Assembly: GCF_014207135.1 (NCBI RefSeq)
Contig: NZ_JACHCC010000008.1
Coordinates: forward strand, 62,001-126,000
Source of the DNA: Pedobacter cryoconitis
GTDB taxonomy: Bacteria; Bacteroidota; Bacteroidia; Sphingobacteriales; Sphingobacteriaceae
Direction: 5' to 3'
Length of the DNA: 64,000 bases
The first letter of the stretch is position 1. Every line of letters starts with the position of its first letter. Both the position numbers and the translations under genes were made by a program. Under the pieces are notes generated by a model that saw nothing but the letters and a program-made list of their open reading frames with translations, was not told the origin of the DNA and did not search any database. This document shows positions 1-64,000 of this stretch, in pieces.

Positions 1-102
1 ACGGTAGCGCCATATTTCATACACATCTATTTTAAACAAACCACTACGTGGTTCAATAACTTCCGTCCATTGTGGATCTATAACTCTATCTTCCTGTTCC
101 AT
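1..102 (-). CDS. O-antigen/polysaccharide ABC transporter permease, N-terminus only (runs off the window)
   Basis: Reading leftward from an ATG at 102 gives 34 codons with no stop before the window edge. The peptide contains WTEVIEP, a short spacer, LFKIDVYEIW and RYR. This is the cytoplasmic N-terminus typical of the Wzm-type (ABC-2) permease that exports O-antigen or capsule chains with a Wzt ATPase. Its start overlaps the end of the upstream epimerase gene by 17 bp, so the two are probably translated from one message. Family assignment rests only on these 34 residues; the membrane domain is outside the window. Confidence 0.72.
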   Translation of the reverse strand, partial: MEQEDRVIDPQWTEVIEPRSGLFKIDVYEIWRYR

Positions 103-1078
103 TTTCAATCACCTTATTACCAAACTCCGCCTTTAATGTACTTTTAAGCCCTTCTACTATTGTATAAGGCGGTTGAAAGCCAGAACTCAATACGCTATTG
201 GAATCATATTCCGTTACTGCGCAGAATTTTTTCACTCTTACAGAACTAATGGAAAGTTTCTTTTGCAACAGCCATGCTAATACATCAAATCCATAGCCCC
301 CAAGAAGGCCTAAGAAATAAGGTATATATATTGTAGGAATTCGTCTGTCTAATGCTTCACCAGTATTTAAAACCAAATCGTTAGTTGTAAAATCAGGTTT
401 ATCAACATAATTGTAAACGTTGTATCCTCTTTCTTTATGTAAAATCAGAAACAGTATAAACGCGACAACATTACCGATATAAGACATAGATTTCCTGTTA
501 TTTCCTTTCCCTATCATAATAAATTTCCCAGATGCAATCTGATTTAATAAATTATAAACATTTCCTCTGTTTCTTTCTCCGAAAATTACTGTAGGCCTGA
601 TGACGTTAATATTCCAGTCTTCATGAGTCTTATACCACTCCTGCAGTAGCTGTTCTGCCTTCCATTTGCTCTTTCCATAATGATTAAAAGGGTCAGCTGG
701 CGTATTTTCATTTGGATTATTCTTATCTAAACCATAAATAGCAACTGTACTTGTAAATATGATCCGTTTAACTGCATTTTTCTCCATCGCTTCCAGGGTA
801 CACTGCATACCATTCACGTTAACATCATAATACAATGACGTTGGTTTTACGTCATCCCTGTGTTCGGCAGCCAATAAAACGACTAAATCTATTCCCTGCA
901 ACAGCGTCTGCATAACCTCTTTGTCCAGGACATCAGCAATTCTTGTAATTTCCGGATACCGGGTACTTTGTTGCTTATCAATATTTAGTATTTGAAATAT
1001 TTCGGAATGAAATAAAATTTCTATCAATTTCGAACCAACAAAACCAGACCCGCCTAAAACCGCAATTTTCATAATCAT
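86..1078 (-). CDS. NAD-dependent epimerase/dehydratase (extended SDR), surface polysaccharide locus
   Basis: 330 aa. The N-terminus has the Rossmann nucleotide-binding motif GGSGFVG after a short beta strand, and YGKSK in the first half supplies the SDR catalytic Tyr-x-x-x-Lys. Proteins of this family change nucleotide-linked sugars (4-epimerisation, dehydration or reduction) in the cytoplasm. The start ATG overlaps the stop of the WecA-like gene by 4 bp (ATGA), and the end overlaps the ABC permease start, so it sits in a tightly coupled polysaccharide operon. The exact sugar substrate cannot be read from the sequence. A second Met two codons in is an equally possible start. Confidence 0.85.
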   Translation of the reverse strand: MIMKIAVLGGSGFVGSKLIEILFHSEIFQILNIDKQQSTRYPEITRIADVLDKEVMQTLLQGIDLVVLLAAEHRDDVKPTSLYYDVNVNGMQCTLEAMEKNAVKRIIFTSTVAIYGLDKNNPNENTPADPFNHYGKSKWKAEQLLQEWYKTHEDWNINVIRPTVIFGERNRGNVYNLLNQIASGKFIMIGKGNNRKSMSYIGNVVAFILFLILHKERGYNVYNYVDKPDFTTNDLVLNTGEALDRRIPTIYIPYFLGLLGGYGFDVLAWLLQKKLSISSVRVKKFCAVTEYDSNSVLSSGFQPPYTIVEGLKSTLKAEFGNKVIENGTGR

Positions 1079-2208
1079 TCAAATAATATTATTTTGGAAT
1101 CGACACAATCAGTTTTTTTCTTATATTTCTCTATTATAGAAAAAACAAGAAGGAAACCGGTCCATAACAGTACGTTACATAAAACAATTAAGTTATTGCT
1201 CATATATTGCACCGAGACTATATTAAGCACGCAAAAACCCAATGACAATGCTATAATCGAAATCATAGCATTCCTATGAGATACCCCTGCTCTCAAAAGT
1301 TTGTGATGTAAATGGTTTCGGTCAGGCTTGAAGAGTGGTGCTCCAGTTCTCCAGCGTATGCACATTACGCGCGCCACATCCAGGACCGGAATGATAAGGG
1401 GTGAAAATGCTACAATTATTGCACCGTCAGAAAATGGTTTTATTGCCTGATTGTTTGTTGCAAAACTAAGGGCGAGAAAAACTATAGAAAAACCTAGGGT
1501 TAAACTTCCGGTATCTCCCATAAATATTCTCCTCTGGCGGCGTGCCGTTCCAAAAACATTGAAATAAAAAAAGGGTAATAAGACTCCTGCTGTAATGAAG
1601 GAAAATAATCCATGAATCCAGGCTCCATAATATATAAACAAGCCTCCAAGTACCAAAGTACCTATACCAATAAGGCCTGAACAAAGACCATCCAATCCGT
1701 CTATCAGGTTAACTGCATTTAATACAAGTACAATTACAAAGATTGTTATTGGTATTCCAACCCAGGGTGATAAATGCGTAATAAAGAATAATCCATACAA
1801 ATCGTTTATCCACAAACCTGAAGCAGGTAACAGACAGGCCGCAATTATTTGGTTGAAGAATTTCCATTTGTAGTTAACTCCAATCAAATCATCACCAATA
1901 CCTACAATAAAGAGCAAAAACAACCCACACATTAATGATAAAAACATGGGTAACAGCCCAAGAAGATCAACATTCAGGGCTACAAATTTGACTTTATATA
2001 CTACGATTACCGTTAACGCAAATAAAAAACATTGAACAGGGAAAAAAGCGACTCCCCCAAGTCGGGGAATGGCATTCTTATGTAACTTTCTAGAGTTCAC
2101 CGGATCAAACAAACGTCTTTTGTAGGTTACGAGCATAATCAACGGGGTTATTATTCTCCCCAAAGAAACAGCAATCAAAAACGGAATAACAACAATTAAA
2201 AACCTCAT
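1075..2208 (-). CDS. WecA/TagO-type undecaprenyl-phosphate sugar-1-phosphate transferase
   Basis: 377 aa multi-spanning membrane protein of the MraY/WecA family. These enzymes move a sugar-1-phosphate from a UDP-sugar to undecaprenyl phosphate and so start O-antigen, capsule or teichoic-acid-like chains at the inner face of the cytoplasmic membrane. Family marks: RKLHKNAIPRLGG after the first helix, NAVNLIDGLDGL (Asp-rich, Mg-binding), FMGDTGSL, and the NHLHHKLL loop (His-rich) that separates WecA/TagO from MraY. It is followed with a 4-bp overlap by an epimerase and then an ABC permease, which fits chain initiation before sugar editing and export. The acceptor sugar (GlcNAc or other) is inferred from the family only. 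Confidence 0.87.
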   Translation of the reverse strand: MRFLIVVIPFLIAVSLGRIITPLIMLVTYKRRLFDPVNSRKLHKNAIPRLGGVAFFPVQCFLFALTVIVVYKVKFVALNVDLLGLLPMFLSLMCGLFLLFIVGIGDDLIGVNYKWKFFNQIIAACLLPASGLWINDLYGLFFITHLSPWVGIPITIFVIVLVLNAVNLIDGLDGLCSGLIGIGTLVLGGLFIYYGAWIHGLFSFITAGVLLPFFYFNVFGTARRQRRIFMGDTGSLTLGFSIVFLALSFATNNQAIKPFSDGAIIVAFSPLIIPVLDVARVMCIRWRTGAPLFKPDRNHLHHKLLRAGVSHRNAMISIIALSLGFCVLNIVSVQYMSNNLIVLCNVLLWTGFLLVFSIIEKYKKKTDCVDSKIILFE

Positions 2209-2269
2209 AATTAAATAATTAACACACTTATCCTACAGAGCATTAGACATCAATTTTACACTCAAAAAC

Positions 2270-3214
2270 CTACTTAATTCCCGAATGTATTTTTTTAAAA
2301 AAGTATTCCACCTGTGAAAAATCAACATCCTTTAGCAACACTAACTTGTTTTTATCCAATAAATAAATTGTTGGTGAAGCTTTGAGGTCGTATATATTTT
2401 TTTTCAATATATCCCGGTCCCGATCCAGTCCATTTACCCAGTTAGAAGGCAGATTAGGCTGATATGCCTTCCAGATTTTTTCGTTCCCCTCGGGATATAT
2501 TGCAATAATTTTTAACATCTTCTTACCGATCAACTCATTAATTACCAAAGATTTCTTTAGTTGCCTAACTGCCAGTTCGCAACTACTACAGCCTGGTTCA
2601 TAAAAGACAAGAAGAGTGAAAGGAGATTTTATTTCACTCAAACTCTCTCTTTTTCCATTTTCCAGCCAATAAAAAAATAAATTAGCTTTTGACCCCGGCT
2701 TATTTTTTCGAACTATTTGGAGTTGTAATTGATACTTTATTTTTTCATTATTATCTACCATATCAGATTCCAGGAAATACTGTAGTACAATTTCATAATA
2801 CAAGTCATTTCGCATAGGTGAATTGGGATCATATAAATACTTATCAAATAAATTTTTGAAAAAAATAAATGTCACTTTCTGCGATTTGGCTTTATCCAAA
2901 AATGAATAAATACTCTTCTTAACTTCACTGACAGGCGCATAAGGAAATATCACGATATAGCCTACAAATGCTTGCTCTGCTAACTCTCCCTGCGTACCGG
3001 TTAAATTATTTTTAAAATTAAAACTGTCCCAATAGTGGGAAAGCCGATCATTATATTTTGCTTTTGAATTTGTAAAATTCCGGGAAACAGCACGTTGCTT
3101 ATCAAGCACTTTATTTTTATCTGTTGTTCTTTTTTCTTTTGTTCCCTGGCACGATAAGCAACAAATAGTCAGTACAAAAAATGACACCTTCAGGAATTGA
3201 TTACAGATTTTCAT
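2270..3214 (-). CDS. DUF5106-type thioredoxin-fold lipoprotein
   Basis: 314 aa. The first 21 residues are a lipoprotein signal ending in the lipobox CCLSC (lipid Cys22). The middle third resembles the DUF5106 region that precedes a thioredoxin fold in many Bacteroidota proteins. The redox motif is CSSC at residues 209-212, followed later by ASPTIYLLD, which supplies the cis-proline loop. Expected role: thiol-disulfide exchange in the periplasm, anchored to a membrane. The start codon overlaps the upstream HAD gene by 4 bp, so the two are co-transcribed. The gap to the downstream WecA-like gene is 61 bp, so the operon may continue. Confidence 0.75.
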   Translation of the reverse strand: MKICNQFLKVSFFVLTICCLSCQGTKEKRTTDKNKVLDKQRAVSRNFTNSKAKYNDRLSHYWDSFNFKNNLTGTQGELAEQAFVGYIVIFPYAPVSEVKKSIYSFLDKAKSQKVTFIFFKNLFDKYLYDPNSPMRNDLYYEIVLQYFLESDMVDNNEKIKYQLQLQIVRKNKPGSKANLFFYWLENGKRESLSEIKSPFTLLVFYEPGCSSCELAVRQLKKSLVINELIGKKMLKIIAIYPEGNEKIWKAYQPNLPSNWVNGLDRDRDILKKNIYDLKASPTIYLLDKNKLVLLKDVDFSQVEYFFKKIHSGIK

Positions 3215-3639
3215 AGGATGCCGAAAAAAAAGCTACGTATTCCTTTTTTGGAATTTCTATTTCTTTCCGATAAGAAATTCTCCTGAAAAACTAATTTGTG
3301 TGTCTGTTTATTCTTAATAGCCTGATAAAGCAAACCCCAATCCTGAAGCCCCCCAAAATTTCGATCGTCAATAAATAGATCAGCTCTTAATTTCCGTCCC
3401 GCAGTTAAAGGATCTTCTTCCGGAAAATTTGCATTATAGGCAAAAAAACATAAGCCCCTAGATTCACAATAATCAATAGCTTCTTGCAGCAAATCACCTT
3501 CTCTAACTGTCCAAAGAATCAATTGATGGTTTTCATTTTGAAGTTGCTTCAATGTATCAAATGCAAAAGGAATTGGTTTACCTATGGACGGGTACCTATG
3601 TTCAACAATTGTCCCATCAAAATCAACAGCAATTATCAT
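3211..3639 (-). CDS. BT0820-like small HAD hydrolase
   Basis: 142 aa. It starts MIIAVDFDGTI, the HAD motif I with Asp6 as nucleophile and Asp8 as acid/base. LILWTVREG is motif II and LFIDDRNFGG is motif IV. This short cap-less architecture matches the BT0820-type hydrolases of Bacteroidota, whose substrate is not well defined. The last residues (after residue 120) are strongly basic and unlike the usual core. The gene overlaps the DUF5106 lipoprotein gene by 4 bp. Confidence 0.75.
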   Translation of the reverse strand: MIIAVDFDGTIVEHRYPSIGKPIPFAFDTLKQLQNENHQLILWTVREGDLLQEAIDYCESRGLCFFAYNANFPEEDPLTAGRKLRADLFIDDRNFGGLQDWGLLYQAIKNKQTHKLVFQENFLSERNRNSKKGIRSFFFGIL

Positions 3640-3694
3640 ATTAAAAACACCTTAGATTTACAGAATTATTTGATTTCCTATTTAACATCCTACT

Positions 3695-5545
3695 CTAATT
3701 AAGGGGATATAACTTAGCTCGGACACAACGCACAGTTGGTGCACCCAGGCTACTAACCACGCTGGCTTTATAGACATAACCATTGCTAGCATTTGCGGCA
3801 CTTATTTGACTTGCAGCAGTATTTATATTGTTAGGATAAAAGAAGGAACCTGTCCCTTGAGTAAACGGTACAGTACCAGCATTGTATACGAAACCACCAC
3901 CAGTGGGGTTGTCACCAGCCATAAACTGGGCAATCTTATTATTACTGGCGTTAAAAAAAGAGTCACCAGGTGTACCGCTCGCAGTAAAACCCTTAAATGA
4001 AAGAATAAGTTTATTACTGAAATAAGGAGTTGCAGCACCTGTTGTACTTTCAGTCGTAGTATACTCTATCCAATTACCCGATGAAGTAGCTGCGTTAAAG
4101 ACAAATTTAAGGTTAGTGTTCTGTACAAGACTATTAACTTCGTTAAGAGTTGGCATGCGCCATGTACCCGCCGGATATACCAAACTACACGCATCAACCG
4201 CCCCTACGGTTGGTCCGGAAGGAAATTGCGTTTTAAATTTCCAGAACTCACCGCTCAAATTAGAATATCGGTTATCAGGAAAATGCCTGAATACATAATT
4301 TCCAGTACCACTGCTCAAGGAAGCTCCTGTCCAAAACAAATTCGCTCTGGCCCAGGATGTTCCATTTACTGTCACTGCCGATTCAACTAAATCGACTTTC
4401 AGGAGTTTACCATTTGTAAGCGTCACACTTGGAAAAATAAACTTACCGGTAAGTCCGGAAAAAGAACGGGAACTACCATCATCTAATGTGAGCGTAAAGT
4501 CTGTCACAGTCACAGGAAGATTTGTAATTGTTTTTGGAGTAGCTGTAGTAGCCGTATAAAAATATGCAATTCGTGCCGTATTCGATACGACACCAGTTAT
4601 TGGGAAATTTTTATTAACCGAACTGGCAGAAGGAAGGCCTGTTGCTGGTGTAACATTAGTTACAGCACCCGTTTTGATGTTAACAGTTCCCACGTCAAAA
4701 TTCGTTGGATCAATTTGCACCGTACCAGAGGTTAAACTAGCAAACATCCCCTGGGCATTGAGTACAACCCCTACCCTGGTAGTCAGGTGTTTAAAAGGAA
4801 TATTAATATTAGCATTCTGAACGGTTTTTGCCGGCGGTATATCTTTACCCGTTGTAACTTGACCGCTAGCATATAACAGGTCCCGGTTTACCGCAGTAGG
4901 CATAGTTGGATTTGCCCTTTGGGCAGCAGGAATATCAGCAACATCGTTCGCGTCATTATAAGAATATGCAAACCAATTATAGGTTGTTCCCTGACTCACA
5001 ACTACACTTGCATTAACCCCCATTGTAAATAAGGTACTGGAAACAAAGCTCCCGTCTGCAGCATTATAGAGTAATAGACGAAACTTATTTCCCCCAGCCA
5101 ATGGTGAAGAAGTCGTCGCTCCCGTAGGCATTGCAAGTGCCGTCTCCTGTTGTTTACCTTCCTGCTGGACAGATAATAGAACTTCTAAACCACCCGACCT
5201 AACAATTTTATTTCCCAAAGCTTTATTTTCTGTCTTTAAAACTTGTTCTGTATTAGTCAAATTTATTCCATTACCATTATTAGAGGTTGCTTTCAGTGAA
5301 ATACTATTTGACCCACCATTTTTAGAACCTTCTGCCTGCAGAACTCCATTCGGCCCTTCATCTTCGACATTATCTATACCATCAACTACAACGTTTAGTT
5401 TAACAAGATCACCTGTTAAAACATTACCCGCAGGGACTACCTCATTGCTGTCTTTTTTAGAGCAACTCCATAAAAAAAGTATACCTAATAACAGCAAAAC
5501 AGTTAAACGAAAACTGATACTATTCTTTTTTATAACCAGACTCAT
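3695..5545 (-). CDS. Fimbrillin-family lipoprotein with FISUMP-like C-terminus (locus 1)
   Basis: 616 aa. A type II signal peptide ends LWSC (lipid Cys28). The body is rich in Thr, Ser, Asn and Gly with beta-sandwich character, as in fimbrillin / Mfa-like proteins of Bacteroidota. Near residue 395 TSWARANL starts a second module, and the C-terminus has GTWRMPTLNEV and ends with VRCVRAKL, the signature of FISUMP-type domains. Expected place: the outer membrane surface, as a pilus subunit or anchor. It follows a 61-aa peptide gene (24-bp gap) and an OmpA gene, apparently in one operon. A paralogue of the same design lies at 11426-13345. Confidence 0.8.
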   Translation of the reverse strand: MSLVIKKNSISFRLTVLLLLGILFLWSCSKKDSNEVVPAGNVLTGDLVKLNVVVDGIDNVEDEGPNGVLQAEGSKNGGSNSISLKATSNNGNGINLTNTEQVLKTENKALGNKIVRSGGLEVLLSVQQEGKQQETALAMPTGATTSSPLAGGNKFRLLLYNAADGSFVSSTLFTMGVNASVVVSQGTTYNWFAYSYNDANDVADIPAAQRANPTMPTAVNRDLLYASGQVTTGKDIPPAKTVQNANINIPFKHLTTRVGVVLNAQGMFASLTSGTVQIDPTNFDVGTVNIKTGAVTNVTPATGLPSASSVNKNFPITGVVSNTARIAYFYTATTATPKTITNLPVTVTDFTLTLDDGSSRSFSGLTGKFIFPSVTLTNGKLLKVDLVESAVTVNGTSWARANLFWTGASLSSGTGNYVFRHFPDNRYSNLSGEFWKFKTQFPSGPTVGAVDACSLVYPAGTWRMPTLNEVNSLVQNTNLKFVFNAATSSGNWIEYTTTESTTGAATPYFSNKLILSFKGFTASGTPGDSFFNASNNKIAQFMAGDNPTGGGFVYNAGTVPFTQGTGSFFYPNNINTAASQISAANASNGYVYKASVVSSLGAPTVRCVRAKLYPLN

Positions 5546-5569
5546 ATCTATGTTTATAAGCTTAAAAAA

Positions 5570-5755
5570 TTAAAAATCCCCTCTCTGGGTATCTGCATCT
5601 CCGGGAGTTATATCAGTGATATCTTCTACCGTAATATTAGCATTAACCGGGGTAACTGTAGCTGAAGATGCTGCTATACCCTGCTCTAACTCAATAATTG
5701 CCACTTCTAATTTTGGAGATTCGTATTTCTTTCTTTTCACTACTTCCATATCCAA
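5570..5755 (-). CDS. Small acidic peptide preceding fimbrillin gene (locus 1)
   Basis: 61 aa. The N-terminal half is Lys-rich and contains KYESPKLEVAIIELEQGIAA; the C-terminal half is acidic and Thr/Asp-rich (ITDITPGDAD). A clear relative of 68 aa lies at 13367-13573, also directly before a fimbrillin lipoprotein gene; both share Y-x-(S/T)-P-x-(L/M)-E-V-x-(I/L)-x-ELE-(Q/E)-GIAA-(S/G)-S. There is no signal peptide and no cysteine. The conserved leader and variable tail resemble a precursor peptide, but no processing enzyme is nearby. It sits between the OmpA gene (33-bp gap) and the fimbrillin gene (24-bp gap). Function unknown. Confidence 0.7.
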   Translation of the reverse strand: MDMEVVKRKKYESPKLEVAIIELEQGIAASSATVTPVNANITVEDITDITPGDADTQRGDF

Positions 5756-5788
5756 TTTATTACATTGTTACAATCACTCTCTATCTTA

Positions 5789-6979
5789 TTATTCTGCCAT
5801 TGTAATAACCGCACGACTCAATTTAGGGTCATCATAAAACATATTTTTGGTTCCGCCTTCATAAGTTATTTTCAATTGAGATGCTGAAACACCGAATTCT
5901 CTAACCAAAACATTATATACCGCTTCTGCGCGTTCTCTGCTTAAACGTTTATTTGTCATTTCACTTCCTGTTCCTTTATCTGCATACCCTTTAATATTGT
6001 ACACTATATTCTGACTACCCTCTTTAATGACTTTAGCAAGGAAACCTAAATTTACCCGCACCTCATTGCCAATTACACTTTTATTGATTTCGAACGTAAC
6101 CAAAACCGGGACTGCCAGCATTCTTTTTTCTATTTTGATATCAGTTATTGTAGCATTTTTTGCTTCTGCCAACTGCTGTTTTAATGACTCATTGTCTTTC
6201 GCCAAAATATTTATTCTATTACGCAGTGCATCTAGCGCCACTTCATCATAGCTAATTATGGTCATTGTAGCTCTGTCCCAGTTACGTTTATTAAATTTAT
6301 AAACAATTCCAAGCGCCCCAGTTAACAGCCCATCCTGCCCGCGGTTACCAACAGTACCACCAAAGCGTTCATTCACCATACTACCGCGAACATCCAAAGT
6401 AAGATCAAAGGCTTTACCCAAACGGAAACTATTGAAAAGTCCAATGTTCGCACTTACTTCTTTCGCTACAGGTTGTTCCCAGGTATACATCCACCCCAGG
6501 CCTGCATAGGGGCTTAAATTATAGAAGCGATCTTCTTTGTAACCAGATAAAATATTAAACATGTTAAACAGGACATCAGCATGAACGTTTACATAATGAA
6601 ACTCCATCTTACTCAACCATTTTGAAGCATCATAAACTACACCTGTCCCATGATTACCATTTTGGTTCACTCCTACGATCTTCAATCCATTGATTGCTGC
6701 CCTTACCCCAATGCTTGGTGAAAACCACTTACCAACGTAAAATTCATAGGCCGGAGAAAAACGATCACCCAATTTCATTTGCTTATTGTGATCAGCAAAA
6801 AATAGCTGTGTTCCGGCCCCTGCACCAATAAACCAATTGTCAAAAAACCGGTTCGTTGCGATTTTGTATTTATCTTCACTCGACTTAATAACAGTGTCTT
6901 TTTTAATATTATACGTCTGAGACCAGGCACTACTACTTATTACCAAACCTAAAACAACACCTAAAATTTTTTTCCTCAT
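5789..6979 (-). CDS. OmpA-family outer membrane protein
   Basis: 396 aa. A Sec signal peptide (cleavage after SSSAWSQ) is followed by an N-terminal beta-barrel (residues about 45-235, alternating hydrophobic strands, many Gly/Tyr/Trp), a short coiled region (LAKDNESLKQQLAEAK) and a C-terminal OmpA peptidoglycan-binding domain (VPVLVTFEINK, IKGYADKGTGS, NKRLSRERAEAVYNVL). Such proteins tie the outer membrane to the cell wall. It is the first gene of an operon with the 61-aa peptide and a fimbrillin lipoprotein, as in pilus loci where an OmpA-like protein supports the structure. A promoter lies about 70 bp upstream. Confidence 0.86.
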   Translation of the reverse strand: MRKKILGVVLGLVISSSAWSQTYNIKKDTVIKSSEDKYKIATNRFFDNWFIGAGAGTQLFFADHNKQMKLGDRFSPAYEFYVGKWFSPSIGVRAAINGLKIVGVNQNGNHGTGVVYDASKWLSKMEFHYVNVHADVLFNMFNILSGYKEDRFYNLSPYAGLGWMYTWEQPVAKEVSANIGLFNSFRLGKAFDLTLDVRGSMVNERFGGTVGNRGQDGLLTGALGIVYKFNKRNWDRATMTIISYDEVALDALRNRINILAKDNESLKQQLAEAKNATITDIKIEKRMLAVPVLVTFEINKSVIGNEVRVNLGFLAKVIKEGSQNIVYNIKGYADKGTGSEMTNKRLSRERAEAVYNVLVREFGVSASQLKITYEGGTKNMFYDDPKLSRAVITMAE

Positions 6980-7051
6980 AACTTATTTAGAAGCTTTTTA
7001 ATCTTTAAATTACTCTCTACATTTAAATATCACACACACAATTATCTTTGA

Positions 7052-7059
7052 CAAAGTTA
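7052..7059 (-). promoter_or_regulatory. -7 promoter element of the OmpA-peptide-fimbrillin operon
   Basis: The minus strand reads TAACTTTG, an exact fit to the Bacteroidota -7 consensus TAnnTTTG, 72 bp before the OmpA start codon. An 18-bp spacer separates it from the conserved upstream motif at 7078-7107, whose CATTTTC end sits where the -33 element is expected. Confidence 0.55.
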
Positions 7060-7077
7060 TGGCGTACAGATGGTTAA

Positions 7078-7107
7078 GAAAATGAACAATGGGTACAATG
7101 AGTATAA
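7078..7107 (-). promoter_or_regulatory. Conserved 30-bp upstream motif, copy 1
   Basis: The minus strand reads TTAT-N3-CATT-N-TACCCATT-N3-CATTTTC. The copy before the second fimbrillin locus (13661-13690) has identical spacing and 23 identical positions of 30; a weaker copy precedes the relic at 7849. Three CATT units stand 9 and 7 bp apart. The place just upstream of the -33 region suggests an activator site (inference). Confidence 0.6.
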
Positions 7108-7179
7108 CTGATGGCAAAAAGGCAATAATCATCCATAAAAGCTGTCAATTATAATAGAGAAATCAAGATGATCTCGGTG

Positions 7180-7473
7180 TTACGTGCTGAGTTCCAATCC
7201 AAGAAATGAAGAAATAATCTTCTGATCTATTTCAGGTCTGCTTGAAACCAATAGCGAAGTACTCTCGCCCATGCAGGTTAACCTTTGTATTTTTTTTTCC
7301 TGATCCAAAAATATAGCGAAAAAACCAGCGCTCTCTACTTCCTGAGAACAGTTTACCATATCAGCGTGCAAAATATCATCCGGAAATAAAACTGGACTCC
7401 CATTAATAATTACATACTTACCTATCATAAAATGCTTTTTACATTTAAGGCCATTCAACTCCTCTTCTACCAT
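7180..7473 (-). CDS. Hypothetical protein, 97 aa
   Basis: Not recognised. The 97 residues have no signal peptide or membrane helix. A plausible fold of alternating strands is seen (KYVIINGSPVLFPDDILHAD, then GFFAIFLDQEKKI), with three Cys outside any known metal motif. It stands alone upstream of the OmpA operon, with about 120 bp between its stop and the conserved motif. Codon use resembles the neighbours and no strong alternative frame overlaps it. It may be a genuine orphan gene. Confidence 0.45.
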   Translation of the reverse strand: MVEEELNGLKCKKHFMIGKYVIINGSPVLFPDDILHADMVNCSQEVESAGFFAIFLDQEKKIQRLTCMGESTSLLVSSRPEIDQKIISSFLGLELST

Positions 7474-7731
7474 TTAGAACAACCTTTCTTTTTTAACAGA
7501 TTTATTTATTATCTACCTGATTTCATTCAAGAAGAATATCAAACAGGTTATACAAACCTAGGCTGTATATCATATTTAGAAAAGACGAAATGGGTCGAAA
7601 GGCACAAACTATAAGCAGAACCTTCAAAAAACTAAACAAATAAAATGCTGTAAACCAAATATTTACAATAAACATTCTCAGGAGTACATGGTCATCCAAT
7701 TGACAACCAATAAATGCCGTTCTACCCATAC

Positions 7732-7761
7732 ATATATGCCTTATACCCGATTTTAAATTTC
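7732..7761 (+). promoter_or_regulatory. Degraded third copy of the fimbrillin-locus upstream motif
   Basis: Aligned without gaps to the copies at 7078-7107 and 13661-13690, this plus-strand stretch keeps 17 of the 23 positions shared by the other two, including TACCC and the final TTTC. A TATCTTTG element (7778-7785) follows after 16 bp, against 17 and 18 bp at the intact loci. It points at the fimbrillin/FISUMP relic. Confidence 0.42.
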
Positions 7762-7777
7762 TAGCACATGATCATCA

Positions 7778-7785
7778 TATCTTTG
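7778..7785 (+). promoter_or_regulatory. -7 element TATCTTTG upstream of the fimbrillin relic
   Basis: Exact TAnnTTTG match, 64 bp before the first ATG of the relic at 7849. The distance is like that at the two intact fimbrillin loci. Probably still a working promoter with a non-functional gene behind it. Confidence 0.42.
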
Positions 7786-7848
7786 TAGATTAATTGTTAT
7801 CAGTTAACCATGATAATGTCACCGCATTTTTTTTGACTTAAAGCATAA

Positions 7849-8210
7849 ATGATGTTATCATCATTTTGGATAACATCATGCAAGAAAGACAGTCAGAATA
7901 ATGAAACTGGGAATAATACAACCAGTGGTGAAGCCGGACTGAATATAATTAATATCAATATGTCACTACGCTAATAAATGGCAACACAAGTCAAACCACT
8001 GCTACAGTACCTGCTTTCACGCTTGGTTCATCTACAATAGGTCCATTTACCTTCAATAACGTCAATATTACCTCTGGTGTCAGCCACAATTTAAAGATTA
8101 CTGTTAGTCCAACAGATTTTTTCCTGAGCTGGCTGGGGCAGCAATCAGCAGCCATCGGCGGACAAGTATGGATGAAGTATAACCTGGGCGTAAATCAATA
8201 CATAAGTTAA
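7849..8210 (+). pseudogene. Relic of a fimbrillin/FISUMP lipoprotein
   Basis: From an ATG at 7849 one frame encodes 41 residues with a lipobox-like ITSCKKDS and a Asn/Thr-rich linker, then stops at 7972. Coding sense continues in another frame (about 7959-8210): a beta-rich stretch with GPFTFNNVNITSG and LKITVSPTDFF, then IGGQVWMKYNLGVN, the opening of a FISUMP domain, and a stop at 8208. So the gene has a frameshift near 7959 and has lost its C-terminal domain. The short signal sequence also suggests damage at the 5' end. A promoter and motif like those of the two intact fimbrillin loci lie upstream. The stretch 8211-8388 shows nothing further. Confidence 0.6.
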
Positions 8211-8388
8211 AATGTAACATGAGTACATTTTGGTGTATAAGTGGGTATATATAAGGATCATCAACGGAAGCAATATCAATGATAAACTATAACCTTTGTA
8301 AGCAATAGTAAAGTTAAATATGATTACAGGCATCCCTGTTCTATTGATTTAATTTTATCTGAAAACAATCTAAACCTAAACAAAAACT

Positions 8389-9114
8389 ATGAAGAAAAGC
8401 TGTCTGCTTTTTGTTCTCTGCATTATAGCAGGGACTTTAACCTCGCGTGCCCAATGGTCTGTAGGACTTGAAGCAGGGTACAACAAAAATTATCTCTTTA
8501 CCAATAGTGGTTTCAGAGCCTTTACTGAATATAAACCAGTAGAAGGTTTTAACATTGGTATACCAGTTAAATACACACTGAATAACTGGCTTGGCATTCA
8601 GGCAGATCCACAGTTTATATGCAAAAGTAACAGAGTAGAGCGCTCTGATTTTTTTGCGGGAGTTTATCAGAAAAACACAAACAGCTATATTCAGTTACCC
8701 CTGATGGCACATTTTACTTTCGGAGGCCAGAAACTCAAAGGTTTTTTCAATGTAGGAGGTTATGCTGCCTATTGGACCGCCTCGCACATTAAAGGGACTC
8801 AGTTAAACATCTTTCCGCCACCTAATGATCTTCCTGGTAATTCTCAATACAAAGGGATTATGGATATCTTTCCGGGATACAGCTATGACCAGAAGTATGA
8901 TTTTGATAGTCGCAAAGACCGTCGCATTGAACTGGGAGTACTTGCAGGAGCTGGAGTAAGTTATCAGCTTAAACCCAGGTATGAGCTTTTTGCTGAAGGA
9001 AGGTACTATCGCGCATTGACCGATCAGCAGAAAAACTATATGCTCAATCAGATCCCTCGCTATAACGACACTTTCGTTATCCAGCTGGGGTGCATGTATC
9101 ATTTAGGCAAATAA
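8389..9114 (+). CDS. Outer membrane beta-barrel protein
   Basis: 241 aa. A Sec signal peptide ends near TSRAQ; the mature part begins WSVGLEAGYN and shows alternating amphipathic strands with Gly/Tyr/Asn turns, ending in an aromatic-rich strand (FVIQLGCMYHLGK). This is the pattern of the porin/PorT-like OMP_b-brl families of Bacteroidota, located in the outer membrane. It is followed after 36 bp by a lipoprotein S41 protease on the same strand, suggesting an operon. The ligand or partner cannot be inferred. Confidence 0.75.
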   Translation: MKKSCLLFVLCIIAGTLTSRAQWSVGLEAGYNKNYLFTNSGFRAFTEYKPVEGFNIGIPVKYTLNNWLGIQADPQFICKSNRVERSDFFAGVYQKNTNSYIQLPLMAHFTFGGQKLKGFFNVGGYAAYWTASHIKGTQLNIFPPPNDLPGNSQYKGIMDIFPGYSYDQKYDFDSRKDRRIELGVLAGAGVSYQLKPRYELFAEGRYYRALTDQQKNYMLNQIPRYNDTFVIQLGCMYHLGK

Positions 9115-9150
9115 ACCGGCTATTCAATTATTTAACTACTAAACGATTTT

Positions 9151-10365
9151 ATGAAAACAACTTGTCATTTTATATATAAATACATATTCCAGATTGTACT
9201 GGGTATCTCAATAATCAGTGTCCTGGTGTCCTGCAGAAAAGAATTACCTCAGATTAACCAGCCAGAACGTTACATTACCGGGAATTTCAGCGAAGCTTTC
9301 GAAGCTTACTGGAATGGAATGAACAATAATTATATTTTTTGGGATATAGATCCTACTAACTGGGATGATGTATACAAAAAATACAAACCTTTATTCGCTC
9401 AGATGAACATAAATGATTCAACTGATGTCAGGAAATCATATACTTATTTTAAGGAAATGACATCCAAACTGGTCGATTCACACTATGCACTGCAGATTAC
9501 CAGTAAATATGTAAAAGACTCAGCAAAATACATTAGCCCCTCTACGTTAAGACATTCTAAAGAACCTGGATATCATGGAATTATAGATCCTAATTTCTTT
9601 TACTTCAGCATTCCACCAAAATATCTTGATCCAGGTTATGTTAAAGGGTTTGTTAATGTATCTGACGGAAGTCAATTTTTCGCAATTGCCGGTAAGATCA
9701 AAAGTAATATTCTTTACCTCCATTTTAACAGTTTCAATCTGAAGCAGGTTTATGGATCAACAACGACCAATGATGCCCAGAAGACATTGAAGTACTATTT
9801 TGATCAGTTAAAAAACACTGTCGGTCTGAAAGGAATCATTATAGATGTAAGAAGTAATGGAGGTGGTGCATTAGCAGATCTGGATCTTCTGGTTGGTAAT
9901 CTGACCGATAAACCATATAGTATTGGTGCAACACGATCAAAAGGAGGAATGGGCCGTCTGGATTATACACCCTGGATAGATGCCCAGGTTCATCCTGCAA
10001 AAGACGCGAAAGCATTTACTGCCCCTATTGTGGTATTAGCTGATTTGAATTCTGTAAGTATGGCAGAAATGACTACTATGGCATTAAAAGCGTTACCTAC
10101 CGGGAATGCCACTTTTGTCGGGGAGCGCACCTGGGGAGGTAATGGACCATTACTTCCAAATGATGATGTTTATAATGGAGGACAATTTAAAACAGGTTTT
10201 ATGAATCTGGTTTATACTTCCACTTTGATGCTACGTTATAAAGATGGTAAAATCTATGAAGGACTGGGTTTCCCTCCTGATGTCGAAATAAAATATAATG
10301 GGGCGGCTCTGGATACAGGAACTGATCCTCAGCTTGAAAAAGCAATTAGCCTCATTCCTCAATAA
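9151..10365 (+). CDS. S41-family C-terminal processing peptidase-like lipoprotein
   Basis: 404 aa. The signal ends LVSC (lipid Cys28). Residues about 185-380 form an S41 (tail-specific protease) domain: KGIIIDVRSNGGGA, IVVLADLNSVSMAEM with the likely nucleophile Ser303, and FVGERTWGG. There is no recognisable PDZ domain, so this is the short Bacteroidota S41 type; residues 40-120 are a helical N-terminal region usual in this group. Expected location: periplasmic or outer-membrane face. It probably forms an operon with the preceding barrel and with the decayed lipoprotein gene that follows. Confidence 0.82.
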   Translation: MKTTCHFIYKYIFQIVLGISIISVLVSCRKELPQINQPERYITGNFSEAFEAYWNGMNNNYIFWDIDPTNWDDVYKKYKPLFAQMNINDSTDVRKSYTYFKEMTSKLVDSHYALQITSKYVKDSAKYISPSTLRHSKEPGYHGIIDPNFFYFSIPPKYLDPGYVKGFVNVSDGSQFFAIAGKIKSNILYLHFNSFNLKQVYGSTTTNDAQKTLKYYFDQLKNTVGLKGIIIDVRSNGGGALADLDLLVGNLTDKPYSIGATRSKGGMGRLDYTPWIDAQVHPAKDAKAFTAPIVVLADLNSVSMAEMTTMALKALPTGNATFVGERTWGGNGPLLPNDDVYNGGQFKTGFMNLVYTSTLMLRYKDGKIYEGLGFPPDVEIKYNGAALDTGTDPQLEKAISLIPQ

Positions 10366-10416
10366 TACAGAAACACTAATATCAACTTACATAAAATCAT
10401 AATTAAACAAAAACCT

Positions 10417-10605
10417 ATGAACAAAAAACAAATTAATCTATAAAAGAGCGGTACTATGGCAATGACTTGCCTGGTTATCCTATTTCAGCTGTCTGCCTGT
10501 CAAAAATTAATGCCCACAGCAGCGTGGCATCAGCTAGCTCCCCCCTACCCAAGAAGTGTTAAGGGGGAGCTTTATATTTTCATAACCGATAATCAAAATA
10601 AATAA
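10417..10605 (+). pseudogene. N-terminal relic of a lipoprotein gene with an in-frame stop
   Basis: ATG at 10417 begins MNKKQINL, then a TAA, then in the same frame KSGTMAMTCLVILFQLSACQK, a convincing lipoprotein signal peptide with lipobox LSAC. The frame ends at 10603 after running through a terminator hairpin, so no mature domain remains. The position behind the barrel/S41 pair suggests a former third gene of that operon. Reading from the second ATG (10456) gives a 49-aa lipoprotein-like peptide, which could still be made. Confidence 0.45.
10536..10580 (+). terminator. Rho-independent terminator after the barrel/S41 operon
   Basis: Arms AGCTCCCCCCTA and TAAGGGGGAGCT (12 bp, one mismatch) with a 12-nt loop, followed by TTTATATTTT. 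It lies inside the relic lipoprotein frame, which supports that frame being dead. Confidence 0.65.
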
Positions 10606-10612
10606 CAAGAAA

Positions 10613-11371
10613 ATGAATAATAAACAAAAAGTAGTCGCATTATTAAAATCAATAGAAACAGGCGATGCAGAACCTATTGGATATATTGATGCAAACAAAT
10701 ACAAACAACATAATCTGACTGCAGGTGACGGTCTCGCTGGCTTTGCCGGGATATTACAAACACTTCCGCCAAACTCGGCAAGAGCAAATACAGTACGGGT
10801 TTTTGAGGATGGAGATTATGTTTTTACACATACTGAATACAATTTTTTCGGACCAAAAATAGGTTTTGATATTTTTCTTTTTGAAAATGGGAAAATTGTA
10901 GAGCATTGGGATAACTTACAGGAAATCGCAGCCCCCAATCCAAGTGGTCACACCATGACAGACGGCGAAACTATCATTTCCGATATCGACAAAACCGCAA
11001 CGAACAAAATATTGGTACTCAACTTCATAGAAGATATTTTGGTAAGTGGTCAAGTAGACAAACTTTCGGACTATGTTGACGGAGATAATTATATTCAGCA
11101 CAACCCACAAATCGGTGACGGGCTCTCAGGATTGGGAAAAGCATTGGAGTATATGGCTTCACAAGGCATTACCATGAAGTACAATAAAATTCATAAAGTA
11201 TTAGGCGAAGGCAACTTTGTACTGACAGCAAGTGAAGGTACATTCGGCGGACAACATACTTCATTTTATGATTTATTTAGAATGGAGAATGGAAAAATAG
11301 CCGAACATTGGGACACCATAGAAACAATCCCTTCAAAAGAAGCCTGGAGAAATAATAATGGAAAGTTTTAA
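10613..11371 (+). CDS. Tandem SnoaL-like (NTF2 fold) protein
   Basis: 252 aa built from two copies of a SnoaL-like NTF2-fold domain, about residues 1-118 and 128-245. Each repeat has the pattern (Y/N)KQHN or NYIQHNP, GDGL(A/S)G, F..GDYVFTHTE or GNFVLTASE, then FENGKIVEHWD or MENGKIAEHWD. The family covers small-molecule isomerases and hydrolases and many uncharacterised proteins; no active site can be assigned here. No signal peptide, so cytoplasmic. It stands alone and converges on the fimbrillin gene with a shared hairpin at 11383-11420. Confidence 0.8.
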   Translation: MNNKQKVVALLKSIETGDAEPIGYIDANKYKQHNLTAGDGLAGFAGILQTLPPNSARANTVRVFEDGDYVFTHTEYNFFGPKIGFDIFLFENGKIVEHWDNLQEIAAPNPSGHTMTDGETIISDIDKTATNKILVLNFIEDILVSGQVDKLSDYVDGDNYIQHNPQIGDGLSGLGKALEYMASQGITMKYNKIHKVLGEGNFVLTASEGTFGGQHTSFYDLFRMENGKIAEHWDTIETIPSKEAWRNNNGKF

Positions 11372-11382
11372 ATCTAAATACC

Positions 11383-11420
11383 ACCATTCTCTTGCCGAAC
11401 GAATAAGGCAAGAGAATGGT
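11383..11420. terminator. Bidirectional hairpin between convergent genes
   Basis: Perfect 14-bp arms (ACCATTCTCTTGCC / GGCAAGAGAATGGT) with a 10-nt loop, between the SnoaL gene stop and the fimbrillin gene stop. T-rich sequence follows only loosely, so the terminator role is inferred from position. Confidence 0.6.
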
Positions 11421-11425
11421 AATAA

Positions 11426-13345
11426 TTATTTATCTCTTACGCAACGAATTGGACATCTATCATCAGCAGACCAATTTTTCTGAGCTGTACCTCTGGCTGT
11501 AAGGAATGTGTTTGTACCATTAGCGGTACTGCCACCATAAATAACAGCCATCTCTGCTTTCACTTTTTGATCACCGGCATCAGTCCAGGTAAAAGGCAAC
11601 GCATCACTGATCATATATACTGCCGCATCGGGGATCCATGCACTACCAGTTGGGGCATTTGTTGGCCAGTATTGCCTATTCATTACCGGAATTAATGGAG
11701 CAGTATTATCCTGCACAAGATAATAATAACGCCCTCCTGCGTAGAATTTTAACCGTACCGCCGATCCGTCGGTTTCGTTCGCACCAAAAAAATATATAAA
11801 TGGATGGTTAGTTCCTGTAATGTCCCCATTTGGCTGGATAACACCACCATTAAAAACATTGCTTACACTAGCACCATTATAAACAGCATAAGCACCTAAA
11901 CTAGCATAATCAGCAGCTGTTGGCATGCGCCATCTGCCTCCGGCAACCAATCTGCATGGATCTAATGCAGTGTTCTGAGTAATAGGGGTCACCTGATTAT
12001 AAGCAGCGTTATTATCATCACTAGTCAAATAGGTAACGCTGCCTGTAGGAGATGTTTGTTTAGTTAATTTTGCAGGTACCAATGGCTGATTCGGATAAGA
12101 AGCATAGTTCCAATAATCGGTACTCATATAATTAGATCCGGTTTCCTCTGGATAATACCTGTTGAAATAGATATTATTTACCCAATCATACGCCAGATTC
12201 CCTCTTGCCCAGATCACATTGCCAGCCTTAATACCTGTTGATTGAAAACTAAGGTGTATAGTATACTGCACCCCCCCTTGTAATGTTCCATCCGGAATGT
12301 TGATTTGAGGGATATCGGTTCTCGCCGGAGCCGCATTAGGATTAGTAACTCCAGAAACAATGTTACCATTTAACGTAGCCGAATAAATTTTTATATAATT
12401 CCCTGTACCCTTAGGAGATAACATATATGGACTACTTGTTACCACCTGAGTATTCATAGTATTAGGAAAAGTAAAAAATCTTTCAGCAGCGTTTGAACTT
12501 GTTGGTGCTGTTGTGGTACCATTAGCGGCAAGATTTACTGATCCAGGATCAACAATAACAGCTTGCATAGCTGAAATCAATCCTAGTTCTGGTGAAGCAT
12601 CAACACTAAGAGTTACTCTGATATTAACATGCCTGAAGGTTACATTAATATAATTCGCCTTCCCCCCTACAATCGTCATAGGACTACTCTTAAAATACAA
12701 AAAATCTGTTTTACTACTAACTGAAATTGTATTTGTCAAATCATTTAAGGTTTGGACATTAGCACCAAATGAAGGTGCTGTGGTCGTATTATTTGAAATA
12801 GCCACAAAAGTATACGTTTTCCCACCATCTAATTGACTTATTGCCTGACTAGCGTCACTTTGTGTTGTGCTATTATATGTTTTCTCCAGCGCTATTAAAC
12901 GATTACCATTCTGATCAAACACCATTACCAGATACTGAATGTTACTTCCAAGTGGTGTTACAGTAGATGTGCCTGGTGTAACAACCAGTGCACCAGTTGC
13001 TATATTACTTTTCGTATTACCTGAGATGGTGGCTGCCTGCACTGCTGTAGTTGAACCTCTTTCCGGTGTAATGGTTGCTACAATGTTATAATTTTTATTA
13101 TAGCGAACTTCTGCGACAAACTTACCAGCAGTCGAAGCAGGTACTTTTCCATTGGCTGAAGGTTGATCTTCTGCAGTACCACTATCATCTGCCACTCCCA
13201 TCAGCTTTACGACAACAGAAGTTTGTCCATTCCCCTCCATATTACCAATATCATCCGGGCTACGTTTACACGATGTCATGCCAAAAAACATGACTAATAC
13301 CACAAAAGCTATTCTATTATGATTCTTAAATAATTTTGGTTTCAT
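11426..13345 (-). CDS. Fimbrillin-family lipoprotein with FISUMP-like C-terminus (locus 2)
   Basis: 639 aa. The signal peptide ends MTSC (lipid Cys26). The body is Thr/Ser/Asn-rich with beta-sandwich character; NVIWARGNLAYDWV opens the C-terminal module, which includes CRLVAGGRWRMPTAADYA and ends RCPIRCVRDK. The same two-part design is seen in the 616-aa protein at 3695-5545, though the sequences have diverged strongly. Expected surface location as pilus subunit or anchor. It lies 21 bp behind a 68-aa peptide gene. Unlike locus 1 there is no OmpA gene in the operon. Confidence 0.78.
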   Translation of the reverse strand: MKPKLFKNHNRIAFVVLVMFFGMTSCKRSPDDIGNMEGNGQTSVVVKLMGVADDSGTAEDQPSANGKVPASTAGKFVAEVRYNKNYNIVATITPERGSTTAVQAATISGNTKSNIATGALVVTPGTSTVTPLGSNIQYLVMVFDQNGNRLIALEKTYNSTTQSDASQAISQLDGGKTYTFVAISNNTTTAPSFGANVQTLNDLTNTISVSSKTDFLYFKSSPMTIVGGKANYINVTFRHVNIRVTLSVDASPELGLISAMQAVIVDPGSVNLAANGTTTAPTSSNAAERFFTFPNTMNTQVVTSSPYMLSPKGTGNYIKIYSATLNGNIVSGVTNPNAAPARTDIPQINIPDGTLQGGVQYTIHLSFQSTGIKAGNVIWARGNLAYDWVNNIYFNRYYPEETGSNYMSTDYWNYASYPNQPLVPAKLTKQTSPTGSVTYLTSDDNNAAYNQVTPITQNTALDPCRLVAGGRWRMPTAADYASLGAYAVYNGASVSNVFNGGVIQPNGDITGTNHPFIYFFGANETDGSAVRLKFYAGGRYYYLVQDNTAPLIPVMNRQYWPTNAPTGSAWIPDAAVYMISDALPFTWTDAGDQKVKAEMAVIYGGSTANGTNTFLTARGTAQKNWSADDRCPIRCVRDK

Positions 13346-13366
13346 ATATTCAATTCATTAATAATA

Positions 13367-13573
13367 TTACCAATTTATTGGTTGATCAGGGGTGACGTCA
13401 GCATTATCCCATGTTTCGTTAACTGGCGTAGATGAACTCGCCGGTAATGCTCTTCCTGAGCCAGCTGCTATTCCCTCTTCCAGTTCAACTAAAATTACTT
13501 CCATAGCAGGAGTAATGTATTTTGGTTTGAAATAGCGTTCTGTTTTTTCCTCATTGTTATTTCTCATATTCAT
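13367..13573 (-). CDS. Small peptide preceding fimbrillin gene (locus 2)
   Basis: 68 aa. The N-terminal half is charged (NNNEEKTERYFKPKY), then comes TPAMEVILVELEEGIAAGS, and the tail is short and acidic with Trp (ETWDNADVTPD). It shares the ELE-(Q/E)-GIAA core with the 61-aa peptide at 5570-5755 and the same place directly upstream of a fimbrillin gene. No signal peptide or Cys is seen. First gene of its operon, about 62 bp behind a TAGATTTG promoter element. Function unknown; the constant core with a variable tail looks like a precursor or a fimbrial accessory peptide. Confidence 0.7.
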   Translation of the reverse strand: MNMRNNNEEKTERYFKPKYITPAMEVILVELEEGIAAGSGRALPASSSTPVNETWDNADVTPDQPINW

Positions 13574-13635
13574 ATTGTATCTCTAAATCAAAGAATCACG
13601 ACCAATTATAGTTTGAAGATTATAATTAAAAAATG

Positions 13636-13643
13636 CAAATCTA
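13636..13643 (-). promoter_or_regulatory. -7 promoter element of peptide-fimbrillin locus 2
   Basis: The minus strand reads TAGATTTG, an exact TAnnTTTG match, 62 bp before the peptide start codon and 17 bp downstream of the conserved motif at 13661-13690. Confidence 0.55.
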
Positions 13644-13660
13644 TGATAATCAGAAACCAC

Positions 13661-13690
13661 GAAAATGGCTAATGGGTAGAATGGCAATAA
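13661..13690 (-). promoter_or_regulatory. Conserved 30-bp upstream motif, copy 2
   Basis: The minus strand reads TTAT-N3-CATT-N-TACCCATT-N3-CATTTTC with the same spacing as the copy at 7078-7107 (23 of 30 positions identical). It is placed 17 bp before a -7 element. Likely shared regulator site for the fimbrillin loci. Confidence 0.6.
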
Positions 13691-13934
13691 TTATAGGCAG
13701 ATAAAATAAAAAAGGTGGGCAAAACTTCAGCCCCCCTCCCAACTTAGACTTTAAGAAATTAAACAGTCTATTATTTTGATTTTACTAAAGTACCATCACC
13801 TAATACATATACATGATCGGGGGCATTTGAAGATTTATCTAACATGGTCACCTACAAAGAGTCTGTATCTGTCTGAATGATCATTTACATCATTCGGTTT
13901 CCCCATTTTCTTAAAATATAACTGGTTATTCTGA
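13691..13934 (-). pseudogene. Possible gene tail between fimbrillin locus 2 and antiporter
   Basis: This gap holds, on the minus strand, coding-like sequence in two frames: MGKPNDVNDHSDRYRLFVGD (from about 13906), then from about 13849 a frame reading MLDKSSNAPDHVYVLGDG and TLVKSK with a stop at 13777. This looks like the C-terminal part of a protein with one frameshift. A GC-rich imperfect hairpin near 13712-13735 with a T-run on the minus strand could be its terminator. The family is not recognised. Confidence 0.25.
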
Positions 13935-15518
13935 TTAAATGATCTTCAACCGTTCTTCTTCCAAATCAATCTGGTACAATTGCAACCGAATAATATCTTC
14001 GTCAACAGAAGGATCCTTATTGAGTTCTGAAAGATACTGCCGCTGGCTTTCCAGCAATTCGACAAAAATAATTTTTGTCTTTTCATTCATCCAGCTGTCG
14101 TCAGCAGCCTTTGCTCTTTCTTCCCAATGTCTTAGCAATTTCTCTATACCTGTATGGCCATCCAACTCGTTGTCATATTTAGTCTTCAGGAACTGATATA
14201 CATGCTGCTTCAACTCTTTCTTTATTTTTTTTCTGGTCAGCTCTTCGGCTTCTTCATTAAATATTCCTTCAAAAAGGCGAGTATGTTTTATAAGATAAGG
14301 AAGCGTAAGTCCCTGTACCAATAGGGTAAGTAATATCACAACAAAGGTGATGAACAATATCAGGCTTCTGTATGGAAAGACAGGGCCATTATCTAAAGTA
14401 ACCGGAATTGCCAATGCCGCCGCCAGTGACACCACACCACGCATACCTGTCCAGCCAAGCAAGAGTGGCAGCATCCAGCGCCTTCTCCTGGATGGAACAT
14501 GAGGAATTACACCCGGACGAAAAATAAGTGTAGCAATTAAGGCTGCATAAGAACTGATCATTCTTGCAGCAATAACTACAACTGTTACCAACACACCATA
14601 ACCTATAGCAATACCTATAGAAATACCTTTTGAATGCAGCCCATCTATAATTTCAGGAAGATCCAGGCCAATAATCAGGAAAACGATACCATTCAGAATA
14701 AATACAAAACTCTCCCATACACTCTGCCCTCTGATACGGCTGGTACTATCCAAAAAGATCAACCTTCTTGCAGACATATACAAACCTCCACTTACCACCG
14801 CCATAACACCAGAACTATGAAGCTGCTCTGCTATCCAGTACATAAAGTAAGGTTCAATGAGTGTGAGCGCAATATCAGATGGGGCGTCTGTAGGTAAGCG
14901 TTTATGTCCCTGTACAAATATCCAACCTAGTAATAAACCAATGCCAACACCGCCAATTACCATCCACAAAAAACTAAGTGTAGCTTCCTCCCAGATAAAC
15001 TGACCTGTACCTACTGCAACCATTGCAAACCGAAAGATAATTAGTGATGAAGCATCGTTTAGTAAGCTTTCTCCCTCAAGGACAGACGAAGTAGATTTAG
15101 GTATTTTTACAAATTTCGTAATGGCTCCGGTACTGATAGCATCCGGTGGCGACACAATGCCTCCCAATAAAAATCCTAATGCAATTGTAAATCCGGGAAT
15201 AAGATAATTTGTAACCAGAGCTACAGAGAGCGCCGTAAAAAAAACCACCAGAAAGGCAAAACTGCCAATTATACGCCACCACTTTTTCATCTCCTTGAAA
15301 GAAACGGACCAGGTCGCTGCAAATAACAGAGGTGGTAGAAATATAAAAAAGATAAGGTCAGGGTCAATTTTCATCAATGGTAGTCCCGGAATAAAACTTA
15401 CCGATAAGCCTCCCACAACCAATAGAATAGGATAAGCAATTTTAAGTTTGGCTGCCCACATATTTAATAATACAATTGCGGCTACCATCAAGAGAAAAAA
15501 AGGTAAAATGATATGCAT
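13935..15518 (-). CDS. CPA1-family Na+/H+ antiporter
   Basis: 527 aa. About twelve membrane helices are followed by a cytoplasmic helical tail (from about residue 410, rich in Glu/Lys). Family marks: FFIFLPPLLFAATW in helix 3-4, GGIVSPPDAISTGAI, and GESLLNDASSLIIFRFA with the essential Asn-Asp pair. Members exchange Na+ (or K+) for H+ across the cytoplasmic membrane for pH and salt control. The length fits the NhaP/YjcE-type subgroup. It is a single gene with no partner in the window. Confidence 0.88.
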   Translation of the reverse strand: MHIILPFFLLMVAAIVLLNMWAAKLKIAYPILLVVGGLSVSFIPGLPLMKIDPDLIFFIFLPPLLFAATWSVSFKEMKKWWRIIGSFAFLVVFFTALSVALVTNYLIPGFTIALGFLLGGIVSPPDAISTGAITKFVKIPKSTSSVLEGESLLNDASSLIIFRFAMVAVGTGQFIWEEATLSFLWMVIGGVGIGLLLGWIFVQGHKRLPTDAPSDIALTLIEPYFMYWIAEQLHSSGVMAVVSGGLYMSARRLIFLDSTSRIRGQSVWESFVFILNGIVFLIIGLDLPEIIDGLHSKGISIGIAIGYGVLVTVVVIAARMISSYAALIATLIFRPGVIPHVPSRRRRWMLPLLLGWTGMRGVVSLAAALAIPVTLDNGPVFPYRSLILFITFVVILLTLLVQGLTLPYLIKHTRLFEGIFNEEAEELTRKKIKKELKQHVYQFLKTKYDNELDGHTGIEKLLRHWEERAKAADDSWMNEKTKIIFVELLESQRQYLSELNKDPSVDEDIIRLQLYQIDLEEERLKII

Positions 15519-16048
15519 CAGCTCTTTTATTTCCCAAGATTACAAGTAATTACAATTATTTAAGATACTCACACACCTCTATTTATCAGTATATGTACAC
15601 CCAAAGTCAGCAATGTCTCAATGTGAGTGCAAGTAAAACCCCTAAATGGCCATTTATATTATAGTTAATCATGACCTTTATTGGAGGGAATAAGTTTAAA
15701 TCAATTTATTGAATTTCTTATTTTATATAAAAAGATTTACTGTAAACATATATACCCACATATACTTGTTTGTACGACATCAAGATAATAATTCTTTAGC
15801 CCACCTTATCTTTGAATAACTAAATTAAAGTTTAGTTAGTTAAGTTAGGTGATAAAAAGACCGGGTAGTCGTTTACCCGGTCTTTACTTTCTCTGTTCTT
15901 ATTTAGAATAACTCTCTCCTCTTTGAATACGGCACTTTATAACCTGGTGACTTAGCCATTAACTTATCATTAACTTTTGTTTAACCATCCTTCTCTTCTG
16001 ACATACGCAATTTTGTGTCGGATTATATATCAATTAAATTATATAAAA
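15519..16048. other. Intergenic region with a hairpin and a possible gene tail
   Basis: Mostly AT-rich spacer. A TATCTTTG element (15807-15814) and a perfect hairpin (15856-15885) are listed as findings. On the minus strand, just before that hairpin (stop at 15903, 17 bp away), a frame ends VNDKLMAKSPGYKVPYSKRR and ELF. The minus strand also has the T-run after the hairpin, so this may be the last 20-odd codons of a lost gene with its terminator. Nothing else is seen. Confidence 0.35.
15856..15885 (-). terminator. Terminator-type hairpin, copy 1 of a near-identical pair
   Basis: Perfect 12-bp arms (AAAGACCGGGTA / TACCCGGTCTTT) with a 6-nt loop; on the minus strand it is followed by TTTTTATC, on the plus strand only by ACTTTC. 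The hairpin at 20126-20155 matches it at 27 of 30 positions. Confidence 0.6.
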
Positions 16049-17191
16049 ATGAGAAGAATAAGCTATCTGCTGTTTGCAGTAATGCTGTTGGTCATGCCAG
16101 CAGCTTCATTTGCCCAGGGAGGCAATTTTACGGTAAAAGGGAAACTTTACAAGCTGACATTTCCGGCAAGAGTCTATTTGTCATACAAAACAAAAAAAGG
16201 CAAAGTACGTGATTCAGTTAATGTCAATAAGGGTGTATTTACCATTAATGGCCAGATCGGGGAAACTACAATGGCCTTTATGTCGATTAGAAGACTAGAC
16301 GGTAACCCAACTGAAAATAACAATGATACAGAAATTTATCTTGAGCCGGGTACCATTACGGTAACGGGTACTGGTATGCTTACTGAGTCAACAATCAGTG
16401 GAGGAGTCGCGAATGCCCTAAACACAGCATTAAAAAAGGTGATAGAACCGATAGATAAAAAACATGATGCTGTGATGAAATCCTATCACGCAATTTTGCC
16501 TGTTGAAAGAAGAGAATCGAAAGCAGTACAAGATTCTGTCGACGCCGTCCTTGACCCTTTAAAAAATCAAAAAGACATGGCTTACCTTGATTTCATTAAG
16601 GCCAACCCGAATTCACTTGTTAGCCTTTTTGCTATACAAGATTACCAGGGTGCTAAACCAGATGTTGATAAGATCGAGCCATTATTCAATAACTTATCTG
16701 CTGACATCAGATCCAGTAGTGCAGGTGTAAGCTATGCTGCCATAATTGAGAGCCTGAAAGCAATTTCCGTGGGGCACCTGGCACCCGATTTTACACAAGC
16801 GGATGCGTCAGGTAAGTTAGTATCACTACACGATTTTAGGGGTAAGTACGTATTGGTTGACTTTTGGGCAAGTTGGTGTGTGCCCTGCCGAAAAGAAAAT
16901 CCGAACGTGGTAGCAAACTTTAATCAATATAAAGACAAAGGTTTCACCGTACTAGGTATCTCTTTAGATCAGCAAAGCACCCGAAGCGCCTGGTTGAAAG
17001 CAATCCAGTCTGATCATCTGGCATGGACTCAACTTTCCGATCTCAACGCATGGGGTAACAAAGTAGCACAGTTATATCAGATACATTCCATCCCGCAAAA
17101 TTTCCTGGTCGGTCCAGATGGTACCATTGTAGCTAAAGACCTGAATGGCGAAGCTTTAGGAATTAAATTAAAAGAGCTCTTGGGTAAATAA
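16049..17191 (+). CDS. TlpA-type thiol-disulfide oxidoreductase with DUF4369 N-terminus
   Basis: 380 aa counted from ATG 16049. An upstream in-frame ATG at 15977 would add 24 residues before the signal peptide and is less likely. The signal peptide ends ASFAQ. Residues 25-120 form the DUF4369 beta-domain (NFTVKGKLYKL), 125-235 are helical, and 242-380 are a TlpA thioredoxin fold with WASWCVPC (Cys277, Cys280) and the cis-Pro segment IHSIPQNFLV. Acts as a periplasmic thiol reductase or disulfide carrier; the client is unknown. It heads a plus-strand group that continues with a small membrane protein and a two-component pair. Confidence 0.86.
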   Translation: MRRISYLLFAVMLLVMPAASFAQGGNFTVKGKLYKLTFPARVYLSYKTKKGKVRDSVNVNKGVFTINGQIGETTMAFMSIRRLDGNPTENNNDTEIYLEPGTITVTGTGMLTESTISGGVANALNTALKKVIEPIDKKHDAVMKSYHAILPVERRESKAVQDSVDAVLDPLKNQKDMAYLDFIKANPNSLVSLFAIQDYQGAKPDVDKIEPLFNNLSADIRSSSAGVSYAAIIESLKAISVGHLAPDFTQADASGKLVSLHDFRGKYVLVDFWASWCVPCRKENPNVVANFNQYKDKGFTVLGISLDQQSTRSAWLKAIQSDHLAWTQLSDLNAWGNKVAQLYQIHSIPQNFLVGPDGTIVAKDLNGEALGIKLKELLGK

Positions 17192-17243
17192 ACCTGGTCC
17201 TCAAATAAAAAACATACTATTCCGCTACTGCAACACGATCAAT

Positions 17244-17582
17244 ATGAAACCAATAACTAAACTGAAACATACAGGTTTTGCTGTCTTTGTGTTCTTGATC
17301 CTTCCGTGTATCTCCTATGGCCAGGTATCAACAGCAAAATCGAACAAAACATCCCCGTCTATTGTAATATCTACACCAATGTTTACACTTATAACAACTA
17401 TAGATATTCCTACTAACGCTGTAGTAGCGAACAGTAAAGTGGGTAAGAAGGATGTTAAGGGTAAAATTCAGCATCTAAAACAACAAACCTTTTGGGCGTT
17501 TTTTTTTACTGGCATAATTGAGACCTTTTCTATTTTAATGATGCTTTGTATTTTCCCAATGCTGCCATCAATGCTAAGCTAG
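17244..17582 (+). CDS. Small membrane protein of unknown function
   Basis: 112 aa, not recognised. The N-terminus is a signal peptide or anchor (AVFVFLILPCISYGQ). Residues 35-80 are polar and Thr/Ser-rich, with a basic patch (KVGKKDVKGKIQHLK). A strong hydrophobic helix follows near the C-terminus (FWAFFFTGIIETFSILMMLC). It sits 52 bp after the TlpA gene and 47 bp before the histidine kinase gene on the same strand, so it may be an accessory or sensory partner of that system. Confidence 0.55.
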   Translation: MKPITKLKHTGFAVFVFLILPCISYGQVSTAKSNKTSPSIVISTPMFTLITTIDIPTNAVVANSKVGKKDVKGKIQHLKQQTFWAFFFTGIIETFSILMMLCIFPMLPSMLS

Positions 17583-17629
17583 TTTACCAAATAGGAATAG
17601 GATTTTAAGTACCTTTATATGATATATAT

Positions 17630-19036
17630 ATGAAAACCAGTTATAAAATCAAGGCGTTACTGATCTCTTGTCTTATTATTGTAAGTACATTGTCGCTTAT
17701 GCAATTTTACCTGGTAAAAGCCACCTACCAGCTAAAAAAAGAGAAATACAATGACGATCTGAAGATTGCTGCCGGGAAATTTTATGATGTTACCCACAGG
17801 AAAACCAAACTAAGCGCTACAATTTGGGCAAATTTGCAAGCTACCATTCAATTGTATATTGAAGGGAAAGTGAGCAGGAAAGATCTCCTCAAAGCAATAA
17901 TGATAAAGAATGATTCGGTCACAAGGATAGCAAATCAATATTTTAGCAACATATCAGCCAAAACACCACTACTTAAGAATGCAGACTACGTAGAAAGGAT
18001 CGATGAGGTGATCATCCAGGTAAACGGCAGAAATAGCATTTTGTTGGCGAGATCTGGTAAACCGTATATCTATTTCGGGCATTCTGCTCCGAAGACGGAT
18101 CTTTTGCTCCTGGGGGGCCAAAGTTTCTCAAATTCAAAATGGTTGGTAAAAATACCCCCTACCAACCGGTTATCATTATGTAAAGTATTTATATTTGGGT
18201 CAAGTTATGTGAATACATCCGGATGGAAGCGAGAGCTTTTTGGGCAAATGGCAAGTATTTTTCTGCTGGCGGTTGGTCTGATTGTTGCAGTTATCATATT
18301 ATTTTATCTGATGTTCAGTGCAATTTTCAGGCAAAAGAAAATAGCTGAGATCCAGACAGATTTTGCCAACAATATTACACACGAACTTAAAACACCTTTA
18401 AGTTCCGTCAGCATAATCATAAAAAGTTTGGGTAAACAAGAGGTTCAGGCTAATCCAGTCTTGTTTAATGAGCTATTGCAATCATTATCGCGACAACAGA
18501 TTAAAATCCAGCAAACAGTTGACAGCGTTTTAGAAAGTGCAACACTAACAGAGCTGAAAATTGAAAAGACATCAATAAATATCTCAACCTGTTTAAATGA
18601 ATATGCAAAGAGTATTTTTTTAGACACGCATACATTAATAACTGACATCAGCCCTGAAACATTCATCCTTAGAACACACCTCCCTACACTTCAAAATGCA
18701 CTTAATAATCTTGTAGAGAATGCAGTAAAGTATACCCCAGCGGGTACTACCATTACCTTAAAGGCTTATTCAGGAGATAATTATTATATTGAAGTCATTG
18801 ACAAGGGCTCCGGTATTGCTATATCGCAGCAAACGATGATATTTAATAAGTTTTATCGTATCTCTGAACAAAACAGACACACCGTTAAAGGACTAGGTCT
18901 CGGCTTATATATCAGTAAACATGCTATTGAGCAGTTAGGAGGTCACCTGACACTAAAGAGTGAGCCTGGATCCGGCAGCACATTTATCATTCAATTACCC
19001 ATAGATGAAAACAAAGGTACTAGTTATAGAGGATGA
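17630..19036 (+). CDS. Sensor histidine kinase
   Basis: 468 aa. TM1 (about 8-28) and TM2 (about 207-230) enclose a periplasmic sensing region of some 175 residues with no recognised fold. Then come the dimerisation helix with phospho-acceptor His251 in THELKTPLSS, the N box NLVENAVKYTP, the G1 box DKGSGI, and the G2 box GLGLGLYISK. The last 32 bp overlap the response regulator gene, so the two proteins form a pair. It belongs to the small HisKA kinases with a simple periplasmic domain. The TlpA and small membrane protein genes just before it may encode its targets or sensors. Confidence 0.9.
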   Translation: MKTSYKIKALLISCLIIVSTLSLMQFYLVKATYQLKKEKYNDDLKIAAGKFYDVTHRKTKLSATIWANLQATIQLYIEGKVSRKDLLKAIMIKNDSVTRIANQYFSNISAKTPLLKNADYVERIDEVIIQVNGRNSILLARSGKPYIYFGHSAPKTDLLLLGGQSFSNSKWLVKIPPTNRLSLCKVFIFGSSYVNTSGWKRELFGQMASIFLLAVGLIVAVIILFYLMFSAIFRQKKIAEIQTDFANNITHELKTPLSSVSIIIKSLGKQEVQANPVLFNELLQSLSRQQIKIQQTVDSVLESATLTELKIEKTSINISTCLNEYAKSIFLDTHTLITDISPETFILRTHLPTLQNALNNLVENAVKYTPAGTTITLKAYSGDNYYIEVIDKGSGIAISQQTMIFNKFYRISEQNRHTVKGLGLGLYISKHAIEQLGGHLTLKSEPGSGSTFIIQLPIDENKGTSYRG

Positions 19037-19685
19037 TATTGATCTGGGTAACTTGCTCAGGCAATATCTGGAAATCAATAATTTCGAAGCTCATCGTGTT
19101 TATAATGGTGAAGAAGCCAGAATGGAATTAAAGGTCAACGATTATGATATCCTGATTATTGATGTAATGATGCCAAAGGAAGATGGGTTTACATTGGCTG
19201 CAAAACTTAAAGTGAGCCACCCGCAACTTCCTTTTTTATTTGTCACTGCCCGTAAACTAAAAGAGGATGTAATACTGGGGCTTAAACTGGGGGCCGACGA
19301 TTATATCATTAAACCTTTTGATGCAGACGAACTGATTCTGCGCATGCAAAACATACTGAGAAGGATACAGCCACAGCTTACCAATCCAAATGAGATATAT
19401 CGAATTGGTATCTACAATTTCGATGCAGAGAACCTTAAACTTTCCTCGCCCCTTTCAGAAAAAACACTTACAGAAAAGGAAGGACAATTGCTGAAATATC
19501 TTTACGAACATCAAAACCAACTAATTAAAAGGCATGCGATACTGGATTATTTATGGAATAATTCGGATTTCTTTAATGGCAGAAGTATGGATGTTTTCAT
19601 TACCAGGCTTAGAAAACATCTGATGGAAGACAAAAATGTACAGATTGAAAGCATCCGCGGTGTAGGGTATCGTTTTTATTGTTGA
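19005..19685 (+). CDS. OmpR/PhoB-family response regulator
   Basis: 226 aa. The receiver domain (1-120) has the acidic pocket VIEDD, phospho-acceptor Asp53 in IIDVMMP, and the switch residues in FVTARK and KPFDADEL. The C-terminal winged helix (about 130-226) includes LTEKEGQLLKYL and RSMDVFITRLRKHL, ending GVGYRFYC. It activates or represses genes after phosphorylation by the kinase encoded just upstream. The start codon lies inside the kinase gene (32-bp overlap, different frame), a sign of coupled translation. Confidence 0.92.
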   Translation: MKTKVLVIEDDIDLGNLLRQYLEINNFEAHRVYNGEEARMELKVNDYDILIIDVMMPKEDGFTLAAKLKVSHPQLPFLFVTARKLKEDVILGLKLGADDYIIKPFDADELILRMQNILRRIQPQLTNPNEIYRIGIYNFDAENLKLSSPLSEKTLTEKEGQLLKYLYEHQNQLIKRHAILDYLWNNSDFFNGRSMDVFITRLRKHLMEDKNVQIESIRGVGYRFYC

Positions 19686-19714
19686 TGTTATGAAAATTGA
19701 TTGCATGTTTTGGG

Positions 19715-19936
19715 TTACTCAATCCTTGAGAGATCATCTGTATTACAAAAGAATTCGACCCCTCTACTATCTCTTACCTTTGAATTACCGGTCCCATCAT
19801 CTAACCTGATTACGGTAACTTCTTCAGTTATGGCCTCTTTTAATACTGTTGCAACTCTATTCCGGTGCGGCCTAGACCTTTTAAACTTTGTATTGCTGAT
19901 ACCTGGCACTAATAGTACCTTTTCTCCATTTTGCAT
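19715..19936 (-). CDS. Small basic hypothetical protein, 73 aa
   Basis: Starts at the internal ATG (19936), with AAAAGG just upstream, and encodes a compact domain: NGEKVLLVPGISN, KFKRSRPHRNRVATVLKEAI, EVTVIRLDDGTGNSKV, ending FFCNTDDLSRIE. The strand-turn pattern and basic face resemble a small SH3/KOW-like barrel, but I do not recognise the family. A longer form from 20020 adds 28 residues of low-complexity N-terminus. The opposite strand also carries an open frame of 120 codons, but its product looks random. Confidence 0.45.
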   Translation of the reverse strand: MQNGEKVLLVPGISNTKFKRSRPHRNRVATVLKEAITEEVTVIRLDDGTGNSKVRDSRGVEFFCNTDDLSRIE

Positions 19937-20125
19937 ATTGCCTTTTAATTGCTTATATATGATGTCCAATTTAGTGTTGCAATATCGAAAGAAGATGCCA
20001 GCATACGCATACTCACACATACCTGCTTATACTCATTTATACCATACTAAAATAATAAATTAGCTATTGTTTTAACTTTGAATTGCACTATAACCTTTCA
20101 CAAAATTGTGCTGAGTTTGCGGTAA

Positions 20126-20155
20126 AAAGACCGGGGAGTAGATTACCCGGTCTTT
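20126..20155 (-). terminator. Terminator-type hairpin, copy 2 of a near-identical pair
   Basis: 10-bp perfect arms (AAAGACCGGG / CCCGGTCTTT) and a 10-nt loop, followed on the minus strand by TTTTTACC. It lies 19 bp behind the minus-strand stop codon at 20175 and copies the hairpin at 15856-15885. Confidence 0.6.
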
Positions 20156-20174
20156 ATTCTTGGTAGTCCTATTT

Positions 20175-20381
20175 TTACTTCAACAAATAAGCACTTCCAG
20201 AAACATATCTTAAATGCACTGCTGCTGCGTATTTAAAATTATGGCCGATACCTTTTGTCGCATTATAAATAAGAACATGTACATCATCATCAAGCCGACT
20301 ATCACGGTTTAAATAATCAAGATCATCATCCCCTCCAATACTACCACTCAAATTGGTATTCCCTTTAATGCTCAGACTGTC
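20175..20381 (-). pseudogene. C-terminal gene remnant, left half of a head-to-head pair
   Basis: 68 codons open on the minus strand with no plausible start: DSLSIKGNTNLSGSIGGDDD, then LDYLNRDSRLDDDVHVLIYN, ending HLRYVSGSAYLLK and a TAA at 20175. The sense is protein-like (charged loops, a terminal amphipathic strand), and a terminator follows. Upstream in the same frame a stop lies at 20382-20384, where another remnant begins on the opposite strand. Family not recognised. Confidence 0.5.
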
Positions 20382-20395
20382 CTATACTGGGATAA

Positions 20396-20830
20396 GATAT
20401 TAAGGTTGATGATGGACAAGAGTGGAAGTTTACAAAACAACCTGCAGTGCTTGCCCCTGTACAGCTTACCAGTGATTACTTACCTAAGGTTGTGAATGCG
20501 GCAGGTTTTAGTATTTCTGTACCGGTTACCAAAGCAGGGGTATACTATATACGTATTGCTTCTGTAACTTCGGGTGATTATGGTGGCCCTGTAGGTGGTA
20601 CTATGGCATACGAAGCATACCAAACATTTACAACTGATGATATAGGTAAGGTTGCACAGATATTTCTCCCTTCTAATAAAGGAAAGTTACTCTTTAATTA
20701 TGACCTCGCTAATAGAAGCGCTCTATTCACCACTTTATTTACCATAATGCAATATAATGCATATGGGGCGTCACAGGGAGGTGAGATTGTTAGCAAAGTT
20801 TCGTGTGTTCCTATAACGTTTAATCGGTAA
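20396..20830 (+). pseudogene. C-terminal gene remnant, right half of a head-to-head pair
   Basis: About 144 codons open from the junction near 20390, reading DIKVDDGQEWKFTKQPAVLA, followed by a beta-rich domain (AGFSISVPVTKAGVYYIRIA and FTTDDIGKVAQIFLPSNKGK) and ending CVPITFNR at 20830. A GTG at 20447 could start a 127-aa product, but the domain clearly begins earlier, so the N-terminus is missing. A good terminator follows at 20885-20920. The shape suggests a secreted or surface protein; I cannot name it. Confidence 0.5.
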
Positions 20831-20884
20831 ATTGTAGCCAATCGTTTAAGATTAAATAAATCTGATAAACAAGGTTAAAATAAT

Positions 20885-20920
20885 AACAGCCCCGGAATAT
20901 ACTTCATATCCGGGGCTGTT
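20885..20920. terminator. Terminator after the plus-strand remnant
   Basis: Perfect 12-bp arms (AACAGCCCCGGA / TCCGGGGCTGTT) with a 12-nt loop, followed by TGTTTTATG on the plus strand. It also faces the minus-strand cytochrome operon end. Confidence 0.68.
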
Positions 20921-21024
20921 TGTTTTATGCCAGCTCAGCTTTTGTCAAAGCTGTAAACAGACCAAAAGATCAAATCGACATAATTGAGCTAGAAAAAATC
21001 AGGGAATTAAGAGATCCTAAATAA

Positions 21025-22419
21025 TCATAGTGCTTTAACAATTATTGTATCCTGTGCCAATTTCGGTATATTATAATTTCCGATATCCAAACTTACTTTT
21101 GGCAATATCTTTTTTATACTGGCCAGATCCGTTTTATTCACGTTAGTTTGGTATAAATAAAGGAACTTCAGGTTTTTTAGATTTTTTAATTGGTTAATCC
21201 CTTTTAGGCTAACCTTCGCACCAACCAGACTAAGTGACTGCAACTGATCCAGATCTTTTAACTGTGCTAATCCTGCGTCGGTTACAGCAGTATAATTCAG
21301 GTTTAACCTCATTAGTTTCTTACAATCTTTAATTGCAGTTAATGTTTGATCTGTTACCTTCTTATTTTCCAGTTTAAGCCAAATCAGTTGTTTTTCGATT
21401 GATTTTATCAACCCCAAAACATCCTTGTCCATTGATGTGGCATTTATAAAATTTGCAGACAAGTAATTAGAATTTTGGGTGACAGGAAAAACAGTGACCC
21501 CTGCATCAGCTAATTTTTTCAATACATTGTTATCTGCCATTTTAACTTCTTCCACGGGTAATTCGCTGGTTTTCACTTTTTCAACAGCACCTTCACCTTT
21601 TTGTAAACTGGCCAGAACTGGCTTTATATCTTCAGGCTGTGGCAGGTCCTTAAATTTCTTTTTAAAATCGGCCCCACTGTTTATCCACCATTTTAACAGT
21701 TTAATTTCGGTTTCGGTAAGCTGTGATTTTTCTTTAGGTGCCATATGCTTCTCATCATTTAAAGGAACCATCAGTCTTTTAACTAACTCACTTTCATCAG
21801 CTTTACCTGGCACAATGGTTTTGCCGGTCTTCCCTCCTTTTAAAATATATTCCTGTTGATCTAACCGCAGTTTTCCTTTTTGTTTTTCGCCGCCATGGCA
21901 ACTATAGCATCTATTTTGAAACAATGGCTGAATTGCGTTCTGATAAACAAATGCTTCTTTCAAATTAGGAATAGCAGGAATGGCTACCCCGCCTTTCACA
22001 CCCCCCGCTTTTAGTGGTGCAGTTAAATAATCAGCCCCATGCGTTAAAGAGCCCCCCATATGGCCTGTAACAGAAATTAATAAAGCAAGTATTGCAGCAA
22101 CTGCACCTAGTACAGAATTAGAGCTAACCCTCTTATAAATTGTCCATAAAATCATGGATAAAATTGCAACACTAATACCCATCCATTGGTGATTATTAAC
22201 CAGCTTACCGTCATAATCACCGCCACCAGCCAGTAAATATCCCGTGATACAAGATACAATAGCACTTAGTGTCCCCAGAAGCAACATGATTGGGATGGCT
22301 GGTTTTAGATTAACAAATTTTGTTGTAAATGATAAAAGAATAAAAATACAGGCAAGTAACAAAATCCCAATAGGGAGATGAACAAAAACTGGGTGAAAAC
22401 GACCAAAAAACTCTAACAT
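21025..22419 (-). CDS. DUF2231 membrane protein with cytochrome c domain and leucine-rich C-terminus
   Basis: 464 aa. Four membrane helices in residues 1-120 start FHPVFVHLPIG, the DUF2231 mark. A planctomycete-type cytochrome domain (PSCyt1) follows, with heme motif CYSCH at 171-175 and KGKLRLDQQEYILKGG, HMAPKEKSQLTETEI, WWINSGADF. From about 300 to the end there are leucine-rich-repeat units (LMRLNLNYTAVTDAGL, LQSLSLVGAKVSLKG). It likely takes electrons at the outer face of the cytoplasmic membrane. It is the last gene of the four-gene cassette, 1 bp after the isomerase gene. Confidence 0.8.
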   Translation of the reverse strand: MLEFFGRFHPVFVHLPIGILLLACIFILLSFTTKFVNLKPAIPIMLLLGTLSAIVSCITGYLLAGGGDYDGKLVNNHQWMGISVAILSMILWTIYKRVSSNSVLGAVAAILALLISVTGHMGGSLTHGADYLTAPLKAGGVKGGVAIPAIPNLKEAFVYQNAIQPLFQNRCYSCHGGEKQKGKLRLDQQEYILKGGKTGKTIVPGKADESELVKRLMVPLNDEKHMAPKEKSQLTETEIKLLKWWINSGADFKKKFKDLPQPEDIKPVLASLQKGEGAVEKVKTSELPVEEVKMADNNVLKKLADAGVTVFPVTQNSNYLSANFINATSMDKDVLGLIKSIEKQLIWLKLENKKVTDQTLTAIKDCKKLMRLNLNYTAVTDAGLAQLKDLDQLQSLSLVGAKVSLKGINQLKNLKNLKFLYLYQTNVNKTDLASIKKILPKVSLDIGNYNIPKLAQDTIIVKAL

Positions 22420-22420
22420 T

Positions 22421-23356
22421 CTATTTGTATCTCTTTCTTAAAAGGTTCATCATATATACATTTATTTCCCATTGATCTGCAAGAGGCTGGCGGGTATAAG
22501 GCAAAGTCGGCATATAATCCGCAGGACCAAATTCGGTAAGAATGGTCATTCTTTCCCCTTTTTCTTTTTTATATCCGATTACTTTGTCCCACCAGGCTAA
22601 ATGTGTTTTTACGGTCTCTTCCCATTCCGGTGCCCTTGGGTCATTTACCTGCGGGCCTTCCGGGTGCCCAATTCTGGAATGAATATGATCTACCCTTTTC
22701 AATAAATAATCAACAGTTTCTTTCTGGTCACTCAATAAACTTTCATGAACATTACACCAATGCGAAATATCTAATGTTAGACGCAGCTCAGGGTTTTTCT
22801 CTGCAAAATTGCGGGCAATATGAGCAGCAAACATCATTCTTCCCCGATGGGTTTCGTGATAAATGGGAATACCGCTGGTTTTAGTTTTAACCGTCGAATA
22901 ATCAATCATCATCTTGTTCTGCTCATAAGTGAAATAATCTTTACCCGAATGACAGTTAATATAAAGCGGTTTTTGATAGGTATTAGCGCAAATGGCATCA
23001 ACGTATTTTTTATAATTAATTAAATGCTGTTTAGGCTCATTGTGATGTCCTGAACATAAAAAACCAATTTGCAAGCCATTATTCTTTACCGCTTCAAAAA
23101 GCTCTTTTACGGCTTTAGTATCATCACCAGGCCACCAAACTTCTATGCCATCATAACCTTCTTTTTTTGCAGCTGCGCAAAACTCATCCCGTGTACCTTT
23201 AAACCCCCAATCGGTTTGCATAAACAGCAGTTCAAATCCAGCTTTTGCTTTTTTATGCTTCAGCTCGTTTGCGCTCATATTTTGTATTGGGGCTAAAAAA
23301 GAGGCCGCAGATACTACTGCTGTATTTTGTATAAATTTCCTTCTGGTCAGGGACAT
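22421..23356 (-). CDS. Secreted sugar-phosphate-isomerase/epimerase-like TIM barrel protein
   Basis: 311 aa. The signal contains TRRKFIQ and a short hydrophobic stretch, the Tat pattern, so the folded enzyme is probably exported. The body is an AP-endonuclease-2-like TIM barrel (YDGIEVWWPGDD, LRLTLDISHWCNVHES, DHIHSRIGHPEGPQV) with His/Glu/Asp ligands for a divalent metal. Members act on sugars or keto-sugars as isomerases or epimerases. Its place in a cytochrome/DUF1501 cassette suggests action on a sugar oxidised or prepared in the periplasm (inference). Confidence 0.8.
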   Translation of the reverse strand: MSLTRRKFIQNTAVVSAASFLAPIQNMSANELKHKKAKAGFELLFMQTDWGFKGTRDEFCAAAKKEGYDGIEVWWPGDDTKAVKELFEAVKNNGLQIGFLCSGHHNEPKQHLINYKKYVDAICANTYQKPLYINCHSGKDYFTYEQNKMMIDYSTVKTKTSGIPIYHETHRGRMMFAAHIARNFAEKNPELRLTLDISHWCNVHESLLSDQKETVDYLLKRVDHIHSRIGHPEGPQVNDPRAPEWEETVKTHLAWWDKVIGYKKEKGERMTILTEFGPADYMPTLPYTRQPLADQWEINVYMMNLLRKRYK

Positions 23357-23384
23357 ATAATTGAATTAATTCTGAATGATTAGT

Positions 23385-24896
23385 TTAGGCTACAATCTCT
23401 GAAATTACTTTACCAGCTACATCTGTTAATCTGAATGGACGGCCTTGAAACGGATAGGTAAATTGTTCATGATCAAACCCTAACTGATTTAAAATAGTAG
23501 CCTGGATATCAAAGGCGTCAACTTTTCCACTTATTGCACTATACCCTATCTCATCTGTTTCTCCATGCGTAAATCCTTTTTTGATACCTCCACCGGCCAT
23601 CCATATTGTAAATGCCTCTGTATGATGATCTCTCCCTTTAAACGGGTTCTGTATACCATTACGGTTTTCCATCATTGGTGTACGTCCAAATTCACCACCC
23701 CAGACCACTAAGGTTTCTTCTAATAAACCGCGTTGTTTTAAATCGAGCAGTAAGGCCGTAATAGGTCTGTCAATACTTCTGCATTTATTTTTCAAACCGA
23801 TATTAAGGGAGTTATTTGGATTATCGCCATGCGCGTCCCAGCCCCAGTCAAATAATTGCACATAACGTACTCCTTTTTCTACCAATTTGCGGGCAAGCAG
23901 TACATTATTTGCGAAACAGGCTTTACCTGGCTGTGTACCATACATTTCATGGATATAGGCAGGTTCGTCATTAATATTCATCACCTCTGGTGCAGATATT
24001 TGCATACGATAAGCCATTTCATACTGTGCTATACGCGATAAAATTTCCGGGTCATTATATTCCTGATATTGTTGCTCATTGGCTTTGTTAATTGCTTCAA
24101 TAGAGGCTTTTCTTAAGCTTCTGTTCATTCCATCCGGGTCCTTTATAAACAGAACCGGATCACCTTCACTCCGACATTGTACCCCCTGATACACTGACGG
24201 CAAAAAACCACTTCCCCAAACACTTTTGCCTGCATCAGGAAAACTACCTCCGCTGGTCAGCACTACATATCCAGGTAGATTTTGATTTTCTGAACCTAAG
24301 CCATAAGTTACCCAACTTCCCATGCTGGGTCTGCCCAAACGCGGTGAACCTGTATGTACCAGCAATTGCGCCGGTGCATGGTTAAACTGATCAGTTTTTA
24401 CTGCTTTTAAAAAGCTTACTTCATCTACCATTGTAGAAAAGTGCGGCAAATTATCACTCACAAATGCGCCACACTGCCCGTGTTTAGCAAAATTGGCCTG
24501 AGGCCCAAGCATTTTAGGCACACCAGTTATAAAAGCAAATTTTTTCCCCGCCAGTAAAGATGGTGGACAATCTTGCCCATCCATTTTCATCAATTCAGGT
24601 TTATAATCAAATAACTCTAGTTGAGATGGCGCCCCTGCCATATGTAAATAAATTACACTCTTAGCCTTACCAAAAAGTGGAGGGGATTTTGGCAATAACG
24701 GATGCGCAGGATCATAGGCTATTTTTGTTTGGGGGCTGGAAAAATAATTACCACAGCTGCCCAATAACGAACCCATAGCCAAAGCACCTAATCCCATTGC
24801 GCTTTCTTTTAAAAAATGGCGCCGGGAATGCATTCTTGCATAGGTTTCCTGTGCCTCCTTAATTAACCTATGTACATTTAATTCATCCCTTGTCAT
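23385..24896 (-). CDS. DUF1501 family protein (sulfatase/phosphatase-like fold), Tat-exported
   Basis: 503 aa. A Tat-type signal lies around residues 25-50 (SRRHFLKESAMGLGALAMGS). The rest is the DUF1501 domain of the alkaline-phosphatase-like superfamily: IYLHMAGAPSQLELFDYKPE, PSMGSWVTYGLG, VVWGGEFGRTP, GRDHHTEAFTIWMAGGG. DUF1501 genes almost always stand next to DUF1549/DUF1553 cytochrome genes, as here (6-bp gap). The reaction is not established. It probably works in the periplasm as a complex with the 912-aa cytochrome. Confidence 0.85.
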   Translation of the reverse strand: MTRDELNVHRLIKEAQETYARMHSRRHFLKESAMGLGALAMGSLLGSCGNYFSSPQTKIAYDPAHPLLPKSPPLFGKAKSVIYLHMAGAPSQLELFDYKPELMKMDGQDCPPSLLAGKKFAFITGVPKMLGPQANFAKHGQCGAFVSDNLPHFSTMVDEVSFLKAVKTDQFNHAPAQLLVHTGSPRLGRPSMGSWVTYGLGSENQNLPGYVVLTSGGSFPDAGKSVWGSGFLPSVYQGVQCRSEGDPVLFIKDPDGMNRSLRKASIEAINKANEQQYQEYNDPEILSRIAQYEMAYRMQISAPEVMNINDEPAYIHEMYGTQPGKACFANNVLLARKLVEKGVRYVQLFDWGWDAHGDNPNNSLNIGLKNKCRSIDRPITALLLDLKQRGLLEETLVVWGGEFGRTPMMENRNGIQNPFKGRDHHTEAFTIWMAGGGIKKGFTHGETDEIGYSAISGKVDAFDIQATILNQLGFDHEQFTYPFQGRPFRLTDVAGKVISEIVA

Positions 24897-24902
24897 AATT
24901 GA

Positions 24903-27641
24903 TCAGTTCTTGGTAATTACTTCATCCAGATTTAGCATCGCACTGGCCACTAAAACCATTGCCGCCTCTTCCGGTTTATATTTCTTTTGTTTATCACCCA
25001 TAAATGCTGATACACTAACTGCGTTTTTGTTAAACTCTCCAAAGGCTTTTGTGTACAGATCTTCAAATACCTTTAGCCTGTTTTGTGGAATGGTTTTATA
25101 CAGGATCATTTCGTATCCCTTTGAAATTTTAGATCTGCTGTTGCTCCCTCCGGTTTTTTCCATACGGATTGCAAGTTTTCTTGCCAGATCAATGTAAACG
25201 CTATCATTTAAGGTAACCAATGCCTGTAAAGGTGTATTGGTTCTAATACGTCGTGGACTACAAACTACCCGTGACGCACCATCAAATGCAATAGCTGACG
25301 GATATGGAGCGGTTCGTTTCCAATAGGTATAAATTCCTCTCCGATACTGCTCAGTCCCACCACTCAATATCCATTTAGCGCCATTATAAGGTGAAAACCA
25401 AATCCCTTCTGGTTGCCAGGGCATTACTGGCGGGCCATACATTTTGTTACTCAGCACACCACAAATGGCTAAACTTTGATCTCTTAGTTGCTCAGCACTT
25501 AATCTAATACGGGAGCCACGGGCATAAAACTTATTAAACAGATCTTTTTCTTTTAACTCCTCCGATACCTTACTGTCCTGCCGGTAAGTAGCCATCATTA
25601 CCAGTTCCCTAAGCATTTTTTTAACGCTCCAGTTGTATTTGTACATAAACTGATAAGCCATAAAATCTAATAATTCCTGATGAGTTGGAGGCATTCCCTG
25701 TGTACCCATGTCCTCTAATGTTTCGACCAAACCAGCGCCATATAATTGCTCCCATAACCGGTTAACCATTGTTCTGGAAACCAAAGGGTTTCTTTTATCA
25801 GAAAGCCACATGGCCAGGCCCATTCTATTATCAGGTGCATTTTTGGGCATGGCGAAAGCCAAGGAATTAGGTACACCAACTTTTACCTCCTTACCTTTGG
25901 ATGTCCATGCGCCACGCTCAAATACATAATTCTTACGTCGCATACCTGACGGGTTTTCGACCATAACAGGCGTTGTTGGCATCTGGGCATTCATTAAATC
26001 AATGAATGTTTTTTTGTATGTCAGATAATCCGGTTTACCATGACCGGGAAACTGTTTCGTAAAGTAGAACCAATCAAAGTACACCATAAATTCATCTGGA
26101 TTTTTAACAGAAGTATTGGTATAGCTTAGATATATATCTTTTACCCCACTTTGCTTCGCAAAATCTACTACTACATTTTGATACCCTTTTGTTACAGCTA
26201 ATTTCCATGATTTTAGAATAGGCCCATTTGGTGAACCCAGATGGAGGCTCATCATCCCATTTGGTTTGCTGCAGTTGTATCGTAAAATCAATTGGTCTAC
26301 ATTTTCAATGTTGACAGCTTTTAACCTTGCAGCTGAGCTGTTTTTAAAAAACAATGCGATGTTATTATTACCAATTACCGAATTCACCAACTGATCTGCC
26401 GTAGTAGAGTTGATGGCTGGCTGCCCGGTTTTTAAGAACAAAGCCATTTGATCTGCACGTTCCTGATCAGAAACCGTTTTAACCCAACTCAATAAATGGT
26501 TGAGTTGATTTTTAAGACTATCGTTAAAGTTTTTAAACAAAGGATAGTCTCCTGGCACATCTTCATCTCTTGTATTATTAAAATACGACATAAATTTGTA
26601 GTATTCATCATGTTTAAAGGGATCATACGGATGACTATGGCATTGTACACAAGAGAAAGTTGTACTCATTAATCCCTCCCAGGTAGCATTGACCCGATCT
26701 AAAACTGCTGCTGTCCTAAATTCTTCATTATTGGTCCCCCCCTCATCATTGGTAGGTGTATTTCTACTAAAAGCAGTGGCGATATACTGGGCATCAGTTG
26801 GTTTGGGAAACAGATCCCCGGCGATCTGATCAGTAATAAACTTATCGTAAGGCATATCCTGATTGAAGGCTTTAATTACCCAATCGCGATAGCTCCAGAT
26901 ATCCCGGTTATTATCACTCTCATACCCCCTGGTATCTGCATAACGGGCAAGATCCAGCCACATCGATGCCCAGCGTTCCCCAAATCTGGACGAAGCCAAT
27001 AAGCTATCAACTAATATATTGTAGGATTTTTGTTCGTCTTTACTATTTAAATAAAATTTTGCTAATTTTTCTGAGGGGTAAGTACCGGTCAGATCTAAGC
27101 TTACCCTTCTTAATAAAGTAGCTTTATCGGCAGTTTTAGATGGCTTAAGCTTATTTTCTTCCAGTTTTGCGAAGATAAATTTATCTAAATCGTTGCGCAC
27201 CCAAGCATTATCAACATCTGGCAACTCAACAGGCTTAACACTTACATAAGCCCAATGATTACCCCACTTTACACCCTGCTTTACCCAAAGAGTTAAGATA
27301 TCAATTTCATCATTATTTAATGCCGGGTGTTTATAGGGCATCCTTTCTTCCGGATCATTAGATTTTATGCGTTTAATAAACTCACTATCATCTGGATTGC
27401 CTGGAATAATAGCTGGTTTGCCACTTTTGGTTTTAGCCAGCGCCTCTTCTCTAAACAACACACTAAAGCCACCTTGTTGTTTAACCCCGCCATGGCACGA
27501 AATACATTTTTTATTAAGAATGGGCTTAACTTGTGAATTAAAATCAACCTGCTTTTCTGATGAGAAAAGTGAGAACGCAACTAAACCTGCGGTAATCATT
27601 GTAAGTCCCAGTACTATTACTATATTTCTTTTTAAGAACAT
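24903..27641 (-). CDS. Planctomycete-type cytochrome with DUF1549 and DUF1553 domains
   Basis: 912 aa. An N-terminal signal/anchor (residues 5-27) is followed by PSCyt1 with CISCH (46-50), then DUF1549 (PSCyt2) with WASMWLDLARYADTRGYE and a second heme-like motif CVQCHSHPYDPF, an inserted beta module, and C-terminal DUF1553 (PSD1) with NRLWEQLYGAGLVET, LSAEQLRDQSLAI and NTPLQALVTLND. It is the first gene of the cassette; a promoter lies about 45 bp upstream. Such proteins are abundant in Planctomycetes and also occur in glycan-degrading Bacteroidota; the proposed role is periplasmic electron transfer linked to polysaccharide breakdown. Confidence 0.88.
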   Translation of the reverse strand: MFLKRNIVIVLGLTMITAGLVAFSLFSSEKQVDFNSQVKPILNKKCISCHGGVKQQGGFSVLFREEALAKTKSGKPAIIPGNPDDSEFIKRIKSNDPEERMPYKHPALNNDEIDILTLWVKQGVKWGNHWAYVSVKPVELPDVDNAWVRNDLDKFIFAKLEENKLKPSKTADKATLLRRVSLDLTGTYPSEKLAKFYLNSKDEQKSYNILVDSLLASSRFGERWASMWLDLARYADTRGYESDNNRDIWSYRDWVIKAFNQDMPYDKFITDQIAGDLFPKPTDAQYIATAFSRNTPTNDEGGTNNEEFRTAAVLDRVNATWEGLMSTTFSCVQCHSHPYDPFKHDEYYKFMSYFNNTRDEDVPGDYPLFKNFNDSLKNQLNHLLSWVKTVSDQERADQMALFLKTGQPAINSTTADQLVNSVIGNNNIALFFKNSSAARLKAVNIENVDQLILRYNCSKPNGMMSLHLGSPNGPILKSWKLAVTKGYQNVVVDFAKQSGVKDIYLSYTNTSVKNPDEFMVYFDWFYFTKQFPGHGKPDYLTYKKTFIDLMNAQMPTTPVMVENPSGMRRKNYVFERGAWTSKGKEVKVGVPNSLAFAMPKNAPDNRMGLAMWLSDKRNPLVSRTMVNRLWEQLYGAGLVETLEDMGTQGMPPTHQELLDFMAYQFMYKYNWSVKKMLRELVMMATYRQDSKVSEELKEKDLFNKFYARGSRIRLSAEQLRDQSLAICGVLSNKMYGPPVMPWQPEGIWFSPYNGAKWILSGGTEQYRRGIYTYWKRTAPYPSAIAFDGASRVVCSPRRIRTNTPLQALVTLNDSVYIDLARKLAIRMEKTGGSNSRSKISKGYEMILYKTIPQNRLKVFEDLYTKAFGEFNKNAVSVSAFMGDKQKKYKPEEAAMVLVASAMLNLDEVITKN

Positions 27642-27685
27642 TTAGCCGATTTAGTAGTATAACAGTTTTTATATTTGGATAATAT

Positions 27686-27693
27686 CAAATATA
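27686..27693 (-). promoter_or_regulatory. -7 promoter element of the cytochrome/DUF1501 cassette
   Basis: The minus strand reads TATATTTG, an exact TAnnTTTG match, 45 bp before the start codon of the 912-aa cytochrome. The -33 region is only TTTTAG-like, so strength is uncertain. Confidence 0.42.
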
Positions 27694-27975
27694 GACTGGG
27701 ACTTAGGCATATACTAAAACTTATTATGCAACAAGTCAAACTATTTTACCTTAAAATAGCCTTTTAAAATTCTCACTATTGCTTTTTATAATTTAGTGTT
27801 CCGGCTTTGTTGAGCTAATTTGAACAATTAAAGCCCAACCATAAATTCTTTAAATTTCGCCACACTTTATCATCCTGCTGCTGTATAGGTGAAAGCTGGT
27901 GAAACAGAATCGTCTTATCTTGTCCCGGACACTTCCGCAGATGAACCAGGGCATAGAGTACCATCGGTTTCTGGC

Positions 27976-28131
27976 TCATATAGCTATACCCCAGCCATCG
28001 AGAGAAAGCTGATAAGGAGCCTGCCATGAAGGCACATCAAATACAGGCTTCGTTTGTGAGCTGACTAAATTGCTGTTCAATAGGATAAATAAAATCAGAC
28101 TACTTTTTAAGGTTAAAAGATGCGTATTCAT
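27976..28131 (-). pseudogene. N-terminal relic of a secreted protein
   Basis: ATG at 28131 starts 51 codons with a clean Sec signal (LILFILLNSNLVSSQ) followed by PVFDVPSWQAPYQLSLDGWG, then a stop at 27976. The mature start looks like a real exported enzyme or binding protein whose body is gone. Downstream (27815-27975) other frames stay open but show no domain. The rest of the gap 27642-28148 has only the promoter of the cytochrome operon. Family not recognised. Confidence 0.42.
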
Positions 28132-28148
28132 ATTGAATAGTTTTATAC

Positions 28149-28559
28149 TTATTTGAAACTATTGTATTGTTCGTCGGTCACTGGTTCCAGCCAGTCTACT
28201 ACACCCTTTTCTGTATTGATACCAACAGCATAATGTGTGAACCTGCCATTGGGTGTTGCTCCGTGCCAATGTTTAATTCCCGGCAATACATTTACAACAT
28301 CGCCAACTTTGATCTCCCGGATCGGCGAACCTTCCTCCTGATAATATCCCACTCCTTCTATTACGATCAGGATCTGGTTACTTGGATGTGTATGCCAGTT
28401 ATTTCTGCAACCGGCCTCGAATATCACTTCACCAATAGCACAATTTGTAATTTCATCCGGCACTACCCGCATTTTTAACCATGCCGTGCCTGTAAAGTAT
28501 TGCGCGGCAACAGGGCCAAATCCATCTGGCGCTGTCTTTATTTGCTCTTGATTTTTCAT
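28149..28559 (-). CDS. Cupin-domain protein
   Basis: 136 aa. A single cupin barrel with both metal-binding motifs: RNNWHTHPSNQILIVIEG (motif 1, His-x-His plus a downstream residue) and PGIKHWHGATP (motif 2). The N-terminus (FTGTAWLKMRVVPDE) and C-terminal WLEPVTDEQY are typical of the COG1917 cupins often found beside carboxymuconolactone-decarboxylase-like or short-chain dehydrogenase genes. Likely a cytoplasmic metal-binding isomerase or lyase; the substrate is unknown. It stands alone. Confidence 0.83.
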   Translation of the reverse strand: MKNQEQIKTAPDGFGPVAAQYFTGTAWLKMRVVPDEITNCAIGEVIFEAGCRNNWHTHPSNQILIVIEGVGYYQEEGSPIREIKVGDVVNVLPGIKHWHGATPNGRFTHYAVGINTEKGVVDWLEPVTDEQYNSFK

Positions 28560-28888
28560 AATTATCTAATCGTTTAAATTCCGAAGTCCGGTCTCGTCTT
28601 CATGGATGAATATAACACTTCATATTAACAAAGCAGATAAAGAAATCATAGTGGATACAGCTATAAAATTTCCGTTCACTAATGAACAAGAATTCAAAAA
28701 ACCATTCAAAGGCAAATAAAGATGGTAACATGAAAAAATAATTAACTGGACGAAATGAATACAAACCTAAAAGATAACAATATATAACTTTAGGTTTATT
28801 AAGAGCCTTGCTTTTCATTGGTAAATATAAGATAGGACGCATGGCACTTATAGAACTATAATATCAATTCAATTTAACACAAAAAATT
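28560..28888. other. Intergenic region, divergent cupin / amidase genes
   Basis: 329 bp of AT-rich spacer that must hold promoters for both neighbours. An imperfect TAACTTTA (about 28785-28792) is the best -7 candidate for the plus-strand amidase gene. An 80-codon minus-strand frame here has random-looking composition and is not called. No RNA gene or repeat is seen. Confidence 0.4.
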
Positions 28889-29962
28889 ATGTGTACAGGT
28901 ATTCAACTTAAAACAACAAAAGGTGTCCCGGTATATGCGCGCACCATGGAATTTGGAACCTCTCTCCATTCAAAGATTCTGGTTATCCATCCGGGACATA
29001 AGTTCACGGCTATTGGTCCTACCGACGACTATCCGGGAATGTCCTGGACCTCTCAATATGCAATAGTGGGAATTAATGCAATGGATCGGGAAGTAATTGC
29101 TGATGGGATGAACTCAGAAGGATTGGCTGTCGGCTCATTTTATCAGCCTGGTTATGCCAGCTATATGGATATTACTTCAGAAAATGCTAAATTATCTCTA
29201 AGTTCAATTGATGTTACTACCTGGTTGCTCTCTAGCTGTTCAAACGTAAACGACGTTAAGGAAAAAATCAAAGGCTTACAAATTAATAATGGAATTCCTA
29301 TAGTTGACGGTAAACAAACCGGTACTACTCCCTATCCCCTACACTATAATATACACGACACATCAGGAAATGCTCTTGTAATTGAATGTATAAATGGTGT
29401 CTTATTTTGTTACGATAACCCGATCGGAATATTGACTAACTCACCTACTTTTGACTGGCACCTGACCAACCTTCGAAATTATGTAAACATTTCGCCAGAT
29501 AACAAACCCGTTACTAACCTGGTGACCAGTAAACAAAAAAACACAGCAACTCCTTTCGGTCAGGGAAGTGGTTTTCTTGGATTACCTGGTGACTTCACCC
29601 CACCTTCCCGTTTTATCCGTGCTTTTGCTCTAACTCAGAGTGTACTGCCAGTTGATGAACCATTGGATGCCATTACACAGGCATTCCATATACTCAGTTC
29701 TTTTGACATACCCGAAGGCGTAATAAGGGAACATACCCTTGATGAAAATGGTGATCCTATCACGACGTATGACAAAACATTGTGGACAAGCGCATGCGAT
29801 CTGAAAAACAAAAAGTACTATTTTCATAGCAGAAATAACAGAACGATCCGTATGGTTGATCTCGGAAATTGGAATTTCCATGAAACGGAAGAAGTTACTT
29901 CTATGAATATGGAAGACAGTCAGCAAGTTGAACAACTTTATCCGGTAAAAGTTCCTGCTTAA
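28889..29962 (+). CDS. Choloylglycine hydrolase family amidase (linear amide C-N hydrolase)
   Basis: 357 aa. An N-terminal nucleophile hydrolase: Cys2 becomes the catalytic N-terminal residue after Met removal (MCTGIQL), Arg18 lies in ARTMEFG with Glu21 in the place where many members have Asp, and further pocket residues are in GMNSEGLAVG and ILTNSPTFDWHL. The family includes bile salt hydrolases, penicillin V acylases and N-acyl-homoserine-lactone acylases. RTME at this point is common in the Gram-negative cluster. No signal peptide is seen, so cytoplasmic unless exported otherwise. Substrate cannot be told from the sequence. Confidence 0.87.
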   Translation: MCTGIQLKTTKGVPVYARTMEFGTSLHSKILVIHPGHKFTAIGPTDDYPGMSWTSQYAIVGINAMDREVIADGMNSEGLAVGSFYQPGYASYMDITSENAKLSLSSIDVTTWLLSSCSNVNDVKEKIKGLQINNGIPIVDGKQTGTTPYPLHYNIHDTSGNALVIECINGVLFCYDNPIGILTNSPTFDWHLTNLRNYVNISPDNKPVTNLVTSKQKNTATPFGQGSGFLGLPGDFTPPSRFIRAFALTQSVLPVDEPLDAITQAFHILSSFDIPEGVIREHTLDENGDPITTYDKTLWTSACDLKNKKYYFHSRNNRTIRMVDLGNWNFHETEEVTSMNMEDSQQVEQLYPVKVPA

Positions 29963-29973
29963 GCTTGAACCAG

Positions 29974-30025
29974 GGACATTACACAGTTCCATTCTTTTTT
30001 CATGAATGGGAACTGTGTAATGTCC
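29974..30025. terminator. Long stem-loop after the amidase gene
   Basis: Arms of 21-22 nt (GGACATTACACAGTTCC.. / ..GGAACTGTGTAATGTCC) with one bulged base and a short loop containing a run of T. It begins 12 bp after the stop codon. There is no U-tract after the stem, so it may work as a processing or stability element rather than a classical terminator. Confidence 0.5.
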
Positions 30026-30064
30026 TTATAGGAAAATCAGAGTTTATAATTAAAAACTATCCTA

Positions 30065-30727
30065 ATGTTAAAATTTAAAACTTTTTGCTTCTTTACCCTT
30101 ATTACAATAAGTGGCTGTTCTCCTGGTAAGAAGAAAGACATTTCTTCAAGTCCCAGGGATATGATGACGCTCATTCCAAAGATTGACAAATGGATGCATG
30201 ACAATAAAAATGACAGCCCGGCTACATGGCTCGGTATGCGCTATCATGGCAAAACCCTTTATGAACCCATTAACCTGATCATCATTGATACCATTTCCCG
30301 CTCTGCTAAAGCGTCAGAAGATCTTATCAAACATAGGTTTGCTAATGCAGGGTTTGATACCCGGCAAGGGCACAGCGCCAATTATAAATCAAAAATGGAT
30401 GATCAGTACTTTGACCAGTTCCCTAAATTGGGCAGCAATGAAGCCTTCTCCAATTATATATGGTCTTTCACCAACGACCATGCCCGTCTTTTTGGTCCTT
30501 ATCAGAAAGATAGTATCTATTTCTGGACTGGCGCTGCAAGCCGGGAGCTTGGCCTCGCCCACAACTACCTCACTTTTAAGGGTGCCGTGAACGAAATTAA
30601 AACACAGCTCGTCAAGTTTTCTTCTGTGAAATCATTGGGACAATACAACCTGAACAATACTCAAAATAATACATCCGATACTACCGGCGACCATGACGGG
30701 AAAGCTGAGGTATTACAAATCAAATAA
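30065..30727 (+). CDS. Lipoprotein with LssY C-terminal-like region
   Basis: 220 aa. A lipoprotein signal ends ISGC (lipid Cys18). The central part (EPINLIIIDT, then FANAGFDTR, then ARLFGPYQKDSIYFWTGAAS and RELGLAHNYLTF) has the order and spacing of LssY C-terminal domains: a strand before a nucleotide-like loop, an A-G-(W/F) motif, then an (I/V)-(W/F)-x-GAAS/T..G core. The match is from memory and moderate. The tail from residue 195 is Asn/Thr-rich. It is followed 4 bp later by the next gene, so they form an operon. Confidence 0.5.
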   Translation: MLKFKTFCFFTLITISGCSPGKKKDISSSPRDMMTLIPKIDKWMHDNKNDSPATWLGMRYHGKTLYEPINLIIIDTISRSAKASEDLIKHRFANAGFDTRQGHSANYKSKMDDQYFDQFPKLGSNEAFSNYIWSFTNDHARLFGPYQKDSIYFWTGAASRELGLAHNYLTFKGAVNEIKTQLVKFSSVKSLGQYNLNNTQNNTSDTTGDHDGKAEVLQIK

Positions 30728-30731
30728 TCCT

Positions 30732-31277
30732 ATGAACCGTATAACAAGTTTTTCTCTTGCTATTGCACTATTTTTCTTATCAGGGTTAATAAAAGCACAG
30801 GCCCAGAACTCAACTCTTCATGTAGAGATCAGTGGGGCCTTCACGATGAAAAAAGATTTTAATACAGATATCATATGGCGGCAGCTGACCGCTCAGACTA
30901 AGATCGATACCAATGCTACTTTTGGGTTCTTCACAGGCAGATCTGCTGCTATACCATTTTATTTTTCCTGCGTTCTGGTTGATATTCCTTCAAAAAAAAT
31001 CGGCCCTGGTACTTTTTCTGTAGTGGAAGTGAAGAATGATATCCCTACAAGTGACACCATCAAAAAGGGCGGTTTCATTGCCATAAAACTTAACAAAAGG
31101 AATGTCGCCCGTCAGGACGAATATATTTCTGTTCCGGGAACCGGAAATACAATTATCATCTTAAGTGTAAACGGGACGGTAGTCAATGGCAGTTTTAATA
31201 CCTTTATGCAATGCACTAACGATGAGAAGAAAATAATAAATGTCAAAGGCACTTTTAGAATAATTACTAAAAAGTAA
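30732..31277 (+). CDS. Secreted hypothetical protein, 181 aa
   Basis: Start set at ATG 30732, which gives a clean Sec signal (SLAIALFFLSGLIKAQAQ); an upstream in-frame ATG (30693) would overlap the previous gene and precede the signal. The mature part is an all-beta sequence: LHVEISGAFTM, KIGPGTFSVVEVKN, NTIIILSVNGTVVNGSFN, INVKGTFRI. Such repeated G-x-F/V strands suggest a lipocalin-like or carbohydrate-binding sandwich, but no family is recognised. It pairs with the LssY-like lipoprotein. Confidence 0.6.
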   Translation: MNRITSFSLAIALFFLSGLIKAQAQNSTLHVEISGAFTMKKDFNTDIIWRQLTAQTKIDTNATFGFFTGRSAAIPFYFSCVLVDIPSKKIGPGTFSVVEVKNDIPTSDTIKKGGFIAIKLNKRNVARQDEYISVPGTGNTIIILSVNGTVVNGSFNTFMQCTNDEKKIINVKGTFRIITKK

Positions 31278-31384
31278 ATCTCATGAGGGTAAGGAATGGT
31301 AATTTCCACATAAAACATTCACAAGATTCAATATCAAAACATCCCCCCACAAACTTTATACTTGCAGGGGGTACGTTCATGACA

Positions 31385-32926
31385 TTATATCGCGTCCATT
31401 AGCAGAGACACCGTAACTGTCGGATTGCCAAGCACTTTAAGTGGAACGGTATCCCCATACATTTCTTTATTGTTCGGCTCTACACGTATGCTGAGCTGAC
31501 CACCTTTTACAACGGATAGTGGTAATCTGAAGTCAAAATGAACTGTTGGTATTTTCATACAATTGGAACACTTTTCTACTTCGTCCGGCTGGAAAAAGAC
31601 CGATTTATCCAGAACCTTCTCATCTTTGAGCAGATACACCTTGAAAGTACCCGGGATCTTCGTTCTGTCCAGGTCTTCTATGCGTACATTAACCTCCTGA
31701 TCGTCGGCCGTAAATACACGTGCCATTCCCAGAAACAGGTGTTTATTTGTCTGCGCTTGTGGTAATTTCAAAGTCATAGATTCATACGAGACATCGAAAT
31801 TTGTAGCCAGGTCTATAGTAAATTCAGCAGTCAGATCATCCCGTTTCAAATTCTGTGCCCATGGATTCATCTTACCCAATGCAGCGTTGGTAAATACCAG
31901 GTAACTGGAGCTACTTTTGTTTTTAATGGTTTTCATGAAACCATCAACGGTTTGAGCATCGTTATTGGCCTGCCATATCCACCACATTCTATCCAGATTG
32001 CAATGGTAAAACCAAAAGATGGGATCAAACGCTGAAACATTTTGTTGTCCCATGGTATCACCCGTGGCATCATGTCCTGAATCATGCCCCGATATGAAGT
32101 CGAGGTTAGGAGTCCCATCAAGCAAACCATTGAAATTGTCCCACCATACTTCTGTCTGCGCATTGGCATAGTACTTCATTACATCAGCATTGAAGTTGTT
32201 TAAAATAGTCTGGGCATCATAACGGTTTGTTTGATAACCCGCCTTGTAATTGGGATTTTCACTTCCAGAGACTGTGCCGATATCAATGGGTAAAGTATAA
32301 GAACCAAAAGGTGCGTTGTACATCCAGTCGGGCAACAATTCATTAAAGTCCCAATATGGCAACGTTACATCTTCACATCCCTCAATTGAACGCAGGCAAT
32401 TTTCAAATGCCCACATCTGAACCCTGTGCCAGGGCTGAAAACCAGGATCGTGATGCTGACAGAATGCAAGTGGCAGTCCGTGTATGGCAGCATTCTGGAA
32501 ATATCCGTTCAGATTATCGGTACCAAGATTCATTATACCAATGAAAGCAGTCTTCAATTTTTCCAGTTCTTCGGTAGTCAGTGAGGTCAGGCTCTTCCTG
32601 ATTCTGCCTGTTCCAGACATTTTGAACAATGACTTGTTTTGATGTTGTGGTTCTCCTTCAGGGTACCCTGCTTCCATCCAGGTTAGAAAACTGCTTATCA
32701 TTTCTTTTGACCATGGTGTTCCCGGATCCATCGGCATCCTGCCCTTTGCATCAGGAGGAAGGGATACACGTTGATAAATATCTGGGGCATGGCTCACAAC
32801 GAATGAATAACTGCTCAGGTCAAATCCCCTGATAGCCCGCATTTTCTCAATATCCAAAGCGGTAAAATAATTTTTAATTTCTCCATGCCATGTAGGAGCC
32901 TGGGCAATTTGTGAGATTGTTAACAT
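31385..32926 (-). CDS. Tyrosinase-family copper oxidase
   Basis: 513 aa. The CuA site has His149, then HH at 158-159 and His167 (QHHDPGFQPWHR), with Cys156 two residues before the His pair. CuB has HDSGHDATGD and FYHCNLDRMWWIW. Tyrosinases hydroxylate phenols and oxidise diphenols to quinones. Residues 15-92 resemble the heme-free cytochrome-like module seen before some bacterial tyrosinases (RMPMDPGTPWSKEMISSFLT, then WMEAGYPEG). The C-terminal 130 residues are a beta-domain, as in plant polyphenol oxidases. No signal peptide is visible. Single gene. Confidence 0.87.
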   Translation of the reverse strand: MLTISQIAQAPTWHGEIKNYFTALDIEKMRAIRGFDLSSYSFVVSHAPDIYQRVSLPPDAKGRMPMDPGTPWSKEMISSFLTWMEAGYPEGEPQHQNKSLFKMSGTGRIRKSLTSLTTEELEKLKTAFIGIMNLGTDNLNGYFQNAAIHGLPLAFCQHHDPGFQPWHRVQMWAFENCLRSIEGCEDVTLPYWDFNELLPDWMYNAPFGSYTLPIDIGTVSGSENPNYKAGYQTNRYDAQTILNNFNADVMKYYANAQTEVWWDNFNGLLDGTPNLDFISGHDSGHDATGDTMGQQNVSAFDPIFWFYHCNLDRMWWIWQANNDAQTVDGFMKTIKNKSSSSYLVFTNAALGKMNPWAQNLKRDDLTAEFTIDLATNFDVSYESMTLKLPQAQTNKHLFLGMARVFTADDQEVNVRIEDLDRTKIPGTFKVYLLKDEKVLDKSVFFQPDEVEKCSNCMKIPTVHFDFRLPLSVVKGGQLSIRVEPNNKEMYGDTVPLKVLGNPTVTVSLLMDAI

Positions 32927-33222
32927 GGTTTAAATGGTTTTGTTTCAGGTTAAAGTTTTAAAGAGCTCCGCTTTTCTATAAACACCACAACCAGCAGGAG
33001 TATCCAGCGTAAAGTTACCCTATAAGGATCAGCCTGACATAAGTAGAAATCCCCTTTTCTTAAAACAGGTGTTTTTACCTGCCAAGCTCAATCAGAAGAA
33101 ATAGGTTCTTAAAGTTTTACCGACAGTAAAATATTTCTTTTTGTCAGTTCCTAAAGCAGTGATAACCTCGTTAATAATAGTGGCGGATTTAAACACTTCC
33201 GGCAAGGTGGATAAAATGAAGA
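32927..33222. other. Intergenic spacer upstream of tyrosinase and the 85-aa gene
   Basis: About 300 bp between divergent genes. I see no convincing gene, hairpin or exact TAnnTTTG on either strand. The last part before 33259 is conserved with the second copy of the 85-aa gene and is described there. Confidence 0.4.
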
Positions 33223-33516
33223 AAAAACGCTACTTTTAGGGCATACACAAGCGCTTAGATGAAATACCACTACCAATTTGTATCAAGGACCACAGTAAGA
33301 ATAGAACTCATACCGGAAGACAAAAAAGAAACAGCACTGATAGACAGCTTTTTTGCATCTGGAGAAGATGATGAGCAGCTTATGGTACTTTTCCGTAAAG
33401 GAATTGAAGATTATGCCACCAATGCGCAACTTACAGAAACCAGGTTCATGAATTTTCCGAAAGTAGCACTTTGTAGTTATAATGTGGTGGTACAAACTGC
33501 CGAATTAATAAAATAA
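33223..33516 (+). repeat. Direct repeat, left copy (85-aa gene plus leader)
   Basis: This stretch recurs at 38259-38552 in the same orientation. Identity is about 90% through the first 240 coding bases, and 27 of 30 bases match in the leader just before the ATG. The last four codons differ. The two copies enclose a 4.7-kb operon. Confidence 0.85.
33259..33516 (+). CDS. 85-aa hypothetical protein, copy A
   Basis: Starts MKYHYQFVSRTTVRIELIPE, a beta hairpin, followed by helical segments (ETALIDSFF, DDEQLMVLFRKGIEDY) and a final strand (KVALCSYNVVVQT). No signal, no known family. 76 of 85 residues are identical to copy B at 38295-38552; about two thirds of the base differences in the shared part are silent, which suggests both copies have been kept for function. 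The leader just before the ATG, including TACTTTTAGGG, is conserved too. Confidence 0.65.
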   Translation: MKYHYQFVSRTTVRIELIPEDKKETALIDSFFASGEDDEQLMVLFRKGIEDYATNAQLTETRFMNFPKVALCSYNVVVQTAELIK

Positions 33517-33548
33517 AAATACTTTTATCTTCCTTTTCTGATCCCCTG

Positions 33549-34712
33549 TTATATCATTTTCTTGATTTGCGAAGCCATAAAAGTAGTCCCCAAACCAAGC
33601 AAGGCGATCAGGGCAAAAGACCAGCGTAAATTAGTTGCCTGCGCGATGAAACCGATCAAAGGCGGCCCTATCAGGAACCCCAGAAAACCAACAGTCGATA
33701 CGGCTGCAATGGCTATTCCAGGAGCCAGCGTTTTTGATTTACCTGCAATAGCTAACACTAAGGGTACCACGGCTGATACCCCAACACCTACCATTAAAAA
33801 ACCGGCTGTTGCAGTATATATATTCGGAAAGATAACCGCGAGTAATAAACCCGATGAGCTGATTACACCACTAAACTGCAAAATTTTACTAACTCCATAT
33901 TTTGTTACCAGGCCATCGGCAGTAAAGCGGCCCATTGCCATGGTAGCCATAAAAGCTATACTACCCACCGTGGTGAGCGTTTCGGGTACAGCGACCACTT
34001 TTTGAAAATAGACCCCGCTCCAATCGAACATCGTTCCTTCTGTGATCAGGCTTGCGAAAGCAATAAATCCCAGTTTCAGTATATTATAATCGGGCTTGGC
34101 AAACAGGGGCTGTGATTCTGAAACTTCATCCTCGGGCAACAGATTTCTATAGGAAACCATGACCATGATCCAACACAGTATACCAATAATGATATAATGC
34201 ATCCAGAGCGGCCATTGGAGATTTATAGCCAGTGTACCTATAGCAACGCCGCTAAAGCCGGCCAGGCTCCATAAACCATGAAAAGAGGCCATGATAGAAC
34301 GGCCGTATAATGATTCGATGCCTACAGCCTGAGTATTCATGGCCACTTCAAATACATTATTCAAAAAACCAAAGCAGAATAGTACAATAACCAATTGCCA
34401 GATATGCGCAATAAGGCCAATCATACATAAAACTAGCGGAAATAATATCCCCGCGGCTATCAGTACACGGCGGCTTTTATATTTGCTTACCATCCAGCCC
34501 GAAATGGGCAAGCTGGTAAGCAAGCCTATGGGTAAAGCAAATAACACGCTTCCCAGTTCGGCATTGTTTAAACTAAAAAATGCTTTCAGGTCATGAATGC
34601 GGCAGGCCCAGCTGGAATAGGTTAAACCGCAAATAAAGAAAAATATACAGGTAGCGACGCGGTGCGAACGCTTGATATCAACAGATGAAGTAGATAATGA
34701 TGATGACAACAT
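33549..34712 (-). CDS. MFS transporter
   Basis: 387 aa, twelve membrane helices. The N-terminal half has SSWACRIHDLKAFFSLNNAE and GWMVSKYKSRR (the loop 2-3 MFS signature region), and the second half has FTADGLVTKYGVSK. The look is that of the YbjJ/FucP-like group, which contains both sugar permeases and small-molecule exporters. It is the last gene of the aminotransferase-dehydrogenase-HAD operon; a hairpin (34749-34782) lies in the 82-bp gap before it, so its level may be set separately. The context favours export of the pathway product (inference). Confidence 0.82.
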   Translation of the reverse strand: MLSSSLSTSSVDIKRSHRVATCIFFFICGLTYSSWACRIHDLKAFFSLNNAELGSVLFALPIGLLTSLPISGWMVSKYKSRRVLIAAGILFPLVLCMIGLIAHIWQLVIVLFCFGFLNNVFEVAMNTQAVGIESLYGRSIMASFHGLWSLAGFSGVAIGTLAINLQWPLWMHYIIIGILCWIMVMVSYRNLLPEDEVSESQPLFAKPDYNILKLGFIAFASLITEGTMFDWSGVYFQKVVAVPETLTTVGSIAFMATMAMGRFTADGLVTKYGVSKILQFSGVISSSGLLLAVIFPNIYTATAGFLMVGVGVSAVVPLVLAIAGKSKTLAPGIAIAAVSTVGFLGFLIGPPLIGFIAQATNLRWSFALIALLGLGTTFMASQIKKMI

Positions 34713-34748
34713 AAATTTATTTTAAACCCAAAGGGTGGTATCAAAATT

Positions 34749-34782
34749 ACCTGTCCGGAATATTTAATTATTTCGGACAGGT
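34749..34782 (-). terminator. Hairpin between HAD and MFS genes (terminator or attenuator)
   Basis: Arms ACCTGTCCGGAATA and its partner TATTTCGGACAGGT-like sequence form a stem of about 14 bp with one wobble pair; on the minus strand it is followed by AATTTTG. It stands inside the operon, 13 bp after the HAD stop codon, and would lower transcription of the transporter gene. Confidence 0.55.
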
Positions 34783-34794
34783 ATCATAATTTAG

Positions 34795-35481
34795 CTACCA
34801 GGCAGGCACGTCCTGGTTCCAGAGATGCTGATAGATCTCATCATAATCATCAAGTTTGACAATATTACTGATCTCAGTCAGTTTTTTATTGTTGATGCCG
34901 ATGAAGCGAATAGCCAATTGCTTAGTAGCTTCATAATCCCACCGCCCATCGCCAATGTAAGTAATTTCAGTAAAGGGTACTTCCATCTGGTGTATTTTAT
35001 TCATCTGACTTATGGTATTACCTATAATATCACGTCTTGCTTTCGCATCCTGGGCAAAGGAAGCAGCAATGCAGCCGCTGGTGTCTATACCAGCACAACG
35101 CAACTTATATAAAGCTGACTCGCGCCAGCCCCCGGTAGCTAACCCGATACTGACCCCCTCTTGCTGGCAAAGTGTTTGGATGATCTTCGCGGCTTTAGGT
35201 ATTTCTTTCATACAATTATTCTCCAAAGCATAAGCCCCGGCAAGTAAATTACAAAAATGACTGATAAACTCATCCCGCTCCGCCTCGGTATAAGTACGCT
35301 GATACTGTTCCTGAAATAACTGATCAATAATACCAGAATCTGTAGTATTTACATAATGACCGTAATTGGTTTCGAAACCTTTGAAATTAAATACGTCTTC
35401 CAAAGCCTGTGTAAAACAACGATCGTCAACTTCCGTAGTATCGGTTAAAGTTCCGTCGATATCAAATATAATGTATCTCAT
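34795..35481 (-). CDS. HAD-family phosphatase (beta-phosphoglucomutase-like)
   Basis: 228 aa. Motif I FDIDGTLTDT, a helical cap (residues about 15-95), motif II LATGGW, a Lys in AKARRDIIG (motif III region), motif IV YIGDGRWDYEA. Enzymes of this subgroup remove phosphate from small sugar or alcohol phosphates or move it within them. Lies 33 bp after the zinc dehydrogenase gene. In the operon it could take a phosphate off an aminated intermediate before export, as the HAD phosphatase NtdB does in kanosamine synthesis; this parallel is inference from gene order only. Confidence 0.83.
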   Translation of the reverse strand: MRYIIFDIDGTLTDTTEVDDRCFTQALEDVFNFKGFETNYGHYVNTTDSGIIDQLFQEQYQRTYTEAERDEFISHFCNLLAGAYALENNCMKEIPKAAKIIQTLCQQEGVSIGLATGGWRESALYKLRCAGIDTSGCIAASFAQDAKARRDIIGNTISQMNKIHQMEVPFTEITYIGDGRWDYEATKQLAIRFIGINNKKLTEISNIVKLDDYDEIYQHLWNQDVPAW

Positions 35482-35514
35482 AATTTGAATGGGGGTATTA
35501 ATTAAAAGAAATTG

Positions 35515-36537
35515 TTAAATGGTGATCACAGATTTTAAACTCGAAATATTGTTGCTGCGGTCACGCGTGCTCACATTAACACCTAAGTGCTCAATAGCCA
35601 GCTTAAAATCGTCAAGATTATAATCGTTAGTGATGATCTTTTCCAACCCCATGCGCCCGCTGTTGATCATATCGACCGCGTGCTTAAAAGTGTCCATAGA
35701 ATCAATGGAGCCAATAATAGAAATACTGCGATCGGCTATTTCCCTCGGATTAATGGTCTGCTGATTATTACGCAAACCCATCATAGATATTTTACCACCA
35801 TCGGCAATAGCCTGCATCGATTTTTCCAGTAGCGAACCAGTGGTATCAATGATCAGGTCATATTGATTTTTCTGCGGAATAAACGCCGGTTCTATCTTCC
35901 AGTGTTTTGATAAAACGTTGTTCTGCTCTATCAACTTGATCCTTTGGCGTGATGCTTCATAAACCACACCTTCCTGTATACCATGTTGGGTAAGCGCCAT
36001 ATAAAAAAGCAAACCTATTGGGCCACCTCCTAATATAGCTGTGCGCATAAAAGGGGTTACTGCCAGTTTTTTTACCGCTGTCAATACACAGCTTAACGGT
36101 TCAGACATGGCACCCTGTTCAAACGGGATATTGTCGTTGAGCGGATAGATGAAATGCTTGGTGGTTTTAAAGTACTTGGTAAATGTACCATCAATAGATA
36201 CACCAGCTTCGGTACTTGATTTATGCAGGCAATGATTACGCTGCCCTCTGCGACAGTTTTCACAATAACCGCAAAAGTAAGTCGGATCGATGATCACGCG
36301 CTGCCCTATTTGGCAGCTTTCAACCCCGCTTCCCTTAGCGACAATAACGCCGGCAGATTCATGCCCGATGATCACACTGGGTTTTGCCATATATTCTCCT
36401 GAGATGATACTCAGGTCGGTACCACAAATACCTGTAGCTTTAATTTCTACAATCACCTCGTCAGGTAATGTAATCTCCGGTTCTGCTCTGTCCTGGATAT
36501 CAATGTCCCAGGCCCCGCTGTATACAATTGCTTTCAT
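35515..36537 (-). CDS. Zinc-dependent medium-chain alcohol dehydrogenase
   Basis: 340 aa. Catalytic zinc ligands Cys38 (GICGTD) and His59-Glu60 (GHE); structural zinc Cys89, Cys92, Cys95 and Cys103 (CGYCENCRRGQRNHC). The Rossmann dinucleotide motif is GGGPIG near residue 170. Closest in style to sorbitol, threonine and L-idonate dehydrogenases, which oxidise a polyol or sugar hydroxyl to a ketone with NAD(P). It lies 3 bp after the aminotransferase gene, so a ketone product could be the amine acceptor of that enzyme. Confidence 0.87.
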   Translation of the reverse strand: MKAIVYSGAWDIDIQDRAEPEITLPDEVIVEIKATGICGTDLSIISGEYMAKPSVIIGHESAGVIVAKGSGVESCQIGQRVIIDPTYFCGYCENCRRGQRNHCLHKSSTEAGVSIDGTFTKYFKTTKHFIYPLNDNIPFEQGAMSEPLSCVLTAVKKLAVTPFMRTAILGGGPIGLLFYMALTQHGIQEGVVYEASRQRIKLIEQNNVLSKHWKIEPAFIPQKNQYDLIIDTTGSLLEKSMQAIADGGKISMMGLRNNQQTINPREIADRSISIIGSIDSMDTFKHAVDMINSGRMGLEKIITNDYNLDDFKLAIEHLGVNVSTRDRSNNISSLKSVITI

Positions 36538-36540
36538 ATT

Positions 36541-37776
36541 TTATAGCTGACTAAAAATTTTATTTAAACGCGAATAGATCTCTTCAATATCATCAACAGT
36601 GGCGGTAAGTGCCGGCCGCACTTTAACCACATTGCCAAAACCATAGCGGGAACTCCTTAAAATGAGGCTATGATCTTCAAATGCAACCTCAATGATCTTA
36701 TTCGTTAAAACCGGATCAGGGACACCATCTTTAGCTATGATCTCCAGACCCCACATATAACCTATACCCCGTACATCCCCTATGATGTGGGGGTAATTTT
36801 CTTTAAGCTTGTTCAGCAATTCGCCAAGGACAATTCCGGAGCTGCGCACATTTTCCAGGAAACCTTCTCTTGTTACGACTTCCATCGTTTTTTTCGATGC
36901 AGCCAGTGACAAGAGGTTACCGCCTGAGGTATAAGAGTGTTCGAATTTTTCCAGTACCGCGTACTCGGGTTTATACAGAATGGCTGCTGCCGGTATACCA
37001 ATACCGCCCAGACCTTTTGCAAGCGTAATAATATCCGGCTTAATGTCATAATGCTCACTGGCAAACATATAACCCGTGCGGCCGATGCCTGTTTGCACTT
37101 CGTCGGCAATGAGGGTGATTTCCAATTCATCGCATATTTGCCTTACTTTTTCAAAATACCCTTCCGGCGGCATAATATTGCCCCCATTACCCAATATAGG
37201 CTCCATAATCATGGCTGATACATTGCCCGAGCTACCATATTCTACATAATCATAAATAGCTTCTGCACATAAAAACCCACATTGATCCGGGCCTTTAGCC
37301 GAAAACGGGCAACGGTAGCAATACGGTGCAGGTACAATGGCATTTTTGGTAGAAATAGTATTGGAAAAAGATTTTCGCCTGAATGCATTCCCAGAGATAT
37401 TGGTGGTATACAGCGTTTGCCCATGATGTGATAGCGACAAGCTAACCACCTCATTTTTGCCGTTAAATTTATTGGCGATCTTTACAGCACCCTCATTGGC
37501 TGTTGAACCAATAATGTCGCGCATCCAGCCATCGGTAATGTACTCCGGAGCTTCGTCAAGAATGCAGTCAAGCACTTGCTGCGCCAATTCGGCGGTAAAT
37601 GCCGATGATACATGGATCAGATTTTCAACCTGTTGCTTAAGTACCTCCACCAATTCGGGGTGACTATAGCCCAGTGAGAGGTTAAATGTTCCTGAAGCCC
37701 CATCTATGTACTCTTCATTTTCAGGGGTGTAGAGGCGAATGCCGCTACCTTTTGTAAAAGTGACGTTGTTGGACAT
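36541..37776 (-). CDS. Class III PLP aminotransferase
   Basis: 411 aa. Asp225 in ADEVQTGIGRTG holds the PLP ring nitrogen, and Lys254 in TLAKGLGGIG forms the Schiff base; GSTANEGAVK binds phosphate. A Cys-rich loop (YCYRCPFSAKGPDQCGFLC) is as in the omega-aminotransferase/dialkylglycine-decarboxylase branch. Class III enzymes aminate aldehydes or ketones far from a carboxylate. First gene of a minus-strand operon with dehydrogenase, HAD and MFS genes. Upstream lies an 18-bp palindrome of LacI-operator type. Confidence 0.87.
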   Translation of the reverse strand: MSNNVTFTKGSGIRLYTPENEEYIDGASGTFNLSLGYSHPELVEVLKQQVENLIHVSSAFTAELAQQVLDCILDEAPEYITDGWMRDIIGSTANEGAVKIANKFNGKNEVVSLSLSHHGQTLYTTNISGNAFRRKSFSNTISTKNAIVPAPYCYRCPFSAKGPDQCGFLCAEAIYDYVEYGSSGNVSAMIMEPILGNGGNIMPPEGYFEKVRQICDELEITLIADEVQTGIGRTGYMFASEHYDIKPDIITLAKGLGGIGIPAAAILYKPEYAVLEKFEHSYTSGGNLLSLAASKKTMEVVTREGFLENVRSSGIVLGELLNKLKENYPHIIGDVRGIGYMWGLEIIAKDGVPDPVLTNKIIEVAFEDHSLILRSSRYGFGNVVKVRPALTATVDDIEEIYSRLNKIFSQL

Positions 37777-38258
37777 GTTTTTTAGGTTAGAAATGATTAA
37801 TATTTGGTTTGTATAAACTTTTAATTATTTATCAGACAATAAGATTCCATATAGCCAATTTTCAATGCCATAAACAAATAGGTTATATTATCTTATAATA
37901 AAACGTTTTATTAGATAAACAACAGTTTAAAAAGTAACGATTTACCCGGCCGCTTTCAATTGAAGTCTCCCAAAGTGATAAAGAAATTTTGCTTTCCAGG
38001 TGCTGCTGCCATTACCCCTATCTGCCCCTTTTGACCAGGCGGAAAATAGATAAGCCGGGAGTAACAGTTCATATAATTAACTATCGAATGAATATTTGAC
38101 CGCTGCATATTAATTTTATATTAACTACTAATAAACATACGATAATATTTTTTACAAATCAAAAAAAATATATTTTCATTAATAGGAGAATCGAATAGCC
38201 CAACTAAGAACAGGCGAAAAAAAAAACACCAATCATTTAAAACATTGCCGATATCTAA
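37777..38258. other. Intergenic control region between the aminotransferase operon and the right direct repeat
   Basis: AT-rich spacer of about 480 bp. It holds the palindrome at 37896-37913. No exact TAnnTTTG is seen on the minus strand upstream of the aminotransferase, and no gene-like frame is convincing. Confidence 0.4.
37896..37913. promoter_or_regulatory. 18-bp perfect palindrome, LacI-type operator candidate
   Basis: TAATAAAACGTTTTATTA reads the same on both strands and has the central CG pair flanked by A/T runs usual for LacI-family operators. It lies 120 bp before the aminotransferase start codon. No LacI-type gene is in the window, so the regulator would be elsewhere. Confidence 0.5.
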
Positions 38259-38552
38259 AAAAATGCTACTTTTAGGGCGCACCCAAGCGCTTAGATGAAA
38301 TACCACTACCAATTTGTATCAAGGACCACTGTAAGGATAGAGCTCATACCAGAAGACAAAAGGGAAACCGCACTGATAGACAGCTTTTTCGCACCAGGAG
38401 AAAATGATGAGCAGCTGATGGCACTTTTCCGTAAAGGAATTGAAGATTATGCCAGCAATGCATACCTTACAGAAACCAGGTTCATGAATTTTCCGAAGGT
38501 AGCGCTATGTAGTTACAATGTGGTTGTACAGACCACCGAAAACATTGCCTGA
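38259..38552 (+). repeat. Direct repeat, right copy (85-aa gene plus leader)
   Basis: Same orientation and about 90% identical to 33223-33516 over the leader and first 80 codons. Recombination between the copies would remove 5.04 kb, including the whole aminotransferase operon. Confidence 0.85.
38295..38552 (+). CDS. 85-aa hypothetical protein, copy B
   Basis: 76 of 85 residues match copy A (33259-33516); changes are Lys to Arg, Ser to Pro, Asp to Asn, Val to Ala, Thr to Ser, Gln to Tyr and three at the end. Unknown small alpha/beta protein without signal peptide. It lies 25 bp before the Crp/Fnr-type regulator gene on the same strand, which might mean joint transcription; copy A has no such partner. 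Confidence 0.65.
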   Translation: MKYHYQFVSRTTVRIELIPEDKRETALIDSFFAPGENDEQLMALFRKGIEDYASNAYLTETRFMNFPKVALCSYNVVVQTTENIA

Positions 38553-38577
38553 CAATTCAAATCATAAAACCTGGCCT

Positions 38578-39165
38578 ATGCTTGAACAATTAAAGCATAA
38601 ATTTCATTTAAATGACTCCCAGTGGGAGCTATTTTCTTCCTGTCTGAAAAAACTCAAAGTCCCTGCAAAAACAACCCTGTTACAGGAAGGTGAAATCGCT
38701 AAAAGAATATTCTTTATTGAAAAAGGCTGTATCCGGGTATTGTTCAATCATGATGGCAGGGACCTTACCTTACAATTCTTTTTTGAAAATGAGACGGTGG
38801 CTTCGATGGAAAGCTTTAAAAAAGGTGCTCCCAGCCTGATGGGCATGGAAACCATTGAGCCTTGTACCTTGTGGTTTATCAGCAAACACGATCTTGATCT
38901 GTTATTACCAGAACTGGAAAAAGTATCCGGATTGAGGAACAAATTTACCGAGTATCTTTTTGAGCGGATGTTCCTGTACATGAGACACTTTTTCTCCTTC
39001 ATTAAAGACAGTCCCCTGGAGCGCTATCAGAACCTGATCCAGGAAAAACCAATTGTTATTCAGCGCGTACCTCAGCATTATATTGCTTCCTATCTGGGCA
39101 TCAGTTCCGTACACCTCAGCCGGATCAAAAGCCAGCTGGTGCGAAAAAACATGAAGTCTTCTTAA
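38578..39165 (+). CDS. Crp/Fnr-family transcription regulator
   Basis: 195 aa from ATG 38578; an earlier in-frame ATG (38518) lies inside the 85-aa gene and adds a peptide of no domain. Residues 10-120 are a cyclic-nucleotide-binding-type beta roll (AKTTLLQEGEIAKRIFFIEK, then GCIRVLFNHDGRDLTLQFFF) without obvious Fe-S cysteines, and about 150-195 is a helix-turn-helix (HYIASYLGISSVHLSRIKSQ). This is the common Bacteroidota one-component Crp type. It lies 107 bp before the quinone-oxidoreductase gene, a likely target. Confidence 0.86.
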   Translation: MLEQLKHKFHLNDSQWELFSSCLKKLKVPAKTTLLQEGEIAKRIFFIEKGCIRVLFNHDGRDLTLQFFFENETVASMESFKKGAPSLMGMETIEPCTLWFISKHDLDLLLPELEKVSGLRNKFTEYLFERMFLYMRHFFSFIKDSPLERYQNLIQEKPIVIQRVPQHYIASYLGISSVHLSRIKSQLVRKNMKSS

Positions 39166-39272
39166 AAAAATTCAAAGATTTTCAGCCTGTTTTGACTGGT
39201 ACATTTGATAACAAATGTTATCGCCAGCCTTGATTATAGCAACTAATTTTACAGTATTAAAAACGTACAAAA

Positions 39273-40241
39273 ATGAAAGCAGCAGTCATATATCAGGTAG
39301 GCAGTATGCCTCAATACGCAGAGATCGCAGAACCGGTTGTTCAACAGGAAAACAACGTGTTGGTTAAGGTCAGGGCCGTCGCCATCAAACATCTCGACCG
39401 GGCCGTAGCCAGCGGTAAACATTATTCCTCAGGACAGACTTCCGGAGCCAGAATTGTAGGCGGCGATGGTATCGGTGTTTTGCCCGATGGCCAGCGAATC
39501 TATGGTTTCGGTGTGGGTGGGACACTGGCAGAACAGGCAATATTCCTGAAAAGCTGGAGTACCCCGGTACCCGACGGACTGGATGACATTACCGCAGCAG
39601 CACTCCCTAACGCCGTCATGGGCTCGGCCATGGCCTTACTTTTCCGTGCGCAGCTTCAACACGGTGAAACTGTATTAATCAATGGAGCAACCGGTTTTAC
39701 CGGAAAAATGGCAATACAACTCGCAAGGCATTATGGTGCCGGGAAGATCATTGTCACAGGACGAAACCAGGAAACGCTAAATTCCCTTACGGAACTGGGC
39801 GCAGACCAGCTCATCTCATTGAATGAGAATGACGAAGCTATAGTCAGTCAGTTAAAGGCAATTCATGCAGTTACCCCAATTCATGTCGTTATTGATTACC
39901 TTTGGGGGCATTCGGCACAGCTTATCCTGTCAGCATTAAAAGGAAGTGGTACATTTAGTCCCAGGACCCGTTATGTATCTATCGGTGCCATGAGCGGCGA
40001 TATCATCCAGTTATCCTCACAGATCTTACGGAGCATCGACCTCCAGCTATCGGGTTCCGGTCTGGGAAGCTGGACAAAAGATGAGATCGGTTTATTATTT
40101 CGTGAAATACTACCCGAGATATTTCAGCTGGCAGCAGCAGGTAAACTAAAGGTCGAAGTCATTACAGTATCCCTAAAAGATATTGAACAACTATGGGAAA
40201 CAGACCCAGGAAACGGAAAAAGACTCGTAGTCAGCATTTAA
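39273..40241 (+). CDS. Zinc-free MDR-family quinone oxidoreductase / alcohol dehydrogenase
   Basis: 322 aa. GroES-like N-terminal half (MKAAVIYQVGSMPQYAEIAE) and Rossmann half with INGATGFTGKMAIQLARHYG and VIDYLWGHSA. Neither the catalytic nor the structural zinc ligands of classical alcohol dehydrogenases are present, so an NADPH quinone or enone reductase is more likely. It follows a Crp/Fnr regulator on the same strand and ends in a strong terminator (40245-40284). Confidence 0.82.
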   Translation: MKAAVIYQVGSMPQYAEIAEPVVQQENNVLVKVRAVAIKHLDRAVASGKHYSSGQTSGARIVGGDGIGVLPDGQRIYGFGVGGTLAEQAIFLKSWSTPVPDGLDDITAAALPNAVMGSAMALLFRAQLQHGETVLINGATGFTGKMAIQLARHYGAGKIIVTGRNQETLNSLTELGADQLISLNENDEAIVSQLKAIHAVTPIHVVIDYLWGHSAQLILSALKGSGTFSPRTRYVSIGAMSGDIIQLSSQILRSIDLQLSGSGLGSWTKDEIGLLFREILPEIFQLAAAGKLKVEVITVSLKDIEQLWETDPGNGKRLVVSI

Positions 40242-40244
40242 GCC

Positions 40245-40284
40245 AATACGAAAAGCCTCTATACAATCCGAGGCTTTTCGTATT
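40245..40284. terminator. Bidirectional terminator between quinone oxidoreductase and SDR genes
   Basis: Perfect 15-bp arms (AATACGAAAAGCCTC / GAGGCTTTTCGTATT) with a 10-nt loop, between convergent genes. Confidence 0.75.
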
Positions 40285-40303
40285 TAAAATCAAAATTCAG
40301 ATT

Positions 40304-41200
40304 TTAACGCTGACCGGCAATCCAGGAAGACACAGACTCCCCTTTCGGCTTCCAGCCTAGTAACCGCCTGGCGTGAACCGCCCTTACACGACTATTAGAT
40401 CCTAATGCAAAACGCGCCCAGTCCCCTAATTCTGCTAATGCATCCTCAGCGTCCCATGAACCTACCTCGCCCCCATAACCCAGCGCCCTGCTGATATATC
40501 CCGCAAGATCAAGGTAAGATTCTTCTCCATTTTCCGCATAAAAATATCCCGCAGAAGGAGCTTTTTCCAAAGCCAGGTCATATAATTCAACCAGATCAGC
40601 AATATGCACATTTGACCATCTGTTAACCCCTTTACCTAAATAAACACCTTTACCCAGCTCTCTTGATTTACGAAAAACAACAGGTAACTGATCGCTTTCG
40701 GTATCCAGCCCCAGACTGTTCCCGTAAATCATAGAAGGTACAATTACTATCGTCCTGATCTGTTTCTCTACCGCAGCAATACGTACCATATTGTTAATAG
40801 CCGTCCGCTTAACCCGAACTTCCATAGGTGTAAACAAACTTTCCTCATCAAATATTTCCGGATTTTCAGACCTGCCCAGCACATCATCGCCAACCACGCT
40901 CGATCCCGATGTATGGATAAAGGTTTTTCCCGTGCCTTCCAGGGCATTGAGCATGGTCTCAATTGCAGAACGATGATCGGAATCTGCGGTGTGTATAACT
41001 GCATCCGAGAGCCGGGCATACTCATCAAGCAATACCTGATCTTCTAAAGTCCCCAGTACAGGGATAATAGCCAATTGTCTTAGTTCGGCTTCTTTTGCAG
41101 GATTACGATATAATCCATAAATTATATGTCCCTTGTCTGCCAGGAATTTTGCTACAGAACTGCCAATATATCCCGTAGCCCCTGTTAAAAATATTTTCAT
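40304..41200 (-). CDS. Extended SDR, NAD(P)-dependent oxidoreductase
   Basis: 298 aa. TGATGYIG near the N-terminus is the NAD(P)-binding loop; the Tyr-x-x-x-Lys pair is missing in the usual place, and HTSGSSVVGDD marks the Ser region, so it may be a weak or atypical catalyst of the NmrA/epimerase-like group. The C-terminal part has NRWSNVHIADLVELY and LLGWKP, usual in extended SDRs. It is divergent from a LysR regulator gene (101-bp gap with an 18-bp palindrome), which likely controls it. Confidence 0.8.
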   Translation of the reverse strand: MKIFLTGATGYIGSSVAKFLADKGHIIYGLYRNPAKEAELRQLAIIPVLGTLEDQVLLDEYARLSDAVIHTADSDHRSAIETMLNALEGTGKTFIHTSGSSVVGDDVLGRSENPEIFDEESLFTPMEVRVKRTAINNMVRIAAVEKQIRTIVIVPSMIYGNSLGLDTESDQLPVVFRKSRELGKGVYLGKGVNRWSNVHIADLVELYDLALEKAPSAGYFYAENGEESYLDLAGYISRALGYGGEVGSWDAEDALAELGDWARFALGSNSRVRAVHARRLLGWKPKGESVSSWIAGQR

Positions 41201-41274
41201 GATTCATTGTTTTTAATTCATTACAAATGTCCATGAGTTTAAGTTATAAAGGAAATAATACAATTTATGGATAT

Positions 41275-41292
41275 CTATAAATTAATTTATAG
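41275..41292. promoter_or_regulatory. 18-bp palindrome in the SDR-LysR divergent region
   Basis: CTATAAATTAATTTATAG is a perfect palindrome that contains a T-N11-A LysR-box pattern. It ends 9 bp before the LysR start codon and 74 bp before the SDR start, where an autoregulatory and activating site is expected. A further ATTTAT..ATAAAT inverted pair overlaps it on the left. Confidence 0.5.
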
Positions 41293-41301
41293 CTTTATAC
41301 C

Positions 41302-42198
41302 ATGGTAAATCTGGAATGGTACAGAACTTTTAAAGCAATATATCAAACAGGGACACTCACCGGAGCGGCTGTCGAATTACTTATCTCCCAGCCTAACGTC
41401 AGTCAGCATCTTTCAGCACTGGAAGCCCATATTGGCAAACAGCTTTTTGAAAGACAACCACGCCGCATGGTACCAACAGATTATGGGAAACTATTTTATA
41501 CCCAGATCATTGAGGCAATAGATAAACTCGAACATGTTGAAGCCGAATTCAGGTACACGCGGACATCCAATATCCCCCTGACCTGTATCGGTATGCCTAA
41601 TGAATTTTTCAGTCAGGTACTGGCCAGCAAAATACACGTTGCACCGGCAAATCTTGTATTCGAATTTGGCTTAACACAAACGCTGATGAAGAATCTCCTG
41701 AGCGGGAAACTATATTTCGTAGTAGCAACAAATTGTGACAACGAAAAGGATATTGTCTATGAACCATTCCGGGAAGAGAATTTCCTGTTGATCAGCAATT
41801 TTGGCCATGACACAACAGCATTTGACCAATTAATCAGTACCAAAGAATATGATCAGGCAGAAAAATGGCTCACAGAACAGGACTGGTATGTATACAGTAG
41901 TGATTTGCCAATTATCCGCCGTTTCTGGCTAAAGAATTTCAAAAAGCGCCCGGCCATCAAACCAAGATTTATTATACCCGATTTTAATGCAATTTTAAAA
42001 GGCATTGCTCATGGTACCGGAATTACAATTGCTTCAGATTACCTGGCAAAAGACCTGATCGAAGCACAAAAAATCAAAGAAATATGGAAGGGCAGGGAAA
42101 TTACAAGCAACACCATGTATCTTGCCTACAATAAGAACAATGTCACTACAGCCCAGATTGAAATGGTCAGAGAATTATTAAATTTAACCCGAGATTAA
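41302..42198 (+). CDS. LysR-family transcription regulator
   Basis: 298 aa. N-terminal winged helix-turn-helix (YQTGTLTGAAVELLISQPNV, then SQHLSALE) and a periplasmic-binding-like effector domain (about 90-295). Typically activates a divergent gene in response to a small molecule; here that gene is the SDR at 40304-41200, and a palindrome lies between them. The Dyp peroxidase gene starts 23 bp after its stop on the same strand and may be co-transcribed, which would place peroxide or dye-like compounds in the regulon. Confidence 0.88.
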   Translation: MVNLEWYRTFKAIYQTGTLTGAAVELLISQPNVSQHLSALEAHIGKQLFERQPRRMVPTDYGKLFYTQIIEAIDKLEHVEAEFRYTRTSNIPLTCIGMPNEFFSQVLASKIHVAPANLVFEFGLTQTLMKNLLSGKLYFVVATNCDNEKDIVYEPFREENFLLISNFGHDTTAFDQLISTKEYDQAEKWLTEQDWYVYSSDLPIIRRFWLKNFKKRPAIKPRFIIPDFNAILKGIAHGTGITIASDYLAKDLIEAQKIKEIWKGREITSNTMYLAYNKNNVTTAQIEMVRELLNLTRD

Positions 42199-42221
42199 TC
42201 ATTAAATATATTAAACAGAAT

Positions 42222-43181
42222 ATGAAAAGAGTACCAGAGGACGAGTCACAGAATGTCGCTGATTACCCAAATAACAACACCATTTTTACAGTCTGGAAGT
42301 TTAAAGAAAACACAGAGATCAAACCTGCTTTCGAAAGAATTTGTGCCCTCATCGCTAACCTTAATCACTCATTCATTATAAGAACACCTGGTGGACGTTC
42401 CAGTTGTGTAATGGGTATAGGATATGATGCCTGGATTAAACTTTCATTACCTACCCCACTTCCTAAGGAATTGAAAAATTTCGAACCTGTTGCCGGATCG
42501 AAACATACGGCTGTCGCTACTCCGGGAGATTTACATTTTCATCTGCGGGGAACCGACATGGCAGTTTGTTTTGATATGCTCACCGCGATAACAGAAGTAT
42601 TATATCCGGTTGCCGATTCTCTTGAAGAAGTACATGGTTTCAGATATTGGGATGGACGTTCCATTCTTGGTTTTGTCGATGGAACAGAAAACCCGGTTGG
42701 CAACGAACGACAAGGCTTTGCAGTTGTAGATGATGAAGACCCACTTTATAAAGGAGGAAGTTACCTTTTTGTACAAAAATACCTGCACGATATGCAGGCA
42801 TGGACGAAATTATCTACCGAAGCCCAGGAAAAAGTAATCGGACGTTATAAACTCAGTGATATTGAGATGTCAGACGATGTAAAACCTGAAAACTCACACA
42901 GTTTCTTAGCCAATTTAGAAGATGAGGATGGGAATGACCTGAAAATAGTAAGGGACAATATGCCTTTTGGAAATCCTTCCAGAAGAGAGTTTGGAACCTA
43001 TTTCATTGCTTATGCAAATACTTTCAGTACCACACATAAAATGTTGGAAAGGATGTTCATCGGCGTTCCTTCCGGAAACCATGACAGAATATTAGATTTC
43101 AGTACAGCACATACCGGTAGTCTTTTCTTTGCTCCGTCAATGAATATACTGAACGATTACACTGCTGAGCCTGCAAGCTGA
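42222..43181 (+). CDS. Dyp-type heme peroxidase
   Basis: 319 aa. Key residues fall at the family positions: Asp153 in the GFVDGTENP motif, proximal heme ligand His226 in PENSHS, and distal Arg244 in IVRDNMPFG. The second half has FGTYFIAYANTF and MLERMFIG. Dyp peroxidases use H2O2 to oxidise dyes, phenols or Mn(II), and some work on porphyrins. No signal peptide and no encapsulin-targeting tail or encapsulin gene nearby. It follows the LysR gene by 23 bp and ends at a strong terminator. Confidence 0.92.
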   Translation: MKRVPEDESQNVADYPNNNTIFTVWKFKENTEIKPAFERICALIANLNHSFIIRTPGGRSSCVMGIGYDAWIKLSLPTPLPKELKNFEPVAGSKHTAVATPGDLHFHLRGTDMAVCFDMLTAITEVLYPVADSLEEVHGFRYWDGRSILGFVDGTENPVGNERQGFAVVDDEDPLYKGGSYLFVQKYLHDMQAWTKLSTEAQEKVIGRYKLSDIEMSDDVKPENSHSFLANLEDEDGNDLKIVRDNMPFGNPSRREFGTYFIAYANTFSTTHKMLERMFIGVPSGNHDRILDFSTAHTGSLFFAPSMNILNDYTAEPAS

Positions 43182-43201
43182 TACGGTATTTAAATAACAC
43201 C

Positions 43202-43244
43202 AAATGGGGCAAACTGGTTAATTCATAGTTTGCCCCATTTTTTT
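43202..43244 (+). terminator. Terminator after the Dyp peroxidase gene
   Basis: Perfect 14-bp arms (AAATGGGGCAAACT / AGTTTGCCCCATTT) with an 11-nt loop, followed by TTTT. It covers the first codons of an upstream-extended reading of the next gene, so that long start is not used. Confidence 0.78.
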
Positions 43245-43298
43245 AATATTAATCCGGATGATTTCGTTATTTTTAATCAATCCCGACAAAATTGTTTT

Positions 43299-44846
43299 AT
43301 GGCAACAGTTGCACTCCGAAGTATCCAGGGCAAATGGGTTATGGCTTGTACCATAATGGCCTCAGCAATGGCTTTTATTGATGCCACTGCATTAAATGTG
43401 ATCTTACCTTCCTTACAGCAACACTTAAAAGCTTCCGGACCAGACCTGTTTTGGGTACTGAATGCCTATTTACTCATGCTCGCTTCCCTCATTCTGATCG
43501 GCGGGACATTGGGCGACAGATTAGGCCGCAAAAAGATATTCATGATCGGGATCTTTATTTTCATATCAGGGTCTGCAGCCTGCGGTTTTTCTTCCAGTGC
43601 CACTATCCTGATCATTTTCCGGGTGATACAAGGCATTGGTGGTGCATTGATGATACCAGGAAGTCTATCCTTAATTTCTTCTTCTATTGATGAAAAAGAA
43701 CGGGGAAAAGCCATAGGAACCTGGTCTGCGGCCACCACTTTAGTAACAATGGGCGGGCCTGCACTGGGTGGCGCCCTTGCCGATGCCGGTCTTTGGCGTT
43801 ATATATTTTTCATTAATGTGCCTATCGGGATTATCGTGTTGATCTTCTTAAGGACAAAAGTGAAAGAAATCAAAGATGAGGACAACCATAAGGGATTGGA
43901 TTTTTATGGTGCAATTGCTATAGCCCTTGGCCTGGCGATGCTCACCTTTGGCTTCCTGCGTTTACCCGCTGTTGGCTTTAGTCATATCCAGGGTTATGGT
44001 TCAATCAGCGCAGGGATTTTACTACTCCTTACTTTTATCGTCATAGAACGTAAAAGCAGTCAGCCAATGATGCCATTGAGTTTGTTCAGCAATGTCATTT
44101 TCAGCGGGACAAACCTGCTTACTTTTTTCCTTTATGCAGGACTAGGTGCAGGAATGTTGTTTATTTCACTGAATATGGTGCAGGTGCAGGGTTATACACA
44201 GCTTGAATCCGGTCTTACCTTTCTGCCATTTACTATTTTCATGGTCGCGAACGCACGTTTTGCCGGCAGCCTCGCCGATAAATACGGACCAAGGTTCTTT
44301 CTGATCACAGGCCCTTTTTTAGCTGGCGCAGGCTTACTCCTCTTATCCTATATTCAGCAGACAAAAGGACCTTCAGATTACTGGACCACCTTTTTACCAG
44401 GTATTCTGATCTTCGGTTTTGGCATGTCACTTACCGTTGCACCCCTTACTGCAGCGGTAATGGGTTCGGTAAGTGATCATTTTACAGGTACAGCATCAGG
44501 CATTAACAATGCTGTATCAAGAATTGCAGGTGTTTTTGCCAATGCAGTTCTGGGTTCGATGGCTGTACTACTGTTTTCCGCAGCTTTACAAAAGGAAATT
44601 AAAGAACTCCCGCTTAACCAACAGCAAAAACAAGCTGTAATTGCGCAAAGCGCAAACCTCGGGAATGCCAGGGCTCCGGAAGGATTAAATCCAGTTCAGG
44701 AAAAGAAAGTAGTAGCGGCCTACCATTCCGGTTTTATTGATGCGTATGGAAAAATCATGAAAGTTTCTGCTGGTCTTGGATTCTTAGCCTCATTAATGGC
44801 CCTGATCTTTATTCAGTCACCGGGCATTAAAAAAGCACTTGTTTGA
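43299..44846 (+). CDS. DHA2-family multidrug MFS exporter (EmrB-type)
   Basis: 515 aa from ATG 43299. The in-frame ATG at 43230 is rejected because it overlaps the preceding terminator. Fourteen membrane helices are expected. Marks: FIDATALNVILPSLQ in helix 1, GGTLGDRLGRKK after helix 2, FRVIQGIGGALMIP in helix 4 and GPALGGALADAG (motif C, antiporter type). DHA2 proteins expel drugs in exchange for protons. The C-terminal 60 residues include a soluble loop (ELPLNQQQKQAVIAQ). Single gene; no MFP or TolC partner adjacent. Confidence 0.88.
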   Translation: MATVALRSIQGKWVMACTIMASAMAFIDATALNVILPSLQQHLKASGPDLFWVLNAYLLMLASLILIGGTLGDRLGRKKIFMIGIFIFISGSAACGFSSSATILIIFRVIQGIGGALMIPGSLSLISSSIDEKERGKAIGTWSAATTLVTMGGPALGGALADAGLWRYIFFINVPIGIIVLIFLRTKVKEIKDEDNHKGLDFYGAIAIALGLAMLTFGFLRLPAVGFSHIQGYGSISAGILLLLTFIVIERKSSQPMMPLSLFSNVIFSGTNLLTFFLYAGLGAGMLFISLNMVQVQGYTQLESGLTFLPFTIFMVANARFAGSLADKYGPRFFLITGPFLAGAGLLLLSYIQQTKGPSDYWTTFLPGILIFGFGMSLTVAPLTAAVMGSVSDHFTGTASGINNAVSRIAGVFANAVLGSMAVLLFSAALQKEIKELPLNQQQKQAVIAQSANLGNARAPEGLNPVQEKKVVAAYHSGFIDAYGKIMKVSAGLGFLASLMALIFIQSPGIKKALV

Positions 44847-44872
44847 CCCAGAAAAAACAGAGCAACCCAATA

Positions 44873-45862
44873 TTAATCAGACACAATTGATGATTTCACA
44901 AGCTTATAGAGGTCAATATTCTTTTTACCCTCAGCTCCCCTGAGTTTCTCCTTAAAGCTGATCACTGAACGGGCAACAGCACTGGCCGGATATTTTTTGA
45001 TAAGCTGATCAAATGTTTCTTCTACATCAGGCTGGAGCTTATTTGTATCAGGATCAGTGCTTGGCGTATTCTCCAGACCTCCCAAAAGATAACTCATATA
45101 AGTCTGATAATTACTTTTAGCTTCTGCCTTGTAATACCCCTTAGGAGAATGCTTCAAATACTGTTCCCATGAAAAAGCCCAGTCTCCAAGCGTAGCTCTG
45201 TCTACTGCCAGTCCTGCATCATAATCAACTACAGGATCGTTCTCCAAAACTGTTTGTGCCCAGAATTTCTGATCATCTTTTGTTAAAGATGATGCAAATA
45301 GCCATTCCCAGTAAGCTGGTCTGAGATGAAAAACAGGTCCAACTTCTTCTTCAGACCTGATTTCAATATAATGAGCTGAGAGTTGCTGAAACAAATCTTT
45401 TTGTTCCGGACTCAGCTTTTCAAGGAAGCCTGCTTCTACTCTTTTCTTACTTGCATCCATTGATTCTCCCTCAACGTAATTATTTTCAGTATTTTCATAA
45501 ACTGGCAACAGTTGTCCCTGACGCGCGTCCAAATGACTAATTACCGGTGTCAGCACTTTTCTCCATTGATCCAGCAATTTGTACCGCTGGTTCAGGTCAA
45601 GTTCGGGTAACTTCTCCCTGATCATTTTTTCGACCGCTGTCAGACTAAGCAGAGATGGTTTTTGCCTGAATAAATCAAACCCAGGCTCAGCAATGGTATC
45701 GTTCCTGGTAACTAAGGAGTCTTTTTTCAAGTCCGGACGAAGAAAGCTATCTGTTTTTTTGATTTGTGCCACTTTTTCCGGCCGTGTACGCAGTACTGCC
45801 CAGATCGCAGCGATCAGCACTAAAAGGGATACTATAATTAATGGAATTCTAAATTTGGTCAT
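44873..45862 (-). CDS. Membrane-anchored hypothetical protein
   Basis: 329 aa, not recognised. One N-terminal anchor helix (FRIPLIIVSLLVLIAAIWAV) with a long, mostly helical, Lys/Asp/Glu-rich domain outside or inside the membrane. Segments such as KLPELDLNQRYKLLDQWRKV and WEWLFASSLTKDDQKFW look like helical-repeat (TPR-like) structure. No Cys, no catalytic motif. Single gene; its stop is 27 bp from the exporter gene stop (convergent). Confidence 0.6.
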   Translation of the reverse strand: MTKFRIPLIIVSLLVLIAAIWAVLRTRPEKVAQIKKTDSFLRPDLKKDSLVTRNDTIAEPGFDLFRQKPSLLSLTAVEKMIREKLPELDLNQRYKLLDQWRKVLTPVISHLDARQGQLLPVYENTENNYVEGESMDASKKRVEAGFLEKLSPEQKDLFQQLSAHYIEIRSEEEVGPVFHLRPAYWEWLFASSLTKDDQKFWAQTVLENDPVVDYDAGLAVDRATLGDWAFSWEQYLKHSPKGYYKAEAKSNYQTYMSYLLGGLENTPSTDPDTNKLQPDVEETFDQLIKKYPASAVARSVISFKEKLRGAEGKKNIDLYKLVKSSIVSD

Positions 45863-45971
45863 TTAATTTAAGGAATTATTGAAATGGCTTACTTACATAA
45901 AGTATGCCATCAATTTATAAACATTACCTTTATCCATCATTATAAATTTGCTTTACTAGAACAGAAAGAAA

Positions 45972-46406
45972 ATGGCACAACAAAACATACATGTGTGGAC
46001 AGGGATCTCCAACAAAACGGAGGAGCAATTCTATAAATATTTTGACCAGGATAAATTCCTGAAAGATAATCACAGATTCAGCACTGATGAATCTCCAGAG
46101 AAAGACGGTCCGGATCTCAAACTCCGTTGTCAGTTCTGTAAAGACCTCGGGCTGCCATCCGCCTATAACGAAGATTGGATAACCATGCACTTCAGCCGTA
46201 AAAAAATCAATGTCCAGCTGGCTATTGAAGAACTTCCGGTTTGGGATGATCAGCTGGAAGTAGATATCTACAAAGCCTGTGTAGCTAAAGGAATTTCAAC
46301 AGTAAACGCCATATTTTCATATGCAGATGATACGCTGACAATTGATGCTCCGTTGAAAAGCTATAATGATCTGATGTATGTTGGCTGTTTTGTCAGTCAG
46401 TTTTAA
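45972..46406 (+). CDS. Immunity protein 22-like protein (Imm22)
   Basis: 144 aa. The start QQNIHVWTGISNKTEEQFYK matches the opening strand and helix of Imm22-type immunity proteins (h-h-W-h-G-x-x-x-(S/N)-x-E-E-h), followed by CKDLGLPSAYNEDWITMHF and a central strand. Imm22 proteins protect against polymorphic toxins in contact-dependent competition. No toxin, PAAR, Rhs or T6SS gene is in the window, so this would be an orphan immunity gene. The family call is from motif memory and moderate. Confidence 0.55.
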   Translation: MAQQNIHVWTGISNKTEEQFYKYFDQDKFLKDNHRFSTDESPEKDGPDLKLRCQFCKDLGLPSAYNEDWITMHFSRKKINVQLAIEELPVWDDQLEVDIYKACVAKGISTVNAIFSYADDTLTIDAPLKSYNDLMYVGCFVSQF

Positions 46407-46423
46407 ACAGATTCATAGCATTG

Positions 46424-46455
46424 AAGGTGTCCGGAAAGACCGGACACCTTCCTTT
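46424..46455. terminator. Terminator between Imm22-like and OYE genes
   Basis: Perfect 11-bp arms (AAGGTGTCCGG / CCGGACACCTT) with a 5-nt loop, followed by CCTTTTT on the plus strand; the genes on both sides converge on it. Confidence 0.78.
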
Positions 46456-47520
46456 TTACCCCAGATAAGGGTAATCGGTATACCCCTGTTTTCCGGTCAT
46501 GTAAAAAGTAGACGGATCTGGTATATTCAGGCCCGCATTCTTTGCGAACCTTTCCGGCAAATCGGGATTAGCGAGAAACAGCTTTCCATATACAATAGCA
46601 TCAGCACCGCCTTTGGCCAGCAGGTTTTCACCAGATTCTTTCGTAAATCCACCATTAGCCAGATAAACACCTTTATAAGCCTGACGCAGCAATCCATGCA
46701 GTTCAGCGTTAGTTAATCTTTCAGAAGCAAAAGCGACATGAAGATAAGCCAGGTTCCTGTTGTTTAATTTATTGATAATATATGGATAAAATTCTTCCGC
46801 ATTGGCATCCTCCATATCATGAAGAGGGTCACCAGGAGAAATCCTGATTCCCATCCTGTCAGCGCCAATCACAGCAATAATAGCATCAGCACACTCCAAT
46901 AGAAACCTCGCTCTGTTTTCCTCATTTCCCCCGTATTCGTCAGTCCTCAGATTTGAATTTGTACCTAAAAACTGATGAATAAGATAGCCATAGGCGGCAT
47001 GCAGCTCTACCCCGTCAAAATCACAATCTATGGCATTTTTAGCTGCCACTGCAAAATCCTTAATAATATGTCTGATTTCATTGGTGGTTAATGCCCTTGG
47101 GGTCACCAAATCCTTCATACCCTGTGGAGTATAACTTTGCCCTTTTGCAGGAATGGCACTTGCTGAAACAGGCAGCGCGTTTTCAGGTAGAAAATCAGGC
47201 ATAGCCATGCGTCCTGTATGAATAAGCTGCATAAATATTTTACCTCCTTTTTTATGAACCTCAGCCGTTACAGCTTTCCAGCTCCTGAGCTGTTCAGCAG
47301 TATAAATTCCCGGTAAATTACTACCGGATTTTGCCATTGGCGAAATACAGACTGCTTCAGTGATCAATAAACCAGCTGAAGCCCGCTGCGCGTAATATTC
47401 ACCTACAATATCCGGCTGGGTTCCCGCATTATCTGCACGCCCCCTGGTCATTGGGGCCATCACCATCCGGTTTCTTAATTCAACTTTTCCTATTTTTAAT
47501 GAATCAAATAATGTTGTCAT
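46456..47520 (-). CDS. Old Yellow Enzyme family alkene reductase
   Basis: 354 aa FMN-dependent TIM barrel. ELRNRMVMAPMTRGRA is the N-terminal mark, GGKIFMQLIHTGRMA holds the FMN-binding Gln/His region, FDGVELHAAYGYLIHQFLGT supplies the active-site His and Tyr, and YLANGGFTKE binds the phosphate. NemA/OYE-like enzymes reduce C=C bonds of enones, nitroesters and quinone-like compounds with NADPH. Likely detoxification. Upstream is the ECF42 sigma gene (47 bp), which might control it. Confidence 0.9.
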   Translation of the reverse strand: MTTLFDSLKIGKVELRNRMVMAPMTRGRADNAGTQPDIVGEYYAQRASAGLLITEAVCISPMAKSGSNLPGIYTAEQLRSWKAVTAEVHKKGGKIFMQLIHTGRMAMPDFLPENALPVSASAIPAKGQSYTPQGMKDLVTPRALTTNEIRHIIKDFAVAAKNAIDCDFDGVELHAAYGYLIHQFLGTNSNLRTDEYGGNEENRARFLLECADAIIAVIGADRMGIRISPGDPLHDMEDANAEEFYPYIINKLNNRNLAYLHVAFASERLTNAELHGLLRQAYKGVYLANGGFTKESGENLLAKGGADAIVYGKLFLANPDLPERFAKNAGLNIPDPSTFYMTGKQGYTDYPYLG

Positions 47521-47566
47521 GCTTTTATATTTTATTAAAAAGATAGCATCAACCGCAAATACAGCA

Positions 47567-48817
47567 CTATCCCTGACGAAGGATCAATCGTTCCAACTCT
47601 CTGGTCAGAGTTTTCCTTTCAGCAGGTGATTTTGTCAGCTCTATAGCTTTCCTGTAGTGAATTATAGCTTTGTCAATGTTAATGGCTACATATAAGTAAC
47701 CAATCAGAGAATGATAGTAATTATTCTCATTCAGGTTGAGTTTTTCTGCTTCTTTGATACCTTGTTCATTTCCATGAACTTTTGCAAATGCAAATGCTCT
47801 GTTTAATGCTGTCACTGGTGAGTATTCTATCAGGATAAGCTGATTATATAAAGATAAAACATGGAGCCATTTGTCTACTTCTGCCGGAGTAGTATGCCAG
47901 TAAGCAATTCCCGCTTCCAGGTGATATTTAGATATCTCGTTTCCAGAACAGGCATTTACCAGGTAATAGTTACCCTTATCAATTAATTCCTGGTCCCACA
48001 GAGACTTGTCCTGCTCTTCATATAAAACAATCTCTCCGGCAGCATCCAGCCTGGCTTCAAACCTCGAACTTTGAAAACATAGTAAAGCCAGTAATGCATT
48101 AGTTCTGGTTGTATTGGTCAAGGGGTTTTCAATCAGTACCAATGCAAGTCTCATTGCTTCTGCACAAAGATCTTTTCGGATCAGATGATTATTGGATCTG
48201 GAAGAATACCCTTCATTAAACAGCAGATACAGAGTCCTTAAAACTGTATCTAACCTTGATTTTACTACCGTTTCCTGCAACTGACTAATCTGAAATTCAT
48301 TCTTCCGGAGGCTTGCCCTTGCTCTGAACAGCCTCTTTTTAATCGCCTCTTTCCTGGCAAGAAATGCATCAGCAATTTCTTCTATACTAAACCCGCAAAG
48401 AATCTGCAAGGCCAGACAGATCTGTGATTCTCCGGGGTTATCCGGATTACTGACCGCAAAAATCATCGCCAACTGGCTGTCAGCTATTGTTTGCGGTGTA
48501 AAATCAGTCTCTGGTTCAATCTGAGGTGTATCTCTTTCAAATTCTCCCCTCACTTGCGTCTCAAAAATATTTACTCTTTTAAGATAGTCCCTGGTTTTGT
48601 TTTTAGCTACCGTATAAAGCCAGGCTGAAGGATTTTCTGGAACACCATTTACGGCCCATAACTCACTCGCCTTTAAAAACGTTTCACTTGCTATATCTTC
48701 AGCTACTTCAATATGTTTCAAACCAAAATGACGGCATAACACTGCTGTCATCCGGGCATATTCCTGCCTGAATAAATGAGGTAAAAGCTCAGTCCGGAAA
48801 CTATTTCCCTGATTCAT
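47567..48817 (-). CDS. ECF42-type RNA polymerase sigma factor with TPR-like C-terminus
   Basis: 416 aa, long for an ECF sigma. Region 2 (HIEVAEDIASETFLKASELW, then NPSAWLYTVAKNKTRDYLKR) and region 4 (SQICLALQILCGFSIEEIAD, AFLARKEAIKKRLFRAR) occupy the first 190 residues. The rest is a DUF6596/TPR-like helical extension (LYLLFNEGYSS, ALNRAFAFAKVHG, ESLIGYLYVAINID-like repeats). This is the ECF42 group, which is usually paired with a DGPF/YCII protein, as here 11 bp upstream. No anti-sigma factor gene is present, as expected for that group. Confidence 0.9.
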   Translation of the reverse strand: MNQGNSFRTELLPHLFRQEYARMTAVLCRHFGLKHIEVAEDIASETFLKASELWAVNGVPENPSAWLYTVAKNKTRDYLKRVNIFETQVRGEFERDTPQIEPETDFTPQTIADSQLAMIFAVSNPDNPGESQICLALQILCGFSIEEIADAFLARKEAIKKRLFRARASLRKNEFQISQLQETVVKSRLDTVLRTLYLLFNEGYSSRSNNHLIRKDLCAEAMRLALVLIENPLTNTTRTNALLALLCFQSSRFEARLDAAGEIVLYEEQDKSLWDQELIDKGNYYLVNACSGNEISKYHLEAGIAYWHTTPAEVDKWLHVLSLYNQLILIEYSPVTALNRAFAFAKVHGNEQGIKEAEKLNLNENNYYHSLIGYLYVAINIDKAIIHYRKAIELTKSPAERKTLTRELERLILRQG

Positions 48818-48828
48818 CCTCCTGGTTC

Positions 48829-49173
48829 TTACAATCCGCTACGACGTACCATCACTTCCCTTACTTCTATATTTCCGCCAATTTTGAAAATAGGATTGGC
48901 TTTTGCCAGCTCAACCGCTTCTTCAATAGTCTCTGTATTTACAATGATATACCCACTTACAAACTCCTTGATTTCCGTATAAGGACCATCAGTCACCACA
49001 TTATCCGGATAAACGGTTCTGGCATTTACCGAAGATAAAGTATTTCCCTGATCAGCCAGTTTGTTTTGGGCGGCAATACTCCCCAGCCAGTTCATTCTCT
49101 CCTGCATTTGTTCAGGTGATGGTTTAAAATCGGAATGATTATTCAATCTGAAAATTAATACAAACTCTTTCAT
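48829..49173 (-). CDS. YCII-related (DGPF) protein, ECF42 partner
   Basis: 114 aa. A YCII ferredoxin-like domain: EFVLIFRLNNHSDFKPSPEQ, VTDGPYTEIKEFVSGYIIVN with the hallmark DGP(Y/F) segment, and AVELAKANPIF. YCII/DGPF proteins are linked by gene order to ECF42 sigma factors and are needed for their function in several bacteria. Just upstream of the sigma gene and in the same direction, so they form a unit. The 253 bp before it (49174-49426) hold no clear gene. Confidence 0.88.
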   Translation of the reverse strand: MKEFVLIFRLNNHSDFKPSPEQMQERMNWLGSIAAQNKLADQGNTLSSVNARTVYPDNVVTDGPYTEIKEFVSGYIIVNTETIEEAVELAKANPIFKIGGNIEVREVMVRRSGL

Positions 49174-49426
49174 TTTTATAAAATTTTAATGTTTTTGGTC
49201 TGATGACGATTGAGCATCCAAGATGGGGACAAAATATTTTTCTACAAAGCGTTATAATTAATAATTTTCAACCAGGATCTCTGAATATCATGCCCTAAGA
49301 ACATGATTCACCATGCCATAAACACCCGATAATAATATTTTTACATAATACATACATTCTCAGTTTTTATATTAACTTTAGTTAACCTAAGAAATTTTGT
49401 CACAAACAATTTAAACAATAGAAATT

Positions 49427-49666
49427 ATGCACATGTTATTTCACATTTTATTGGGAGGTATTGCTGGTTGGCTTGCCGGAAAAGTAATGAAAGGCGATGG
49501 TTATGGGGTTATTTTTGATATCCTGCTAGGTTTAATTGGCGGATGGGTCGGCGGAGCGCTCTTAGGATGGATTGGTATCCACACAGGGGGAGACATCAGC
49601 TATCTGGTCACTGCATTTTTAGGTGCTGTATTGTTGGTGTGGATTTCAAGGTTGATCAAAGGATAA
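49427..49666 (+). CDS. GlsB/YeaQ/YmgE family membrane stress protein
   Basis: 79 aa with three hydrophobic helices rich in Gly: HILLGGIAGWLAGKVMKG, GVIFDILLGLIGGWVGGALL and SYLVTAFLGAVLLVWISRL. Length and the GW-x-G motifs fit the family of transglycosylase-associated general stress membrane proteins. Located in the inner membrane. The stress-inducible nature of the family fits the neighbouring ECF42 unit, but no link can be shown. Confidence 0.88.
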   Translation: MHMLFHILLGGIAGWLAGKVMKGDGYGVIFDILLGLIGGWVGGALLGWIGIHTGGDISYLVTAFLGAVLLVWISRLIKG

Positions 49667-49686
49667 CCAGAACAAAATCTAAAATA

Positions 49687-49712
49687 AGGCTGTACCTGAG
49701 GGGGTACAGCCT
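49687..49712. terminator. Terminator between GlsB and M23-like genes
   Basis: Perfect 10-bp arms (AGGCTGTACC / GGTACAGCCT) with a 6-nt loop between convergent genes. Confidence 0.65.
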
Positions 49713-49718
49713 CTTAAC

Positions 49719-50660
49719 TTATCTGATCAGCTGCTTTAGTTCCTTTTTGGTAAACTCCTGCGTTCTGATTTCAGGTGTATCCGCCACAACATATTCCTGT
49801 TGTGCTGTTAAAACGGTATCCGCATTTCCGACTGTATAGAAATGCGGAGCTACAAACCCATAAAAACTTTTAGAGCTCTGAATGCTCCTGTTTTTCATCC
49901 CTTCAAAATCAACTGATTTCAGATAAGTGATTAACAGATTGACACCGAATAAATCACTCCCTGTCTCCTTAGTATTAAGTCCCAATGTGGTTCCCGGAAA
50001 GACAGTCTGCCCCTGGCGCACAACAAAACTTCCTTTTTTAAATCCTCTGTAAGTAGCCAGCGTACCATCCGCATGTTCAATCGTTAATTCATTGATTTTG
50101 TCGCTATAGGTTAGACCGGCAGAAGCCTCTGGTTCATAAAGATCCCTGACTTCAACAACTATCCCTTTCCGCACAGCGGCAATGGAATCTGCCTGTTTGG
50201 TGTAAAACCGATAGACTTTCCAGTCTTCGGCTGTAGTACCACCAAAATACGCTTCCCCGATAAAACCAACCTCGGCAATCTGGGTCTTTGTTCCGTTCTT
50301 ATAAGGAAGGATGTAACTGAAATTGCTATTATATTTGGGGTTTAACTTTCCTTTGATATAGGAGTAATTAAAGGAGTATTCAATATTTTGTTCTTTATTT
50401 ATAGGTGATAAAGTAACCAGACTTCCGGAAGAACTTTTCAGTGTATAACTCTTTTCCTTTGCACCAGATGAATTATTTAAAGTATTGAACTTTAAAATTA
50501 AGGTATAAGTTCCGGGAACGTTCTTTTCGTAATTAATCTCTACTCCTCTTTCCTTGTTTGTTTTGGAAGCCACAGTAATCAGATTTTCCTGTGCGTTTAC
50601 TTTTAGTACACCTAACCCTAAAGAAGCGCAAAGCATGACTATTTTCGTTTTACTTATCAT
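49719..50660 (-). CDS. Secreted protein with degenerate M23 (LytM-like) domain
   Basis: 313 aa. Signal peptide ends KVNAQ. The first half is beta-rich (YTLILKFNTLNNSSG). From about residue 165 a LytM-type fold is recognisable: GIVVEVRDLYEPE, ELTIEHADGTLATYRGFKKG, VRQGQTVFPGTTLGLN. The motif H-x-H, which supplies the last zinc ligands (usually HLHFE), is replaced by LFGVNLLITYL, and the first H-x(3)-D is absent. So the enzyme is probably inactive and binds peptidoglycan or activates an amidase, like EnvC-type LytM proteins. Confidence 0.65.
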   Translation of the reverse strand: MISKTKIVMLCASLGLGVLKVNAQENLITVASKTNKERGVEINYEKNVPGTYTLILKFNTLNNSSGAKEKSYTLKSSSGSLVTLSPINKEQNIEYSFNYSYIKGKLNPKYNSNFSYILPYKNGTKTQIAEVGFIGEAYFGGTTAEDWKVYRFYTKQADSIAAVRKGIVVEVRDLYEPEASAGLTYSDKINELTIEHADGTLATYRGFKKGSFVVRQGQTVFPGTTLGLNTKETGSDLFGVNLLITYLKSVDFEGMKNRSIQSSKSFYGFVAPHFYTVGNADTVLTAQQEYVVADTPEIRTQEFTKKELKQLIR

Positions 50661-50837
50661 TTATCCAAGTGGTTTAATATTTATGCAATATACTATACAA
50701 AAGACACCAGAATAATCTTTAATGAAAAATAGTTGCCTTTTTTCATTAAAAAAAACCGGGCTCATAAATCCAGTCATTAATTATTAATAAAAATAGTTAA
50801 ACAGCAGGGAACTGCTTAAATAATTATAGAAAAATTA

Positions 50838-50845
50838 TATATTTG
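50838..50845 (+). promoter_or_regulatory. -7 promoter element of the PorT-like operon
   Basis: TATATTTG, exact TAnnTTTG, 31 bp before the ATG of the barrel gene. Confidence 0.45.
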
Positions 50846-50876
50846 CAAATTATATAATATAACCTCAAAGCGCATA

Positions 50877-51695
50877 ATGTTCTCTCATCTTAACGCCGAT
50901 GTTAACACTCGGGCAATCTTAAAAAAAACTTGTGTTTTTGTTCTTACACTCGCAACTACAATCAGCTTAACAAATGTGGCAATTGCACAGGGTATCCAAA
51001 AGAAAGAACATACCAACAAATTTACAGACTCATTAAAAAACAGGATTGAAGTTGGTATAAACGGAGGTCTTAGCCTCAATCAATTTACAAAAGGGCAACC
51101 TCAGACCAGTTCAAATACCGGTTATACTGCCGGCCTGCTGATCAACTACAGATTACCCAAAAACTTAAGTTTACAGCTGGAAATAAACGCGCTTCAGCAA
51201 GGAGGCAGAATGATCCGTTTTAAGGATGATACCAGAATTGGCCTGCCGGAAAGTTTTAACAGCAAAAATGTTAAAAACAGCTCATACCTACTTAATAGTA
51301 TAGAGGTTCCATTATTAATCAATTATACTTTTAAAATAAAACCTACCTGGAAACCTTCAGTGTACCTTGGCGGAAGTTACGCCTACACTTACAATGTAAG
51401 TGAAAAGTATCAAAAAACAGGTGACCTGCTTCCAGGAGAAGATATTATAGCCACTGTCAGCGGATCACAAAATGCAACCAATTTGTTTAACACCTCCAGA
51501 TTTAACTTAATCGTTGGTGCCAATGCAAAATTGCCACTGATTTATAAGTTCATGTTGCTGATAGACTTCAGATATTTAAAAGGGTTAACTCCTGCCAGGG
51601 AAAACTATTCTTATATCGAAAAAACCGGCTTTGGAAGCGATATCAAAACTAATTCTTTCCTGACCAGGATAGGAATTACCATGCCTTTGAAGTAA
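50877..51695 (+). CDS. PorT-like outer membrane beta-barrel protein
   Basis: 272 aa. Signal with hydrophobic core (CVFVLTLATTISLTNVAIAQ). The mature barrel begins VGINGGLSLNQF and goes through repeated strands (GLLINYRLPKNLSLQLEINA, VPLLINYTFKIKPTWKPSVY, LGGSYAYTYN) to a final RIGITMPLK. This is the OMP_b-brl_2/PorT family of Bacteroidota. It is followed after 38 bp by a large lipoprotein gene on the same strand; the pair may build a surface complex. Confidence 0.78.
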   Translation: MFSHLNADVNTRAILKKTCVFVLTLATTISLTNVAIAQGIQKKEHTNKFTDSLKNRIEVGINGGLSLNQFTKGQPQTSSNTGYTAGLLINYRLPKNLSLQLEINALQQGGRMIRFKDDTRIGLPESFNSKNVKNSSYLLNSIEVPLLINYTFKIKPTWKPSVYLGGSYAYTYNVSEKYQKTGDLLPGEDIIATVSGSQNATNLFNTSRFNLIVGANAKLPLIYKFMLLIDFRYLKGLTPARENYSYIEKTGFGSDIKTNSFLTRIGITMPLK

Positions 51696-51733
51696 ACACC
51701 CCTCCCCCTAATCAAACAAATAAACAAGCACAT

Positions 51734-53179
51734 ATGAAGTCAAAATTTACTATTTTAACGATGGTGTCGTTCGCCATTCTTATAGCAGGTTGCAGTAAGA
51801 ATGAATTTAATGAACGTGACGCTATAAACGCACAAAAAGAATTGCTGAACCTTAAATATCAGCATGAAATTGATCTTGAAACCCTAAAACAAAAGGGTGT
51901 AAATGCCCTGCAACAATTGGTTAATGATGCTGCACTGGCACAACTCAAATTGAGTGACAGTTTGAGAACCAATAGTGATATTGCTGCAAGAAAACAAGAC
52001 TATACAGTAACAGTTGTCGATGTTTTGACCAATAGCCCTGTCTCGGATGCAGATGTCACAGTATCTTCACAAGGAAAATTATATACAGCGAAAACAAATG
52101 TTCAGGGTTCTGTAACGTTTACTTCTCTCTATTTATTTCCGACAAGTCCCTTCCTGATATCTAAAACTGGTTATGCAGCTACGCAGATACTACAGCAAAA
52201 CATTGCTTACGGTACAATAAAGCTTTGGAATACTGCGGATGTGACGAATGAAATTTTAGGTAATCTGTATATTGAAACAGATCTGACAAACAATACGTCA
52301 GAAAAAGTAGGAGCTAATGTTTTAGTTACAGCTTCAACAAGTATCCCAAATGGTCAGAATAACCAATATAACCAACCTGGATATTATAATGTGTATTTTC
52401 CAACATACACCAAAGCAGACGGTAGTTACTCTATCAAGGTACCAGCTGCACCGAATACATACAATTTGTCATTTGAGCAAATTACAGCTGACCAGAAACT
52501 TTTTGTAAATTCAACAGATGAGGATCCTATTCAATCATTCCCTAGTAGTTTACCCCGTGTAACTACTATTAAAACCTATTTTAACGTAAATAGCTACAGT
52601 GTCGGCATCCCAAATGTAACTAACTATTATTATTTCAAATTTGCTCCTGACAAAACCGGAAAAGTATTATATATACCTGGTAATCAACCTAATTACAATT
52701 ACAACCAGGTTTTACTATCCTCTACTGGCGATAAGTTCCAGATTGAAAGACTTAATGTAAATAACAATTACTATAATAATTTCGATGTATCGAACTTCAA
52801 TTATGATCCGAATACTAAAGTTGACGTAGAAATGATAGATGTGGTAGGGAACCTCATACAATCTGCTCCAAAATTAGCGGCTCTTGCAAATTCAAATGGA
52901 AAGTTAAGTAATTATTATTCTCCTGAAGGCGGAAATGGTTACGTACATCTTAAAAGAGATGATACAGGTGTTATAGTGCCAAATGCGAAAGGTCTAATAT
53001 TAAAAGCTACTTCTTACGATAGCTATAATAACACTTACAATTTAAACTTCACAAGCAACCTTAATACAGCAAACAACCGCTATAATTCGAACAGCATCCA
53101 GCTCATTAACAAAGGAGATAAAAAAGCAGTTAATTTTTACTATGGTTCTGGAGATAGCAGAGTAAAACAAGCTAATTAA
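51734..53179 (+). CDS. Surface lipoprotein with carboxypeptidase-regulatory-like domain
   Basis: 481 aa. Lipobox IAGC near residue 19. Residues 25-80 form a helical, coiled-coil-like stalk (AINAQKELLNLKYQHEIDLE). Then comes a carboxypeptidase regulatory-like (prealbumin-type) beta fold, with VTVVDVLTNSPVSDADVTVS and TAKTNVQGSVTFTSLYLF. A second beta module follows, with Tyr/Asn-rich repeats (NYNYNQV, NVNNNYYNNFDVSNFNYDPN) to the end. Likely exposed on the outer membrane. It follows the PorT-like barrel. Function unknown. Confidence 0.72.
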   Translation: MKSKFTILTMVSFAILIAGCSKNEFNERDAINAQKELLNLKYQHEIDLETLKQKGVNALQQLVNDAALAQLKLSDSLRTNSDIAARKQDYTVTVVDVLTNSPVSDADVTVSSQGKLYTAKTNVQGSVTFTSLYLFPTSPFLISKTGYAATQILQQNIAYGTIKLWNTADVTNEILGNLYIETDLTNNTSEKVGANVLVTASTSIPNGQNNQYNQPGYYNVYFPTYTKADGSYSIKVPAAPNTYNLSFEQITADQKLFVNSTDEDPIQSFPSSLPRVTTIKTYFNVNSYSVGIPNVTNYYYFKFAPDKTGKVLYIPGNQPNYNYNQVLLSSTGDKFQIERLNVNNNYYNNFDVSNFNYDPNTKVDVEMIDVVGNLIQSAPKLAALANSNGKLSNYYSPEGGNGYVHLKRDDTGVIVPNAKGLILKATSYDSYNNTYNLNFTSNLNTANNRYNSNSIQLINKGDKKAVNFYYGSGDSRVKQAN

Positions 53180-53203
53180 TACTGTCTTATCATTTAAGAA
53201 TAC

Positions 53204-53236
53204 AAACCCCTGTTTCCTAACATGAAACAGGGGTTT
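53204..53236. terminator. Terminator between the surface lipoprotein and GNAT genes
   Basis: Perfect 13-bp arms (AAACCCCTGTTTC / GAAACAGGGGTTT) with a 7-nt loop, followed by TATA; genes converge. Confidence 0.75.
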
Positions 53237-53243
53237 TATATTT

Positions 53244-53654
53244 CTATCTGGAAAGCAGATCCTTTTGCATCACAACAAAGGCAACTCCATCCTTTATGAA
53301 ATGCCTGCTGGTCTTTATCATTCCGAATTTCTCATAGAAAGGTGCTTTATCCAGCCTGGCATTACACCACAGCATATTCACCCCGCAATTCACCGCCTCT
53401 TCCATCATATGCAATAAAAGTTTACCCCCATAACCTTTCCCCTGCTCCTTTGCGTCGGTTGCAAATTTTCTGAATTGGGCCGAATTCCCGTCAATAAAGA
53501 GCGAGACAACAGAAACCAGTTGATCCTGATTAAAAAAACCAAAATGAATTCCTTTTTCGTCATCTTCAAGTTTGATATAATCAATTGGTTGATCCGGCCA
53601 CATTACCCTTTGTCTTAAGGCCCAGGTATCGGCAGCATTAATTTCTCTGATCAC
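53244..53654 (-). CDS. GNAT-family N-acetyltransferase
   Basis: 136 aa. The acetyl-CoA-binding loop is KFATDAKEQGKGYGGKLLLH (Q/R-x-x-G-x-G/A pattern in EQGKGYGG), the next strand carries NMLWCNARLDKAPFYEKFGM, the usual GNAT end with Phe-Tyr at the C-terminal helix. Acetylates an amine; the substrate is open. Lies 2 bp after the GyrI-like gene, so they are one unit. Confidence 0.85.
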   Translation of the reverse strand: MIREINAADTWALRQRVMWPDQPIDYIKLEDDEKGIHFGFFNQDQLVSVVSLFIDGNSAQFRKFATDAKEQGKGYGGKLLLHMMEEAVNCGVNMLWCNARLDKAPFYEKFGMIKTSRHFIKDGVAFVVMQKDLLSR

Positions 53655-53656
53655 TT

Positions 53657-54112
53657 TTAAGGTATAGCTATAAAAATATCAACTTCAGCATTTTCAGGAT
53701 CTGATGTTTTATGTCCATATACTTCAAAATCTGCCGTATAAATTCTTTGTATCCCTGAATTCCAGATTTTCATCCATTCCTGTATAACGATGTAATCGCT
53801 CAATTTCCCTTTAGCTGTAAATTTCATATAATTTCCGCCTTCAATAGAGATACCTTTAAATCCATCCGGAACATTGTTCAGATTAGCTACCCTACAGCCA
53901 AGAATTGTGGTATATGGTTTTGTAAAATCCTTTTCATACTCCGTATAAACGCTATAAACAGTATGATCAATTTTTCCAGGAATCTGTTCGATCATATTTT
54001 CTGATAAAAACCTGTCCCATAACTTAGAAATGTCCGTTGCAGCTTTTTCGTTCTCATTTGTAGTTCTTACAGCTATACCTATAAGATAAAATTGTTCTAC
54101 TGATTCACTCAT
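53657..54112 (-). CDS. GyrI-like / effector-binding domain protein
   Basis: 151 aa. The fold is that of GyrI-like and SOUL/AraC effector-binding domains: FYLIGIAVRTTNENEKAATD, then ISKLWDRFLSEN, YSVYTEYEKDFTKPYTTILG and a C-terminal VDIFIAIP strand. Stand-alone members bind drugs or other hydrophobic compounds, and some act as hydrolases. No DNA-binding domain is present. Co-transcribed with the GNAT gene. Confidence 0.78.
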   Translation of the reverse strand: MSESVEQFYLIGIAVRTTNENEKAATDISKLWDRFLSENMIEQIPGKIDHTVYSVYTEYEKDFTKPYTTILGCRVANLNNVPDGFKGISIEGGNYMKFTAKGKLSDYIVIQEWMKIWNSGIQRIYTADFEVYGHKTSDPENAEVDIFIAIP

Positions 54113-54286
54113 TTTTTAAATATTTATTAGGTCACGAAATTAGCACTGCTAATGACAACCCTATGTCAGCAGGGATAAATTTAGCTTATTTTGGGTCATA
54201 TGACCCTGTAATTATGATGTGTTCTAAATTAAATTGCAACTCAATTCAATTCTGATTAGCAAAGGACTATCCTAAATTATATAAAT
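54113..54286. other. Short divergent spacer
   Basis: About 170 bp between the GyrI-like gene and the first methyltransferase gene. No clear promoter consensus is seen on either strand. Confidence 0.35.
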
Positions 54287-55060
54287 ATGAACAATAGATT
54301 ATACAGAGAATTCGCTCCTTACTATGCAGCAGCGAGTGGTGATAGAGATTTCAAAAACCAGCTGGCCAGCATACTGAGTACCTATACACCAGAAAGTCCC
54401 TGCAACTCCTTCCTCGAATTATTTGCTGGTCAGGCCGTCCACAGTCTGGAAGCCCAGGAAAATCAGGATCTTGATGTCTGGGCCTTAGATTCCAGCCGTG
54501 AAATGAAACAACTGGCCATCAAAAACGGATTCAAAAACCCCAACCAATATATCCTGGGGAACCTGCCAGAATCAATTTTAAAACTTTCAGAAAAAACAAA
54601 GTTTGATTGTATCACCTGTCTGTATAATGGTTTGAGCAATTTAACTACACGGGAAGTATATGAATTGTTATCGAATAGCCAACAGCTATTGAATACCCAC
54701 GGCAAAATATTCATAGAAATGCATGATGTCGCCTATATCATGGAATACATAACAGATCCACAAATTCATTTTACCGAAACACAAACTACAGAAGGTGAAT
54801 CCTTTAAGTATGCATGGCCAAGTGGAAAAATCAAATGGGACAATTACAGTTATACTGCAAAAGTACCTGTACAATTTCTTATTCCAACCTCAAAACGCAC
54901 CGATACTATTGAATTCACTTCAATTGAACGTATTTACAGTGTTGATGAAGTCAGATTCATGGCCGGATTGCTGGATTATAATTGCAGGATATTAACCGAA
55001 GACCCATTATGGCAAATAAACTTCGCCGGAGAAATCATTCTGGAACTGTCTCTTAAATAA
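54287..55060 (+). CDS. Class I SAM-dependent methyltransferase (1)
   Basis: 257 aa. A Rossmann-like SAM-binding core: SFLELFAGQAVHSLEAQENQ (motif I with E-x-F-A-G), LDVWALDSSREMKQLAIKNG (acidic residue binding the ribose), FDCITCLYNGLSNLTTREVY. The N-terminus (YREFAPYYAAASGD) and the C-terminal beta sheet with a Trp-rich loop are as in methyltransferases of unknown target in Bacteroidota. A terminator follows at 55075-55100. Confidence 0.82.
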   Translation: MNNRLYREFAPYYAAASGDRDFKNQLASILSTYTPESPCNSFLELFAGQAVHSLEAQENQDLDVWALDSSREMKQLAIKNGFKNPNQYILGNLPESILKLSEKTKFDCITCLYNGLSNLTTREVYELLSNSQQLLNTHGKIFIEMHDVAYIMEYITDPQIHFTETQTTEGESFKYAWPSGKIKWDNYSYTAKVPVQFLIPTSKRTDTIEFTSIERIYSVDEVRFMAGLLDYNCRILTEDPLWQINFAGEIILELSLK

Positions 55061-55074
55061 ATACATCTACCTGC

Positions 55075-55100
55075 AAGAGCCCCAATAACAAGGGGTTCTT
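55075..55100 (+). terminator. Terminator after methyltransferase 1
   Basis: Arms AAGAGCCCC / GGGGTTCTT (9 bp with one G-T pair), 8-nt loop, followed by TGTTCC. Confidence 0.45.
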
Positions 55101-55150
55101 TGTTCCGTTTTTAGGCAAAAAAGCATAAAAATGTATAGCTTTGCTTATCT

Positions 55151-55888
55151 ATGAAACAGAATAAATACGATGATCCTCAGTTCTTTGCCAATTACAGCCT
55201 GATGCCACGCTCTGTCGATGGACTGAACGCTGCAGGGGAATGGCATACTTTCAGGGATATGCTACCCACGCTTCAGGATAAAAAAGTACTTGATCTGGGT
55301 TGCGGTTTTGGCTGGCATTGTCTTTATGCACGTGAACAACAGGCCCGGGCAGTAGTTGGTGTTGATCTTTCAGAGAATATGCTCGCCAGAGCAAGAAAAA
55401 GCACTGATGACCCAGCCATTGAATACCATCAGCTGGCTATAGAAGATATTAATTTTACAGCAGAAGAATTCGATGTAGTAATCAGCTCACTGGCCTTTCA
55501 TTATGTAGAGAACTTTGCGCAGGTTTGCCAGAAAGTTGGCCATAGTCTTCAACCAGGCGGTTCATTTGTCTTTTCAGTTGAACACCCGGTTTTCACTGCC
55601 ATGGCAACACAAGACTGGTATTATGATGAAAATGGTAAACGTTTACACTGGCCGGTTGATGGTTATCAGCAGCAAGGCCAGCGTATCGCCAGATTTCTCG
55701 ATCATGATGTGGTCAAATATCACCGGACTATAGAATCGTATCTGAATGACCTGATTGATTCCGGTTTTCGGATCACCAGAATTTCAGAACCACAGCCATC
55801 TCAGGAAGTATTAGACAAACATCCTGAAATGCAGGATGAAACACGCCGCCCTATTTTCCTGATGATCGCTGCGGTCAAAGATAAATAA
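55151..55888 (+). CDS. Class I SAM-dependent methyltransferase (2)
   Basis: 245 aa. Motif I is KVLDLGCGFGWHCLYA, followed by AVVGVDLSENMLARAR and EEFDVVISSLAFHYVENFAQ. The C-terminal part carries HPVFTAM, WPVDGYQQQG and the RTIESYLNDL helix of ubiE/SAM-dependent methyltransferases that act on small molecules. A short peptide separates it from the aldo-keto reductase gene (convergent, 6 bp). Not related in sequence to methyltransferase 1 beyond the fold. Confidence 0.88.
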   Translation: MKQNKYDDPQFFANYSLMPRSVDGLNAAGEWHTFRDMLPTLQDKKVLDLGCGFGWHCLYAREQQARAVVGVDLSENMLARARKSTDDPAIEYHQLAIEDINFTAEEFDVVISSLAFHYVENFAQVCQKVGHSLQPGGSFVFSVEHPVFTAMATQDWYYDENGKRLHWPVDGYQQQGQRIARFLDHDVVKYHRTIESYLNDLIDSGFRITRISEPQPSQEVLDKHPEMQDETRRPIFLMIAAVKDK

Positions 55889-55894
55889 GAACCT

Positions 55895-56986
55895 TTAATA
55901 TACCTCTTTACTATCTTTTGGTAGTAAAGGGGGTACCATAGAACTAATTCCATTGATGTTTGCCCCGGCCTGTCCCATATGTCCGGCCCGTTCACGAAGA
56001 AATGGTATCGGGAAGCTTAAAGCAGGTTCTGATAACTTATCCAGCGAAGCAATATCATTCTTTGTCAGTTCTACTTTCAGAGATTGCAGATTCTGGTTAA
56101 GCTGATCCATAGTCCTTGCCCCAATTAACGAAGAGGTCACTCCCGGGCGACTATTTACCCAAGCCAGGGCTATACCGGCAGGCGTTGTTTCTTTTTCTTC
56201 TGCCAGTTCCACCAGACGGTCAATCACACGATAAGTGTCTTCCGGGAACTCCGCTCCTGTTTCTGTACCATTCCGGCCGCTCACCAGCTGACCTTTATTC
56301 TCTCTGGTATATTTGCCGCTTAAAACTCCTCCTTTTAATGGCGACCAGGGCATAACACCTAAACCAAGATCCTGCGCCATAGGAATAAGTTCACCCTCTA
56401 CTGTCCTTTCCAGCAATGAGTATTCTATCTGTAAACCAGTGAAAGAACTCCATCCCCTGAACCGGGCAATCGTTTGTGCCTGCGCTACTTTCCATGCCGG
56501 TGTATCAGATACAGCAATATAACGGACCTTGCCCGAAGTGACCAGATCATGTAAAGCAGACATGGTTTCCTCAATAGGTGTATAAGGATCAAAAGCATGC
56601 ATCCAGTACAGGTCTATAAAATCAGTTTGTAATCTTCTCAGTGAATTTTCAAGAGAGGAGATAATTGTTTTTCTGCTGGCCCCTCCGGCATTCGGATCAC
56701 CTGGATAAAGATTACAGAAAAACTTGGTAGAAAGCACCAGCTGATCCCTTCTTACATCCGATTTTTTCAAATAATCCCCGATTATTTTTTCCGAATGACC
56801 TTTAGTGTAAACATTAGCTGTATCGATGATATTACCACCCTGCCCAATATATGCTGAAATAATTGCCTCAGAATCTGCTGGAGTAGAACCCCAGCCCCAG
56901 TCTTCACCAAATGTCATTGCGCCCAATGTCAGAGGGCTAACCCTTAACCCCGATTTACCCAGGGTTCTGTAATTTGTTAAATCCAT
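55895..56986 (-). CDS. Aldo-keto reductase
   Basis: 363 aa. Catalytic tetrad: Asp in IIDTANVYTKG (with Tyr), Lys in LVLSTKF, His in YWMHAFDP. GLRVSPLTLGAMTFG opens the barrel and the NADP-binding part has SLIGARTMDQLNQNL. This is the AKR family with about 340-residue members (tas/YajO-like), which reduces aldehydes or ketones with NADPH. A 32-residue C-terminal tail after the core is somewhat longer than usual. Confidence 0.9.
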   Translation of the reverse strand: MDLTNYRTLGKSGLRVSPLTLGAMTFGEDWGWGSTPADSEAIISAYIGQGGNIIDTANVYTKGHSEKIIGDYLKKSDVRRDQLVLSTKFFCNLYPGDPNAGGASRKTIISSLENSLRRLQTDFIDLYWMHAFDPYTPIEETMSALHDLVTSGKVRYIAVSDTPAWKVAQAQTIARFRGWSSFTGLQIEYSLLERTVEGELIPMAQDLGLGVMPWSPLKGGVLSGKYTRENKGQLVSGRNGTETGAEFPEDTYRVIDRLVELAEEKETTPAGIALAWVNSRPGVTSSLIGARTMDQLNQNLQSLKVELTKNDIASLDKLSEPALSFPIPFLRERAGHMGQAGANINGISSMVPPLLPKDSKEVY

Positions 56987-57122
56987 AATTTTTATTTTTC
57001 CGGAGCAACAGAGAACCGGTATATAAAATTAGGATGAACCCGATCTTACAGATTGTGTAAATCAAACCGATAATAGCAAAAATCAAACATGGCCTGAAAA
57101 CTATCCCTGATCGTTACCCGTA

Positions 57123-58358
57123 TCAGGGTTTTGCCCAGAAGTAAGCCGCATTGTTTGTCGCATAATTTATTCTGGTTTTTGATTCCGATTGATCTCCTTT
57201 CAGCGTAGTATAGCTTCCCGGAAATAAATCTATAATCACATAGGGTTGTTTTCCACTTCCTGAAGTTTCCAGATCCCATTCACTTTTAGCTGCACAATTT
57301 ATCCAGAACAAATTCTTGGACATATAATAATCCAGGTAATGCGCTTTAGTCTGTTTTTCCTGGTTATTCCAGTTGGCATCAGCATTCACCGATAACTCTT
57401 CACCCTTAACCAGTTTGTCCCTCACCTCTTCAATACTGAGTAAATTCCCTTTTTCATCACTGACAAAGGCATTAAAAGTAGGGTCCATCCAAACCCATTT
57501 ATTCAATGTTTCTGACCAGACTACATTAATGACATGACAATCAAAATCAGCAGTATCTTTAGGCATGCAGGTGACCACTCTTGATTTAAACCCGACAGCC
57601 TGATAAGTGTCTCTTAATGCCGTAGCCATCATTCTGCAATTGACCCCACGATTTTCCTTTTGACAGATTTCAATTAAATCCACCGCATTTTTTTGTTTTG
57701 GGTTGTCTGCATTTCCGTCATGCCTGATGGTATTATGTATCCACAAAAGCAGGTTTTTGATTTTTGATATTTCGTCTCCGTTTCCACTTATAGAATCCAG
57801 CTTAAACTGCTTTCTGAATTTAACCAGTTCCGGAGCATTGACATCCTGATAGCTAAAGATCTGGGAGGTGGCTCTTTGATCCTGATTATTATAGGCACCC
57901 GAATTTTTCAGGATATAACCAAAATCGCCTTTCTCCCGTATTTTTAATAATACAACCTTAAAAGCTTCTTCACTGCGCAAACCATCAAGATCAGTATCTT
58001 CCATGGTATGTTTGTAATTGGTGTACCCGCTCTGAAAAGCACTGTCCAGGTAGAGAATAGCCCTGGCCTTATCCCCATCTAAAGCCGTGTAACAAGACAG
58101 ATTATAATATTGATTTGGCACTATACCACTATATTTTTGCTGTACTTCAACCGGTAATTTCCTGAAATCCATACCAAACCGGAGGGTGCCGGCAATAGCA
58201 GTTTTATAATCTTTGTTGTCCACCGCTGCCTTTATTTCTTTGACAGCGGCCTTATATAGCTGGTCTAATTCTTTTTCTTCCTTTGAAGCTGTCTGACTGT
58301 AAACAGTAAAACCACTCAGACAAATTACAGTTAGCAGGGTAAGTAGTTTTTTCATCAT
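57123..58358 (-). CDS. Secreted transglutaminase-like protein
   Basis: 411 aa. Sec signal (LLTLLTVICLSGFTVYSQ). An N-terminal helical region with TPR-like character (residues 25-130) is followed by a transglutaminase core with the catalytic triad order Cys (RGVNCRMMATAL), His (FDCHVINVVW), Asp (WVWMDPTFN). Members of this type in Bacteroidota are likely peptidases or isopeptide-forming enzymes at the cell envelope; the substrate is unknown. Single gene; the stop is 137 bp from the aldo-keto reductase start. Confidence 0.8.
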   Translation of the reverse strand: MMKKLLTLLTVICLSGFTVYSQTASKEEKELDQLYKAAVKEIKAAVDNKDYKTAIAGTLRFGMDFRKLPVEVQQKYSGIVPNQYYNLSCYTALDGDKARAILYLDSAFQSGYTNYKHTMEDTDLDGLRSEEAFKVVLLKIREKGDFGYILKNSGAYNNQDQRATSQIFSYQDVNAPELVKFRKQFKLDSISGNGDEISKIKNLLLWIHNTIRHDGNADNPKQKNAVDLIEICQKENRGVNCRMMATALRDTYQAVGFKSRVVTCMPKDTADFDCHVINVVWSETLNKWVWMDPTFNAFVSDEKGNLLSIEEVRDKLVKGEELSVNADANWNNQEKQTKAHYLDYYMSKNLFWINCAAKSEWDLETSGSGKQPYVIIDLFPGSYTTLKGDQSESKTRINYATNNAAYFWAKP

Positions 58359-58397
58359 ATAAATTAAGTTGGTTTACGACATAGAACCTGGTTAAGG

Positions 58398-58958
58398 TCA
58401 GGACTGAAATAACAAATCAAGGTGTACCTGGCAATTCCCTTTTGCCAGACGGTCTAAAGACACTTTTCCACCCAAAGCCAGCGGAGGAACAAAAAAGAAG
58501 ATCTCATTATTTTCAAGGTGTCCCAATTTTTTCAGTGCTGCCTTAAACAATTTAATCCTTAAGATTTCAGTCATGATGTAACTATCGCACAAATAGCCGT
58601 TAAAAAAATCAACCAGGCTCCAGACGCAGGTCTCTATTTGTTTATAATGCGGATCAAATACACAAACATCCTCATCCACTGCTGTTAATTTCCTATAATA
58701 AAATAACTCTCCGAAACCACTGATAGCTATCGGAACATAATTTGGCACTTTTCGCCCCAGCGTCCTTTCCAGATCATCCTGAAAATCGTCAGGGTTAATC
58801 AGTTCAATCAATCCGTCATTATACTTACCTAACCCTTTTGTACTCCATAAGTTAATGATACTGGAGGGGAGAATATGTGCATAGCGATTCATCAGTTCAC
58901 TTTCTGCTTTAACCGTTAACGTGGGATGATATTTTTTCGAAAAATGAGTTAATGACAT
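58398..58958 (-). CDS. GAD-like / DUF1851 protein (Tdi1-type immunity fold)
   Basis: 186 aa from ATG 58958; an upstream in-frame ATG (59015) would add 19 residues of poor fit. GAD-like N-terminus: LTHFSKKYHPTL, then ILPSSIINLWSTKGLGKYND and GLIELINPDDFQDDL. The second half (FDPHYKQIETCVWSLVDFFN and KKLGHLENNEIFFFVPPLAL) is like DUF1851, with a final LAKGNCQVHLDLLFQ. This combination is known from the T6SS immunity protein Tdi1 and many orphan relatives. No toxin gene is near, so immunity is inferred, not shown. Confidence 0.72.
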   Translation of the reverse strand: MSLTHFSKKYHPTLTVKAESELMNRYAHILPSSIINLWSTKGLGKYNDGLIELINPDDFQDDLERTLGRKVPNYVPIAISGFGELFYYRKLTAVDEDVCVFDPHYKQIETCVWSLVDFFNGYLCDSYIMTEILRIKLFKAALKKLGHLENNEIFFFVPPLALGGKVSLDRLAKGNCQVHLDLLFQS

Positions 58959-59102
58959 AGAGACTGAATCAAATAGTTGTATTATAAATATAGCTTGATT
59001 TTCAGTCCGAAACAACCACTAAAATTGTCTAATTCATACCCCTTCTGATTCCATTCTCTTGTCTATATTTGATTTGTAATAGTTAATCTAAAAACACAAA
59101 CC

Positions 59103-59528
59103 ATGGCAGCACTTAATCCTTATTTAAACTTTGACGGCAATACCGAAGAAGCTTTTAATTTCTACAAATCAGTTTTTGGCACCGAATTTCTGGTTGTATC
59201 CAGATTTAATGAAATGCCTCCGGAATTTCTGCAATCTCCGGAAGACGCTAACAAAATCATGCATATTTCCCTGCCAATCGGAGGAAAAAGTGTGCTGATG
59301 GGTAGTGACAGATCAAGCGCGTTCGGCCCCATGACCAAAGGAGATGATTGCTACATTGCTATCCAGGCGGACAGTGAAGAAGAAGCTACAAAATTATTTA
59401 ACGGTCTTTCCAAAGGTGGTGTAGTGACCATGCCGCTGGAAAAAACCTTCTGGAATGCCTATTTTGGGATGTTTAACGACAAATTTGGAAAACAATGGAT
59501 GATCAACTTTGATTACAATCAAAATTAA
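59103..59528 (+). CDS. PhnB-like VOC protein
   Basis: 141 aa. YLNFDGNTEEAFNFYKSVFG is the standard opening of PhnB-type VOC proteins (glyoxalase/bleomycin-resistance fold). The metal-ligand residues seen in catalytic members are not obvious. The ending KFGKQWMINFDYNQN is typical of the 3-demethylubiquinone-9-methyltransferase-like (DUF899-like naming) subgroup. Role unknown. A strong bidirectional terminator follows. Confidence 0.87.
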   Translation: MAALNPYLNFDGNTEEAFNFYKSVFGTEFLVVSRFNEMPPEFLQSPEDANKIMHISLPIGGKSVLMGSDRSSAFGPMTKGDDCYIAIQADSEEEATKLFNGLSKGGVVTMPLEKTFWNAYFGMFNDKFGKQWMINFDYNQN

Positions 59529-59552
59529 ATCATTTTAACCAGCACACCAGTT

Positions 59553-59588
59553 AAAAAGAGCATCAGCAGAATTGCTGATGCTCTTTTT
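59553..59588. terminator. Bidirectional terminator between VOC and dihydroxyacetone kinase genes
   Basis: Perfect 16-bp arms (AAAAAGAGCATCAGCA / TGCTGATGCTCTTTTT) with a 4-nt loop and a T-run on both sides. Confidence 0.85.
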
Positions 59589-59593
59589 TTGAA

Positions 59594-61225
59594 CTATGGC
59601 ATCAACGAAGCTATTTTTTCGAAAACTCTCGCAATAACCTCAGCACCCGGATCAGGAATATCTTTCAAGACTGCCTCAGACAGGTAAGACGACCTCCCAA
59701 ATTTAGTATTGGTAATCGTTTTGGTATATTCGGCCCCATGACGTGCCTGTAAGGCAGCGACAGCCAAAGATTCTTTTTTCGCCAGTGCCTCAAAACCAGG
59801 CTCCAAAGCATCAATCATGGTTCTGTCCCCTGCTTTGGCCCCACCATAATCCTTTACTTTCTGTAAGCCCGCTGAAAGCGCTTTACCCAGATCAGGATCC
59901 TTCGAATAGGTATTACCAGCGGCAGTGAACAAGATAGACAACAAGACCCCGCTTGATCCTCCGGCCTCTCTGGCCAGGACCCTGCCAATGGTCAGCAGTA
60001 ATTTTCCTGTATCATTCAGTGGCAACTGATCAACCACCCCCGACAAACGTCTACCGGCAAGTGCAAATGTTGACCCTGCATCCCCGTCCCCGACCTTAGC
60101 ATCCAATGCATTGATTTCCTTTTCTATGGCAACCAGTAAAGCACCCGTTTCCTGGATCAGCTGTTTCACCTGACTATTCGCAGAAGCTTCATATGGCATC
60201 GTCCCAGGTAATTCAGGACTGGCAACAGTTGCAGGTTTTTTAAAAGATTGTAACTGCCATGCCCGGGGTTCGGCAACGGCTAACAGTGCTTTTTCGATCT
60301 TTTCATCCAGCAACAACACCGAAACTGAAAAACCGCTCATATTGATGGATGACATCAAAGCCGCCGGACCTATCATATAATCAATCTTTGCAGCTAGTTT
60401 TGTCTTACTGAAAGCATTAACCAGTAAACTCATTTCAATAGGGCTAACACTCCCCATATTGTTAAAAATCATTGCATATCTGCCATTTTCAACTGATAAT
60501 GCTCCCTCTAGTTTGTCTATAGCAAGAGCCATCAGCTGATCTGCCTTGTCATAAGCAATCACCTCAATACCAGGCTCTCCATGAATACCCAGTCCCAGTT
60601 CGGCCTGTTCATCTGTCAAACGGGATGTCGTTGCTTGTCCCAAATGCTGACATTCGGTAAGTGACAGCCCTATAGATGCCGTCCGGTCGATAACCTGTTG
60701 TGCAACGGCCGCAATTTCATCCAGTGAGCGGCCTTCCTCTGCCAACTGTCCCGCAATTTTATGTACAAATAGTGTTCCCGCAAGACCACGTTTCTTCACT
60801 TCCTGTCCTAAAGCAACATCATCATCCACCGTTACTGTTTTCACTTCATAACCCAAAGCACGCGCCTGCTCTGCCGCCAATCCGAAATTAAGACGGTCTC
60901 CGGTATAATTTTTAATGATTAACAAACAGCCCCTAGGCCCTGTAGCAGCTAAAATAGCTGACAATACTGCATCTACAGTGGGTGAAGCAAATATGTCCCC
61001 ACAAACCGCAGCAGTCAGCATTCCTCTCCCAACAAATCCTGCATGTGCCGGTTCATGCCCCGAACCTCCACCGGAGATCACTGCCACTTTTGATTTGTCC
61101 CAGTCTTTACGAATAACTACACGTACTTCAGGAAAGGAATCTAATTTGGCTAATCTGGGATCGGTCAGGAGTCCGTCTATGGCTTCATTTACAATCTGAT
61201 CGGTTTCATTTATAAAAAATTTCAT
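59594..61225 (-). CDS. Fused dihydroxyacetone kinase (DhaK-DhaL, ATP type)
   Basis: 543 aa. The DhaK part (1-330) has SGGGSGHEPAHAGFVGRG (substrate loop) and His215 in GIHGEPG, which binds the ketone covalently. The DhaL part (about 345-543) has AKVGDGDAGSTFALAGRR (Asp cluster for Mg-ATP) and GGSSGVLLSILF. The fusion phosphorylates dihydroxyacetone or related short ketoses and glyceraldehyde with ATP, not with a PTS. At 543 aa it is slightly shorter than many single-chain kinases, mainly in the linker. No glycerol dehydrogenase gene is beside it. Confidence 0.9.
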   Translation of the reverse strand: MKFFINETDQIVNEAIDGLLTDPRLAKLDSFPEVRVVIRKDWDKSKVAVISGGGSGHEPAHAGFVGRGMLTAAVCGDIFASPTVDAVLSAILAATGPRGCLLIIKNYTGDRLNFGLAAEQARALGYEVKTVTVDDDVALGQEVKKRGLAGTLFVHKIAGQLAEEGRSLDEIAAVAQQVIDRTASIGLSLTECQHLGQATTSRLTDEQAELGLGIHGEPGIEVIAYDKADQLMALAIDKLEGALSVENGRYAMIFNNMGSVSPIEMSLLVNAFSKTKLAAKIDYMIGPAALMSSINMSGFSVSVLLLDEKIEKALLAVAEPRAWQLQSFKKPATVASPELPGTMPYEASANSQVKQLIQETGALLVAIEKEINALDAKVGDGDAGSTFALAGRRLSGVVDQLPLNDTGKLLLTIGRVLAREAGGSSGVLLSILFTAAGNTYSKDPDLGKALSAGLQKVKDYGGAKAGDRTMIDALEPGFEALAKKESLAVAALQARHGAEYTKTITNTKFGRSSYLSEAVLKDIPDPGAEVIARVFEKIASLMP

Positions 61226-61397
61226 ATTATAATTATTTTTTGTCCTGTTAATTATCTATTCAGATGATCATTTCACAAGATACCGAAAAGATCCGCCCAG
61301 AGGCTTTTCAGATCATTAGGATAATGTCAAATTTTGTGTCCCAGCATAAGAAACAATATCAGGATCAATAATGTTGTTATATAAATCAATAATTCAT

Positions 61398-62162
61398 ATG
61401 GCCTGGAATCCTGATGTCTATAACAAGTTCAAACAAGAACGTTTTGGTCCTTTTTACGACTTAATCAAATTAGTAAAAGTCAAACCTGATTTAAAAGTAA
61501 TCGATCTGGGTTGCGGTACCGGTGAACTAACCCGAAAACTGGCAGATGCTTTACCTGATCCTACAGTGTTAGGTATAGATTCTTCACAGGAAATGCTCAA
61601 TGATGCCGCCGCATTTCAGAATAAACAGGTTAGCTTCCTCAAAAGAGGTATAGAAGAACAACTAAGTTCAAATGAACATTGGGACCTGATATTTTCGAAT
61701 GCAGCCATTCAATGGCTGGGTAATCATGAAAGCTTGTTTCCAGAAATAATTTCCAAAGTGAATCCTGGCGGCCAGCTTGTTGTTCAGGTACCTTCTAACC
61801 ATCATCACTTTACCCATACTTCCCTGATCAGCCTGGCCTCAACAAAACCATTTGCCGAGGCCTTTAATGGATATACACGAAGTTCACCGGTACTGGGCAT
61901 TGAAAATTATGCTGAATTATTTTTTCAACATGGAGGAACAGAAATAACTGTTTTTGAAAAAATCTACCCCCATGTTTTAAAAGATGCGGATGCTTTATTT
62001 GACTGGGTTTCCGGCACCGCCATGATTCCTTATGTGGAGAGACTACCGCCAGCTATCAGGCAGGAATTTATAACAGCATATAAAGAAGGATTAAGACATG
62101 AATTTAAAGGATCTCCTGTATTTTATCCTTTCAAAAGGACAATTATGGCAGCTACCTTCTAG
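61398..62162 (+). CDS. Trans-aconitate methyltransferase-like SAM methyltransferase
   Basis: 254 aa from ATG 61398 (MAWNPDVYNKFKQERFGPFY, the typical Tam start); an upstream in-frame ATG at 61371 adds nine residues. Motif I is KVIDLGCGTGELTRKLADAL, followed by VLGIDSSQEMLNDA, FSNAAIQWLGNHE and the C-terminal IYPHVLKDADALFDWVSG. Tam methylates trans-aconitate to relieve inhibition of aconitase. Its stop codon overlaps the stop of the convergent PAS gene by 4 bp. Confidence 0.85.
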   Translation: MAWNPDVYNKFKQERFGPFYDLIKLVKVKPDLKVIDLGCGTGELTRKLADALPDPTVLGIDSSQEMLNDAAAFQNKQVSFLKRGIEEQLSSNEHWDLIFSNAAIQWLGNHESLFPEIISKVNPGGQLVVQVPSNHHHFTHTSLISLASTKPFAEAFNGYTRSSPVLGIENYAELFFQHGGTEITVFEKIYPHVLKDADALFDWVSGTAMIPYVERLPPAIRQEFITAYKEGLRHEFKGSPVFYPFKRTIMAATF

Positions 62163-62818
62163 TCTTTTTTATTTCCGACTACGACCACTCCGGATATCTT
62201 TCCTGCCGCATCTCTTAATGGTGTATAACTAAAACAGATCCCATCGTTTTCAACTGCATAGGATACACCATTATGAAAAACATGCTGAAGCTCCCTGATG
62301 CCTAGTTTTTTGTTGTCATTCCATAAATTCAACATTCTGTCATTTACAATTTGTACGATAAAACTATCGCCCTTAAATACTGCCATTGCTACGGGTGCTG
62401 ACATCACCAGTGCACGCAGATTCGGCTCTGATTCTTCTAACCCTAATTTGCTCATCTCTCTTTCACCTACATCTACACTCACTACAAAAACTGCTCTGAC
62501 CTTATTATTTTTATCAAAAATTGGCGTCAGACTATAATCGATAAAGATAGTTTCCAACTTATCATTGGCCCTGAGATAGACCTTTGCCCCGCTTTCCTTA
62601 TATGGCTTTCCTGTCCGGATCACATTATTCAGTATTTCAGGATAAGGTTGTTCTGCAACTTCAGGCATAAATTCCAGCAACCTTGTCCCCAGTATACTTT
62701 TTTCACGTTTTAACAGTTGCAGCATTGCAGGGTTTACCAGATCCAGTTTTAAACTACGTGCTTCAAAAACAGCCATCGCAACCGGGGCGTTATTAAATAA
62801 ATTAATATATTTTCTCAT
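62159..62818 (-). CDS. Tandem PAS-domain protein without output domain
   Basis: 219 aa with two PAS folds: residues 1-117 (FNNAPVAMAVFEARSLKLDL, LGTRLLEFMPE, FIDYSLTPIFDKNNKVRAVF) and about 130-215 (MSAPVAMAVFKGDSFIVQIV, FSYTPLRDAAGKISGVVVVG). The N-terminal halves repeat APVAMAVF, so the pair arose by duplication. No kinase, GGDEF, HTH or other effector is attached, so it must act through a partner or be the remnant of a longer sensor kinase. Convergent with the methyltransferase gene (4-bp overlap). Confidence 0.78.
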   Translation of the reverse strand: MRKYINLFNNAPVAMAVFEARSLKLDLVNPAMLQLLKREKSILGTRLLEFMPEVAEQPYPEILNNVIRTGKPYKESGAKVYLRANDKLETIFIDYSLTPIFDKNNKVRAVFVVSVDVGEREMSKLGLEESEPNLRALVMSAPVAMAVFKGDSFIVQIVNDRMLNLWNDNKKLGIRELQHVFHNGVSYAVENDGICFSYTPLRDAAGKISGVVVVGNKKD

Positions 62819-63227
62819 AAACTACAAACGGGATAATTACCTGATGCCTAAGTTCATCAGGCTTAATAAAGATTCCTATTTAAATCCATTTAACAAAATT
62901 TATACGAGGTAAAACAGCTTTTATAAAAACAATATTCTTCACTCTTTCTTTAATCGCCGTCTAGGCTAAAAAGCTCTGGTTCATATCGTTATTGCGGTTT
63001 TTGCAATTTTCTATCAGAAATTGTACTACTCAATTATCAAAAAAGACATGAAATGCTTCAAAATTATTACAAATCAGGTCTGGTAAAAACCCACGCTAAC
63101 ATTCTGATTTCAGATTAATCCGAGTAACACACATCATTTAGTTTATTTTTTCCGAAAAATATTCAAGCTACGCAATTGCACTGCGCAGTTAATAATTTAC
63201 TTTGTACGAAGCCTAAATATTAAACAG
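62819..63227. other. Intergenic region upstream of the broken nucleotidyltransferase
   Basis: 409 bp of spacer between divergent genes. A 10-bp palindrome ACTGCGCAGT (63180-63189) is followed by TTTACTTTG, one base short of the -7 consensus, 25-30 bp before the ATG. Nothing else is seen. Confidence 0.35.
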
Positions 63228-63983
63228 ATGACTGAAACAATTAAACAAAAACTAACTGAGCTTGAACAAACTCATCAGATAAAGATATTATACGCCTGTG
63301 AATCAGGCAGCCGTGCCTGGGGATTTCCTTCTCCTGACAGCGATTTTGACGTACGTTTCATCTATACCCGGGCTATCAATGACTATTTAAATATCAAAGA
63401 GGTTCATGATGTCATAGAATTACCTGTTAATGAAGTCCTGGATATCTGTGGCTGGGATATCAAAAAATCATTGAATCTGTTTCATAGATCTAACAGTCCT
63501 TTATAAGAATGGCTGCAATCCCCTATTGTCTATCAAGAAGATAGTGCTTTTGCAGGGGAGTTACGAAAACTGATGCCATTATATTATATCAACAGGTCTG
63601 GTGCCAATCATTATCTATCGATAACCTATAATACGCTGACCAATGATTTACAAAGTGATGAAGTAAAATTAAAACGTTATTTCTATGCTCTACGTTCCCT
63701 GCTGGCTGGCTTATGGATCGTAGAAAAACAAGATCTCCCGCCAATGGAGTTCCACATACTGCTTGATTTGGTTACTGATTTCTCTGTCCGGCAGGATATC
63801 AATGAATTAATGGAAATCAAAAAGACAGCAGACGAAAAGACACGCATTCCTAAAAGAAAAACACTAAATGACTGGTTAGCACATACGATGGAAAACTGTA
63901 AAGAAAAAATAGCCGGGCTCTCTGCGGAGAAACAACAGGCTGAAGAATTAAACCTAATATTCAGAAAATATCTCTTGTCATGA
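63228..63983 (+). pseudogene. RlaP-family nucleotidyltransferase with one in-frame stop
   Basis: The first 92 codons have the pol-beta nucleotidyltransferase motif SGSRAWGFPSPDSDFDVRF (G-S and D-x-D). A TAA at 63504-63506 stops the frame, yet the same frame continues to 63983 with the family helices (EWLQSPIVYQED, LRKLMPLYYINRSGANHYLS, YFYALRSLLAGLWIVE, ending LIFRKYLLS). In the family the stop site usually reads PLLEWL, so one T-to-A change (TTA to TAA) explains it. The full-length form would be about 251 aa. It may be a pseudogene, a read-through case or a sequencing error. Confidence 0.72.
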
Positions 63984-64000
63984 CATACAATCAGTTAAAA
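63980..64000 (+). CDS. Start of next gene, possibly another nucleotidyltransferase (cut by window edge)
   Basis: ATG at 63980 overlaps the stop of the broken gene by 4 bp (ATGA) and reads MTYNQLK to the window edge. Only seven codons are visible, so the family cannot be told from them. RlaP-like genes are often followed by a second nucleotidyltransferase gene, which makes that a fair guess only. Confidence 0.35.

What the first reader, a model, noticed from the sequence alone, without database searches (positions are those of the whole stretch)
7052..13690. Shared 30-bp motif in front of three fimbrillin-type loci
On the minus strand at 7078-7107 and 13661-13690, and in weaker form on the plus strand at 7732-7761, the same pattern occurs: TTAT-N3-CATT-N-TACCCATT-N3-CATTTTC. 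It stands 18, 17 and 16 bp before a TAnnTTTG -7 element. The first two match at 23 of 30 positions; the third keeps 17 of those 23. Downstream genes are, in order, OmpA-peptide-fimbrillin, peptide-fimbrillin, and a fimbrillin/FISUMP relic. Three CATT units at fixed steps suggest a direct-repeat binder such as a LytTR-type regulator. This looks like an undescribed adhesin regulon.
Basis: partly seen in the sequence, partly recalled or inferred. Interest (0 to 1): 0.82.

Follow-up and report, generated by a model that had tools for sequence, protein, structure and literature searches.

The report
Shared operator of polysaccharide-fimbrillin promoters
A Pedobacter genome carries six look-alike promoters, four of them within 7 kb, that share a 9-base sequence repeated 21 bases apart and sit in front of genes for a surface polysaccharide and fimbria-like proteins; it looks like the docking site of one regulator that switches on the cell's coat, an ordinary kind of control found at a new place.

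Summary
The two strong sites are real: 23 of 30 positions agree, each 17-18 bp before TAnnTTTG, and their core occurs nowhere else in the 6.0-Mb genome. Site 3 looks like noise by its 17/23 count, yet a sequence model built only from sites 1-2 ranks site 3 and a new site 4 (7553-7620, minus) as the next best places in the genome, both in the same 0.8-kb gap and both with TAnnTTTG at the right distance. Two weaker sites lie before a glycosyltransferase in the same cluster and before a capD-like gene. The operator is not three CATT units: it is a 9-bp direct repeat, TTCTACCCA-N12-TTCTACCCA, ending 7 bp before a TTTTC -33-like box. That is LytTR geometry, and a REC-LytTR gene adjoins the same polysaccharide cluster. 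The regulon is wider than adhesins: site 1 heads OmpA-peptide-fimbrillin plus a long run of polysaccharide genes. The motif is absent upstream of OmpA orthologs in other species. Which protein binds (LytTR, or AraC) is not settled. A new member of a known kind of regulation, of modest interest.

The parts
7111..7119 (-). Site 1, upstream half-site TTTTGCCAT
   Evidence: conserved columns at -24,-23,-21,-19,-16 mirror -3,-2,0,2,5
7090..7098 (-). Site 1, downstream half-site TTGTACCCA
7078..7082 (-). Site 1, TTTTC box at the -33 position
7052..7059 (-). Site 1, -7 element TAACTTTG
13694..13702 (-). Site 2, upstream half-site ATCTGCCTA
13673..13681 (-). Site 2, downstream half-site TTCTACCCA
13661..13665 (-). 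Site 2, TTTTC box
13636..13643 (-). Site 2, -7 element TAGATTTG
7720..7728 (+). Site 3, upstream half-site TTCTACCCA (identical to the downstream half-site of site 2)
7741..7749 (+). Site 3, downstream half-site TTATACCCG
7778..7785 (+). Site 3, -7 element TATCTTTG
7612..7620 (-). Site 4 (new), upstream half-site TTCTGCTTA
7591..7599 (-). Site 4 (new), downstream half-site TTCGACCCA
7553..7560 (-). Site 4 (new), -7 element TAGGTTTG
5789..6979 (-). OmpA-family protein, first gene behind site 1 (396 aa)
   Evidence: PF00691 E 8.8e-15; orthologs in polysaccharide clusters of Sphingobacterium and Pedobacter
5570..5755 (-). 61-aa peptide with motif ELEQGIAASS; kept between OmpA and fimbrillin in relatives
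3695..5545 (-). Fimbrillin-fold lipoprotein-like protein with a C-terminal Lcl_C/FISUMP-like part
3211..3639 (-). HAD-like hydrolase (by its DFDGTIV motif; no Pfam hit)
   Evidence: sequence
2270..3214 (-). DUF5106/thioredoxin-like protein
   Evidence: next to OmpA orthologs in L047, L048, L051
1075..2208 (-). WecA-like glycosyl transferase family 4
   Evidence: PF00953 E 2.3e-30
86..1078 (-). NAD-dependent sugar epimerase (by sequence); the run of minus-strand polysaccharide genes goes on beyond the window
13367..13573 (-). 68-aa peptide behind site 2 (40% identical to the 61-aa peptide)
11426..13345 (-). Second fimbrillin-type protein (25% identical to the first)
7180..7473 (-). 97-aa protein behind site 4; relatives adjoin, or form the N-terminus of, AraC-family regulators

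Best explanation
The motif is the operator of a small, locally clustered set of regulated sigma-A promoters. Anatomy, 5' to 3': a 9-bp half-site, 12 bp, a second 9-bp half-site (best form TTCTACCCA-N12-TTCTACCCA), 7 bp, a TTTTC box at the -33 position that departs from TTTG, 16-18 bp, and the Bacteroidota -7 element TAnnTTTG. I infer that a regulator binds the two half-sites side by side on one face of the helix (21 bp is two turns), touches RNA polymerase at the imperfect -33 box and turns on OmpA-peptide-fimbrillin with the polysaccharide genes behind it, the second peptide-fimbrillin pair, the small protein at 7180-7473, and probably a glycosyltransferase and a capD-like gene outside the window. 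The most likely binder is a LytTR-type response regulator; the one encoded beside Wza/Wzc in the same cluster (contig C8:34836-35531) is the first candidate. Shown: the sites, their uniqueness, the 21-bp repeat, the -7 elements and the gene context. Inferred: binding, activation and the identity of the regulator. I put the shared-operator part at about 0.85 and LytTR as its binder at about 0.55.
For: Uniqueness in 6.0 Mb. A model of two sites finds the other sites genome-wide, two of them within 0.8 kb of site 1; operator-only matrix with column-permuted controls; in the six-site model the sites score E <= 7e-7 and the next place E = 0.024, inside a coding frame. 30 columns with >=5/6 identity against a mean of 5.8 in shuffles, maximum 13. 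Mirrored conserved columns at offset 21: 5, P = 0.0004 for that offset, 0.005 over all offsets. Geometry matches LytTR sites: two repeats of 9-11 nt with 11-13 nt between them, no common sequence (PMC4847170); mostly 12 bp apart and just upstream of -35 (PMC6193735). REC-LytTR gene next to CBS, Wza and Wzc genes of the same cluster.
Against: No transcript or binding data. Sites 3 and 4 alone have genome-wide E of 0.12 and 0.33, the capD and glycosyltransferase sites 1.3 and 8.8. The capD site has a poor -7 (TACATTAC) and a poor upstream half-site. The genome has 29 LytTR genes, so one within 46 kb is expected by chance about one time in five. No site was found before the LytTR gene itself. The motif is not conserved before OmpA orthologs.
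Confidence: 0.55

Rival explanations
1. The same set of promoters is controlled by an AraC-family activator. Each AraC monomer has two helix-turn-helix units, so a dimer can read direct repeats at a 21-bp period and lie against the -35 region.
For: 21-bp period plus a weaker 9-bp step inside each half, as two helix-turn-helix units might give; the 97-aa protein behind site 4 belongs to a family that forms the N-terminus of an AraC regulator in G254 and lies next to one in G356.
Against: No AraC gene was seen in the cluster or beside the 97-aa gene in this genome; the nearest one on the contig, C8:10274-11062, lies beside an unrelated export operon. The AraC geometry is from general knowledge and was not looked up.
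Confidence: 0.2
2. The sites are remnants of promoter duplication among neighbouring paralogous operons, or a sequence liking of RNA polymerase, without a dedicated regulator.
For: The two peptide-fimbrillin pairs are paralogs (peptide genes 55% identical at DNA level); four sites lie within 7 kb; the motif is missing in relatives.
Against: Conservation sits in the operator columns while spacer and flanks differ; OmpA lies between promoter and peptide in one copy only; the 21-bp internal repeat and the sites 24 kb away and on another contig are not explained.
Confidence: 0.15
3. Only sites 1 and 2 are functional; sites 3, 4 and the two outside the window are chance matches.
For: Single-site E-values of 0.12 to 8.8; site 3 has only 17 of 23 letters; the reading frame behind site 3 looks dead.
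Against: Position and -7 spacing agree far beyond chance; the perfect TTCTACCCA half-site of site 3 was not part of the pattern that found it.
Confidence: 0.1

Closest known systems
LytTR-type operators (AgrA, YpdB, HdrR/BrsR)
   Same: Two direct repeats of about 9 bp, 12 bp apart, just upstream of the -35 region of an activated promoter; low sequence conservation between systems is normal (PMC4847170, PMC6193735).
   Different: The half-site TTCTACCCA differs from the YpdB repeat GGCATTTCAT and from the classical broad consensus (recalled, not looked up); the promoters are Bacteroidota sigma-A promoters; no binding shown.
Bacteroidota sigma-A promoters
   Same: Exact TAnnTTTG in four of six sites (PMC7366714, PMC9723704).
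   Different: TTTTC in place of TTTG at -33, as expected of an activator-dependent promoter (inference).
AraC-family class II activator sites
   Same: Direct repeats at a 21-bp period beside -35.
   Different: No AraC gene found in the cluster.
Invertible capsule promoters of Bacteroides fragilis
   Same: Polysaccharide locus in the same phylum.
   Different: No inverted repeats flank the promoters closely.

Membership tests
LytTR-type operator | Two 9-11 nt repeats separated by 11-13 nt | tested here: met
   9-bp repeats with 12 bp between them in the six-site set; five mirrored conserved columns at offset 21, P 0.0004; clearest in site 3, poor in the capD site
LytTR-type operator | Repeats lie just upstream of the -35 region | tested here: met
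   7 bp between the second half-site and the TTTTC-like box in the aligned sites; known range 4-11 bp (PMC6193735)
LytTR-type operator | Bound by a LytTR-domain protein | not testable with these tools
   needs gel shift or DAP-seq
LytTR-type operator | LytTR gene linked to the target genes | tested here: inconclusive
   REC-LytTR gene beside Wza/Wzc, but 29 LytTR genes in the genome
AraC-family operator | Direct repeats at 21-bp period, each of two sub-sites | tested here: inconclusive
   21-bp and 9-bp steps seen; sub-site structure weak
AraC-family operator | AraC regulator linked to the target genes | tested here: inconclusive
   none seen in the regions read; only the small partner-like 97-aa protein is present
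Bacteroidota sigma-A promoter | TAnnTTTG at -7 | tested here: met
   sites 1-4 exact; the two outside sites TACATTAC and TATCTTCG
Bacteroidota sigma-A promoter | TTTG at -33 | tested here: not met
   TTTTC in sites 1, 2 and 4, ATTTC in site 3; this element could not be found in Flavobacterium either (PMC7366714), so it hardly defines the class
Fimbrillin (FimA/Mfa-type) proteins | Tandem beta-sandwich fimbrillin fold | tested here: met
   model of 3695-5545, residues 46-391: BF2867 Z 11.2, Mfa2 Z 10.1; mean pLDDT only 56, about 85-90 in the best parts; PF13149 in one relative, E 2.5e-6

The most novel reading that the evidence does not exclude
A dedicated REC-LytTR regulator with operator TTCTACCCA-N12-TTCTACCCA jointly switches surface polysaccharide, OmpA, small EQGIAA peptides and fimbrillins in Pedobacter: a recently wired, species-specific coat regulon in a phylum for which I found no described LytTR operator.
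Probability: 0.4. Interest if true: 0.55.

Novelty: new member of a known kind. Interest (0 to 1): 0.42.

Why it matters
LytTR regulators are numerous in this genome (29) and, as far as a few paper searches showed, no operator for one in Bacteroidota is described in the library searched. A defined 70-bp promoter module with four copies in 7 kb and a candidate regulator gene nearby makes one directly testable, and ties surface polysaccharide, OmpA and fimbrillin-type proteins to one switch.

Tried and rejected
Conservation before orthologs: no match above 15 of 23 before 29 OmpA orthologs or the named ones. Model R2 over 144 genus and 400 family genomes: the remaining hits inspected lie almost all in coding frames, as chance would give. 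CATT units at steps of 9 and 7 bp as the operator: the 9-bp step exists but the conserved, mirrored columns lie at 21 bp. OmpR-type repeat at 10-11 bp, suggested by the histidine kinase/OmpR pair at 17630-19685: no signal at offsets 10 or 11. Invertible promoter: no close flanking inverted repeats. Dispersed repeat element: only six copies in the genome. Further sites in 150 kb of held own sequence, including before the LytTR and Wza genes: none above shuffled controls. Relic behind site 3: open stretch 7953-8207 has a GGQVWMKYNLG string that looks like FISUMP proteins, but no Pfam hit and no significant match to the neighbouring fimbrillins.
Full report
OBSERVATION. Sites 1 and 2 are exactly as described: 23 of 30 positions identical, 18 and 17 bp before TAACTTTG and TAGATTTG. 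The gapped 18-mer TACCCATTNNNCATTTTC is found exactly only at these two places in 6.01 Mb. With TAnnTTTG downstream it is found in none of the 144 other same-genus genomes searched. Site 3 keeps 17 of 23 letters, as stated. That count alone means little, because three other places in the window reach 17, but one of those three, 7579-7608 on the minus strand, also has a -7 element at 18 bp and turned out to be a fourth site.

GENOME-WIDE TEST. I built a sequence-only model from sites 1 and 2 and searched the whole genome. After the two training sites the best places were site 3 (E 0.12), site 4 (E 0.33), a place before a capD-like gene at the end of contig C9 (E 1.3) and a place between two glycosyltransferase genes at C8:45500-45554 (E 8.8). 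None is significant alone, but sites 3 and 4 lie within 0.8 kb of site 1, which random hits in 6 Mb would not do. A matrix of the 42-bp operator without the -7 ranks sites 4 and 3 first and second in 130 kb of contig C8 after the training sites; 1 of 200 column-permuted matrices put two of its top four there. Both carry exact TAnnTTTG at 18 and 16 bp, which has a chance of 0.0017 per place. In a model of all six sites they score E <= 7e-7, by construction, and the next place in the genome is at 0.024 and lies in a coding frame.

ANATOMY OF THE OPERATOR. In the six aligned sites 30 of 100 columns have at least five identical letters (shuffles: mean 5.8, maximum 13). Conserved columns at -24 T, -23 T, -21 T, -19 C and -16 A reappear as -3 T, -2 T, 0 T, 2 C and 5 A, counted from the T of TACCC. 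This offset of 21 bp has the highest count of all offsets (5; P 0.0004, or 0.005 over all offsets). The selection by the model favours some of these columns in sites 3 and 4, but the upstream half of site 3, TTCTACCCA, is letter for letter the downstream half of site 2, and that word was not in the model at that position. The glycosyltransferase site was found through model positions 14-68 only, downstream of most of its upstream half-site, and still has TTATACTTA there. So the operator is a 9-bp direct repeat with 12 bp between the copies, followed by 7 bp, a TTTTC box, 16-18 bp and the -7 element.

GENES. Site 1 heads OmpA, a 61-aa peptide, a fimbrillin-type protein, a HAD-like protein, a thioredoxin-like protein, a WecA-like transferase and an epimerase, and minus-strand polysaccharide genes go on past the window to about C8:39.8 kb: ABC exporter parts, an aminotransferase-like gene, many glycosyltransferases, then a PqqD/nucleotidyltransferase/ABC/HprK-like set. 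How far one transcript runs is not known. The glycosyltransferase site lies inside this run. In Sphingobacterium and Pedobacter relatives the same parts recur in the order nucleotidyltransferase-ABC-HprK-Wza-Wzc-OmpA, often with peptide and fimbrillin, and in S. alkalisoli with a capD homolog right behind the fimbrillin. This supports the capD site as part of the same regulon. Site 2 heads the second peptide-fimbrillin pair. A model of the first fimbrillin (mean pLDDT 56; best parts 85-90) matches Bacteroides fimbrillins and Mfa2 over residues 46-391, so the label fimbrillin is right by fold. Site 4 heads a 97-aa protein with relatives in 8 of 300 family genomes; one relative is the N-terminal part of an AraC regulator and another lies beside an AraC gene.

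CONSERVATION. The motif does not stand before OmpA orthologs in other species. In P. antarcticus and P. cryoconitis OmpA follows Wzc directly. Searches with the six-site model of 144 genus and 400 family genomes gave hits that are mostly inside coding frames. The wiring is therefore confined to this species or its closest kin, as far as these collections show.

MECHANISM. The geometry, two 9-bp direct repeats 12 bp apart just upstream of -35, is that of LytTR sites as described in PMC4847170 and PMC6193735; PMC4847170 also says that such sites share no common sequence. A REC-LytTR gene (PF04397 E 1.4e-22, PF00072 E 7.9e-22) lies at C8:34836-35531 beside CBS, Wza and Wzc genes. It is the only LytTR gene on this contig among 29 in the genome; one within 46 kb is expected about one time in five by chance, so linkage is weak support. 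AraC proteins can also bind direct repeats at 21 bp (general knowledge), and the 97-aa protein hints at that family, but no AraC gene was seen in the cluster. The TTTTC box in place of TTTG fits an activator-dependent promoter (inference; consensus from PMC7366714).

VERDICT. The reading as an adhesin regulon is too narrow, and the CATT steps are not the operator, although the guess of LytTR is plausible. The kind of system is known; the case is new.

Noticed in passing
L074:1809-6260 (C8:39809-44260, minus): HprK-like kinase, ABC exporter, NTP_transf_5 nucleotidyltransferase, PqqD and S24 peptidase genes inside the polysaccharide cluster, an arrangement like peptide-maturation (RiPP) loci; much of the order recurs in Sphingobacterium and Pedobacter beside Wza-Wzc-OmpA. 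The EQGIAA peptides of the same cluster could be the substrate (a guess).
   Followed up: partly
window 5570-5755 and 13367-13573: A family of 59-68-aa peptides with ELEQGIAASSA kept between OmpA and fimbrillin, or directly before fimbrillin, in at least seven relatives; no Pfam or NCBIfam model matches.
   Followed up: partly
window 7180-7473; L177:469-1743: An 80-97-aa protein family that exists alone (four copies on this contig) or as the N-terminal domain of an AraC regulator; no Pfam or NCBIfam model matches.
   Followed up: partly
L188:17090-18601 and L086:3-3544 (C8:27.1-33.5 kb): Four paralogous genes in tandem for TPR proteins with a C-terminal HTH-like end (HTH by eye; only TPR found by Pfam), next to the LytTR gene.
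   Followed up: no
window 7852-7878: Perfect 9-bp hairpin GATGTTATC...GATAACATC in the leader behind site 3, seen by eye.
   Followed up: no
L074:1400-1560 and L080:13388-13500: Wzc-like kinases end in long (YG)n tails, a tyrosine-glycine run whose length differs between relatives.
   Followed up: no

Follow-up and report, generated by a model that had tools for sequence, protein, structure and literature searches.

How does a metabolic operon come to lie between two direct copies of a small gene, and do these copies belong to it? The question is raised by a locus of Pedobacter cryoconitis (the host; genome size 6.0 Mb) within the 64-kb stretch of contig C8 that we analysed as a whole, in the following referred to as the window. 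Here, four genes are bordered on both sides by a gene for an 85-aa orphan protein, which we call P85 (P85-L on the left, P85-R on the right). A sequence-only reading had pointed out that such an arrangement can arise by duplication with insertion, and had suggested a job for the small protein, perhaps linked to the enclosed genes.

The direct repeat and its two genes

We compared both repeat copies, whose coordinates are provided in Table 1. The two are found as initially described, i.e., in the same orientation and about 90% identical, with the start shifted by one position (33222 instead of 33223) and the similarity ending around codon 82 and not at the stop codon. Each copy comprises 283 nt, of which 254/283 positions are identical in a gap-free alignment (spacing 5036; longest identical runs 46, 32 and 32 nt), and no other direct-repeat family of at least 60 nt is present in the window. 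The repeat contains a 37-nt leader plus codons 1-82 of P85. That is, its limits are those of the gene unit: it starts at -37, just before a box resembling the Bacteroidota -7 promoter element (consensus TANNTTTG; PMC6847099). The respective leader motif GCTACTTTTAGGGC is located about 20 nt before the start codon, and a similar box is found upstream of most other P85 genes. For the 400-nt flanks around the two copies, we find no similarity above that of shuffled sequence.

The changes between P85-L and P85-R are indeed mostly silent, with 17 synonymous versus 8 nonsynonymous ones over the 82 compared codons (dS 0.44, dN 0.042). Both copies are under purifying selection, since the resulting dN/dS of 0.096 implies that both were retained as proteins. 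What sets P85-L apart from P85-R and the relatives are its last 3-4 codons: alignment and 3' DNA give a C-terminus ELIK for P85-L, compared to ENIA for P85-R, which is like the DNVA of relatives. The 3' end of P85-L thus appears to be altered. Within the host genome, P85 is not scattered in many copies; by protein as well as by DNA there are two full ones, and other DNA matches span 19-38 nt. The two are each other's nearest kin, apart from all other members of the family, and P85-L has the longer branch. Recombination between them might in principle lead to loss or amplification of the operon.

Table 1. Features of the repeat-bordered region (window coordinates).
Feature	Position	Strand	Basis and remarks
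Direct repeat, left copy	33222..33504	+	Promoter and codons 1-82 of P85-L; 90% identity to right copy
P85-L, 85-aa orphan protein	33259..33516	+	ORF; alignment; 3' DNA
MFS transporter (operon gene 4)	33549..34712	-	Pfam MFS_1 8.9e-19
HAD-superfamily hydrolase (operon gene 3)	34795..35481	-	Pfam Hydrolase 6.4e-14
Zn-dependent medium-chain dehydrogenase (operon gene 2)	35515..36537	-	Pfam ADH_N 4.2e-28
Class-III aminotransferase (operon gene 1)	36541..37776	-	Pfam Aminotran_3 1e-78
Perfect 16-nt palindrome AATAAAACGTTTTATT	37897..37912	.	Upstream of operon; one occurrence in genome
Direct repeat, right copy	38258..38540	+	90% identity to left copy
P85-R, 85-aa	38295..38552	+	ORF; C-terminal ending as in relatives
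Crp/Fnr-type regulator	38578..39165	+	Pfam cNMP_binding 4.7e-13; 25 nt downstream of P85-R

The enclosed operon

The stretch between the copies holds a complete operon, as had been proposed, which comprises four consecutive minus-strand genes. The upstream palindrome is a possible operator. The dehydrogenase comes nearest to the NCBIfam profiles for scyllo-inosose 3-dehydrogenase and for threonine dehydrogenase, both far below cut-off, and the MFS protein is exporter-like.

A related gene set is the kanosamine operon ntdCAB/kabCAB of Bacillus, which encodes a sugar dehydrogenase, a PLP aminotransferase and a phosphatase (PMC8788734). In terms of gene content, on which this comparison is based, the host operon likewise combines dehydrogenase, aminotransferase and phosphatase activities, when its HAD-type hydrolase is taken as a phosphatase by family. 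It differs in its Zn-type medium-chain dehydrogenase, in the additional MFS gene and in its aminotransferase, which is of class III (Aminotran_3) and not of the NtdA type. NtdA belongs to the DegT-type aminotransferase class. Given these differing enzyme classes, the comparison suggests a substrate only as far as an amino sugar or amino alcohol, i.e., the operon most likely makes or processes such a compound.

The operon and its flanks in relatives

Next to the host, the same four genes are found in the same order in 10 of 144 other Pedobacter genomes, none of which carries P85. For 7/10 (G013-G016, G042, G095, G127), the operon adjoins a divergent five-gene amine-utilisation cluster (amino-acid permease, glutamine synthetase-like protein, Fe-alcohol dehydrogenase, peptidase C26, aldehyde dehydrogenase), and in G034, G093 and G139 it is located elsewhere. 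The amine pathway of this Puu/gamma-glutamylation type, adjoining the operon in the seven relatives, is also present in the host, but there it is encoded on another contig (C16), unlinked to the operon.

We compared the divergence of both units. With their operon proteins concatenated, the host and the operon-bearing clade show 80-81% identity, whereas clade members with a cluster divergence like that of the host (85-88%) show 91-93% operon identity. The host operon is thus more divergent than vertical descent predicts, which suggests a separate acquisition, probably from elsewhere; homogenising transfer among the relatives could be another cause of the excess. We also considered that the operon had simply moved away from the amine cluster, and rejected this because the excess divergence argues against it. 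The excess supports an operon of separate history between the copies.

At the right-hand flank, G013-G016 and G099 have conserved both the crp-type gene and the oxidoreductase next to it, with neither P85 nor the operon beside them, such that the arrangement is not shared by all close relatives at this locus. The blastn alignments between the host and the nearest of these relatives start at the crp start codon or at most 14 nt before it (the exception being the more diverged G015), and the region found upstream of the crp-type gene in the relatives is replaced by P85-R in the host. On the left, a tyrosinase-domain protein (31385-32926) is matched at 90-92% identity by proteins of just three other Pedobacter genomes, where the surroundings differ, and the similarity is confined almost to the gene itself. 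The junctions, compared with relatives of the operon and of the tyrosinase gene, show no shared ends that reveal a mechanism. Overall, the region is a mosaic whose units have separate histories.

Distribution and structure of P85

P85 matches are found in up to 18/144 other Pedobacter genomes (including two weak ones, G040 and G047, the latter not reproduced by blastp), with neighbourhoods that vary and in no case include this operon. A profile search of a family-wide sample yields matches in 16/399 genomes from 4/25 genera, no P85 is found in a class-wide sample of 395 genomes apart from the host, and plasmids, phages and viral contigs yield no relatives. Sequence searches of Pfam, NCBIfam, PHROGs, PADLOC and PDB return no credible match. 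P85 is an uncharacterised, Sphingobacteriaceae-restricted family.

A confident structure model based on 20 sequences (pLDDT 92.8) shows the order beta-beta-alpha-alpha-beta-beta. Foldseek reports no match to PDB and viral models at E<=0.001. The best VIA-align result is the eukaryotic/archaeal ribosomal protein S24e (Z 4.9, rmsd 3.0, 64 aligned), a score within the range of common arrangements, from which we therefore deduce no P85 function.

Some members show peculiarities. G035 and G048 carry second P85 copies elsewhere; the one in G035 is frame-disrupted (L099:9958-10143), next to an intact one in the same genome. A DnaQ-like exonuclease that has a GIY-YIG domain is encoded divergently from P85 in four Pedobacter genomes (L092:8558-9964 and the corresponding sites of L093, L094 and L097). 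Three tails, namely QLSFL, QLRLDF and EQLSFEL (L084, L089, L090), resemble sliding-clamp binding motifs; a clamp-binding role was considered on their account and dropped, as most members are without such tails.

Neighbours of distant P85 branches

Defence genes are found by PADLOC within about 6 kb of seven distant P85 relatives: an endonuclease effector (L098), QatC (L101), AbiLi (L102), Upx and PDC-S32 (L150), AbiLi and E1-E2/JAB (L151), PtuA/PtuB (L152) as well as a defence-type reverse transcriptase (L153), where L150, L151, L152 and L153 are longer stretches around the matches L130, L131, L132 and L133, respectively. Since the first neighbours were picked by eye, a batch comparison is the fairer test. 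Scanning four genes on each side (E<=1e-15), PADLOC reports 104 matching families at P85 loci (132 proteins) versus 5 at control loci (124 proteins), a difference exaggerated by the family counts because single proteins match many related models. Directly downstream of a P85 gene, L090:9797-13035 encodes a coupling protein of the TraG type and a relaxase of the MobA/VirD2 type.

Such defence and conjugation neighbours are found mainly in distant branches, and mostly ordinary ones accompany the P85 genes closely related to that of the window. It is conceivable, if rather unlikely, that the wider function of the family relates to islands for anti-phage defence or conjugation, with the window's Pedobacter branch as a domesticated stand-alone form.

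Origin of the arrangement

One answer to the opening question would be a functional cassette, in which P85 belongs to the operon, e.g., regulates it or assists its products, and is kept on both sides for that purpose. It would explain the purifying selection on both copies, and their orientation (P85-R divergent from the operon, P85-L convergent to it) can be read that way. Against it, only the host combines P85 and the operon among 145 Pedobacter genomes, and P85 relatives lack the operon in all other contexts that we examined. With 18 and 10 of 144 genomes, about one overlap is expected by chance; that is, the zero overlap is no evidence of exclusion and only shows a lack of linkage. Of the job suggested for the small protein, the selective maintenance of both copies is borne out, and the link to the enclosed genes is not: P85 and the operon occur apart elsewhere, and when P85 neighbours are tabulated, the operon lies beside no P85 gene outside the host. 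We consider a functional cassette highly improbable. A mobile element with the P85 genes as its ends, i.e., a compound transposon or an integrative element, is very unlikely as well. Direct repeats do bound a segment of separate history, and conjugation genes lie beside some distant P85 relatives. However, none of the genes between the copies encodes a transposase, integrase or recombinase; nor do the repeats themselves encode a transposase, as P85 is without Pfam, NCBIfam or PHROG match and the four enclosed genes are metabolic. No inverted repeats of at least 25 nt are found in 31000-41000, and the copies differ from att sites or insertion sequences in being coding genes that are diverged and under selection.

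The remaining explanations differ in whether the second P85 copy came before or with the operon. On the one hand, P85 could have been duplicated locally in this lineage, followed by insertion of the unrelated operon between the copies, which would result in the same structure. This main rival is quite possible: P85-L and P85-R are closer to each other than to any other member, P85-L has the longer branch and altered 3' end that a secondary copy might have, and second copies are also known from G035 and G048. It requires, however, a duplicated unit whose two ends both happen to fall almost exactly on the limits of the gene, and an independent insertion that hits precisely the space between the copies while leaving no transposase trace. 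On the other hand, operon-bearing DNA may well have integrated through the P85 gene, in which case the copies mark a recombination event and not a functional cassette. We tentatively favour this integration through P85 given the repeat limits that match gene and promoter, the varied P85 flanks and the operon's own history. With homology limited to the gene and its short promoter, the repeat would end there, as observed, whereas any further duplicated sequence would be expected to remain visible at a dS of only 0.44. Furthermore, P85 relatives occur in many different flanks, such that the P85 loci of two strains would share only the gene. The close kinship of P85-L and P85-R, the crp-type gene with neither P85 nor operon in relatives, and the amine cluster on C16 count for integration as well.

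Integration through P85 would have proceeded as follows. In this view, P85 is an accessory gene of Sphingobacteriaceae that stands alone and whose place varies from strain to strain, and the host would have had a single P85 just upstream of its Crp-type regulator gene. Incoming DNA, carrying the four-gene operon and a diverged P85, would have used the P85 sequence common to both for joining, in the manner of a Campbell-type (single-crossover) integration. The result would be P85-operon-P85-crp, after which selection would have continued to maintain both proteins. What resembles Campbell-type integration is an inserted segment with a direct copy of one gene at either end, and homology limited to that gene; the bounded DNA would be foreign as judged by its excess divergence. 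The host case differs in being natural, with copies that are 10% diverged. We infer both the recombination route and the donor: a donor locus with P85 beside the operon is not found in the 145 Pedobacter genomes and may be unsampled, and the crossover point inside the copies is not mappable without donor and recipient alleles.

Implications

The arrangement reflects mostly ordinary genome shuffling. The locus is a clear case in which direct repeats look like a designed cassette, whereas according to the relatives the histories of gene and operon are independent. In addition, it draws attention to a conserved family of small proteins, as yet unnamed, that could become a subject of its own and has distant members in defence and conjugation islands.
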